A stretch of DNA of 40,029 bases from Burkholderiales bacterium (lineage in GTDB: Bacteria > Pseudomonadota > Gammaproteobacteria > Burkholderiales > SG8-39), in assembly GCA_014860355.1 (NCBI GenBank), contig JACZJV010000158.1:1-40029 (forward strand), given 5' to 3'. Below, in pieces: positions 1-40,029 of the stretch; position 1 is the first letter of the stretch, and each line of letters begins with the position of its first letter. Under the pieces are notes generated by a model, which worked only from the letters and a program-made list of their open reading frames with translations, made no database searches and was not told the origin of the DNA. The position numbers and the translations under genes were made by a program.

Positions 1-2
1 GT

Positions 3-1410
3 GCGGGCGGCGGCGGCGGTAGCATCGTCTTGCGCAGCGCTGGCGCCATCCTGCTTTCTTCTACTGGCAGCTATAGCCCTGTTAGCGCGTCTGGAGGTGA
101 CGGCGGTGAAGGCGGCTGGGGCGGCCAAGGCGCCGGGCAAAACTATGGCTACAGCTACAGCTACAGCGTCCGGAACAGCTACGGCGGCAATGGTGGTAAG
201 GGCGGCATGGGCGGCATGGGCGGCATCGGTGGCAATGGCGGCAATATTCTCGTGCAGGGTGTCGGTACCCTCGACTTGTCGAATGCCAAGGTTTACGCCG
301 ATGGCGGTCGGGGCGCTGGCGGCGGCAGCGGCGGCCGCGGCGGCTACGGCGCCAGCGGCTATCAAGTCGATGGAATCCCTGCAGGTGACGGCGGCGCAGG
401 CGGAAACGGCGGGGCGGGGGCTATTGGCGGCAATGGCGGCGGCATTACCTTGCGCAGCACGGGCGCAGATGTTTCTGTCGCTGGATACAGCACGATACGC
501 GCCGAAGGAGGAACAGGCGGATATGGCGGGCGCGGCGGGGACGGCTGGTATGGCGGCGACGGTTACCTGGGCGGCGGAAAGGGTGGTGACGGAGGCGCTG
601 GTGCCGGCGCCGGCGCCGGCGGTGGCGGGGGTACGATTATTGTCAATGCTCTAGGCGCCATCACGCTGACTCAGGGGAGCATGATTGCCAGGGGCGGCTA
701 TGGTGGCAATGGCGGCGGTGGCGGCCAAGGCGGCAGTGGTGGCTACGGCGATGGCGAATACTCCAGCGGAGGCGGTGGCGGAGCGGGTGGAAGCGCCGGC
801 ATCGGCGGCGACGGTGGCGGGGGCGGGAGCATCTCCCTCAATAGTGCCGGCTCCATCACGTTGACCTTGGCGAGTTCGATTAGCGCTGAGGGAGGTGTTG
901 GCGGCCGGGGTGGGCATGGCGGAAACGGCGGCCGAGGCGGTGACGCCGTAGATTTTGGATACTCCATCGGCGGCAACGCAGGTAATGGCGGGGACGGCGC
1001 GAGCGGCGGAAATGGCGGCCTCGGAGGCAGCGTTACGCTTGAGAGCACCGGAGCAAGCGCAACTATCGCGCTGTCGGATTCCATTCTCTACGCAAACGGT
1101 GGCCAAGGCGGCTACGGCGGGTACGGCGGAACAGGTGGTGACGGCGGTTATGGCTCCTTGTCCGGTGGCAGCGGTGGCAACGGCGGGACCGGCGGCAATG
1201 CCGGGGCCGGGCGCGGCGGTGGCAATATTCTCGCCAAGGCTGCGGGCGCAGTCGAGGTTCTACTCGGCAGCATAGAGGCGCGCGGAGGCTATGGCGGCAA
1301 CGGCGGCAACGGCGGCAATGGCGGTTACTACGGATCCAGCGCTACAGTCGATGGCAGCCCGGGCATCGGACTCGATGGCGGTGACGGCGGACAGGGCGGA
1401 GTGAGCGGGC
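3..1410 (+). repeat. Tandem ~65-residue glycine-rich modules inside the surface protein
   Basis: About seven units of roughly 195 bases follow one another. Each has a short beta-like stretch (pattern I-x-L-x-S-x-G then S-x-I-x-A) followed by a long run of GGxGG triplets. The same Gly-Asn-Ile-Leu start recurs at base 240 and base 1221, 981 bases (327 codons, five units) apart. The repeats explain the many spurious open frames in other phases here. Confidence 0.8.
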
Positions 1411-4232
1411 GCGTGCAATTCTTTAGCGGGTTTGCTTCGCCCGTAACCCTGGGCTCCGGCGCCCTGATCGTTGCGGGCGTAGGCGCCGGTGGGATCGGGG
1501 GCGACGGCGGATGCAATGGAAATTTGGGCCCCTGTCTCGGACTTGCCGGCAGCGATGGCGCAGACGGAATCCCGTTTGCGCCGGGTGAACCGCCGAATGT
1601 GCTCGTGTCGGCCGGCGGCAGTTTCGTCAATAGCGCCGGATCCAGCGTACTCGACGTGGGCATTGCGGGAAGCTGGCTGATCTATTCCGGCGAGACGAAT
1701 CCGGGCAATTTCGCCGCGCAGCGCGGCGGACTTGTCTACGATTTCAAGCAATACAACACCAGCTACGGCGGCACTGTTCTAGGCACGGGCGATGGCTTCA
1801 TCTACAGCCTGGCCCCGGTCCTGACGCCTACCTTGTCCGGCAATTTCACCAAGACCTATGACGGCAATACGACTGCCAGTGTCTCCGGCGCCACACTCAG
1901 TGCCAGCGGAGTCAGCGGCGGTCTGATCGACGGCGATACTTCGGTCGTACTGGGCGGACCGACCTCGGCGACTTTCGACACCAAGAGTGCGGGCACGGGC
2001 AAGACCGTCACCGCCACTGGACTGTCGTTCATCAGCGCCAGCGAGGGTGCAATACCGGTATATGGTTACGTATTGCCGGCTTCGGTTACTGCGATCGGTG
2101 CCATCGATCAGGCCAGCCTGACCGTCGCGGCTGTGACGGCCGCGAACAAAGTGTATGACGGTACGACGCTGGCAACAGTGAGCGGCGGTACGTTCTCTGG
2201 CTTGATCGCGGGAGACGATGTCAGCGTTGGCACCGCCAGCGGCAGCTTCGCGGACAAGAATGTGGGTGTGGCCAAAACTGTCACCGTTAATGGCATTACA
2301 TTGACGGGCGCAGACGCAGGCAATTACCTGCTAACTGGTACCACGTCGAGCACGACCGCCGACATCACCCAGCGCCCGCTTTCCACCTGGATCGGTGGAA
2401 CGGCAGGGAACTGGTCGGTCGCGTCGAACTGGGATGCGATCCCCGATCTCTCGAACGTACTGGCGGTGACTGTGCCTGCGGGCACGACGGTAACCTACGA
2501 TGCCGGGATCGCCAACATCGCATCACTGGACACCGGCGGACTGAGCATCATAGGCGGCACCCTGAACATCGCCAACAGCCTCACGGTGAGTTCGAGCTAC
2601 AGCCATACGGGCGGCACGCTCGGCGCCTTTGGCGCCGGGTCCACTGCCGACATCACCCAGGCGAGCGGCAACCTGAGCCTGCCGGGGATCACGGTGGCGA
2701 GCCTCAGCCTCAATGCGCCTGCGGGGGAGATCACGCAAGTCGGTCGGATCGCCGTGCTGACGCTCAATACCCAGTCGCAGGGTGCCACGACGCTCAACAA
2801 CCCGGACAACCAGATCTCCGGCCGCGTCGACATGAAATCGGGCGGGCCGCTGATCCTGTGGGGATCGGGTGACCTGAACCTGGGCGCCATCGACGCCGGC
2901 ACCAGCGCGGCCGAGATCAAGGCGGGCGGCGCCATACTGCAGGCGCCGGGGACCGACAGCGGCATCAACCTCATCGCCGGATCGGCCGATCTTGAGAGCG
3001 TATTCGGCGGTGCCTCGGGCGGCCTCGCCATCAGCGCCAACACCCAGGTGACGGGCGCGCTCGTCGCCAGCGTCGGTGCCGAAGCGGACTTCGGCGGCAT
3101 TCGCATCCAGAACACCGGCGCGCAACCTTCGAGCGTGACGCTCACCGACAATGCGCTTGCGGGCGCAAGCGTCAGTTTCCTCAATACCGGGAACATCGAC
3201 AGCACGTCCGGTATTAGCCTGACGACCCTCACGGGCGGCGATCTCGCGCTGCTCTCGAACGGCAACATCACTTGGGACGGCGGCAGCCTAGCCACGCCAA
3301 CGGGCAGCGTGCAGATCAGCGCCGACGGCAGCCTCGGCGTGACCGGCGCCTTGACTTCGCCCGTGGATCTTGCGCTGTCCTCGGCCATCTCGATCGATGT
3401 CAGCGGCAGCGTGATTACCCAGGGTACGGGCACGGTGGCGCTTGTTGCGCCGAGCGTAAGCATCAGCGGCTCGGTCGACTCGGCCGACGATGTCGGCGTC
3501 GTCGCGGACAGCGTCAGTCTTGCGTCCGGATCGAACACCAGCGCGACCCACGACGTGATACTCGCGGCTGCAGACATTACGGCCACGAGCGCGACCGTTG
3601 CCGCGGACCACGACATCTCGGCTGCGGTGACGGGCGACCTGCGCCTGAACAGCTCCGGTTTTACCGCAGGCAACGACATCTTTATCAACCTGCTCGGAAC
3701 GAGCTCGACGCTCTATCTCAATGATGTGAGCGGGCTGGAGGAAGCGTCGTTCCTGTGGGCGCAGGCGCCGAGTACGATTTTCCTTGCTTATGCTGCGCGC
3801 GCCTCGGGCGGACTGGTGGTCGACGGTGTTCAGGTGGATCCGTTCACGTATGTCACCACTGTGGGCGGCAGCGGACTGTTCTACGGTCCGGGGAAACTTC
3901 CGGCGGTTCCCGGTGCCGGCCTCGAACTGGCCTACGCGGACGGCTTGCCCCCGGTCGACGGAACCACGGTGGATCCGACGGTCATCAGCGCGGTTATCGC
4001 GGCCGTGAACGCCACCACCACATCGACCGTGGAACGGGCCGGCGCCTTGCCGGGGACGTTCGACACGGACTTTGGAACCCTGGGCAGTCTTGGCGGATCG
4101 GACGACTCGATAGGCGGCAGCGAAGGCAGCTTTGGCGGGGACGAAGAAGACGAGAACCAGACCGACGCAGGCACGGGCCTGAAGAAAAAGGCGGACAAGC
4201 CGACCACGAAGAAGCTCTCCACATGCAGCTAA
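3..4232 (+). CDS. Giant glycine-rich YDG/MBG-repeat surface protein, 3' part (5' end outside window)
   Basis: The frame is open to the left edge (Gly-rich codons precede the first possible TTG at 30), so the gene starts upstream and at least 1409 codons are visible. Regions in order: about 470 residues of glycine-rich tandem modules; a linker; two YDG/MBG-type domains near 1848-2050 and 2118-2370, each opening with a K-x-YDG-x-T signature (TKTYDGNTT and NKVYDGTTL); then about 600 residues of Ser/Thr/Gly/Ala-rich sequence with short alternating hydrophobic segments, as in beta-helical adhesins. The tail is acidic Gly/Ser/Asp/Glu, then a Lys-rich stretch ending in Cys-Ser. In known families this architecture belongs to filamentous-haemagglutinin-like exoproteins of two-partner secretion (TpsA). 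The N-terminal secretion domain and any TpsB partner are not visible. No autotransporter barrel is seen at the C-terminus. A secreted FecR-domain gene follows by 14 bases, probably in one operon. The adhesin role is inferred. Confidence 0.85.
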
Positions 4233-4246
4233 CCGGAGAAACGACG

Positions 4247-4978
4247 ATGCGAAACCCTGCGCTCATCCTGGCCGGTCTGCTGCTTGTGGCTGCCGGCACC
4301 CTGAGTGGCGCCGTGCAGGCGGCCAATGCGGTCGGGCAGGTCACCCACCTCTCCGGCACCCTGGTCGCCAAGCGTGCCGATGGCACGACCAAGCTCTACT
4401 CGGTGAAATCCGAAGTGCAGGAGGGCGACACGCTCTCCACCGAGCGCGATACCTATGCGCGCATCAAGTTCGCCGACGGCGGCGAAGTGGTGCTGCGGCC
4501 GGGTTCGCAGCTCAAGGTGGCGGCGTATTCGTTCAAGCAGGACCAGCCGAAGGCGGACAACATCTTTCTGAGCATCCTCAAGGGAGGCATGCGCGCGGTC
4601 ACCGGCCTCGTAGGCAAGCGCAATCGCGATGCCGTGACTTTCGGCACCGTCACGGCGACCATCGGCATACGCGGCACCCACTTCGGCGCGCTGATCTGCC
4701 AGAACGACTGCGGCGGCATTCCCACCGTCAGCGGCAAGGCGCCGGAGAACGGGCTGCACCTGGACGTCGCCGCCGGCGCCATCGTGGTCAGGAACGCGGC
4801 CGGTGAACAGGTGATCAACGCCGGGCAGTTCGGCTACGTGCAGAACGCAAATATTCTGCCCGCCATCGTGCCGCCGTCGGAGGGCGTACAGGTGACCATG
4901 CCGAGCAGCATCAGCCAGAACAAATCCTCGGGCCGCGGCGTCGGCAGCAGCAGCGACAACGAGTGCGCGGTGCAGTAG
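4247..4978 (+). CDS. Secreted FecR-domain protein
   Basis: 243 residues. ATG at 4247 is preceded by a GGAG-type site at 4235-4238. The N-terminus has a signal peptide (MRNPALILAGLLLVAAG, cleavage probably after the AVQA near residue 24). The mature part begins VGQVTHLSGTLVAKRADG and continues with EGDTLSTERDTYARIKFADGG and VLRPGSQLKV, the usual FecR-domain pattern. Mid-protein there is TATIGIRGTHFG, typical of the FecR proteins encoded beside large exoproteins rather than of the TonB-linked FecR anti-sigma factors. There is no transmembrane helix after the signal peptide, so it is probably periplasmic. It follows the giant glycine-rich gene by 14 bases. This pairing is recurrent in proteobacteria, but its molecular role is not established; I infer a role in export, anchoring or sensing of the exoprotein. 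Two cysteines lie close together in CQNDC. Confidence 0.85.
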   Translation: MRNPALILAGLLLVAAGTLSGAVQAANAVGQVTHLSGTLVAKRADGTTKLYSVKSEVQEGDTLSTERDTYARIKFADGGEVVLRPGSQLKVAAYSFKQDQPKADNIFLSILKGGMRAVTGLVGKRNRDAVTFGTVTATIGIRGTHFGALICQNDCGGIPTVSGKAPENGLHLDVAAGAIVVRNAAGEQVINAGQFGYVQNANILPAIVPPSEGVQVTMPSSISQNKSSGRGVGSSSDNECAVQ

Positions 4979-5050
4979 GGCGCTAGGCCCCGCCTTCGGG
5001 AAGCGCGGTGCTTGCAAGCGCGCGTCGATGCAGCGGCGCGCTCGCCGCCG

Positions 5051-5422
5051 CTACGCGTCGCCTTTGCCTTTCAATCTGGCCTTGAGATCGGCGAATGCCT
5101 TGTAGGTGGAAGGCGCATCCGCCTGCCCGCCGCCCGCCGCTGCGCCGCGTCCGGCGGAATCCAGCTGGCGCGCGTGTTCGTTCTCGTGGCAGTAGATGCA
5201 CAGCAGTTCCCAGTTGCTGCCATCGGGCGGATTGTTGTCGTGATTGTGGTCCTTGTGGTGCACGGTGAGTTGCAGCACATTCGCACGCGTGAATTCGCGC
5301 GCGCAGCGTCCGCACACCCAGGGATAGATCTTCAGCGCCTGCTCGCGATAGTCCTTTTCTCTAAGATCGCGATTGCGCCTGGCTTCGGCCACGATCCGGT
5401 CCATTTTGCCGGGATCAGACAT
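5051..5422 (-). CDS. Small HNH nuclease family protein (YajD-like)
   Basis: 123 residues. The start ATG at 5422 has a GAGAGGAG site about ten bases upstream on the minus strand. The HNH fold is complete: a first zinc knuckle CGRC, the core [20 protein letters not shown] with the double-His catalytic motif and downstream Asn, and a second knuckle CIYCHENEH. Length and layout match the short stand-alone YajD family. No restriction, phage or intron context is present, so it looks like a chromosomal housekeeping-type member of unknown biological role. It is convergent with the FecR gene and divergent from purL. The C-terminal 35 residues are low-complexity Gly/Ala/Lys. Confidence 0.85.
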
Positions 5423-5525
5423 GGGTACATTCTCCTCTCGTCCTGCTTTGTCCTACGGCTATTGCAGCCTGGCGCGCTCATTGTGCACCGCGGCTGCGCG
5501 ATCATCAACGGCACCCTGCATCCGT

Positions 5526-5531
5526 TATAAT
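5526..5531 (+). promoter_or_regulatory. Putative sigma-70 -10 box upstream of purL
   Basis: A perfect TATAAT lies 24 bases before the purL ATG. No good -35 hexamer is visible at 16-18 bases spacing, so the promoter is either weak, activator dependent, or this is chance. A start near 5538 would give a short leader of about 18 bases. No PurR-like operator was recognised. Confidence 0.45.
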
Positions 5532-5555
5532 TATGCTTTAAGTGTGCAGGCTTTC

Positions 5556-8500
5556 ATGGCTGAAATCCTCAAGCTGCGCGGCGCTCCCGCGCTGTCCGCC
5601 TTCCGTCTGGAAAAACTGCACATCCGCCTGGCCGAAATCGCGCCGGGCGCGCGCATCGCCGGCGCCGAATTCCGCCATTTCGTCGAGACTGCACACGCAT
5701 TGACCGGCGCCGAGCGCGCGGTGCTCGACCGGCTGCTGGTCTATGGCGAGCCGGTGCGCCCGTCACCGCCGGCCGGAGATCTGATACTGGTGGTGCCGCG
5801 CGCGGGCACCATCTCGCCCTGGTCGTCCAAGGCCACCGACATCGCGCGCCAGTGCGGCCTGCCAGCGGTGCGGCGCATCGAACGGGGCATCGCCTATTAC
5901 ACCGAAGGCGCGCCCGGACGCAGATGGGAGATCGCCGCGTTGCTGCACGATCGCATGACCGAGACCGTGCTCGATACCATGGATGCCGCGGAACAGCTGT
6001 TCCGCCATGTGGCGCCGCGGCCGCTCGCCAGCGTCGACCTGCTTGCGCGCGGGCATGCGGCGCTGGAGGAGGCCAACCGCAGCATGGGCCTTGCGCTCTC
6101 GGCCGACGAAATCAACTACCTGCTCGCGAATTTCCGCGCCATCGGGCGCAATCCCACCGATGCCGAACTCACCATGTTCGCGCAGGCGAATTCCGAGCAC
6201 TGCCGCCACAAGATTTTCAACGCGTCATGGGTAATCGACGATGTCGCCGAGCCGCATACGCTGTTCGGCATGATCCGCGAGACCGAGAAGGCCAATCCGC
6301 AGGGCACGGTGCTCGCCTACTCGGACAACTCCGCCATCATGGAAGGGCGCGAGATCGCGCGCTTCTACCCGGACGCGGCGGGCAACTATGCCTACCGCCG
6401 CGAAGCCACGCACACGCTGATGAAAGTGGAGACGCACAATCATCCGACCGCGATATCGCCGTATCCGGGCGCGGCCACGGGCTCGGGCGGCGAGATCCGC
6501 GACGAAGGCGCGACCGGCCGCGGCGCCAAGCCCAAAGCCGGCCTCGCTGGATTTTCGGTGTCGAATCTGCGCATTCCGGGCGGGCTGCAGCCCTGGGAGG
6601 CCGACCACGGAAAACCCGGCCGCATCGCCTCGGCGCTGGACATCATGCTCGAGGGGCCGATCGGCGCGGCCGCGTTCAACAATGAATTCGGCCGCCCCAA
6701 TCTCGCGGGCTACTTCCGCAGCTTCGAGATCGAAGCCGCGGGCGAACTGCGCGGCTATCACAAGCCGATCATGATCGCGGGCGGCGTGGGCAATATCGCC
6801 GCGCGCGATGCGTTCAAGCTGGGGCTGCCCGCGGGTTCGCTGCTGATCCAGCTCGGCGGGCCGGGCATGCTCATCGGCATGGGCGGGGGCGCCGCATCGA
6901 GCATGGCCACCGGCAGCAACACCGAAGACCTGGATTTCGATTCGGTGCAGCGCGGCAACGCCGAGATCCAGCGCCGCGCGCAGGAAGTCATCGACCGCTG
7001 CTGGCAGCTCGCCGGGTCCAATCCGATACTGTCGATACACGACGTGGGCGCGGGCGGCCTGTCGAATGCGCTGCCCGAGCTGGCGCACGGCGCGGGCCGC
7101 GGCGCCAGCCTGGATTTGCGCGCGATTCCGAGCGAAGAGCCGGGCATGTCGCCGCGCGAAATCTGGTGCAACGAAGCGCAGGAGCGCTACGTGCTCGCCG
7201 TCGCGCCCGATCGGCTCGAAGTGTTTCGCGCCATCTGTGCGCGCGAGCGCTGTCCGTACGCGGTGCTGGGCACGGCCACGGCAGAGCAGCAGCTCACGCT
7301 GGCGGACGAGCGCTACGGCAACAAGCCGGTGGACATGGACCTGGGCGTGCTGCTGGGCAAGCCGCCGCGCATGCTGCGCGCGGTCGCGCGGCGCAAACAG
7401 GAGTTTCAGCCGCTCGCCATCGCCGGCATCGAGCTCGCCGAAGCCTGCTACCGCGTGCTGCGCCATCCGAGCGTGGCGGACAAGACTTTCCTCATCAGCA
7501 TCGGCGACCGCAGCGTGGGCGGGCTGTGCGCGCGCGACCCCTTTGTCGGGCCCTGGCAGACGCCGGTGGCCGATTGCGCGGTCACCTTGCTCGGCTTTCA
7601 GGAATACGCGGGCGAAGCCTACTGCATGGGCGAGCGTGCGCCGCTCGCCGTCATCGACGCGCCGGCCTCGGGACGCATGGCGGTGGGCGAGGCGCTGACC
7701 AATCTCGCCGCGGCGCCGGTGGAATTGGCGCGCGTCAAGCTCTCGGCCAACTGGATGGCGGCGGCGGGGCATGCGGGCGAGGATGCGGCGCTCTACGACA
7801 CGGTGCGCGCGGTGGCGCTGGAGCTGTGTCCGGCGCTGGGCATAGGCATACCGGTGGGCAAGGATTCGCTGTCGATGAAAACCACCTGGGAGGAAGCGGG
7901 GCGCAGGAAAGAAGTGGTCGCGCCGCTCTCGCTCATCGTATCGGCGTTCGCGCCCTGCGCCGACGCGCGCCGCGTGCTCACGCCGCAGCTGTGCCTGGAC
8001 GCGGGCGCGAGCGTGCTGATACTCGTCGATCTCGGGCGCGGCAGGAACCGCCTCGGCGGCTCCATCCTCGCGCAGGTATACGGCCAGATGGGCGACACCG
8101 TGCCCGACCTGGACGATGCGGCGGCGCTGAAGCGCTTTTTTGAAGGTGTGCAGGCGCTCAATCGCGACGGCCTGCTGCTTGCCTATCACGACCGCTCCGA
8201 CGGCGGCCTGTATGCGACGGTGTGCGAAATGGCGTTCGCCGCGCATTGCGGTGTGACGCTTGATCTGGATGCAATTTGCGCGGATGCCAGGCAGGAGCGT
8301 GAGCTTGCGGCGCTGTTCGCCGAGGAACTGGGCGCAGTGCTGCAGGTGCGCTTGCGCGATAGCGACGCGGTGCTCGCGCGCTTGCACGCGGGGAAGTTGC
8401 CGGCCCAGATCATCGGCAGTCCGAACGCGAGCGATGAAATCCGGCTTGTACGCGGCGCGACGCCGGTGTTGGCGCGAAAGCGCATCGATCTACAGCGCGC

Positions 8501-9425
8501 CTGGGCCGAGACCACCTGGCGCATGCAGGCGCTGCGCGACAATCCGGAATGCGCGCGCGAGGAATACGAGCGCATACTCGATGCGGGCGATCCCGGTTTG
8601 CATTCCAGACTCGGCTTCGATCCGAACGAGGACCCAGCCGCGCCTTACATCGCCAAAGGTGTCCGGCCCAGGATCGCCATCCTGCGCGAACAGGGCGTGA
8701 ATGGGCAGGTGGAAATGGCGGCGGCGTTCGACCGCGCCGGTTTCGATGCGGCCGATGTGCACATGAGCGACATCATTTCCGGGCGCGTCGCACTCTCCGC
8801 TTACCAGGGCCTGGCCGCCTGCGGCGGCTTTTCCTATGGCGATGTGCTCGGCGCGGGCGAGGGCTGGGCCAAGTCCATACTGCTCAATGCGCGCGCGCGC
8901 GACGAGTTCGAGTCCTACTTCGGCCGCGGCGACGTGTTCGCGCTCGGCGTGTGCAACGGCTGCCAGATGATGAGCAATCTGCACGAGATCATTCCGGGCG
9001 CGGCGCACTGGCCGAAGTTCCTGAAGAACCGCTCGGAGCAGTTCGAGGCGCGCTTTGTCATGGTCGAGGTGTGCGAGAGTCCGTCGCTGTTTTTCACCGG
9101 CATGGCCGGCAGCCGCATGGCGGTGGCCACCGCGCACGGCGAGGGCAGGGCGGCTTTCACCGACGGCGAGGCGCAGGCCAGGGCGCTGGTCGCGCTGCGC
9201 TACGTCGACAATCGCGGCGCGACTACCGAATCCTATCCGGCGAACCCCAACGGGTCGCCCGCGGGCATCACCGGACTGACCACCGCCGACGGCCGCTACA
9301 CCATCCTCATGCCGCACCCGGAGCGCGTGTTCCGCAGCGTGCAGCAGTCCTGGCACCCCCGTGGCTGGTCCGAGGACAGTCCGTGGATGCGCATGTTCCG
9401 CAATGCGCGCGCGTGGGTGGGCTAG
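5556..9425 (+). CDS. purL: Phosphoribosylformylglycinamidine synthase (FGAM synthase), single-chain
   Basis: 1289 residues, the length of the large single-chain enzyme (about 1295 in E. coli). It converts formylglycinamide ribonucleotide, ATP and glutamine to FGAM in purine synthesis, in the cytoplasm. The N-terminal PurS-like region is followed by two AIR-synthase-type halves; the first carries the FGAR/ATP motifs ([34 protein letters not shown]). The C-terminal class I glutaminase begins [16 protein letters not shown] and has its nucleophile Cys1133 in [12 protein letters not shown] and the triad His1254/Glu1256 in MPHPERVF. All catalytic features appear intact. I chose ATG 5556 ([14 protein letters not shown]) because family similarity starts there; the frame stays open further upstream but with unrelated sequence. 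It is monocistronic as seen, convergent with ctaA with 19 bases between the stops. Confidence 0.98.
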
Positions 9426-9444
9426 CGAGCGCGCTCGGGCGCGA

Positions 9445-10530
9445 TCAGCGCAGCGCGTGATTCGCGTACAGGGCGGCGCCGAGCAGCAGCACCGCGCCGC
9501 CCTGATGCGCAGCCGCGAGCGCAACCGGGACGATCAGCAGCAGGGTAGCGATGCCGAGCGTGATCTGCAGTGCGAGCATGCCGAAGAGCAGGTTGACGGC
9601 GAGCCTGGCGCGCGCATCGGTCGGCGCGCGCCGCGTCTTCAGCCAGAACCAGGGCACCAGCACGGCCAGCAGCCAGGCGCCGAGACGGTGATCGAACTGC
9701 ACCGTCGCCATATTGTTGAAGAAATTGAGGTACCACGGATCGAGCATGAAGATCTCCGGCGGCACCAGGTGACCGTCCATGAGCGGAAAGGTGTTGTAGG
9801 CCAGGCCGGCGCGGATGCCGGCGACGAAGCCGCCGGTGATCACCATGTAGGCAGCCGTCGCGGTGATGACCCAGGAAAATCTGCGCAGCCCTGCATGCTG
9901 CGTACCCATTGCTCCCGCAACGGGGTAGATCAGACCCAGCGCCGTCCACAGCATCGCAGCGTAGATCGCAAGCGCGATGAGCAGATGCGCGGTCAGGCGG
10001 TACTGCGACACGCGCGGGTCGTCCACCAGTCCGGATTTCACCATGTACCAGCCCATCGCGCCCTGCAGTCCGCCGAGCACGAAAATTCCGGCGAGTTTGA
10101 GCGTCAGCGGGCGGTCGATATGGCCGCGCCACCAGAACCAGAGCAGGGGAAGGAGAAACACCGCGCCGATCATGCGGCCTAGCAGCCGATGGAAGTACTC
10201 CCACCAGAATATGCCCTTGAATTCGTCCAGGCCCATCGTGTGGTTGACCTTGCGGTATTCCGGCGTGAGCTGGTACTTGGCGAAAGTCTCCAGCCACTGC
10301 GCCTCGTTCAGCGGCGGCAGGGTGCCGACGATGGGCTGCCATTCGACGATCGACAAGCCCGAATGCGTAAGCCTGGTTACGCCGCCCACCACTACCATGG
10401 CGAACACCAGCGCGCAGCAGGCGAGCAGCCAGGCCGCGACCTGGCGCTGCTTTCGCGGCAGCGGCGCGCCTGCGGCCGCCTCGGCAGGCGCTGCATCTGC
10501 AGTAATGGCATTCATCGCATCGGATCGCAT
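9445..10530 (-). CDS. ctaA: Heme A synthase, CtaA/Cox15 family
   Basis: 361 residues with eight predicted membrane helices arranged as two four-helix halves. The inner-membrane enzyme oxidises the C8 methyl of heme O to the formyl of heme A for aa3-type oxidases. Conserved motifs are visible: [16 protein letters not shown] after helix 1, HRLLGR, the His in [16 protein letters not shown] and AHQGGAVLL in the last helices, giving the four heme-ligand histidines. The [10 protein letters not shown] loop is typical of the proteobacterial/mitochondrial Cox15 type rather than the shorter Bacillus type. Start could be ATG 10530 or ATG 10515; neither has a strong ribosome site. It stands alone: no ctaB or cytochrome oxidase genes are in the window. 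Confidence 0.96.
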
Positions 10531-10663
10531 TTTTGGGGTGGCTCAGGTGACAAGCGTACTGCATGCAAGGGTAATCGAAACCGGCCACGGCATCCAGCAT
10601 CACGCCATGGACACGCCACCGCCACGAGCCAATCTGCGGTAGCAGAATCGCGCGGGCTTCTGC

Positions 10664-10669
10664 TATAAT
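10664..10669 (+). promoter_or_regulatory. -10 box of the tRNA-Arg promoter
   Basis: TATAAT in the context GCTATAATCCGC, ten bases before the mature tRNA 5' end, the usual position for a proteobacterial tRNA promoter. The -35 region is poor. Initiation near 10676 would leave a leader of only a few bases for RNase P to remove. Confidence 0.7.
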
Positions 10670-10678
10670 CCGCACCTC

Positions 10679-10755
10679 GCGCCTGTAGCTCAGTTGGATA
10701 GAGTACTTGGCTACGAACCAAGGGGTCGTGGGTTCGAATCCTGCCAGGCGCGCCA
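10679..10755 (+). tRNA. tRNA-Arg, anticodon ACG
   Basis: 77 bases including encoded CCA. Acceptor stem GCGCCTG pairs with CAGGCGC (10745-10751), discriminator G, then CCA. The D arm GCTCAGTTGGATAGAGT is standard, the anticodon stem CTTGG/CCAAG encloses loop CTACGAA (anticodon ACG, read as ICG after deamination), and the T loop contains the canonical TTCGAAT. It is preceded by a TATAAT box and followed by a strong intrinsic terminator. The DNA after it changes character (toxin-antitoxin remnants, lower GC), so it may mark an island edge; I found no duplicated 3' end of the tRNA downstream. Confidence 0.98.
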
Positions 10756-10760
10756 TTCAA

Positions 10761-10797
10761 ACAAGGGCTTAGGGAAACCTAGGCCCTTGTCCTTTTT
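10761..10797 (+). terminator. Intrinsic terminator of tRNA-Arg
   Basis: Arms 10761-10773 and 10778-10790 form a 13-pair stem with one T-G wobble, closed by a GAAA tetraloop and followed by CCTTTTT. It lies five bases after the CCA end. Confidence 0.93.
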
Positions 10798-10817
10798 GGC
10801 GAACGTAGCGCTTAAAT

Positions 10818-11099
10818 CTACGCCACCCGCACCTCGACACGAAGTCCAAGAGCGCGAGCCGCTGCCTCGATCTGGTTGAGGCGCGATGCGTGGGTAAGAT
10901 CGAATAGACGGTCTACCTGTGGCATGTGCCATCCCAGGCGGCGAGCCAATTCTGCTTACTTGATACCTGTCTTCAATTCGGTGGCATGCATCGGTAATGC
11001 CGACTGGCGCTTATTCAGGAACACCTTGAATTGCGAGCCCTTGCCTTGCCGAAATGTCGCGCCTTGTTTCGCCAGCCAGCGTTTGAATTCGTTTGAGTT
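10818..11099 (-). pseudogene. Decayed hicA-hicB toxin-antitoxin remnant (fused and truncated)
   Basis: Reading the minus strand from 11099 gives NSNEFKRWLAKQGATF, RQGKGSQFKVFLNKRQSALP and MHATELKTGIK, a clear HicA mRNA-interferase sequence including the GKGSQFKV core and the usual catalytic His position. It then meets TAA (10956-10958). The same frame continues AELARRLGWHMPQVDRL, FDLTHASRLNQIEAAARALG and LRVEVRVA before a stop at 10818, which is the C-terminal DNA-binding part of HicB. The codon expected to be the HicA start is GCG (11100-11102) with a TGA two codons earlier, so translation start is lost. The HicA C-terminus and the HicB N-terminal RNase-H-like half are missing, best explained by a deletion joining the two genes. 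Both products should be non-functional. Confidence 0.85.
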
Positions 11100-11425
11100 C
11101 GCGGATCACAAGAAATAAACACTTCTGTCTTGTTTGGCAAGGCGTTCTTTCGCGCTCTCGTCTCACGCCATGCAAGCCTGGCTACGTATTCAACGTTGCC
11201 GAATCGAAACTTTGCGGGACCCTGCAAGAATGCGTTGAGGCACTCTGAGACTGTAATAGCTATAAGGCGACAGATTCGACAGCCAAGTAGCAAATATGCG
11301 ACTTGCGGGCCCAATCATGGCGCTATTATTAGCGGAATGACGACAGCCTATAGAAGATTAAATTAGCGTATCAACGTCAAATACATATATACTATAGCAG
11401 GATACCGACATGCCAGAGGCAAACC
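11100..11425. other. Gene-free, AT-richer spacer before the Fic gene
   Basis: No supported gene. Base composition is noticeably lower in GC than the flanks. Near its right end, TATACT (11388-11393) and TATAGC (11393-11398) are possible -10 boxes for the Fic gene, without convincing -35 boxes. Confidence 0.5.
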
Positions 11426-12931
11426 TTGGAAAAGTCAGTGGCTAGCCGACACGACGAAGTCCTTATCACGCGTGGCGCTCCAGGCAATGAGGCCCGCACG
11501 ATTCAGCGTCGCGCCAAGGCGGGCGAGCTTGCCAGAATCGCAGAGGGCGTCTACTTGGCCGAGCGCGATCCGGAAGCCCAAGCGGCAATCGTTCGCCGCA
11601 ACTGGAGCCGCATTCTAGCCGCGCTAGTACCCGGCGCGGTCATATCGCATCGCAGCGCCTACCACGGTGGCCTGTCAGCGGACGGCAGCATTTATCTGAG
11701 TCACCCAAGCAACTACAACCGCAAGATCGAACTTCCTGGCGTCCGGGCAATTCTGGTGAAGGGATCAGGCCCGTTGCCAGGCGATTCTCCATTTGGTAAC
11801 GAGCAGCTCTACTTCGCATCGCGCCCACGGCAGCTTCTCGAAAATCTCTCGCCCGAGCGTGGCGCCCATGGAAAATCCGCCGGCGCGAAAGCCGTCGAGG
11901 AACGATTGGTGTCGATTCTCAACGCCGGCGGCGAAGACGAACTAATCAAGCTTCGCGATACCGCACGCGAGCTAGGCAAATCCATGGCTCTTCAGAGTGA
12001 GTTCGAGAAGCTCGACAGGCTGATAGGCGCGCTCCTCGCAACGCATACAGCAGGCGTGCTGAAAACCAAAGAGGGAAAACTCGTCGCCAAAGGCACCCCC
12101 GTGGATACCGAGCGCATGGCGCGGTTCGAGATTCTTGCTGCAAAGCTTCGGGTTGAGCCGCTCCCGCATCGTTCAGCAATCGCGGTAAGCGATCCGGCGA
12201 GATCGAATTTTGCATTTCTGGAATCCTACTTTTCCAACTTTGTCGAAGGCACCGAATTTGCCATCGAAGAGGCACGGGACATTGCGCTTAATGGACGCAT
12301 TGTCGAGCAGCGTCCGAAGGACTCGCACGACATACTGGGCGTCTTCACGCTCGCGGTTCAATCGCCCTGGCGCGACACCGTGCCACCGTTTGGGGCCGAC
12401 TTTCCCGCGGAATTAGCCAAGCGTCATGCCGTGATGATGGAGAAGCGCCCCGAATGTACCCCCGGTCACTTCAAAATTGAGCCCAATCGGGCAGGCGGCA
12501 CGTGGTTTGTAGCTCCACAGTTTGTTCGCGGCACGCTGATCGAGGGATCGAGCCTGGCCAGGAGCGTACCGGAAGGCCTGCCGCGCGCGATCTATTACGC
12601 GTTTCTCATATCCGAAGTTCATCCATTCAGCGATGGAAACGGTCGCATTTCAAGAATCGTGACGAATGCCGAACTGTCGCGCACCGGCGATGCACGTATC
12701 ATCATCCCAACGCTATTTCATGAAGAATATGTAGATTGTCAGCGTCAGCTAACGCACCAGAACGATCCTGCTGGTTTCATTCACGCCCTCGCTCTGATGC
12801 AGCGCTGGACCATCGCTTTTGATTTTTCAAACGTCGACGCCTTAATCGAAGCAATCAAGGCGACGAACGCTCTGGAGCATTCGAGAGAGCAATTCAAGTT
12901 AGCGATGCCTGACAATTCTTCCCTAGGTTGA
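11426..12931 (+). CDS. Fic-domain protein with AbiEi-like N-terminal region
   Basis: 501 residues. The Fic core motif HPFSDGNGR is complete at 399-407 (catalytic His399), so transfer of AMP or another nucleotide moiety to a target protein is expected. The inhibitory motif S-x-x-x-E-G (SNFVEG, 270-275) lies about 125 residues upstream in the same chain, as in class II Fic proteins that carry their own inhibitory helix. Residues 10-140 (TIQRRAKAGELARIAEGVYL, then VISHRSAYHGG) resemble the winged-helix AbiEi-type antitoxin N-terminus found in type IV systems. Thus a regulator-like domain, a linker and a self-inhibited Fic domain are joined in one polypeptide. Start: TTG 11426 has AGAGG six bases upstream; GTG 11438 is the alternative. 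No separate antitoxin gene is adjacent. Neighbours are toxin-antitoxin remnants, suggesting a mobile or defence island. Target unknown. Confidence 0.88.
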   Translation: MEKSVASRHDEVLITRGAPGNEARTIQRRAKAGELARIAEGVYLAERDPEAQAAIVRRNWSRILAALVPGAVISHRSAYHGGLSADGSIYLSHPSNYNRKIELPGVRAILVKGSGPLPGDSPFGNEQLYFASRPRQLLENLSPERGAHGKSAGAKAVEERLVSILNAGGEDELIKLRDTARELGKSMALQSEFEKLDRLIGALLATHTAGVLKTKEGKLVAKGTPVDTERMARFEILAAKLRVEPLPHRSAIAVSDPARSNFAFLESYFSNFVEGTEFAIEEARDIALNGRIVEQRPKDSHDILGVFTLAVQSPWRDTVPPFGADFPAELAKRHAVMMEKRPECTPGHFKIEPNRAGGTWFVAPQFVRGTLIEGSSLARSVPEGLPRAIYYAFLISEVHPFSDGNGRISRIVTNAELSRTGDARIIIPTLFHEEYVDCQRQLTHQNDPAGFIHALALMQRWTIAFDFSNVDALIEAIKATNALEHSREQFKLAMPDNSSLG

Positions 12932-13216
12932 TCGGCCAGGGCGATTTCTGATGCCGCCCGACAACTTCACGCCTATCTTTCGCCAAGCGCTTGAGGGTGC
13001 CTCGCGCTGATCAATCCAGTCGCTGTCGGCGGGATCCCACTGATTTTCCGGGGATTCGCCCGTCGTACCCCGCTTACCTTGGATATTTCTGCCGCCACCA
13101 CGGTTATCGTGGTCACGCCGAATAGGCCGACCACGACTCAACCACGACCTGGCCGCGTGCAAATTGGCGCCCGGCAAGCTAGACTGTTGAAGTTCTTTAA
13201 GTATAGGGTTCGTACC
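12932..13216. other. Spacer between Fic gene and antitoxin
   Basis: No gene is supported. A minus-strand frame of 84 codons (12923-13177) matches nothing I recognise and lacks a ribosome site. The sequence may be remnant DNA. Confidence 0.4.
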
Positions 13217-13441
13217 ATGTCACTGCCGAACGAAGCTTTGGAAGCGGAGCTGCTTTGCCTACCGTCGGTAGAGCGCGCTCGACTCCTGGATCGAGTGGTT
13301 GCCAACCTCGACGCAGACAGAGCGCGAGACGAGGCCTGGGATCAGCTCGCCGCCGCGCGGGATACAGAGATCGAAAGTGGCGCGTCGGCTCCGGTATTGG
13401 GTCCCGAAGCAGTCGAACGGATTCGATCCGAACTCCTTTGA
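13217..13441 (+). CDS. Addiction-module antitoxin, ParD-like component
   Basis: 74 residues starting at ATG 13217: an Ala/Leu/Glu-rich helical protein (LPNEALEAELLCLPSVERAR, LLDRVVANLDAD) ending ERIRSELL. This fits the short family of putative addiction-module components usually encoded directly before a RelE/ParE toxin. Its TGA stop overlaps the TTG start of the toxin frame (13438-13441), the coupled arrangement expected of such pairs. It should bind and neutralise the toxin and autoregulate the operon. The partner is frameshifted here, so the antitoxin may be a solitary survivor. The assignment rests on size, composition and context. Confidence 0.75.
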   Translation: MSLPNEALEAELLCLPSVERARLLDRVVANLDADRARDEAWDQLAAARDTEIESGASAPVLGPEAVERIRSELL

Positions 13442-13730
13442 GCTACACCCTCCACCGAGCTGCGGAACGGGACCTCACTGACGCAGTTCGCTTCTATCGG
13501 CAAGAGGCCGGCCGTGCCGTCGCAGGCCGTCTCCTGGACGAGTTCGAGCGGGTAGCCAAGCTCCTGACCGAGAATCCCGGCCTCGGCCGCCTACCGGCGA
13601 GCAAAGGCGCTGGTTCCCACTACATGGCTTTCCATACTCCGTCATCTATCGCCCACTCGATATTGAAGTACGGATCCTGGTTGTTCGCCACCAGAACCGT
13701 GATCCCGAACACGGCGAACACCGACGTTGA
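13438..13730 (+). pseudogene. RelE/ParE-family toxin, frameshifted
   Basis: Starts with TTG at 13438 overlapping the antitoxin stop and reads SYTLHRAAERDLTDAVRFYR, then LLDEFERVAKLLTENPGLG, a good ParE N-terminal half. At about 13588 the family similarity jumps to another frame, continuing PTGEQRRWFPLHGFPYSVIY and RPLDIEVRILVVRHQNRDPE to a TGA at 13728-13730. Restoring one missing base between GLG and PT (expected GLG-x-PT) reunites both halves into a full-length toxin of about 97 residues. Without it the protein lacks the C-terminal catalytic/gyrase-binding strands. Either a genuine inactivating single-base deletion or a sequencing error. Confidence 0.85.
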
Positions 13731-13903
13731 CCGGGCCGAAAGCAGGAAGGTAGGTTGACCTGAGCGAAAGAAATCCCACGGTCACAGGACGACGTCATCC
13801 AAGTGCTGCAAGCGCTCGATTCTCGCGGGCCGACAGCTGAGGGCTGATCGGCCGCATTGGCCGTACTACTTGTGCTCGACCATACGAGAAGAGTTCGCTC
13901 CGA

Positions 13904-15352
13904 ATGTCCAAAGAAGTCAACGTCACCCCGCAGCGCGCCCTCGTCGCTGCCGTACAACTGCCGACGGTAAGCGACGCAGAGCTTGAGGCGTCGTTGGACG
14001 AATTGCGTGAATTGGCCAAGACGCTGGGCTTCGAGGTGGTGGCCACGTTCGCGCAAAAGCGCGCCAATTTTGATTCAGCGGCCTATCTGGGCGCCGGCAA
14101 GCGCGAGGAGGTGCGGCGCTTTGTGCATGGTGAGGCGGATCAATCGGGCGATGCGCCGCAGGACGCGCCTGCCTCAGCAAAGCGCGCGGGAACAAGCGCC
14201 GAACGACGCATCGCACGCCACGGCGTGGTCGCAGCGCGTGAAGCAGCAAAGGCTCTGGCCGGCACCGACGCCCGCCGGGCCGCTTTCGTGCTGGTGGACC
14301 ACGAGATTTCGCCGTCGCAGGCGCGCAACCTCGAAAACGAGATCGGCTGCGAGGTGATGGACCGTACCATGGTGATTCTCGAAATCTTTCACCGTCACGC
14401 ACGCTCTAACGCGGCGCGCGCGCAGGTCGAGATCGCGCGCTTGCGTTACCTCGCGCCACGTTTGCGCGAGGCGGCCAAGCTTGCCGGGCCGCAAGGGCGG
14501 CAACGCAGTGGCATTGGCGGGCGCGGTGCCGGTGAAGGCGCCGGTGAGGCAGACCGCGCCAAGATCCGCGACCGCATCGCAGAATTGAAGGAGGAGATCA
14601 TTGCACTCGACCTCGAACGCCAAGTGCAGCGTGCGCGGCGCCGGGAAAGCAGGGGCGTGGCGCGCGTAGCGCTGATCGGCTACACGAACGCGGGAAAGTC
14701 CACCCTGATGCGCGCGCTGACGGGGAGCGAGGTGCTGGTCGCCGACAAGCTGTTCGCGACGCTCGACACCACCGTGCGTGCGCTGGTGCCCGAGGCAGTG
14801 CCGCGCGTGCTGGTGAGCGACACGGTGGGCTTCATCAAGAACCTGCCGCACGATCTTGTCGCCTCGTTCAAGTCAACGCTCGAAGAAGCAGCCGAGGCGT
14901 CGTTGCTGCTGCATGTGATCGACGCCAGTGACCCTGGATTTGAACGCCAGATCGAGGTGACTGAGAAAGTCCTTGAGGAAATCGATGCGGGCAAGGTGCC
15001 GCGCTTGCGCGTGTTCAACAAGATCGACCAGGTCGGCGATGCCAGGGCACAGGCAGAACGCGGGAAGGCAATGCATGCACGTTTCCCCAAGTGCATCGTA
15101 ATGAGCGCGGTTGACAAGGATGACACTGCCAAACTGTATAAGGCAATCCGTGCGTTTTTTGGCCGGCGTCTGGTCAAGGCCGAGTTGTTCCTGCCATGGT
15201 CGGCACAGCAGCTGCGCGGCGAGTTGTTCGAAATTTGCGAGGTTCTGGAGGAGCGCGCCGACGAGGCCGGGGCGTTCTTCCGCGTGCGAGGCGAGCGCAA
15301 AGACATTGATGGACTGCGCGAGCGAATCGGACAGGCGCAAGGGATTCGGTAG
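13904..15352 (+). CDS. hflX: HflX-family GTPase with extra N-terminal insertion
   Basis: 482 residues, longer than usual HflX (about 380-430). HflX is a ribosome-associated GTPase that helps split stalled or stressed 70S ribosomes. The HflX domain shows YLGAGKREEV, VDHEISPSQARNLE and VMDRTMVILEIFHRHARS. The GTPase domain has G1 GYTNAGKST at 259-267, the DTVGFI G3 motif at 306 and NKID at 372. The GIGGRGAGEG linker replaces the usual GPGET-type sequence. About 45-50 extra residues rich in Ala/Asp/Arg (near 77-125) interrupt the N-terminal domain between GAGK and VDHE, making this a divergent paralogue. It is not next to hfq, the usual partner, and sits among toxin-antitoxin remnants, so it may be a second copy acquired horizontally. 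Start ATG 13904 has no strong ribosome site. Confidence 0.92.
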   Translation: MSKEVNVTPQRALVAAVQLPTVSDAELEASLDELRELAKTLGFEVVATFAQKRANFDSAAYLGAGKREEVRRFVHGEADQSGDAPQDAPASAKRAGTSAERRIARHGVVAAREAAKALAGTDARRAAFVLVDHEISPSQARNLENEIGCEVMDRTMVILEIFHRHARSNAARAQVEIARLRYLAPRLREAAKLAGPQGRQRSGIGGRGAGEGAGEADRAKIRDRIAELKEEIIALDLERQVQRARRRESRGVARVALIGYTNAGKSTLMRALTGSEVLVADKLFATLDTTVRALVPEAVPRVLVSDTVGFIKNLPHDLVASFKSTLEEAAEASLLLHVIDASDPGFERQIEVTEKVLEEIDAGKVPRLRVFNKIDQVGDARAQAERGKAMHARFPKCIVMSAVDKDDTAKLYKAIRAFFGRRLVKAELFLPWSAQQLRGELFEICEVLEERADEAGAFFRVRGERKDIDGLRERIGQAQGIR

Positions 15353-15358
15353 TAGGGT

Positions 15359-15448
15359 ATGTCCCGTCGGAGCAGAAGGAAAACGTTGAATGAGCGGTTC
15401 CTGCGCGTGGAACTTGAGTTTCTTCGTCGGATGCAATACGAAAAATGA
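15359..15448 (+). CDS. Possible 29-residue basic ORF coupled to the next gene
   Basis: ATG 15359 six bases after hflX, reading MSRRSRRKTLNERFLRVELE and ending FLRRMQYEK. Its TGA overlaps the next ATG as ATGA (15445-15448), an arrangement typical of translational coupling. Strongly basic, no domain recognised. Could be chance. Confidence 0.35.
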   Translation: MSRRSRRKTLNERFLRVELEFLRRMQYEK

Positions 15449-15708
15449 CTGAACCAGACCAATTCCCAAAGCATTCGCCACTCGCGCAATCGATAACGCG
15501 GGATGGAAAGACTGTGTCGGTAGAAATCTACGAAGACGGCGAGGGCGGCTGGCTCTTGGAGGTCGTCGACGAATACGTTCGCGAGGAAAAGGAAGTCGTC
15601 CTGAATAGCGGTGAGATGTTGATCGCCTGGATCTACATTTACAACCGTCCGACCGGAGCCCTCGAGGAAATCAGCTCGGGAGACTTCCTGCGCGTGAACG
15701 ATATCTGA
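15445..15708 (+). CDS. Hypothetical protein, 87 residues
   Basis: Small acidic protein beginning MTEPDQFPKHSPLAQSITRD with a central VSVEIYEDGEGGWLLEVVDE. The mix of Val/Ile/Tyr/Trp with charged residues suggests a small beta-rich fold. No signal peptide, membrane segment or known motif is seen. The start overlaps the stop of a 29-codon ORF (ATGA) and follows hflX by 92 bases, so it is probably co-transcribed with it. The function is unknown; it may be accessory to the divergent HflX or simply island cargo. Coding composition (charged, no low-complexity shadow pattern) supports a real gene. Confidence 0.6.
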   Translation: MTEPDQFPKHSPLAQSITRDGKTVSVEIYEDGEGGWLLEVVDEYVREEKEVVLNSGEMLIAWIYIYNRPTGALEEISSGDFLRVNDI

Positions 15709-15872
15709 GTAAGGAACGCGCCAGACAGGAAACAAGCTTTGCTGTGCCTGCAGCTGAAGCCAGGCGCTGCGCGTCCGCCAGTCGGGGCGCCCGGTGGCCC
15801 GACGCGATGATGTCCTTGCTTGCAGTCATCAGACTGGCTTCGCGCCAGTGAGCAAGTACGCCATTGGAACCA

Positions 15873-15895
15873 GGGGCCGGGGAAACCCGGGCCCC
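15873..15895. terminator. GC-rich hairpin, possible terminator
   Basis: GGGGCCGGG pairs with CCCGGGCCCC across a GAAA loop with one bulged G. There is no clear T-run on either strand (CGTCAATTCT follows). It resembles the terminator after tRNA-Arg in loop and order of pairs, and separates the hflX region from the minus-strand gene at 15907. Confidence 0.45.
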
Positions 15896-15906
15896 CGTCA
15901 ATTCTG

Positions 15907-16167
15907 CTACAGCGCGCCAATCCCGGCGCTGACCTCGCTGGAGGACACGGAGCGCGGCCGGCTAGCCGACAGCTTGCGTCGCGCGCCGGCGCAGAAGAAC
16001 AGCACCGCGACGATGAAGTAAAAACATGATGCCGCCCACGCATAGTTGACCACGGCGAGGTCATCGGCGCCGAAGCCGCACAATAGTTCCACCGCGGCGA
16101 CGACGAGGAACGAAGCCGCGGCCTCAAGGTCGGAGGCCTGCATATTGGCGATTCTGGCGAAATACAT
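15907..16167 (-). CDS. Small two-helix membrane protein, hypothetical
   Basis: 86 residues from ATG 16167, which has AGGGAGCGGG just upstream; the frame is open further up but that part looks like non-coding sequence. Two hydrophobic segments are visible, AAASFLVVAAVELLCGFGA and, after a short polar turn, AWAASCFYFIVAVLFFCAGA, followed by a basic Arg/Ser-rich tail, so both ends are probably cytoplasmic. No family recognised. Divergent from the sigma-54-controlled HD gene; the palindrome at 16245-16257 lies upstream of both. Confidence 0.5.
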   Translation of the reverse strand: MYFARIANMQASDLEAAASFLVVAAVELLCGFGADDLAVVNYAWAASCFYFIVAVLFFCAGARRKLSASRPRSVSSSEVSAGIGAL

Positions 16168-16244
16168 TCCCGCTCCCTGCACTTTGCGCCGTGGATCCAT
16201 CCACGAAGAAGCGCACTTTAGTATTTCGTCGTGCGAAATGCAGT

Positions 16245-16388
16245 GGGGAATAACCCCCGTTTGCATCCTTCTGGCACCTTAACTTGCGCGCCGCCCGCAA
16301 TCGGATCCGACGACCAGCGCCAATCCAGGACCGGTTGGTGCGCCGGATTCAACTGGGGGATTACCCAGAATTGGCGGGGAATTTCCCC
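16245..16388. promoter_or_regulatory. Three related palindromes, putative enhancer-binding sites
   Basis: Three copies of a GGGG-AT-rich-CCCC element: GGGGAATAACCCC (16245-16257), GGGGGATTACCC (16355-16366) and GGGGAATTTCCCC (16376-16388). The last two start 21 bases apart, two helical turns, and lie about 100-120 bases upstream of a sigma-54 promoter. Position, symmetry and phasing fit upstream activating sequences for a dimeric enhancer-binding protein. The protein is not identified in the window. Confidence 0.55.
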
Positions 16389-16473
16389 AACAAACGCGGG
16401 CACCGCATCTTTTTCGTTTGCATACGGCGCAAACTTGTTTAGCGAAGTCAGCAGCTTACCGAAAGCGTTGAAT

Positions 16474-16489
16474 TGGCACGAAATTTGCA
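16474..16489 (+). promoter_or_regulatory. Sigma-54 (-24/-12) promoter
   Basis: TGGCACG, four bases (AAAT), then TTGCA: an essentially perfect match to the known sigma-54 consensus with correct spacing. It lies 57 bases before the ATG of the HD-domain gene at 16547, predicting a start near 16500. Confidence 0.85.
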
Positions 16490-16546
16490 CGGCAATCCGG
16501 TGCAGAACGGGATCCCGATACGGACCGTGTCACCAGAGGAGGCGGG

Positions 16547-17476
16547 ATGAACGCGGCAAGCAACGAACTCGACGTCGCGAAGACGGTGAAGACCACGGAC
16601 GCGGCAGCGGTCGAAGCCGAGGTGAATCTGATATTCCTCGACCTCTATCCGGACGCGAGCACCGACGCGCTCAAGCTCGCTTTCCACGACGCCATGTCCC
16701 TGTATCGGGGCGAGATTGCCGGCGTCCGCGCCTGCGACACGGCTTACCACGATATCCAGCACACGCTGGACGTGACGCTCACCATGGCGCGGCTGATGGA
16801 CGGCTGCGAGCGCAGCCGCCTGTCCAGGGAACTGATCACCGAGCGCGATTTCCGCCTCGGCGTGATCACTGCGCTGTTTCACGACATCGGCTACCTGCGG
16901 CGCGACGACGACGCGCCTCGGGTTGTCAACGGCGCCGAATTCACCAAGATCCATGTATCGCGCGGCGCGGAGTTCCTGCGCGAATATCTTCCGCTGCTGG
17001 GCATGTCTGACATGGCGGAGATCGCCGCCTCCCTGATCCACTTCACCGGATTCGAGAAGCCGATTGCATCGATCAGCGTGCCCGGGCAGGTCTACAGGGT
17101 GCTCGGCAACCTGCTCGGAACCGCCGACCTCATCGCCCAGATGGCAGACCGCTGCTATCTGGAAAAATGCCGAGACCGGCTCTATCCCGAATTCGTCGCC
17201 GGTGGGCTGGCAAGACAGCGCCAGCCCAGTGGCGAGGATAAAGTAGTGTTCGAATCGGGAGAGGATCTGGTGCGCAAGACTCCCGCGTTCTATGCGGGTA
17301 CCAAGCGCCGGCTGCAGGAGGAATTGGGCGGTGCCTACCGCTATGCCGAAACGCATTTCCGCGGGCAGAACCTCTACCTCGAGGAGCTGCACAAGAATAT
17401 TCGATTTGCGCAGGCGCTTGCGAGCGCTCCGGACATGTCGGCATTGCGCCGCCTTCCGCCCGGCACGGTCAATTGA
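16547..17476 (+). CDS. HD-domain metal-dependent phosphohydrolase
   Basis: 309 residues; ATG 16547 has GAGGAGGCGGG upstream. The HD superfamily signature is spread as expected: His68 and His72 in YHDIQHTLDV, the His112-Asp113 doublet in FHDIGYL, a further His in KIHVSRGAEFL, one in SLIHFTGF, and the closing Asp in GTADLIAQMAD. These should bind one or two metals and hydrolyse a phosphate ester; the substrate cannot be read from sequence. There is no HD-GYP hallmark, no receiver domain and no membrane segment, so a soluble cytoplasmic enzyme is likely. A sigma-54 promoter with three upstream palindromes controls it, unlike most nucleotide-metabolism HD enzymes. It is followed by tatA-tatB after 237 bases, possibly the same transcript. 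Confidence 0.85.
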   Translation: MNAASNELDVAKTVKTTDAAAVEAEVNLIFLDLYPDASTDALKLAFHDAMSLYRGEIAGVRACDTAYHDIQHTLDVTLTMARLMDGCERSRLSRELITERDFRLGVITALFHDIGYLRRDDDAPRVVNGAEFTKIHVSRGAEFLREYLPLLGMSDMAEIAASLIHFTGFEKPIASISVPGQVYRVLGNLLGTADLIAQMADRCYLEKCRDRLYPEFVAGGLARQRQPSGEDKVVFESGEDLVRKTPAFYAGTKRRLQEELGGAYRYAETHFRGQNLYLEELHKNIRFAQALASAPDMSALRRLPPGTVN

Positions 17477-17637
17477 TTCACTGTCGAGGCGGCTGCGGCG
17501 ACGCGGGCGCCGGTTTCGTGCAAGTGGAGATGGGGGTGGTAATAACTATTTCCATGCGTAGTGCAGGGTAACGCTGTATGGACTGGCCCGGTGGCCAGAC
17601 AGAGAATGGCCCTGCTGCTGGACGCGAGGTCTTGCCA

Positions 17638-17665
17638 GGCGGACGGGTTCCGCCGTCGGGACGGC
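17638..17665 (+). other. Two overlapping hairpins upstream of tatA
   Basis: GGCGGA(17638-17643)/TCCGCC(17649-17654) and GCCGT(17652-17656)/ACGGC(17661-17665) share bases 17652-17654, so only one can form fully at a time. A TTTTTT run follows at 17695-17700 just before the tatA ribosome site. Possible attenuator-like leader; no known riboswitch class recognised. Confidence 0.3.
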
Positions 17666-17713
17666 GTGCATCGAAGCAGCCCACCCGGGGACAATTTTTT
17701 AAGGAGCAGGAAA

Positions 17714-17956
17714 ATGGGTTCATTCAGTATCTGGCACTGGCTGATCGTGCTCGCGATAATCATGCTGGTATTCGGCACCAAGAAGCTGCGCACCTTCGGC
17801 GCAGACCTGGGCGGGGCGGTGCAGGGATTCAAACAGGGCGTGAAAGAGGCTTCCTCCGATGAGATCGACGATGCCGCCGGCGCAGCGTCCACCGAAAACG
17901 GCATGCTTATCGAGGGCGTGGTCACCAGGAAGACCAAGGCCGCGGCTACGCGCTAG
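17714..17956 (+). CDS. tatA: Twin-arginine translocase subunit TatA
   Basis: 80 residues; ATG 17714 follows AAGGAGCAGGAAA. The N-terminal membrane helix ([18 protein letters not shown]), the FG hinge with basic KKLR and the amphipathic helix ([18 protein letters not shown]) are diagnostic of TatA, which forms the pore-like oligomer for export of folded proteins across the inner membrane. The C-terminal tail is short and Ala/Lys rich. tatB follows after nine bases, but no tatC exists in the window. Confidence 0.95.
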
Positions 17957-17965
17957 GGATCGCAG

Positions 17966-18547
17966 GTGTTCGACATCGGCTTTTCCGAAATGATGCTTGT
18001 GGGCATCGTAGCGCTCGTGGTGATCGGGCCGGAGCGCATGCCCGGGGTTGCGCGCACGGCCGGGGCGCTGTTTGGCCGGGCGCAGCGCTATGTCGGTGAA
18101 CTGAAGGCCGACATCCAGAAGCAGGTGGACCTGGAGGAGCTGAAAAACATCAAGTCCACTTTTGATGACGCGGCAAGATCGTTCGAGCAGTCGGTAATCC
18201 AGGCGCAAGAGCAGCTCGATGCCAGCGCTCGCTCGTTGAACCCGGGCGTTGCCGCGCAGGCGCCAACACCGGTCGATCCTTCCTCTATTGCGCAATCCGG
18301 CGACATAGGCGAGGCCAGCGCGGCATTGCCCTGCGAGGACGCCGAGGAGCTGGTACAGATTCCGGTAACCGTCAGCCTGATGCACAGCGAAGTGGATCCG
18401 GAAGAACTCCGGCGCATAGAAGCCACTTTTTACCAGGCACCCGAGCCGGCAGCCGCCGCCGACGAAACACAAGACACTACTGTGCAAATGGATTTCTGGC
18501 TGGGCGCCACGCCAGTCCACGGTCCGTCCGCCGCGCCCGGGGCGTGA
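17966..18547 (+). CDS. tatB: Twin-arginine translocase subunit TatB
   Basis: 193 residues from GTG 17966. The start MFDIGFSEMMLVGIVALVVI, followed by GPERMP (GPERLP-type signature) and an amphipathic helix containing FGRAQRYV, identifies TatB, which with TatC forms the twin-arginine signal receptor. A long coiled, charged stretch (ADIQKQVDLEELKNIKSTFD) follows, then a variable acidic tail with no recognised domain. The gene sits directly after tatA; in the usual order tatC would follow, but instead there are 243 bases of spacer and a secretion ATPase. The TatC used must be encoded elsewhere. Confidence 0.93.
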   Translation: MFDIGFSEMMLVGIVALVVIGPERMPGVARTAGALFGRAQRYVGELKADIQKQVDLEELKNIKSTFDDAARSFEQSVIQAQEQLDASARSLNPGVAAQAPTPVDPSSIAQSGDIGEASAALPCEDAEELVQIPVTVSLMHSEVDPEELRRIEATFYQAPEPAAAADETQDTTVQMDFWLGATPVHGPSAAPGA

Positions 18548-18790
18548 CGCCCACGCGGCCGCAATGGTCGTGCGATTTTCAGATCTGAACCCTGGCTATG
18601 CAAATTCACCGTGCCCCCGATTGGGGTGCGCACAGTAGGCATCGATACGCCCTTTTGCGTACTGACAGCCGGAGCGGCGATGCGTAGTCTGGGAACCATG
18701 GAAGAAAAAGTGCAACAGCACCAGATCGGCGACAGGATTGCGCGCCGCGGCCGGGGTGCAACTACATCTAACAGGAAAGGCGAAGCACAT

Positions 18791-18919
18791 ATGGAATTAA
18801 TCCGGGTTTGCGATCGACTCGACACCGCAATTCAATTACGCGAAACCCATCAAGCGCTTTGTACGGCACGCACGGCAGGGCAGGCGCGCTCCTGCATGTA
18901 CGGGGCCGGGTTGAAATGA
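18791..18919 (+). CDS. Possible 42-residue leader ORF coupled to the GspE-like gene
   Basis: ATG 18791 has a good ribosome site (AGGAAAGG, about ten bases before). It begins MELIRVCDRLDTAIQLRETH and ends CMYGAGLK; its TGA overlaps the ATG of the next gene as ATGA (18916-18919). No domain is recognised. The ribosome site and the stop-start overlap suggest translation that feeds the downstream ATPase gene, whose own start lacks a clear site. Confidence 0.5.
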   Translation: MELIRVCDRLDTAIQLRETHQALCTARTAGQARSCMYGAGLK

Positions 18920-21174
18920 GCGCGGTTCCGCAACTCAAAATCGTCCGCGGCGCAGCGGCGGAAGAGGAGTTTCGCTGGCCCGCTCCGTCGTACTTCGAGT
19001 TCGTGCGCGAGCAGGATCGCCTCGACTGGGCCGATTGCCTGCTCACCTTGAGGGACGGCACCAGGACGAGCGGACGCGCACACAGCTTCGTGCCGGGTGA
19101 AGCGCTGCTGGAGTTTCAACCGGACGGGGCCGGCAAATCCCGCAGCGTGGCCTTTTCCAGCCTGCTGAAGCTGCAGCTGGGGCGGTCCGTACCGCTGCGG
19201 CGCGAAACAGCGCCAACCGCGTCAACGGCGCAGACCGAGGCCGCCAAACCGACCCTGGCGGAGACGCAGCCGTTTCGCATCGAACTCGCGAACGGCGAGA
19301 TATTCGACGGCGTGACCCTGGGTTACGTCAGCGCGCTATGCGGGCTGTTCCTGTATTTGCCGCAGGACGACGGCGGAGTCCTGCGCTGCTTTGTGCCGGC
19401 GAACGCGGCGCAGAACTGCAGCATCGACGCACCCATCGGGCAGATCCTGATCAATCAGAGGGCGGCGTCGCCCGAAGCGGTGGGCGCCGCGCTCAACCTG
19501 CAGGCGATCATGCGCACGAAAAAATTCGAACAGTTCCTCGCGCAGAGCGTGACTGCCGACGAGGAGAGCGGCGGGGCTGCGGCGCCCGAGGCACAGAACC
19601 GTCGCGTACTGTCCGTCTGCGACACGCAATCCATGCGCTGGCCCACAGGAAATCCGGAAGAGACCGCCGCCCTGGAGCAGCTGCGCCGGATGACCCAGGG
19701 ACGAAGGGCCTCGGATGTCGTCGCGGCAGAAGACGAAAGCGAGAATTCATTTATCCGACGCTACTCCAGTACCACGAATAGCGGGAGGCTGGCCGCGTCG
19801 GCGCCGCGAAACCGCCGCGAAGTCGGCGAAGTGCAGGTTGACAAGTCAGCGGCTATCACCGATCGGGCTGGCGTGCAGGAACTGGTCACGCGCCTGGCCG
19901 CCGAGACCGGCGACCGCGACGTAACCGAGCAGCATGCCGCCAAGAGCAGCAGCGCCCTGGTGCTGCTGGTCAACAGGATCATCCTCGACGCGGTCGAGCA
20001 CAAAGCGTCCGACATCCATATCGAATCGAATCTGGCACCCAAGACGACACGCGTTCGCTTTCGCCGCGACGGGGTACTCGTGAACTATCTCGAACTGCCG
20101 TCGCAGTTCCGCAACGCACTGGTCTCCAGAATCAAGATCATGAGCAACCTCGATATTACCGAGCGGCGCAAGCCGCAGGACGGAAAGATCGATTTCAGCC
20201 GGTTTGGCCCGGCCAAGGTCGAGCTGCGAATTGCGACCGTTCCCACCACAGGCAACCTGGAAGACGTGGTCATGCGCCTGCTCTCGGCGAACAACCCGGT
20301 CGGGCTGGACGAACTGGGGATGGAAGAGCATATGCTGGAGGCGATCAGCGGCCTCATATCCAAGCCGCACGGCCTGTTCCTCGTATGCGGCCCGACTGGT
20401 TCGGGCAAGACCACCACATTGCATTCATTGCTCGGGTTTCTGAATACCCTGGAGCGCAAGATCTGGACCGCGGAAGACCCGATCGAAATCACCCAGGCCG
20501 GCCTGCGCCAGGTTCAGGTCAATCCGAAAATCGGCTGGACTTTTGCCGCCGCGATGCGCAGCTTCATGCGCGCAGACCCCGATGTCATCATGGTCGGCGA
20601 GATGCGTGACGGCGAAACGGCCAAGATCGGCATCGAGGCGTCGCTGACCGGGCACCTGGTGCTGTCGACCTTGCATACCAACAGCGCGGCGGAGAGCATC
20701 GTACGCCTGCTCGATCTGGGCATGGACCCGTTCAACTTCTCCGACGCACTGCTGGGCGTGCTGTCGCAGCGCCTGGCCAAGCGCCTGTGCCCTGAATGCA
20801 AAAGCGCCTACGCGCCGACGCCGGCCGAACTCGACACGCTGTTGCGCGAATACTGCAACAGTGCTTCAATCGATACGCGCACGATGATGCAGAAATGGCT
20901 GGAGCGCCATGGCAACGCGGACGGAACGATCACGCTGTATCGTGCGCAGGGCTGCACGCATTGCGACAACACCGGATACCGGGGCAGGATCGGCGTGCAC
21001 GAACTGCTGGTGGCCGACGCGACGACGAAGCAGCTGATTCAGTCGCGCGCGCCCCTGTCCGACGTAAGAAACGCGGCCGCCGTGCTCGGAATGTCCACCC
21101 TCAGGCAGGACGGCATCGAGAAGATTCTGCAGGGCCTCACCGATATCAGGCAGATAAACGCGGTCTGCAGCTGA
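18916..21174 (+). CDS. GspE/PilB-family secretion ATPase with unusual N-terminal region
   Basis: 752 residues from ATG 18916, much longer than typical GspE (about 500-570). The C-terminal two thirds is a complete type II secretion/type IV pilus assembly ATPase: KASDIHIESN, RRKPQDGKI, Walker A GPTGSGKTT at about 492, the Asp box AEDPIEI, Walker B region DPDVIMVGEMRDGE, the His box LSTLHTN, and a zinc-binding tetracysteine pair (CPEC ... CTHC). The first 250 residues differ from the usual GspE N-domain: two similar stretches (DWADCLLTLRDGTRTSGRAH and FRIELANGEIFDGVTLGYVS) look like repeated small beta domains, perhaps PilZ-like, followed by ILINQRAASPEAVGAAL, related to the MshE/GspE N-terminal helix motif. 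It is separated from other secretion genes and lies between tatB and a hemerythrin. A second, canonical GspE occurs at 36148. Role: cytoplasmic motor of a secretion or pilus machine; which one is unknown. Confidence 0.9.
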   Translation: MSAVPQLKIVRGAAAEEEFRWPAPSYFEFVREQDRLDWADCLLTLRDGTRTSGRAHSFVPGEALLEFQPDGAGKSRSVAFSSLLKLQLGRSVPLRRETAPTASTAQTEAAKPTLAETQPFRIELANGEIFDGVTLGYVSALCGLFLYLPQDDGGVLRCFVPANAAQNCSIDAPIGQILINQRAASPEAVGAALNLQAIMRTKKFEQFLAQSVTADEESGGAAAPEAQNRRVLSVCDTQSMRWPTGNPEETAALEQLRRMTQGRRASDVVAAEDESENSFIRRYSSTTNSGRLAASAPRNRREVGEVQVDKSAAITDRAGVQELVTRLAAETGDRDVTEQHAAKSSSALVLLVNRIILDAVEHKASDIHIESNLAPKTTRVRFRRDGVLVNYLELPSQFRNALVSRIKIMSNLDITERRKPQDGKIDFSRFGPAKVELRIATVPTTGNLEDVVMRLLSANNPVGLDELGMEEHMLEAISGLISKPHGLFLVCGPTGSGKTTTLHSLLGFLNTLERKIWTAEDPIEITQAGLRQVQVNPKIGWTFAAAMRSFMRADPDVIMVGEMRDGETAKIGIEASLTGHLVLSTLHTNSAAESIVRLLDLGMDPFNFSDALLGVLSQRLAKRLCPECKSAYAPTPAELDTLLREYCNSASIDTRTMMQKWLERHGNADGTITLYRAQGCTHCDNTGYRGRIGVHELLVADATTKQLIQSRAPLSDVRNAAAVLGMSTLRQDGIEKILQGLTDIRQINAVCS

Positions 21175-21269
21175 GGCTCGCGTGCCGGCGCGAGGCGCTT
21201 ACTAGCTTCGCCCGGGACCGCACCGCATGGCGGGAAGTCCCGCTGCCCGTTTTCTGCCTCCATGCTGAT

Positions 21270-21453
21270 CCGGGCGCGACCGCCCGGCGCGCGCTGCCGC
21301 TGCCCCGGGCATCGGCAGCGCAAAACAGCGACTTCCGACCGGAATAAAACCGGTCTCCTGCTTGTTCATTTCCCGTTGCCCTTGAGATCCGACCGTCGGA
21401 TGTGTCCGGCGCCCTGGCCGGTACGGCGGGCATGTGGCGCCCGCCGTACCGGC
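21270..21453. repeat. Cluster of four inverted repeats (hairpin stack)
   Basis: Four perfect stems follow the ATPase stop: 21270-21276/21281-21287 (7 pairs), 21291-21299/21313-21321 (9 pairs), 21337-21342/21350-21355 (6 pairs) and 21417-21431/21439-21453 (15 pairs, seven-base loop ATGTGGC). None has a T-run. They may end or stabilise the upstream transcript, or serve as protein sites before the hemerythrin gene. The 336-base gap holds no other supported feature. Confidence 0.75.
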
Positions 21454-21510
21454 AAAGGCGACCGGCACGAGCCGGAACGCGATCAATATCCGGCGCATCG
21501 AGGAAGCGAC

Positions 21511-21939
21511 ATGTCGAACGGGAACGCTGACTTTCTACATCCGGGTTTCGGTATCCCGGAACTCGATCTTGCAGACAGGGATATGGTCGCACAGGCGCAT
21601 GTGCTGAACCAGGTGATCGCCGAAGGCGGGGATGCGGCGGAAATTCAGCGCCAGGCAAACCGGTTTCTGCGCGAAGCGGTCAATCATTTCAAACACGAAG
21701 AGCAGGTGCTCTGGGAATGCGGCTATCCTCTGCTCAAGGGCCACGCCGCTTTGCACGCCCAGATGCTCGCCGAACTCGAGCATGCACGCGAGGCGCTGTG
21801 CTCTGCCGAACGCCGCGCCGCCTGGACCGAATACGGGCTGCTGATCAAGCAGCTCGTGAGCGACCATTTCCGGCAGGAAGCGATGAAATACCGGGATTTC
21901 CTCGGCTCCGGCCGGCGTCCGGGTTCGCCGGGCGCATAA
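21511..21939 (+). CDS. Hemerythrin-like protein with altered metal ligands
   Basis: 142 residues; ATG 21511 follows GAGGAAGCGAC. The fold is recognisable: GIPELDLADRD opening, HFKHEEQVLWECGY with the second-helix His and Glu, the HAALH pair and DHFRQEAMKY near the end. In bacterial hemerythrins the first helix normally reads D-x-x-H; here the His position is Asp (DLADRD). In the last helix the usual H-x4-D-x2-Y is H-x4-A-x2-Y, so the bridging Asp is Ala, although a Glu sits one residue earlier. Two of seven diiron ligands are therefore missing, making oxygen binding doubtful. It could bind one metal or act as a structural or sensory protein. It is convergent with rpoN. Confidence 0.78.
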   Translation: MSNGNADFLHPGFGIPELDLADRDMVAQAHVLNQVIAEGGDAAEIQRQANRFLREAVNHFKHEEQVLWECGYPLLKGHAALHAQMLAELEHAREALCSAERRAAWTEYGLLIKQLVSDHFRQEAMKYRDFLGSGRRPGSPGA

Positions 21940-21981
21940 GCACGCTTTACGGTGGCGCGACCGTGGCTGGGCGCTTTGAAG

Positions 21982-23412
21982 CTACAGGGCTCTGCGCATG
22001 CTCATCGGCGGCAGGTTCAGCGATTCGCGATATTTTGCGATGGTGCGGCGGGCCACCACGATGCCCTGCTCGCCGAGTATCTTCGATATCTTGGCGTCCG
22101 AAAGCGGCTTCTTGCAGTTTTCGGCACTGACTAGCTGCTTCATCAGGGCGCGGATCGCCGTGGCCGAGCAGGCGCCGCCGGCTTCGGTGGAGACATGGCT
22201 GCCGAAAAAATACTTCAGCTCCAGAATCCCGCGCGGCGTGGTCATGAATTTCTGCGTGGTCACGCGCGACACCGTGGACTCGTGCAGGTCCAGGGTCTGG
22301 GCGATTTCGCGCAGCACCAGCGGGCGCATCGCCACATCACCGTGGTCGAAGAAATGGCGCTGCCGTTCGACGATCGCCTGCGCCACGCGCAGTATGGTCT
22401 CGAAACGCTGCTGCACGCTCTTGATCAGCCAGCGCGCCTCCTGCAGCTGGACCGACATCTGGGCGCAGGGCGGGTGCACCTTGCTCTGCAGGATCTGCGC
22501 GTACATGTGATTGATGCGCAGCCTGGGCATGGCGTCGGGGTTGAGCGTGGCGATCCAGCTGTCTTTCGATTTGCTGACAATGATGTCGGGCACGATGTAG
22601 CGCGTATCGGAGGCGCCGTAGGCGGAGCCCGGATGGGGGTTCAGGCTCTTTATCAGCTGCTGTGCCCGGCGCAGGCTCTCGTCGTCGCAACGCAATTGCC
22701 GTTTGAGGCGCACGAAGTCGCGCGCGGCGAGCGTATCCAGGTGGTCCTGCACGATATCGATGGCGAGCGCGCGCAGCGGTGTTGCGGCCGGCAATGCGCT
22801 CAACTGCAACGCAAGGCATTCGGCGAGATTGCGCGCGCCCACGCCGACGGGGTCGAAATTCTGCAGATGCCTGAGGCCGATCTGCAGTTCCTCCAGTTCG
22901 ATTTCCAGTTCCGCCGGCAGCATGTCGGCGATTTCCTCCAGGCTTTGCGACAGGTAGCCGTTTTCGTCCAGGGCCGCAATCAGGGTGTGGACCACGTTCT
23001 TGTCGCGCTCTGGCAGGCGGGTCATCCCCAGCTGCTCCATCAGATGCTCGTACAGGCTGCAATTTTCCGCGGCCTGCTGCGGATACTCCGACTCGTCGCC
23101 GTCGTCGTAGCGGGCGCCGGCGGGAGCGTCGTCCACAAACCAGTCGAAATCGGTCTCGTTGCCGTCGCTCGATTCAGCAGGCGGCGCCTCTGCGCCCGTC
23201 GCGGCCGGTTCGTCGTGCGTGGCGCCGTTCAGCGCTACCGGCAATGTTTCCAGGTCCGGATCTTCGCGCTCGAGCAGCGGATTTTCGGTCATCAGCGATT
23301 CCAGCTCCTGGTTCAGTTCCAGGGTGGACAACTGCAGCAGGCGGATGGACTGTTGCAGTTGCGGCGTCAGGCTCAGCTGTTGCGCCAGTTTGACGTTCAG
23401 GACTTGTCTCAT
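21982..23412 (-). CDS. rpoN: RNA polymerase sigma-54 factor
   Basis: 476 residues. Region I (Gln/Leu-rich, SLTPQLQQSIRLLQLSTLEL) interacts with enhancer-binding proteins; an acidic, low-similarity region II follows (60-115). The core-binding domain includes LQNFDPVGVGARNLAECLAL, the HTH reads LREIAQTLDLHESTVSRVT, and the RpoN box ARRTIAKYRE (454-463) that reads the -24 element is intact. All domains are complete, so it should be functional. The usual proteobacterial context (lptA-lptB upstream, hpf/ptsN downstream) is absent; the gene stands alone, so it may be a second, dedicated sigma-54. A consensus sigma-54 promoter lies 5.5 kb away at 16474. The start at 23412 is preceded only by a weak ribosome site. 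Confidence 0.97.
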   Translation of the reverse strand: MRQVLNVKLAQQLSLTPQLQQSIRLLQLSTLELNQELESLMTENPLLEREDPDLETLPVALNGATHDEPAATGAEAPPAESSDGNETDFDWFVDDAPAGARYDDGDESEYPQQAAENCSLYEHLMEQLGMTRLPERDKNVVHTLIAALDENGYLSQSLEEIADMLPAELEIELEELQIGLRHLQNFDPVGVGARNLAECLALQLSALPAATPLRALAIDIVQDHLDTLAARDFVRLKRQLRCDDESLRRAQQLIKSLNPHPGSAYGASDTRYIVPDIIVSKSKDSWIATLNPDAMPRLRINHMYAQILQSKVHPPCAQMSVQLQEARWLIKSVQQRFETILRVAQAIVERQRHFFDHGDVAMRPLVLREIAQTLDLHESTVSRVTTQKFMTTPRGILELKYFFGSHVSTEAGGACSATAIRALMKQLVSAENCKKPLSDAKISKILGEQGIVVARRTIAKYRESLNLPPMSMRRAL

Positions 23413-24009
23413 GATCGACCGGGAGCGTCGCTGGACGCGTCTCCCCGAGTAAGCCGCCGGGCCAAACTATCGCTGTTCGCGTTGTGCATGAATCGCCTTT
23501 TGTTCGCCATATAGGGTGTTCGCCATTGTTGGTTTTCGTGAGCGTAACCAGCGTTGTCAGATCGCCGACCCTTGACACCGGCCGCAGCAGGCCGCGTCGA
23601 TCCGTCCCGCTGCATAGCCGCCTGCAGCAAGTTGGAGCATTCTCGGTCACGATGCGCGGCGAAACCATAGGGCCTTACCCGATTTAATACGTAGTGGTTC
23701 CGATCAGCGCTGCCTTCGCGATGCCCCATGGGACAGGTATGGTTGTCGCAGCTGGGGGGGCAGGAGGCGCAATGCACGGGGCATATGCCCCTCGATCGGC
23801 ACCGCTGCGCCAGCCACACGAACCTGCCTGATGCGCTTTGCCATTGAGAATCGGCATCTTGTCCGCGGCATGACTCTGGCACGGGTTGTGCATACATATC
23901 AGGCAGGAGATGGTCTGCGGATCATCTGAATTGCTGTCCGTGAGAGGTTTCCGTTCCCGCGCGAGCTGCCGGAAATCTCGGCGGATGCGGCTGAATTGGA
24001 AAGAAGCAA
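23413..24009. other. Gene-free region upstream of rpoN
   Basis: About 600 bases with no supported gene; open frames here are composition artefacts. At 23877-23892 TGGCACG-N4-GTGCA resembles a sigma-54 promoter with one mismatch in the -12 element, pointing to the small gene at 24010. Confidence 0.4.
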
Positions 24010-24195
24010 ATGAGTAAAGGACGCACAAGGATGTGGCTGCACCAGATATTGCTCGACCCGGATTTCATCGACAGATGGAGCGACAGGAAGGATGTGCGCA
24101 AGACGTTTCGCGCCGTGAGAAAGCGGCGCTTGCGCGAGGCGGAACTGCAAATCCGCCGCGACCACGCGCTGAAGAAAAAGTTCGGAATCAAATGA
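24010..24195 (+). CDS. Small basic protein, hypothetical
   Basis: 61 residues, ATG 24010 preceded by GGAAAGAAG. Begins MSKGRTRMWLHQILLDPDFI, then RWSDRKDVRKTFRAVRKRRL and a Lys/Arg-rich helical end. Very basic and probably all-helical; a nucleic-acid or ribosome binding role is possible but only a guess. No family recognised. A sigma-54-like element with an imperfect -12 lies about 120 bases upstream. Confidence 0.5.
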   Translation: MSKGRTRMWLHQILLDPDFIDRWSDRKDVRKTFRAVRKRRLREAELQIRRDHALKKKFGIK

Positions 24196-24468
24196 CGGAC
24201 ATCGGTTGCGGCGGCCGGACCGGGTCGGACGCGGGCTTTGCAGCGCCGCCGTGCCGATAGGGGATCGCCGCGCGCACGGCGACCCCGGGCACCACGGGCG
24301 CGCGCCCTCAGGCAGGCGCCGGCCAGCTCGATGCGGGCGCGGCTTGTTTCCACCAGGCGCAAGGCATACATCGACCAGCGGTGCCCTCGGGGGCGGCATG
24401 CGCACCCCGTCGTCTGGCGCCTGTAAATGGTTTCGGGCGACGAGTTGTCCAATGTTCAGGAGTCAAGG

Positions 24469-25113
24469 ATGCAAAAGCTGCAGCGAATACTGATTGTCGA
24501 TGCGCACCTAACGCTCAGGGTCGGGATGCGCAGGCTGTTTTCCGATGATCCGGGCATCGAGGTGCTCGCCGAAGCCGACATGGGCCGCGGCGCAGTTCGT
24601 CTGACGCCGCATCTGCTGCTGATGGATAGAACCAGACCGGGAATGAACGGCAGCGACATCGCAGCGGTGGCGCGGCTCAAGCGGCGGTATCCGCGGGCGC
24701 GGCTGCTGATGATATTGCCGCAAAGACCCGAGGACTACATACACGCGTGCCTCGATGCGGGTGCCGATGGCTGCATCCGCAAGGACGCGGCGCTCGAGGA
24801 GCTGCGAGCGGCGATTCACGGCGTGCTGCAGGGCCAGGTCTACCTGGACCAGCGGTTTTTCCAGAAGGCGGCCGGCCGCGCATCGGGCGGCGGATCGCCC
24901 GGCGAGGGCAGGGCAAGCAAGGTATTGACGCCGCGCGAGCGCGAAGTGCTCAAGCTCGTGGCCGCGGGAAAAACGAGCAGGGACATAGCCGAAATACTCG
25001 ATCTCAGCGTGAAGACGGTCGGCAAGCATCGCACCAATCTTCTGTCCAAGCTCGATCTGCACAATGCCGCCGAACTGACGGCCTACGCAATGGCGCGCGG
25101 GCTGCAGCTCTAG
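24469..25113 (+). CDS. LuxR/NarL-family response regulator
   Basis: 214 residues from ATG 24469, which has CAGGAG eight bases upstream; an earlier in-frame ATG (24427) lacks a site. The receiver domain spans about 1-120: the phospho-acceptor Asp lies in LLLMDRTRPGMNG and the conserved Lys in CIRKDA. The acidic pair near residue 10 is reduced to VDAH instead of VDDH, so Mg binding and phosphorylation may be weaker. After a Gly-rich linker comes a LuxR HTH (LTPREREVLKLVAAGKTSRD, then LSVKTVGKHRTNLLSKL). It should bind DNA as a dimer. No histidine kinase gene is nearby, so it is an orphan as seen. Targets are unknown; surface/secretion genes follow downstream. Confidence 0.92.
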   Translation: MQKLQRILIVDAHLTLRVGMRRLFSDDPGIEVLAEADMGRGAVRLTPHLLLMDRTRPGMNGSDIAAVARLKRRYPRARLLMILPQRPEDYIHACLDAGADGCIRKDAALEELRAAIHGVLQGQVYLDQRFFQKAAGRASGGGSPGEGRASKVLTPREREVLKLVAAGKTSRDIAEILDLSVKTVGKHRTNLLSKLDLHNAAELTAYAMARGLQL

Positions 25114-25469
25114 CAGCTTGTTGTATGGCGCTGCGCCGGCGCAACATCCGGTGCGCAAGCAAACTCGTCCCGGAGGATGGCGTTTTTCGGCAGCAACTGA
25201 AACGGGGGAACCAGAAGCAGCGACCTGGACCGTGCCTCCCGTTCCGGCACCCTGCCAGGCCGGCGGATCCTACCCGCTTACCCTCCCACTGCATTGCAGT
25301 GCGTACCGCCTTCGTTTGGGGTTCTTGCCCCGCTGCCTTGCGCCGGCGATGCAGCTAGACTTTGCCTGCGGATTGCTGCAACGAAATGTTGGACACAGGC
25401 TCGTTCCGGGCAGGCAGGTGTTCGGCATTCCGCGGATATGCCCGGACGGCTCTCCAGGCGGGACGCTTT
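25114..25469. other. Spacer with a perfect 15-base inverted repeat
   Basis: No gene supported over 356 bases. CACTGCA-T-TGCAGTG (25287-25301) is a perfect palindrome about 170 bases before the small membrane-protein gene and could be a regulator site. Confidence 0.4.
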
Positions 25470-25754
25470 ATGAACCAGATGCGCGCGAGTCAGAGTCTCT
25501 ACGACGATCCAATGCTCGAGGAAACCGAATTCGCTCTTGCCATTTCACCCTGTCCGCGGATCGAGTTGCCTGAGGACGGCGCAGAAGACACGCCAGGCTT
25601 GCGCACGGTCGGCAGGCCGGTCCTTCGCCGTGAGGCGCCGGCTTCGAGGCAGAAGCCCTTCGTCAGCCGTGATTTCACCGACGCCCTGAGCATCGGGTGG
25701 GCGATCGCCTTTGCCTTCGCCGTAGCGCTGGCGGTCCACGCAGCTGGCTTCTAG
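25470..25754 (+). CDS. Small C-terminally anchored membrane protein, hypothetical
   Basis: 94 residues from ATG 25470. The first 70 residues are polar and acidic with several prolines (SLYDDPMLEETEFALAISPC, then ELPEDGAEDTPGLR), ending with one hydrophobic helix (ALSIGWAIAFAFAVALAVHAAGF) at the very C-terminus, suggesting a tail-anchored cytoplasmic protein. No family is recognised. It lies between the response regulator and gspA; the AGGCGGGA before the start is a moderate ribosome site. Could also be a chance frame in GC-rich DNA. Confidence 0.45.
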   Translation: MNQMRASQSLYDDPMLEETEFALAISPCPRIELPEDGAEDTPGLRTVGRPVLRREAPASRQKPFVSRDFTDALSIGWAIAFAFAVALAVHAAGF

Positions 25755-26125
25755 CAATTCTTTCAGGCGGCGAAGTTCGGGCGCAGCGCGCCGGTGCGCC
25801 GCGATTTCGATCGCTTTCTTCAGCCCTCCCGTGCCGCGGGCAAGCGCGCAGAACACCGCCGCTTGCGCATGCCGCTCGCGCCGCAGCGCCTGCGCCCGGG
25901 ATGCGACTGCCCGCAGGCGCGCGTCTGACGGGATTTCGAAGCTACTGCCTAATACTACTCGAATGTCAGTGCGCCACCTTATTGGCCGTAGCTGCGCCGT
26001 GGGGCCTAATCGGTATATCGATTTGCGCCGGCATTTGCGGCGGGGGTTCGCCCGCTGCGTCAGTCGCTGCGAACTGTTCCGATTACCCGGCAACGCCATC
26101 TGACGATCCGAACTGGAGCGCCGCA
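25755..26125. other. Intergenic region before gspA
   Basis: 370 bases with no supported gene. A minus-strand frame crosses it but continues antisense into the neighbouring gene, so I regard it as a shadow. GGAG at 26114-26117 is the gspA ribosome site. Confidence 0.4.
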
Positions 26126-27859
26126 ATGTACAAGGATTACTTCCATCTGAGCGAAATGCCGTTTTCGATCGCGCCGAATCCGCGCTTTCTGTACATGAGC
26201 GACCGGCACCGCGAGGCGCTCGCGCACCTGATCTACGGCGTGCAGGGCGAGGGCGGCATACTCCTGCTCACCGGAGAAGTCGGCACCGGCAAGACCACGC
26301 TGTGCCGCTGCCTGCTCGAGCAGATACAGTCGCGCTGCGACGTCGCCATCATTCTCAATCCGAAAATGAGCGTGGACGAGCTGCTCGCCAGCATCTGCGA
26401 CGAATTCCACATTGAAGTGCCGGGGGCTGCGCCCAGCGTCAAGGTGCTGGTCGACGCCATCAACAGGCATCTGCTGCAGGCCAATGCGCAGGGGCGGCGC
26501 GCGGTGCTGATCATAGACGAAGCGCAGAACCTGCATGCGGATGTACTCGAACAGCTGCGCCTGCTCACCAATCTCGAGACCAACACGCGCAAACTGCTGC
26601 AGATCATCCTGATCGGCCAGCCCGAGCTGATGGTGATGCTGCGTCAGCCGGAATTGCGCCAGGTGGCGCAGCGCATCGTCGCGCGCTACCACCTGGGCAA
26701 GCTCACGCGCCTCGAAGTCGCCGCCTACGTGGCGCACCGCCTGCGTGTCTCGGGCACGCAAACGCCCATCCTGCCCTATGCCCTGATCGGTACCCTGTAC
26801 CGGCTCACCGGAGGCGTGCCGCGCCTGATCAACCTCGTATGCGACCGGGCGCTGCTCGGAACCTATGTTCAACGCGGGATGCAGGTAACGACCAAGACGC
26901 TGAAGCAGGCCGCAACCGAAGTGATCGACGTGAGCGCGAGGCAGCGCCGCTGGAGTCGCCTGCTCGCCTGGCCCTCGCTGCTGCTCGTCGCCGTGTGCGC
27001 GAGCGGCGTGTTCGCGGCGAGCCTGGTGCCGCTGTGGCCGCTATCCTGGCCTGCGCCTGCAACGGCCAGCGTCGCGACCGCGCCGGTCATACAGACGAAA
27101 CAGACGAAACCGGCGCAAGCGCTGCATGGCGCGCCTGCCGCGGCCGGTGCGGCAGCGGCCGTCGCCGTGCCCGATCCGGTGGCCACCGCCGCAGAGGGTC
27201 GGCCGGCCATCGAAGAGCTGAGCTGGCCGGACGCAGAGCTCGCGCGCAGCCGCAGCGAAGCGCTGGCCTTCCAGGACCTGCTCGGCCTGTACGGGATCGC
27301 CTACGATCCGGGCAGCAAGGGTGCGCCCTGCAAGATCGCCGAAACCGCCGATATGCATTGTCTGAGCGCCTATGGCGGGCTGTCCGACCTGCTGTGGGTA
27401 AACCAGCCCGCGGTGCTGTTGCTGGATCGCGCAGGCAAGGACCGCGCATATCATGTGGTCCTCACGGGGCTGGACGAGGCGTCCGCAACGCTCATCGTGG
27501 CCGGGGCCAGGCGCCGTGTGGCGCTGTCGCAGATCGCCCAGCTCTGGTCGGGCAAGTACCAGCTGCTGTGGTACGCGCCGCCGGGCTTCGGCAATGCGCT
27601 GACCGGCGGCAACCGCAGCCCGGCCGCGACCTGGCTGCGCCAGCGGCTGGCGCGCGTGGACGGCGGAGCCACCGAAGGCCCGGCGGTGTTCGACGATGAA
27701 CTCGTAGAGCGGGTCAGGTCCTTCCAGCTCGCCGAGGGCATGGCGCCCGACGGCGCGGTCGGCGCGCTTACATTGATCCGGCTGAACCAGCGCGTCGATC
27801 AGGATCTGCCGCGGCTGGGCAAAATGGCGCAACGAGGCTCAAATGTCCTACATCCTTGA
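26126..27859 (+). CDS. gspA: GspA/ExeA-type AAA+ ATPase with peptidoglycan-binding region
   Basis: 577 residues. ATG 26126 is set by family similarity (MYKDYFHLSEMPFSIAPNPR) and a GGAG site. Residues 1-270 form an AAA+ ATPase with Walker A GEVGTGKTT (about 50-58), Walker B VLIIDEAQN (about 127-135), and the sensor region LTGGVPRLINLVCDRAL. One membrane helix follows (SLLLVAVCASGVFAASLVPL, near 285-305), then a Pro/Ala-rich periplasmic linker. Residues about 360-490 resemble a C39-type peptidase-like domain (CLSAYGG, GKDRAYHVVLTGLD), and 500-565 a PG_binding_1 domain (LVERVRSFQLAEGMAPDGAV). In Aeromonas, ExeA with ExeB remodels peptidoglycan so the secretin can assemble; the same role is expected here. 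gspB overlaps its end by 17 bases. Confidence 0.93.
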   Translation: MYKDYFHLSEMPFSIAPNPRFLYMSDRHREALAHLIYGVQGEGGILLLTGEVGTGKTTLCRCLLEQIQSRCDVAIILNPKMSVDELLASICDEFHIEVPGAAPSVKVLVDAINRHLLQANAQGRRAVLIIDEAQNLHADVLEQLRLLTNLETNTRKLLQIILIGQPELMVMLRQPELRQVAQRIVARYHLGKLTRLEVAAYVAHRLRVSGTQTPILPYALIGTLYRLTGGVPRLINLVCDRALLGTYVQRGMQVTTKTLKQAATEVIDVSARQRRWSRLLAWPSLLLVAVCASGVFAASLVPLWPLSWPAPATASVATAPVIQTKQTKPAQALHGAPAAAGAAAAVAVPDPVATAAEGRPAIEELSWPDAELARSRSEALAFQDLLGLYGIAYDPGSKGAPCKIAETADMHCLSAYGGLSDLLWVNQPAVLLLDRAGKDRAYHVVLTGLDEASATLIVAGARRRVALSQIAQLWSGKYQLLWYAPPGFGNALTGGNRSPAATWLRQRLARVDGGATEGPAVFDDELVERVRSFQLAEGMAPDGAVGALTLIRLNQRVDQDLPRLGKMAQRGSNVLHP

Positions 27860-28691
27860 AGCGCTCGCCGATTCCGAGCAGGCGCGGCGGCAGATCGCCG
27901 TGCTGCCCAGGTATTCGCTGTTGCCGGCCGTGGGCGAAGACCGGCCGCAATTGCGCCCTTGGCCCTATGTGCTCGCAGCGGCGCTGCTGGTGAACGCCGC
28001 CGTGCTGCCGCTGTGGCTGCGCTCGAATTCGCACGATGACGCTGCGACTATCGAAACGCCGGCAGCGCCGCGGGCGGCGCCGATACCGACGATGGCCCCG
28101 GTGCCGGATAAAACAGCATCGGCCGGAGGCGATGTACAAATACCGAAATTGGCCCCGGCTCCGGAAATAGCGGCGGCGGCAGGCGATAGAACATCCGCGA
28201 ATCTGAGCTCTAGAGGCTTGCCGCAGGCGCGCCAGCCCCAGCCCTATGCGGCCTACGACCGGCCCAGCGCTCGTGCTCCCAGAGCGGCCGATGCGACTCC
28301 CAGGAAGGCAGCGAATCCGGCGATCGCCGCGGTGCCGGCGCCGCTCCCGAAAGTGCTTCCGACGACGGTCCCGCAAACAATAGCCAAGCGCGCTGCCGTA
28401 GTGCCCGCCGCCACGCCTGCGCCGATTGTGCCGCTGGCGCCATCGGCCCCACCGGCTCCGCCGGCCGCGATCGCGTCCGGCGCTACCGGCGGCTTGCCGC
28501 CGGCGCTGCAACGGGAAATTCCGGTGCTGTCCGTGGCCGGCTTTATTCGCGACGAGAATTCCAGCGGCATGGTGATCGTGAATGACAGGCTGCTGCGCGA
28601 GGGCGATGAGGTCGCACCCGGCCTGAGGCTGGAAAAGATCCAGCAGGACAGCCTGATATTCAACTACAAAGGCTATAGCTTCAGACGCTAG
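27843..28691 (+). CDS. gspB: GspB/ExeB-type secretion assembly protein
   Basis: 282 residues starting inside the end of gspA. The start MSYILEALADSEQARR is the family hallmark; a membrane helix (YVLAAALLVNAAVLPLWL, near 42-60) follows, then a long Pro/Ala-rich periplasmic spacer, then the compact C-terminal T2SS-B domain (IPVLSVAGFIRDENSSGMVI, LREGDEVAPGLRLEKI, SLIFNYKGYSFRR). GspB partners GspA to position the secretin in the cell wall. The overlap with gspA shows an operon. The T2SS core genes lie 5.8 kb further, beyond a minus-strand T1SS block. Confidence 0.92.
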   Translation: MSYILEALADSEQARRQIAVLPRYSLLPAVGEDRPQLRPWPYVLAAALLVNAAVLPLWLRSNSHDDAATIETPAAPRAAPIPTMAPVPDKTASAGGDVQIPKLAPAPEIAAAAGDRTSANLSSRGLPQARQPQPYAAYDRPSARAPRAADATPRKAANPAIAAVPAPLPKVLPTTVPQTIAKRAAVVPAATPAPIVPLAPSAPPAPPAAIASGATGGLPPALQREIPVLSVAGFIRDENSSGMVIVNDRLLREGDEVAPGLRLEKIQQDSLIFNYKGYSFRR

Positions 28692-28768
28692 GACGCGATT
28701 TCAGGCCGGACGAAATGGGCGCCGGTACAGCGGCGCAGGGGGGCAATCCCTTATCGTGCCATGAGGCC

Positions 28769-29326
28769 TTAGCCGCGGCCGGCGCGCTTTGCGCCCGCGC
28801 CACCCGCGTGCGCCTGTGATGGCAGGGGGCGCCGCTGCGCTGTACCATTTTTCTGCGGCTCGTATCCCGTAAGCTGCTGCAGCTTTTCCCGCGCGCGCGA
28901 CAGCCGCGACATGACCGTGCCCGGCGGAATGCCGAGCGTCCTGGCGGCCTCCACATAGCTCATTTCCTCGACCGCGACGAGCATGAGCACATCGCGCTGT
29001 TCGGGCGCCAGGCATCGCATGGCCTGGTCCAGTTCGGCAAGCTCGATCCGGTCGAAATGTTCCGCGTTCCCCGTGGGGTCGGGCAGGCTGTCCGGATCGG
29101 GACCAGGCTCGAACCTGGGGCCGCGCAGTTGATTGAGAAATACATTGTGCATGACGGAGAACAGCCAGGCGCGCAGGTCGCTGCCGGGGCGCCACAGGTG
29201 GATCTTGTTGAGCGCGCGCTCGAGCGTGTCCTGCACCAGATCTTCAACGGCATGGTGGTCGCGCGTGAGTGCGCGCGCGTACCGGCGCAGTCGCGGAATG
29301 TGTTCGACAACCGGATTCGTTTTCAT
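28769..29326 (-). CDS. ECF-type RNA polymerase sigma factor
   Basis: 185 residues from ATG 29326 with AAGGA just upstream. Region 2 is seen in RYARALTRDHHAVEDLVQDT and DLRAWLFSVMHNVFLNQLR, and region 4 in LAPEQRDVLMLVAVEEMSYV plus the HTH TLGIPPGTVMSRLSRAREKL. A basic, Gly/Ala-rich tail of about 30 residues follows. No anti-sigma factor gene is adjacent on either side, which is unusual since most ECF factors are co-encoded with one. It is the last gene of the minus-strand block after the type I secretion genes (129-base gap), so it may be co-transcribed and regulate them or their substrate. Confidence 0.93.
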   Translation of the reverse strand: MKTNPVVEHIPRLRRYARALTRDHHAVEDLVQDTLERALNKIHLWRPGSDLRAWLFSVMHNVFLNQLRGPRFEPGPDPDSLPDPTGNAEHFDRIELAELDQAMRCLAPEQRDVLMLVAVEEMSYVEAARTLGIPPGTVMSRLSRAREKLQQLTGYEPQKNGTAQRRPLPSQAHAGGAGAKRAGRG

Positions 29327-29454
29327 GCATTCCTTGGGTCGCGCCCATTCCTTCCTGGTCCACCGACTATTCCGGCTGCGCGCTCCGCCAGTGTATGCGC
29401 GTGCGCCCGGAGCAGCGCGCAGGCGCGCAGGCAGAATTGTTCTTCTGGGACGCG

Positions 29455-30615
29455 TCAGCGCTCGCCCAGTGATTCGGCAAAGGTCTTGGTGATCGGTTTG
29501 GTCAGGTATCTCCAGACGGTGTTGCTTCCGGTCTTGATTTCCACTGAGGCAGTCATGCCCGGCTGGATTTCGATGCGTTTGGGGCTGTGCTGCGTGATCT
29601 TGCCCGCCTTGGTCTTGACCTGGACGCGGAAATACGGCGGTTCGTTCACGTTGCGGGTTTCGTCGCTCAGCGTATCTGCGCTGATATAGGTCACCGTGCC
29701 CTCGAGCGAGCCATAGATGGTGTAATCGTAGGCATCCAGCTTGATCGTCGCGGGGAGGCCGGGTTTCACGAACGCGATATCTGCGGGTTTGACCTTGGCC
29801 TCGATCACCAGATCGTCCTCGACCGGGACGATCTGCATGATTTCCTCCCCCGGCCGGGCGACGCCGCCGCGCGTGGTGATGCGGATGTTTCGCACCACCC
29901 CGTCCATGGGCGCAGTGATCACCGTATGCTCGAGCTGGTTCTTGCGCTGCGCCACGATCTGGTCCAGGCCGGCCAGATCTTCGAGCGCCTTGGACAGCTC
30001 GGTCTGCGCGTCCTGGCGGTACTTGTTGGTCCGGTTCGTGATCATGCCCTGGATTTCGGCCACCTGGCGCTGCAGCTTGAGCACTTCGGCCTTGCTGACG
30101 TCGCCCCTTTCCAGCAAGGGCAGATTGATGTCGAGTTCGGTCTTGACCAGATCCAGCGACCGTTGCAGCGACGCTATCTCTTCACGCAGCGAGGCCTGGC
30201 GCATGCGGAACAGCATTTCCTGATTGGCGCGTATGCGCGGATACGCATCGACTTCGGCCGGAAATTTGGGCTCGCCCCCGTAGAGCTCGGCGCTGAGGCG
30301 CGCCACGGCTGCCTTGAGCGCAGCCGACCTGGCCCGGCTTTCGAGGTAGGAGGTCTCGGTCTTGGCTTTCTCGAAGCGCACCAGGACCTGTCCTTCCTTC
30401 ACGAACGAACCTTCCTTGACCAGCAGGTCCTCGACGACGCCGCCGTCGAGTTCCTGGATCACCTGGTTGCGCGAACTGGCGATGACCTGCCCCGGGGCGC
30501 GGGTTATCTGGTCGAGTTCCGCCCAGGCGGACCAGGCAATGAAGCCGCCTATGGCGAGCGCGCTGGACAAGACCAGTATGCGTCCCGAGCGCGGAATATC
30601 GTCTTTCTTGTTCAT
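29455..30615 (-). CDS. Type I secretion membrane fusion protein (HlyD family, LapC-like)
   Basis: 386 residues. Short cytoplasmic N-terminus, one membrane helix (LVLSSALAIGGFIAWSAWAE, near 13-32), then a lipoyl/barrel half (APGQVIASSRNQVIQELDGG, VVEDLLVKEGSFVKEGQVLV), a long coiled-coil hairpin (about 95-235), and the second lipoyl half with the HlyD signature region (VITAPMDGVVRNIRITTRGG, PGEEIMQIVP), ending with a beta-barrel domain (KVKPADIAFVKPGLPATIKL). It links the ABC pump to the outer-membrane channel. It lies seven bases after the ABC gene. Closest in layout to adaptors of the large-adhesin type exporters. Confidence 0.94.
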   Translation of the reverse strand: MNKKDDIPRSGRILVLSSALAIGGFIAWSAWAELDQITRAPGQVIASSRNQVIQELDGGVVEDLLVKEGSFVKEGQVLVRFEKAKTETSYLESRARSAALKAAVARLSAELYGGEPKFPAEVDAYPRIRANQEMLFRMRQASLREEIASLQRSLDLVKTELDINLPLLERGDVSKAEVLKLQRQVAEIQGMITNRTNKYRQDAQTELSKALEDLAGLDQIVAQRKNQLEHTVITAPMDGVVRNIRITTRGGVARPGEEIMQIVPVEDDLVIEAKVKPADIAFVKPGLPATIKLDAYDYTIYGSLEGTVTYISADTLSDETRNVNEPPYFRVQVKTKAGKITQHSPKRIEIQPGMTASVEIKTGSNTVWRYLTKPITKTFAESLGER

Positions 30616-30622
30616 GAGTGTG

Positions 30623-32746
30623 TCAGGCGTACGCTGCTGCCACGCCTTCCTTGTACGCAGTGGGTGGCGAAACCGGCGGAGCGCCGGAAAGTTTGGCGAG
30701 GACCTGATCGCGCGGGCCGTCCATGACCACGTGTCCGCCCTGCATGACCAGCAGCCGGTCCACGATCGGGAGCAGGGCGCTCTTGTGCGTGGCCACCAGC
30801 AGGGTCGCGCCCGCCGATGCCTTCGCCTTGAGCGTGGCCACTATTCTGGCCTCGGCCGCGGCGTCCATGGAAGCGGTCGGTTCGTCCAGCAGCAGCACCG
30901 TCGGCGCGGCAAGCAGCATGCGCGTCATCGCGAGCAGTTGCTTCTGGCCGCCGGAAATGCCGCGACCGCCCTCGCTGATCGGCAGCGCCAGTCCTTTCGG
31001 GTGGTTGGAGATCAGGGCGATGAGTCCGGTTTCGCTCGCCGCCTGCAGCAGTGCTTCATCTCCGGGATCGGGCAGGCCCTGGAGCAGGTTGTCGCGCAGG
31101 CTGCCGCTGACCAGGCGTATGTCCTGGGGCAGATAGGCTATGTTCTCGCGCAGGAAGTGGGGCGAGATCAGTGCCATGTCGATGCCGCCGAGGAAGACCT
31201 TGCCCTGCACCGGGCGATACAGCCCGGAGGCAAGCTTCAACAGGGTGCTCTTGCCCGAGCCGATGGCGCCGACTATCCCGACCTTCTCGCCTGGTCTGAT
31301 TTCCAGCCGGTCCAGTTCGAGCGCCATCCCGGCCGTCATGCCGTAGCCGAACTGGGCCTGCTCGAAGCGGATGCCCCCGTCGGTCGCCCCCGGGGTCAGG
31401 GCCTGCGCCCGATCGTCGATCTCGTTGGGCAGCGCGATGAGCTTGTCCAGGCCCTGGATCGCCGCGCGCGCATGTTCCCACTGCACCATGAGCCCGGGCA
31501 GCTGCGCGATCGGCGACAGCGCCCGGCCGTTGATGATGGTGCAGGCGATGAGCGCGCCCATGGTCAGCTGGTTCTGGCTCACCAGATAGGCGCCCAGCGC
31601 CACCAGCCCGACGTAGCCGATCTGCTGCAGCGCCACCGTCATGTGCTGGGACAGCGAGGAATATTGCTTGATCTGGTAGTCGGATTCACCGGCCGCCTCC
31701 ACCAGCCGGCTCCAGCGCCCCTGCAGTTTCCACTCGGCGCTGTTGGCCTTGAACGATTCCGCGCCGTCGATCGACTCGACCAGCAGTCCCGCCTTGTAGT
31801 TGCTGTGCCCCTGGTTTTCCCGTGCATGCCGCGCTATCTGCCGCTGGAACATGAGCCCGGTGATCAGCGAAACCGGGAGCAGCAGGGCCGGGACCAGCGC
31901 CATCGAGCCGCCTATCATCGCTATGATCACGATGAAGAACAGTGCAAACGGGACGTCGGCGAGCATGAAAATCGAGGTCGCGCTCATGATCCCGCGCACC
32001 AGTTCGAAGCCCTTGATCTGCGCGGCGAGCGTGCCGACCGAACTCGGGCGGCATTCCATGCGTATGCCCAGCGCCCGTTCGAAAAACCACTCCGAGAGCT
32101 GCGCGTCGATGCGCGTTGCCGTTTTTTCGATCGCATGACTGCGCACGTGCTTGAGCAGCAGTTCCAGCACGATCGCGGCCACGACACCGGTCGAGAGCAC
32201 CCACAGCGTTTGGAAACCATGATTCGGGATGACCCGGTCATAGACCTGCATGCTGAATACCGATGCGGCAAGCGCGAGCATGCTGACCAGAACCGTGGCG
32301 AGCATGGCTTCGGCGAAAACGCCCTTGCGCTGCCATATCGCCTTTGCGATCAGCTGCGCTGCGCGGGGAACGCTCGCGCTGCCCTCGATTCTGGGCGGCA
32401 GGCAAACGCACTCGACGCCCTCGAGGTTCTGGATGCGGCCGTTGGCCCCGTTCGCGTTCTGCAGCAGCCAGCTGCCGTCGGCGTTTTGCGCCGCCACTAC
32501 GAACCAGCCCTGGTCGGAATGCCAGCCGATAAAGGGACAGTCTTTCTGCCTGGGCGCAGGCAGGTTCTGGGGCTCGCCCTCGAGCTTCGCCGCCTGCCAG
32601 GCCGCGCGCACCAGGCTCGCGGCTGTAGCGGCGCTATCGACCTGGGCCAGCGCATGGTCGATATCGGCCTGGCGCTCGCGCAGTACCGATTGCCCGGCGA
32701 GCCTCGCCGAGTGCATGATCACTGCCGACAGCTTGTGCAGCTTCAT
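30623..32746 (-). CDS. Type I secretion ABC transporter/ATPase (LapB-like)
   Basis: 707 residues. The N-terminal 130 residues form a C39-like domain without a catalytic Cys (so a substrate-docking, not cleaving, domain). A six-helix exporter membrane domain follows (from AMLATVLVSMLALAASVFSM), then a nucleotide-binding domain with Walker A GAIGSGKST (about 493-501), signature GISGGQKQ near 594 and Walker B TVLLLDEPTA, followed by the switch His in LLVATHKS. This matches exporters of unprocessed RTX/LapA-type adhesins. Start ATG 32746 overlaps the end of the upstream tolC-like gene by four bases (ATGA). No giant substrate gene is in this block; the substrate is unknown. Confidence 0.94.
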   Translation of the reverse strand: MKLHKLSAVIMHSARLAGQSVLRERQADIDHALAQVDSAATAASLVRAAWQAAKLEGEPQNLPAPRQKDCPFIGWHSDQGWFVVAAQNADGSWLLQNANGANGRIQNLEGVECVCLPPRIEGSASVPRAAQLIAKAIWQRKGVFAEAMLATVLVSMLALAASVFSMQVYDRVIPNHGFQTLWVLSTGVVAAIVLELLLKHVRSHAIEKTATRIDAQLSEWFFERALGIRMECRPSSVGTLAAQIKGFELVRGIMSATSIFMLADVPFALFFIVIIAMIGGSMALVPALLLPVSLITGLMFQRQIARHARENQGHSNYKAGLLVESIDGAESFKANSAEWKLQGRWSRLVEAAGESDYQIKQYSSLSQHMTVALQQIGYVGLVALGAYLVSQNQLTMGALIACTIINGRALSPIAQLPGLMVQWEHARAAIQGLDKLIALPNEIDDRAQALTPGATDGGIRFEQAQFGYGMTAGMALELDRLEIRPGEKVGIVGAIGSGKSTLLKLASGLYRPVQGKVFLGGIDMALISPHFLRENIAYLPQDIRLVSGSLRDNLLQGLPDPGDEALLQAASETGLIALISNHPKGLALPISEGGRGISGGQKQLLAMTRMLLAAPTVLLLDEPTASMDAAAEARIVATLKAKASAGATLLVATHKSALLPIVDRLLVMQGGHVVMDGPRDQVLAKLSGAPPVSPPTAYKEGVAAAYA

Positions 32747-33993
32747 TCCGATATTCCCGTCAGGTTTCCGCTCAGCAGCTTCAGGCGCAGCGCTGCAGCC
32801 TCGGCCTGTGCGTTCGCGTCCGTGGCTGCGATGTCCGACAGGGCGGATTCGCGCACCGTGTTCAGCACATCCAGCCAGGTTTTCCTGCCGGCGGTGTACT
32901 GGCGCGCATAGGATTCGTACACTTCTTTCGCGCTCCTGCTCGCAAGTGTCGCGTTTTCATAGCGCTCGCGCGCGGCCGTCAGTTCGTCCCAGTCGATCAA
33001 CAGGCGCTCCTGCAGGTCGCGCAGCGCGACCGCGCGCTGCTGGCGCGCCGCATCCAGCCGTCCCAGTGCCGCTTCGACGCCGGAGCGGGCGGACAGGCCC
33101 GCTCCGGTCTGCGCCTCGAGCACGAGCATCACGCGGTTGGTGGTGTAGTCGAGGTTGCCGTTCAAAGGTGCGGACGCATGCGAGCTTTCGAAGCGCAGCG
33201 AGACCTGCGGTTTGTAGACGGACCTCCTGGACTCGACCTCGGCCTTCGCGGCCTCTTCTTCGAAGCCGAGCCGGCTCAGCGTGGGCGACCAGGCAAGGGC
33301 CTGGTCGAGCATGGATTCGCGGTACTGCGGGGCGAGCGCGCTCTGGGCGTCGAGCTCGCTTACCCTGCGCACGTTCATGCCCGAGAGCTCGGACAACTGG
33401 GTGAGCGCGTTGGCAAGGCCCAGCGTGACCTGCGAGAGTTCGTTCTTCGCCTGATACAGCCTGGATTGGGCGAGTTCCAGGTCGACGCGCGGACTGGCTT
33501 CGTGTTCGACGCGCCGGGTAATCAGGCCGAGCAGGCGTTCGTGTTCGCGCACGTTGCGCTCGAGCGTATCCTCGCGCGCTTGCTGGCGCAGCGCCTCGAC
33601 GTAGGCGGCGATGACGCGCAGGAGGATCTCCTGCTGCGTCTCCCTGACGGCGCTGGTCGAGGCCTGATGACGCGAATCGGCCGCATAGATTCCCGCATCG
33701 ATCCGCCCCCCGGCCCAGAGGGGTTGCTGCACGCGCAGCAAGCCCGTGGTAACGCCGTTGTTGTCGCTGTTGACCTCCAGGCTGGGCGTCGGATAGCGCT
33801 GCCAGGACGCACCGTCGAGCTCCGCCGCCGCCGCCGCCGAAAACGATAGTCTGGCCAGAATTGCCGGATGCGTCGCCAGAGCCTGTTTGGCGATCCCCTT
33901 AAATGACGAGGTCTGCGCCATCGCGGGGGCATGGGCGAGCGCGAGCGCGAGGGCCACCACCGTTCCGATAATTGCGTAGATAGGTTTGATCAT
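32743..33993 (-). CDS. TolC-family outer-membrane efflux/secretion channel
   Basis: 416 residues with a signal peptide (IIGTVVALALALAHAPAMAQ, cleavage after AMAQ near 26). Two structurally repeated halves rich in long amphipathic helices, with TolC-type landmarks: ATHPAILARLSFSAAAAAEL, TGLLRVQQPLWAGGRIDAGI, LLRVIAAYVEALRQ, and in the second half AWSPTLSRLGFEEEAAKAEV and YARQYTAGRKTWLDVLNTVR. It forms the trimeric outer-membrane exit duct of the type I system. First gene of the minus-strand operon tolC-like, ABC, HlyD, with the ECF sigma gene after. The 510-base gap upstream separates it from the divergent gspG operon. Confidence 0.93.
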   Translation of the reverse strand: MIKPIYAIIGTVVALALALAHAPAMAQTSSFKGIAKQALATHPAILARLSFSAAAAAELDGASWQRYPTPSLEVNSDNNGVTTGLLRVQQPLWAGGRIDAGIYAADSRHQASTSAVRETQQEILLRVIAAYVEALRQQAREDTLERNVREHERLLGLITRRVEHEASPRVDLELAQSRLYQAKNELSQVTLGLANALTQLSELSGMNVRRVSELDAQSALAPQYRESMLDQALAWSPTLSRLGFEEEAAKAEVESRRSVYKPQVSLRFESSHASAPLNGNLDYTTNRVMLVLEAQTGAGLSARSGVEAALGRLDAARQQRAVALRDLQERLLIDWDELTAARERYENATLASRSAKEVYESYARQYTAGRKTWLDVLNTVRESALSDIAATDANAQAEAAALRLKLLSGNLTGISE

Positions 33994-34503
33994 CGCCTTC
34001 CATCATGGCTTTCCGTTGCGATCGGATTTTCGATCCAGGAGCAGTCGGGCAAGGGTAGTTGGGGCAGGGCTGAAGGACACTGGGGCGAACGCCCTGTTCC
34101 CCGCTACACAATGGGCTCCATCCGAAATGCAGGATAGGCGGTAGAGATCGCGTAATTCGGTAGGCTCGGGTGGCGGGTTTGACCCTAGTCACGCCCTTCG
34201 TCCGGACTGCGCGAGCGGTGCCCGCACGCGCCGCGACGATCGCGAAACGCGTGCGCGTATACATATGGCGGCGCGCGCACATGCGCCAGTTGAGGCGACG
34301 CCCGTACACGCTTGCGGCTATTTTTTGCCGCGGGTTTGCACCTATCGAGTAACGGGGCGGTCTCTGTACGCAGTTATACAGGCTATGTCGTACTGACGCT
34401 GATCCTGCTGGTGATTACAGTTCATGCCTGTGAAATTGCGGGTGAACGATGTTGCGCACTGTCGCGCAACGGGCGGGCGCCCCGACTAGCGAAAAGGAAC
34501 AAC
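33994..34503. other. Divergent intergenic region between T1SS and T2SS operons
   Basis: 510 bases without a supported gene. It must hold promoters for both directions; no clear -35/-10 or sigma-54 element was recognised. A short inverted repeat (GATCG, six bases, CGATC) lies near 34020-34035. A frame upstream of gspG is open but lacks pseudopilin similarity. Confidence 0.4.
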
Positions 34504-34947
34504 GTGAGAGCCAAATCCTGCACCAAGGGGCGCGCGCTTCGACGCCACGGATCCGGATTTACCCTGCTGGAACTGCTGGTGGTGATGGTCATCATCGGCC
34601 TGCTGGCCGGCTACGTGGGGCCGAAATACTTCTCCCAGATCGGCAAGTCGCAGATCAAGACGGCGCGCGCGCAACTCGACGCGCTGGACAAGGCGCTGGA
34701 CCAGTACCGGCTCGATACCGGCCATTACCCCGGCCTGGAGCAGGGGCTGACGGCACTGGCAGCCAAACCCGCGAACGAACCCAAATGGGACGGTCCCTAT
34801 CTGAAGAAGAGCGTGCCCGTGGATCCCTGGGGGAACGCCTACGTCTACAAGATTCCCGGCGAGCATGGCGAGTTCGACCTGCTGTCCCTGGGCAAGGACG
34901 GCCAGGTCGGCGGGACCGGCGAAGCCGCCGATATCACCAACTGGTAG
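34504..34947 (+). CDS. gspG: Major type II secretion pseudopilin GspG
   Basis: 147 residues from GTG 34504 with AAAAGGAA upstream. The prepilin leader is basic (RAKSCTKGRALRRHGSG) and is cut before Phe in G/FTLLELLVVMVIIGLLAG, with the invariant Glu5 and hydrophobic helix. GspG landmarks follow: ALDQYRLDTGHYPGLEQGL, PVDPWGNAYVYK and the calcium-binding C-terminus (LLSLGKDGQVGGTGEAADIT). It builds the periplasmic pseudopilus that pushes folded substrates through the secretin. First gene of the operon gspG-gspF-gspE here; the usual order in many bacteria is gspC-D-E-F-G. The open frame extends upstream but without family similarity, so the leader start at 34504 is preferred. Confidence 0.95.
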   Translation: MRAKSCTKGRALRRHGSGFTLLELLVVMVIIGLLAGYVGPKYFSQIGKSQIKTARAQLDALDKALDQYRLDTGHYPGLEQGLTALAAKPANEPKWDGPYLKKSVPVDPWGNAYVYKIPGEHGEFDLLSLGKDGQVGGTGEAADITNW

Positions 34948-34960
34948 GCCCGGAGCGACG

Positions 34961-36151
34961 ATGCAATTCGAAGTAAAAGCCGTGCGCGTTCCCGACAGCG
35001 TCGTTGCGCTGATGTTCGACGCCGTGAGCGAAGACGATGCGAAGGCGCAGGCCGGAGCGCAGGGCTACACCGTGCTGACGGTCAAGGCAAAGCAATCCTG
35101 GCAGTCCCTGATCAGGTCGCGGCGCACGAATTTTCCGTTGATGCTGTTCAGCCAGGAGTTGCTCTCCTTGATGGATGCCGGGCTCACGGTCGTCGATGCG
35201 ATCGAGACCCTGGCGGAGAAAGAAGCGCGCCCGGAATCCAAGAGCATACTGCAGCAGATCGTGACCCAGCTCTACGAGGGGCGCGCGCTGTCCTACGCGC
35301 TGCAGGCGCTTCCGGCCGTGTTCCCGCCGCTCTATGTGTCCACCGTGCGCGCGAGCGAACGGACCGGGGATCTGAGCGAAGCCCTGAACCGCTACATCGT
35401 CTATCAGACGCAGGTGGACGTGGTGCGCAAGAAGGTGGTCAGCGCCTCGATCTATCCGGTGCTGCTCATCTGCGCGGGCAGCCTGGTCACGATGTTCCTG
35501 ATGGCCTATGTCGTACCCCGTTTCAGCCGCATCTACGAGGACATCGGCACCAATCTGCCATTGCTGTCGCGCCTGCTGCTGCAGTGGGGCAAGCTGCTGC
35601 AGGCCAACGGGATGCTGGTCCTCGCGCTATTGCTGGCCGGCGCGGCCGGATTCGCGTTTGCCGTCTCCCAGCCCGGCGTGCGCGCGTGGGCGATGCGCGG
35701 GCTGTGGCGCATACCGGCTGCGGGCGAGCGCATGCGCATCTACCAGCTCACGCGCTTTTACCGCACGCTCGGCATGCTGCTCAAGGGAGGAACCCCGATC
35801 GGCCAGGCGCTGAAGATGGTATCCGATCTGCTGCAGCCCGGATTGCGGCTGCACCTGCAGGGGGCGGCGGCCAAGATCAACGAAGGCCGGTCGATTTCCT
35901 ATTCGATGGAGGCGCACCTGCTGACGACGCCGGTGGCGATGCGCATGCTGCGGGTGGGCGAGCGCACCGGTCAGATGGGCGACATGATGGAGCGCATCGC
36001 CAGCTTCTACGACGAGGAGATGGCGCGCTGGGTCGACTGGTTCACGCGCCTGTTCGAGCCCTTGCTGATGGCATTCATCGGCGTGGGGATCGGCCTCGTC
36101 GTCGTGCTTATGTATCTTCCGATCTTCGAATTGGCGGGGAGTCTTCAATGA
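34961..36151 (+). CDS. gspF: Type II secretion inner-membrane platform protein GspF
   Basis: 396 residues from ATG 34961. Two T2SSF domains: the first at about 60-185 (FPLMLFSQELLSLMDAGLTV, EGRALSYALQALPAVFPPLY, VRASERTGDLSEALNRY) and the second at about 265-385 (LTRFYRTLGMLLKGGTPIGQ, MRMLRVGERTGQMGDMMERI), with three hydrophobic segments (YPVLLICAGSLVTMFLMAYV, LALLLAGAAGFAFAV, LLMAFIGVGIGLVVVLMYLP). It couples the GspE motor to pseudopilin assembly. The N-terminus (MQFEVKAVRVPDSVVALMFD) is typical of GspF/PilC. Overlaps gspE as ATGA at 36148-36151. Confidence 0.95.
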   Translation: MQFEVKAVRVPDSVVALMFDAVSEDDAKAQAGAQGYTVLTVKAKQSWQSLIRSRRTNFPLMLFSQELLSLMDAGLTVVDAIETLAEKEARPESKSILQQIVTQLYEGRALSYALQALPAVFPPLYVSTVRASERTGDLSEALNRYIVYQTQVDVVRKKVVSASIYPVLLICAGSLVTMFLMAYVVPRFSRIYEDIGTNLPLLSRLLLQWGKLLQANGMLVLALLLAGAAGFAFAVSQPGVRAWAMRGLWRIPAAGERMRIYQLTRFYRTLGMLLKGGTPIGQALKMVSDLLQPGLRLHLQGAAAKINEGRSISYSMEAHLLTTPVAMRMLRVGERTGQMGDMMERIASFYDEEMARWVDWFTRLFEPLLMAFIGVGIGLVVVLMYLPIFELAGSLQ

Positions 36152-37866
36152 ACATGCGGGCAGACGCAGAGGCGACATTGGCTATGCAGGCGACGCAGGC
36201 TATGGCAGTCGACATCGTGGCGGTGCGCGAGGCGCGGGCCCTGGCCGCGAGCACGCAGCGGCGCGTGCTCGACGTGCTCGAAGAGCGCAGCGGGCTGGCG
36301 CCGGATGCGTTCACCCGGGCGCTGGCGAAGATGCTCGGATACCGCGTGCTCACGATGTCGAAGCTGCACGGGCTCGAGGCGGCGTTTGATCTGCTGCCTT
36401 TTCCGGTGGCGCTCGAGCGCGGCTGCATGCTCTATCGCGATTCCGACGGCCAGTTGCTGCTCGCCGTCGGCGATCCGTTCGATCGGGAACTGCACGAATG
36501 GGCGGAGTCGCGGATAGCAGGCGAATTCACCCTCTGCGTGGCTCACCATGCCGACCTCGCCGCCTATCTCGCGCGCCACGAGGAAACGCTGCGCGCCATA
36601 GACAGCGTGCTGCCCGAGGCGCGCACCGGCGTCAGCGACGGCGCCACGGTGGAAGATCTTTCGTTCAAGACCATCCGCGAAGATACCAGCCAGATCGTCA
36701 AGCTGGTGCATTCGACCCTGTACGACGCGTTCAAGATGGAGGCGAGCGACATCCACCTGGAAAGCGGCGCCGGCGGACTGGTGATCAAGTACCGGGTCGA
36801 CGGCGTGCTCACCACCGCCGGTTCGATGGCCGGCGCCGAACTCGCGGAGCAGGTCATGTCGCGCATCAAGGTGATGTCGGAACTGGACATCGCCGAGCGG
36901 CGCATTCCGCAGGACGGCCGATTCAAGATCGGCGTGAACGGACGCGAAGTGGACTGCCGGGTTTCCATCATGCCGAGCATTTTCGGCGAAGACGCGGTGG
37001 TGCGGATTCTGGACAAGAAGACGCTGAGCGACCAGATCAAGGGCCTGCGCCTGGACTATCTCGGATTCGACGATCGCAACATGGCCGAGGTGCGGCGGCT
37101 GTCGCGCGAACCCTACGGCATGCTGCTGGTCACCGGACCGACGGGCAGCGGCAAGACCACGACGCTGTACGCGGCGATCAGCGAGATCAACCACGGCCAG
37201 GACAAGATCATCACCATCGAAGACCCGGTCGAGTACCAGTTGCCCGGCGTGCTGCAGATTCCCGTAAACGAAAAGAAAGGCCTCACGTTCGCGCGTGGAC
37301 TGCGCTCCATCCTGCGGCACGATCCGGACAAGATCATGGTCGGGGAGATCCGCGACGCCGAGACCGCGCAGATCGCGGTGCAGTCGGCGCTGACCGGCCA
37401 CCTGGTGTTCACCACGGTGCACGCCAACAACGTGTTCGACGTGATCGGGCGTTTTGCGCACATGGGCGTCGACCCGTACATGTTCGTGTCGGCGCTGAAC
37501 GGCGTGCTCGCGCAGCGCCTGGTGCGGGTCAATTGCACCCATTGCTCGGCCCCGCAGAAGCCGGACGCCCGGCTCATCGCCGATTCCGGGCTATCGGCCG
37601 AGCAGGCGCAGGAATTCGATTTTCACGGCGGCCGCGGTTGCGGCCACTGCCGCGGCACCGGCTTCAAGGGACGCAAGGCGATCGGCGAAATCCTCCGGCT
37701 CAACGAAGAAATCCGCGAACTCATCGTCGCGCGCGAGCCGATGCGGCGCATACGCGAGGCTGCGCGCAGGCAGGGAACGCGGTTTTTGCGCGACGGCGCC
37801 ATCGACCTGGTGCGCCAGGGCCTATCCACATTGCAGGAGATCAATCGTGTCACTTTTGTGGCCTGA
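36148..37866 (+). CDS. gspE: Type II secretion ATPase GspE
   Basis: 572 residues. The N-terminal domain (ALAKMLGYRVLTMSKLHGLE, LLPFPVALERGCMLYRDSDG) resembles the T2SSE N-domain that docks on GspL. The motor domain carries MEASDIHLES, ERRIPQDGRFKI, Walker A GPTGSGKTT (about 330-338), the Asp box IEDPVEYQL, Walker B region DPDKIMVGEIRDAE, the His box TTVHANN and the zinc-binding CTHC ... CGHC cysteines. All catalytic elements appear intact. It is a canonical member, clearly different in its N-terminus from the 752-residue paralogue at 18916. Translationally overlaps gspF before it and the PilM/GspL-like gene after it (20 bases). Confidence 0.95.
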   Translation: MNMRADAEATLAMQATQAMAVDIVAVREARALAASTQRRVLDVLEERSGLAPDAFTRALAKMLGYRVLTMSKLHGLEAAFDLLPFPVALERGCMLYRDSDGQLLLAVGDPFDRELHEWAESRIAGEFTLCVAHHADLAAYLARHEETLRAIDSVLPEARTGVSDGATVEDLSFKTIREDTSQIVKLVHSTLYDAFKMEASDIHLESGAGGLVIKYRVDGVLTTAGSMAGAELAEQVMSRIKVMSELDIAERRIPQDGRFKIGVNGREVDCRVSIMPSIFGEDAVVRILDKKTLSDQIKGLRLDYLGFDDRNMAEVRRLSREPYGMLLVTGPTGSGKTTTLYAAISEINHGQDKIITIEDPVEYQLPGVLQIPVNEKKGLTFARGLRSILRHDPDKIMVGEIRDAETAQIAVQSALTGHLVFTTVHANNVFDVIGRFAHMGVDPYMFVSALNGVLAQRLVRVNCTHCSAPQKPDARLIADSGLSAEQAQEFDFHGGRGCGHCRGTGFKGRKAIGEILRLNEEIRELIVAREPMRRIREAARRQGTRFLRDGAIDLVRQGLSTLQEINRVTFVA

Positions 37867-38677
37867 CCAGTTAGGCGTTGCGCTTTATCCGGACCGGCTG
37901 CTGCTCGCGCGATCGAGCGGCGGGTGGCGCCGCAGCCTCAAGCACAAGCAGGCGATCGGCTTCGCCGCGGCCGAAGACGGCACCCCGCTGTGGCAAGCCG
38001 CGGTGGACGCGCTCGCGCGCGAGGTGGCGGCGGGGACCATGGCCGGGGCCGATGTGACCCTGGTCCTGTCGAACCGCTTTGTCCACTACGCGCCGGTTCC
38101 CCACAACGACGCGCTCGCGAGCGCGGAGGAGCAACTGGCGTTCGCGCGGCACTGCTTCGCGCGGATCCACGGCAGCCAGGCCGAAGGCTGGGCGGTCAAA
38201 TTGAGCCGCGCCGACCAGCGCAAGACGCGTCTCGCCTGCGCCATGGAACAGACGCTCATCGACGCCCTGGCCAAGGTCATGGCGCCGCTGGGAAGCCGGT
38301 ACCGCTCGCTGCAGCCGCACTTGATGGCGAGTTTCAATCGCTGGCGTACCCGGCTCGGCGGGCGGCCCGGATGGTTCGTGGTGGCGGAGCCGGGCCTGCT
38401 GTCGATCGCGCTGCTCTCAGACGGGCAGTGGCACAGCGTACGCACCCTCAAGGCCGGCCCCGACTGGGCGCAGGAACTGCCCGGCGTATTGAGCCGCGAG
38501 GAACTTCTGGTCGGCAGCGACGCGCAGTGCGACGAGGTTCTGCTGTTTGCGCCGGATGCGGCAACGCCGCTGATGCTGGACGCGGGCAAGTGGCGCATCA
38601 GGGAACTGCTGCCCACCCTGTTGCCGGGGATGAACGCGGGCGCCGACGCGCCGTTTTCCATTGCGCTTGGAGCCTGA
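37847..38677 (+). CDS. GspL/PilM-like cytoplasmic actin-fold protein
   Basis: 276 residues from GTG 37847 inside the end of gspE. It starts LLWPDQLGVALYPDRLLLAR, a divergent actin-like opening, and includes VTLVLSNRFVHYAPVPHNDA and a later WFVVAEPGLLSIALLSDGQW. No transmembrane helix is present, so it corresponds to the cytoplasmic half of GspL or to PilM/MshI rather than to full-length GspL. Together with the following three genes it forms a PilM-N-O-P-like inner-membrane assembly set replacing the usual GspL-GspM. It probably recruits the GspE ATPase to the membrane. Family call rests on context and weak motifs. Confidence 0.7.
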   Translation: MSLLWPDQLGVALYPDRLLLARSSGGWRRSLKHKQAIGFAAAEDGTPLWQAAVDALAREVAAGTMAGADVTLVLSNRFVHYAPVPHNDALASAEEQLAFARHCFARIHGSQAEGWAVKLSRADQRKTRLACAMEQTLIDALAKVMAPLGSRYRSLQPHLMASFNRWRTRLGGRPGWFVVAEPGLLSIALLSDGQWHSVRTLKAGPDWAQELPGVLSREELLVGSDAQCDEVLLFAPDAATPLMLDAGKWRIRELLPTLLPGMNAGADAPFSIALGA

Positions 38678-38681
38678 GCCC

Positions 38682-39215
38682 ATGTACGCCTTAGACCTGG
38701 ATTTTCGCCGCCCGGACCACGGCACAAGCTGGATCGGCGCGGCCTTGCTCGCTGCTGCCCTGATCGGAGCGCTGGCGAGCGGCGGCCAGTACATGAAGCT
38801 GGCGGACCGGATTGCCGCGGAAACGGCGGGCATACACGATGCCGCAAAAGCCACGCGCAAAAAGACGCACACAGCCGCGTCCAACGCCGACCCGCAGACG
38901 CTGGCGGCGGAACTCAAGAGCGCGAACGAGATCCTGATTCGGCTCACGTTGCCCTGGGGCGAACTCTTCGCGAGCGCCGAATCCGCGGGCACGCCGGACG
39001 TTGCGCTGCTCGCCATCGAATCCGAGACCGACAAGCGGCGGGTGAAGATTTCAGGTGAAGCGAAGAACCTGGAGTCGATTCTGGACTATTTGCGCTATTT
39101 GAAGTCGCGGCCGACGCTGGCCGACGTGTATCTGCAGAGCCATGATTTGCAGAAGCAGGATACGCAACAGCCGGTGCGTTTCGTGGTGAACGCGGAATGG
39201 AAGTTACGCAAATGA
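38682..39215 (+). CDS. PilN-like inner-membrane assembly protein
   Basis: 177 residues from ATG 38682, four bases after the previous stop. Short cytoplasmic N-terminus (MYALDLDFRRPD), one membrane helix (WIGAALLAAALIGALASGGQ, near 16-35), a coiled-coil helix (MKLADRIAAETAGIH onward), then a small alpha/beta domain (VALLAIESETDKRRVKISGE, ESILDYLRYLKSRPTLADVY) as in the ferredoxin-like PilN/GspL periplasmic domain. Expected to pair with the next gene's product. Identified by size, topology and gene order rather than strong motifs. Confidence 0.7.
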   Translation: MYALDLDFRRPDHGTSWIGAALLAAALIGALASGGQYMKLADRIAAETAGIHDAAKATRKKTHTAASNADPQTLAAELKSANEILIRLTLPWGELFASAESAGTPDVALLAIESETDKRRVKISGEAKNLESILDYLRYLKSRPTLADVYLQSHDLQKQDTQQPVRFVVNAEWKLRK

Positions 39216-39234
39216 TTCTTTCTGGAGACGCGTC

Positions 39235-39777
39235 ATGAAACAGTTGCAGGGCTTGCTCGGGTCCGGCGCCGCGAGCCTGGGCTGGCCGGGGACGGTGGGA
39301 TTGGGACTGCTCGTGGCTGTCGGCGGATTCTATGTTTCGACGCTGGCGCCGCAGCAGTTGCAGATCGAAGAGCTGCGCCAGGAACACGCGCACCTGCGCC
39401 AGCTGGCGAAGCAATCCGCTGATGACGCGCCCAAGGGCCCGGCGGAAAAGCTCGCGGCGTTCTATGCCTTTTTCCCGCCATCCGGGGAACTGCCCGACCT
39501 GCTGCAAAAGGTCTACGGCGCAGCCAAACGGCAGTCGCTGATCCTCGAGCACGGCGAGTACCGCGCGCTCAAGGACAGCGTCGACGGCCTGACGCGCTAT
39601 CAGTTCACGCTTCCGCTTCGGGGCACTTATCCGCAGATACGCAAGTTTGTCGACGAGGCCCTGGCCGAGGTTCCCGCGCTGTCCCTGGACAGCATTCAGT
39701 TCGAGCGGCGCAAGATCGGCGATGCGACGGTGGACGCCAAACTCAAGCTGGTGGTGTTTCTGGGGAGGAGTTCATGA
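39235..39777 (+). CDS. PilO/GspM-like inner-membrane assembly protein
   Basis: 180 residues from ATG 39235 (TGGAGACGCG upstream). One membrane helix (WPGTVGLGLLVAVGGFYVST, near 17-36), a coiled coil (LQIEELRQEHAHLRQLAKQS), then a ferredoxin-like domain (LPDLLQKVYGAAKRQSLILE, YQFTLPLRGTYPQIRKFVDE, VPALSLDSIQFERRKIG). The LRGTYPQIRKFVDEAL stretch is typical of PilO/GspM. It should dimerise with the PilN-like protein to form the periplasmic ring under the secretin. Its TGA overlaps the next ATG (ATGA). Confidence 0.75.
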   Translation: MKQLQGLLGSGAASLGWPGTVGLGLLVAVGGFYVSTLAPQQLQIEELRQEHAHLRQLAKQSADDAPKGPAEKLAAFYAFFPPSGELPDLLQKVYGAAKRQSLILEHGEYRALKDSVDGLTRYQFTLPLRGTYPQIRKFVDEALAEVPALSLDSIQFERRKIGDATVDAKLKLVVFLGRSS

Positions 39778-40029
39778 GAAAGCCGAACAAGCGCGAATGG
39801 ATTTTGATCGCTCTGGCGCTGCCCGTGATCGCGCTCGCCGTCGCCTCCACGGATCAGGACGGCGCCGAAGGCGACGCGCCGATAGCCGTGGTGAAGCACG
39901 CCGGGCGCAAGAGCGCCGAAATTGCGCGCAGCGCCGACATCGTGGATCTGGACCTGACGCAGTTGCGGCGCGTGGCCAGCGCCGCGGAGCCGGGCAATGC
40001 ATTCCAGAGCAAATCCTGGTACGTGCCGC
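39774..40029 (+). CDS. Membrane-anchored secretion protein, 5' fragment (PilP-position gene)
   Basis: The first 85 codons are visible; the gene continues beyond the window. ATG 39774 overlaps the previous stop. The N-terminus has a basic start and one hydrophobic segment (WILIALALPVIALAVAST, near 9-26), a signal anchor or signal peptide without a lipobox Cys, followed by a polar periplasmic region. Gene order suggests the PilP- or GspC-like linker to the secretin, but too little is visible to decide. Confidence 0.6.
   Translation, partial: MRKPNKREWILIALALPVIALAVASTDQDGAEGDAPIAVVKHAGRKSAEIARSADIVDLDLTQLRRVASAAEPGNAFQSKSWYVP

Follow-up and report, generated by a model that had tools for sequence, protein, structure and literature searches.

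The closest described systems are two-component systems that act with sigma-54. In Pseudomonas putida GB-1, the sigma-54-dependent regulator MnxR and the kinases MnxS1 and MnxS2 are needed for manganese oxidation by multicopper oxidases; mnxS1-mnxS2-mnxR form a putative operon with two kinases, and rpoN is needed for manganese oxidation in Pseudomonas sp. MS-1 (PMC11409713). Sigma-54 and IHF sites have been predicted for mnxG and mcoA, and the cited passages mention no activator site (PMC11930936). In the PEP-CTERM regulon, the kinase PrsK is joined to the NtrC-type regulator PrsR, and a shared motif, TTTACA, precedes the sigma-54 promoters of secreted targets with an average spacer of 62.8 nt (PMC1569441). 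No description of a GGGG-CCCC site of a sigma-54 activator has been found among the literature matches listed for open-licence papers. The sigma-54 regulon proposed here is unusual, and it could not be matched to a named one.

The window, meaning the whole stretch of 40,029 nucleotides that was analysed, is part of a Burkholderiales genome (G000; contig JACZJV010000158.1, here C15). A sequence-only reading had proposed that it holds a near-perfect TGGCACG-N4-TTGCA promoter preceded by three GGGG-CCCC palindromes, and all of these elements have been recovered (Table 1). TGGCACGAAATTTGCA is the only match to TGGCACN5TTGCA with zero mismatches in the window, and it carries the invariant GG and GC of the TGGCAC-N5-TTGC(A/T) consensus at the right spacing. 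Its counterpart in the congener G008 is CGGCACGAAAGTTGCG, in which GG and GC are retained and two other consensus letters are changed. The last two palindromes start 21 bp apart, as had been read; measured from the T of TGGCAC, they are centred about 113 and 91.5 bp upstream. GGGGGATTACCC is a putative second activator site, separated by two helical turns from the proximal palindrome. The proximal palindrome has the form GGGGGATATCCCC in G008, at equal promoter distance. The distal palindrome is conserved in G008 together with its flanks; it is possibly a distal activator site, or a site serving the divergent gene. With up to one mismatch, GGGGRWTWNCCCC has five strand-matches in the window, at three places; shuffled windows averaged 1.00, and none of 100 reached five. 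Two further candidates have been set aside: TGGCACCTTAACTTGC at 16273 was rejected as a second promoter, its spacing being off by one base and the element being absent from G008, and a weak palindrome-promoter pair at 13165 (8/10 sigma-54 letters) is taken as chance.

Table 1. Predicted promoter elements, palindromes and genes of the window
Feature	Position	Strand	Remark
Glycine-rich frame with YDG domains, large	3-4232	+	open at contig start
Fic/DOC-family protein	11426-12931	+	
Distal palindrome GGGGAATAACCCC	16245-16257	.	centred 222 bp before the -24 element
Second palindrome GGGGGATTACCC	16355-16366	.	G008 version GGGGATTACCC
Proximal palindrome GGGGAATTTCCCC	16376-16388	.	85 bp before promoter 16474
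Sigma-54 (-24/-12) promoter TGGCACGAAATTTGCA	16474-16489	+	0 mismatches to TGGCACN5TTGCA
HD-domain protein, first gene after promoter	16547-17476	+	Pfam HD 23.1 bits, cut-off 22
tatA	17714-17956	+	NCBIfam TatA 101.5 bits, cut-off 83
tatB	17966-18547	+	TIGR01410 67.4 bits, cut-off 56.5
gspE-like secretion ATPase	18808-21174	+	Pfam T2SSE; GspE equivalog 452 bits, below cut-off 630
Second rpoN copy	21982-23412	-	71% identical to the C22 copy
Palindrome GGGGCATATGCCCC of second promoter	23778-23791	.	G008 version GGGGCATTTGCCCC
Second sigma-54 promoter TGGCACGGGTTGTGCA	23877-23892	+	1 mismatch to TGGCACN5TTGCA; kept in G008
Frame for 61-aa protein behind second promoter	24010-24195	+	conserved in G008
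LuxR-type response regulator, after 61-aa frame	24427-25113		LuxR/receiver domains
ECF-type sigma factor	28769-29326	-	no GGGG/sigma-54 site at this copy
Type I secretion set, complete (HlyD, ABC, outer-membrane protein)	29455-33993	-	inside the type II cluster

The same reading named an HD gene followed by tatAB as the controlled genes, and all these genes are present behind the promoter. For the HD protein, no PDB relative has been found at E≤0.01. The genes HD, tatA, tatB and gspE are probably carried on one transcript, and their order is conserved in G008. Among the HD-gene homologue loci compared, 28 of 30 are without the promoter and the palindromes together, so sigma-54 control of the HD gene appears to be recent. 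GGGGTAACACCCC has been noticed about 390 bp before the HD homologues of two other genomes (L043 and L048), with no sigma-54 site nearby. An rpoN gene had also been placed in the locus; it is present, but as a second copy; the usual lptB-rpoN-ptsN setting belongs to the copy on C22. The second copy is embedded in the secretion cluster. The RpoN box ARRTIAKYRE is identical in both copies, and thus there is no sign of private promoter choice in the second one. At the second promoter of the window, the gap from GGGGCATATGCCCC to TGGCACGGGTTGTGCA is 85 bp. Relatives of the ECF-type sigma factor of the window lie directly behind a GGGG/sigma-54 promoter in G082 and G083. An Rfam scan of the window returned a single tRNA and no other match.

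Throughout the genome, the strict palindrome GGGGNWWWNCCCC has been found at ten places, compared with two for the reversed pattern. Three of the ten stand 84-85 bp before a sigma-54 site (85 bp at 16376 and on C40, 84 bp on C123), 16245 is the distal member of the array to which 16376 belongs, and for the other six no sigma-54 site follows in the next 200 bp. The motif by itself thus also occurs away from sigma-54 promoters, but its pairing with one at this spacing is far beyond what chance would give. The combined pattern of palindrome and sigma-54 site has five matches in the genome (C15, C40, C123, C187 and C41), and its reversed control has none; the match on C41 is taken as chance. Nine perfect TGGCACN5TTGCW sequences are present in the genome, most of them without such a palindrome upstream, so that the palindrome regulon is one among several.

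The spacing is nearly constant. At nearly all listed sites of four genomes the proximal centre lies 82-92.5 bp from the promoter, with one at 98 bp, and at several promoters a second palindrome follows 20.5-22.5 bp further out; two or three palindromes per promoter, spaced by about 21 bp, are frequent. Such tandem upstream sites at a fixed, phased distance are as expected of NtrC-type sites. Over 26 loci, 14 of 37 palindrome-promoter pairs fall into a peak at 80-119 bp upstream, and no palindrome is found at the mirrored downstream distance. Four promoters are kept in G008, namely the HD promoter, the second one of the window and those of the receiver gene and of a hemerythrin-like gene (on C186 here); their proximal palindromes are centred about 91 bp away. 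Among 98 family genomes, the strict pattern is restricted to G000, G008, G082 and G083, the control being zero in all; a single match on C253 of G082 looks like chance. A relaxed pattern, run over eleven genomes, found 19 distinct promoters against 1 control match in the four carriers and 3 against 7 in the seven others. An order-wide strict search of 399 genomes yielded 5 matches against 3 control matches, which indicates that the element is confined to particular lineages; the matches in G180 and G329 are taken as chance. The N5 spacer first proposed is not general, and GGGG-N6-CCCC or GGG-N7/8-CCC is the better description of the site family.

The genome encodes eleven strong enhancer-binding proteins, none of them in the window. 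The candidate regulator is an NtrC-type response regulator encoded on C123 together with a histidine kinase, and the two genes are convergent with a receiver gene that is itself putatively controlled by the palindrome. Its Response_reg (87.5 bits), Sigma54_activat (217.3 bits) and HTH_8 (41.9 bits) domains all score above the cut-off. Of the best 25 of 116 NCBIfam models, none passes its cut-off with this protein, the scores and cut-offs being 376/714 for AtoC (the best), 371/503 for PrsR (370.9 against 502.6 bits with model TIGR02915), 361/559 for NtrC and 317/529 for NifA.

A protein scan of named genomes, in which the best 80 of 122 relatives were followed, gave 18 orthologue loci with 58-95% identity, chosen by the regulator alone and blind to DNA motifs. 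In the stretch from -180 to -45, GGG-N7-CCC occurs at 13 of the 26 sigma-54 sites of these loci (expected 1.19, p=2e-11), half of the sites being without such a dyad. Near other enhancer-binding proteins the same dyad has been counted at 3/26 (expected 0.56) and 1/18 (expected 0.35) sites, and the slight excesses there amount to 3/26 at both N6 and N7 and 2/18 at N8. The proposal that the palindromes serve an enhancer-binding protein is strengthened by this enrichment near orthologues of one regulator, only slight near other such regulators, and by the 84-85 bp gap at three strict sites with a reversed control of zero. The reversed dyad is also raised at the orthologue loci (12/26, 10/26 and 10/26 at N6, N7 and N8), as tandem arrays would make it. 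A scan of the 18 loci with the strict GGGG-N5-CCCC gave no separation from the reversed dyad (15 against 13), which is obtained with the relaxed spacer only, and it has been superseded by the dyad counts and the learned motif. When motif-chosen loci are included, GGG-N7-CCC and GGG-N8-CCC come first among all dyads.

When a motif was learned from 32 upstream regions in other species, with the symmetry imposed and only the letters left to be fitted, it took the form TGGGGCANNTGCCCCA. In the held-out 40-kb window, it places 16244, 16375, 16354 and 23777 at ranks 2 to 5, respectively; four of the five top positions thereby fall within two 240-bp stretches, for which the chance is about 1e-7 if positions are independent. 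The regulator is present at an identity of at least 78% in all four strict-pattern genomes, where C96 of G083 is orthologue locus L158 and C97 of G082 is L169. Of the 60 relatives in which the protein was sought, G000 and G008 alone carry it at more than 51% identity, and a class-wide search at E≤1e-135 found it in 2 of 369 genomes. The observed sequence pattern, spacing, conservation and co-occurrence with the regulator argue that the TGGGG-N6-CCCCA palindromes are very probably upstream activating sites of the C123 NtrC-type regulator, which would switch on the sigma-54 genes behind them.

LuxR-type genes are present in the window, on C123 and near many orthologue loci, and the critical site of the LuxR-type protein VqmA is given as AGGGGGGATTTCCCCCCT (PMC8284805). 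A LuxR/NarL-type response regulator of the same cluster might accordingly bind the palindromes, with sigma-54 promoters near only by association. This is considered improbable, since the fixed position 80-119 bp upstream of -24/-12 sites is a requirement of an enhancer-binding protein, and since sites are found at L163, L125, L153 and L154, which have no LuxR-type relative within the stretches examined there.

In the phylogenetic tree, the orthologue clade of the C123 regulator (17 rows, support 100/99) is nested in a larger, 30-row group (96/87) that includes proteins of G050, G344, G425 and Candidatus Manganitrophus plasmids, its details being unsure and some branches long. In G050, G344 and G425, GGGG-CCCC sites accompany sigma-54 sites next to the regulator genes; at the regulator loci of G165 (a weak site only), G225 and G354 no clear GGGG-CCCC site has been found. 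Four Manganitrophus plasmid loci, three of them near-identical, have two or three palindromes about 20 bp apart, placed between a receiver gene and the kinase-regulator genes. Sigma-54-like sites (8/10 letters) face both ways in three of these loci, and in the fourth a single sigma-54-like site (9/10) faces the kinase. At the plasmid loci L269-L272, the kinase-regulator genes adjoin TMEM165/GDT1-family genes, and a second pair of kinase and sigma-54 regulator lies nearby.

That sites of this kind also occur in the wider group, in G050, G344, G425 and Manganitrophus, leaves some room for another of the eleven enhancer-binding proteins as their reader, for example the C186 paralogue, which is 48% identical to the C123 regulator, belongs to the wider supported group and has a similar recognition helix. 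This alternative is likewise judged improbable: its own gene (L128) has no usual palindrome-promoter pair nearby, only one weak pair at 106 bp, and within the family, to the extent tested, the spaced pattern goes together with the C123-type protein. Chance placement of G+C-rich palindromes near sigma-54-like sequence, without regulatory meaning, is scarcely credible, for although short G/C patterns are common in host DNA and the matches on C41 and on C253 of G082 are chance-like, the controls are near zero, the spacing is constant, the held-out ranking and the G008 conservation agree, and the arrays are also found in Manganitrophus DNA of 51-56% G+C.

The C123 regulator and its kinase can be connected with the window through gene order in relatives. 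At L161, one contig carries relatives of the window PilN and of the frame at 39235-39777, followed by pseudopilins, LuxR, a kinase and the kinase-regulator pair as on C123; at L167 the pair adjoins HlyD-ABC-OEP genes that are 61-74% identical to window 29455-33993. On this basis C15 and C123 are probably neighbours, and the gene order suggests that the C123 pair belongs to the type II secretion cluster of the window.

By position, the putative targets in this genome are HD-tatAB-gspE, a small protein, two hemerythrin-like proteins and a receiver protein, as well as a BON/EF-hand protein (centre at 98), probably a target of the C123 regulator, and a gene on C166. Tandem sites precede the gene of a CotA-like multicopper oxidase in G083, its product having a twin-arginine start by eye; the other putative targets there are an Ig/cadherin-repeat protein, an ECF sigma factor, a response regulator and a receiver. 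The putative targets in G082 comprise an ECF sigma factor, two receivers, a PKD-domain protein and a kinase-like protein. Multicopper oxidase genes are present at 5 of the 18 orthologue loci and at none of 62 control loci, and also in G037 and on C123 itself. The oxidases of L163 (Tat signal by Pfam) and G083 have a palindrome and sigma-54 site of their own; the L177 oxidase has palindromes with a poor promoter (8/10), and more distant palindromes, at 128-151 bp, are seen for the oxidases of L166 and L173 and for one of the two in L162. No palindrome is in range of the second L162 oxidase, the G037 oxidase or that of G000; motif control of the genome's own oxidase, which has a sigma-54 site, is unsupported. 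At L081, a multicopper oxidase cut by the contig end (2-1247, -) has, by eye, a twin-arginine start; a strong sigma-54 site stands at 1378, and no palindrome is in range.

Ig/cadherin-type secreted proteins of the 'GGFPAWYQD' family are encoded near the regulator at 6 of the 18 orthologue loci, and L163, L168, L170 and G083 each have one Ig/cadherin-type protein with a GGG-CCC/sigma-54 promoter. Secreted proteins with an N-terminal GGFPAWYQD-type sequence, several of them with Ig/cadherin repeats, have been noticed beside the regulator at L168, L170, L171, L172, L163, L165 and L122.

The mechanism proposed is most likely the ordinary one for NtrC-type regulators. A signal received by the histidine kinase would lead to phosphorylation of the C123 regulator, which would then bind the palindromes as dimers on one helix face, two turns apart, and oligomerise. 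Looping back over about 90 bp, it would open the sigma-54 closed complex at -24/-12 in an ATP-driven, rpoN-dependent step. Activation would extend to HD-tatAB-gspE, the small-protein gene and the genes of the two hemerythrin-like proteins, the receiver protein and, probably, the BON/EF-hand protein. The outcome would be a surface and secretion programme in which TatAB and type II secretion parts are made together with exported cargo, in relatives including multicopper oxidases and Ig/cadherin-repeat proteins. The copper enzymes would be exported by Tat, perhaps also through the type II system next to it.

Manganese or iron oxidation as the function is a lead only, drawn from the Manganitrophus relatives and the MnxR parallel. 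Stated in full, and tentatively, an as yet undescribed two-component sigma-54 system that has relatives among Betaproteobacteria, some Pseudomonas and Mn-oxidising Nitrospirota might read tandem TGGGG-N6-CCCCA sites and co-ordinate extracellular metal oxidation by producing Tat-dependent multicopper oxidases and large Ig-repeat surface proteins along with a dedicated TatAB, dedicated type II secretion and perhaps a private second RpoN; this is a possible but doubtful reading. If it is true, an activator site would be available for MnxR-like control, along with a sequence-only route to such regulons. Apart from it, the results describe a sigma-54 regulon without a named match by its DNA signature and name a candidate as its regulator; the regulon appears to tie Tat to type II secretion, and in relatives also to multicopper oxidases, in mostly uncultured environmental bacteria. 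Ramlibacter monticola, R. alkalitolerans, Pseudomonas jinjuensis and P. schmalbachii are named isolates that carry the regulator and make the regulon testable.

Compared with the known systems, the C123 regulator resembles NtrC, NifA and AtoC in its receiver, AAA+ sigma-54 activation and Fis-type DNA-binding domains, whereas it scores below all three model cut-offs. NtrC recognises a GCAC-N7-GTGC-like site, from which the GGGG-CCCC palindrome differs. The palindrome is similar to the GGGG...CCCC palindrome of the LuxR-type VqmA; however, VqmA is a quorum-sensing receptor, for which the cited passages give no link to a sigma-54 promoter (PMC8284805). With PrsK/PrsR, as described in the cited passages, the present system shares a kinase with an NtrC-type regulator, motif-preceded sigma-54 promoters and secreted targets, but the C123 regulator reaches 371 against the PrsR cut-off of 503, and the C123 kinase 67 against the PrsK cut-off of 300. 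MnxR, likened by its described function and not by sequence, is the nearest functional parallel. The putative mnxS1-mnxS2-mnxR operon has two kinases; one related kinase is located directly before the C123-type regulator at nearly all loci inspected, kinases of another type lying further off and a diverged second kinase being one that would be missed. MnxR is needed for manganese oxidation by multicopper oxidases, and multicopper oxidase genes stand beside the C123-type regulator at 5/18 orthologue loci against 0/62 controls.
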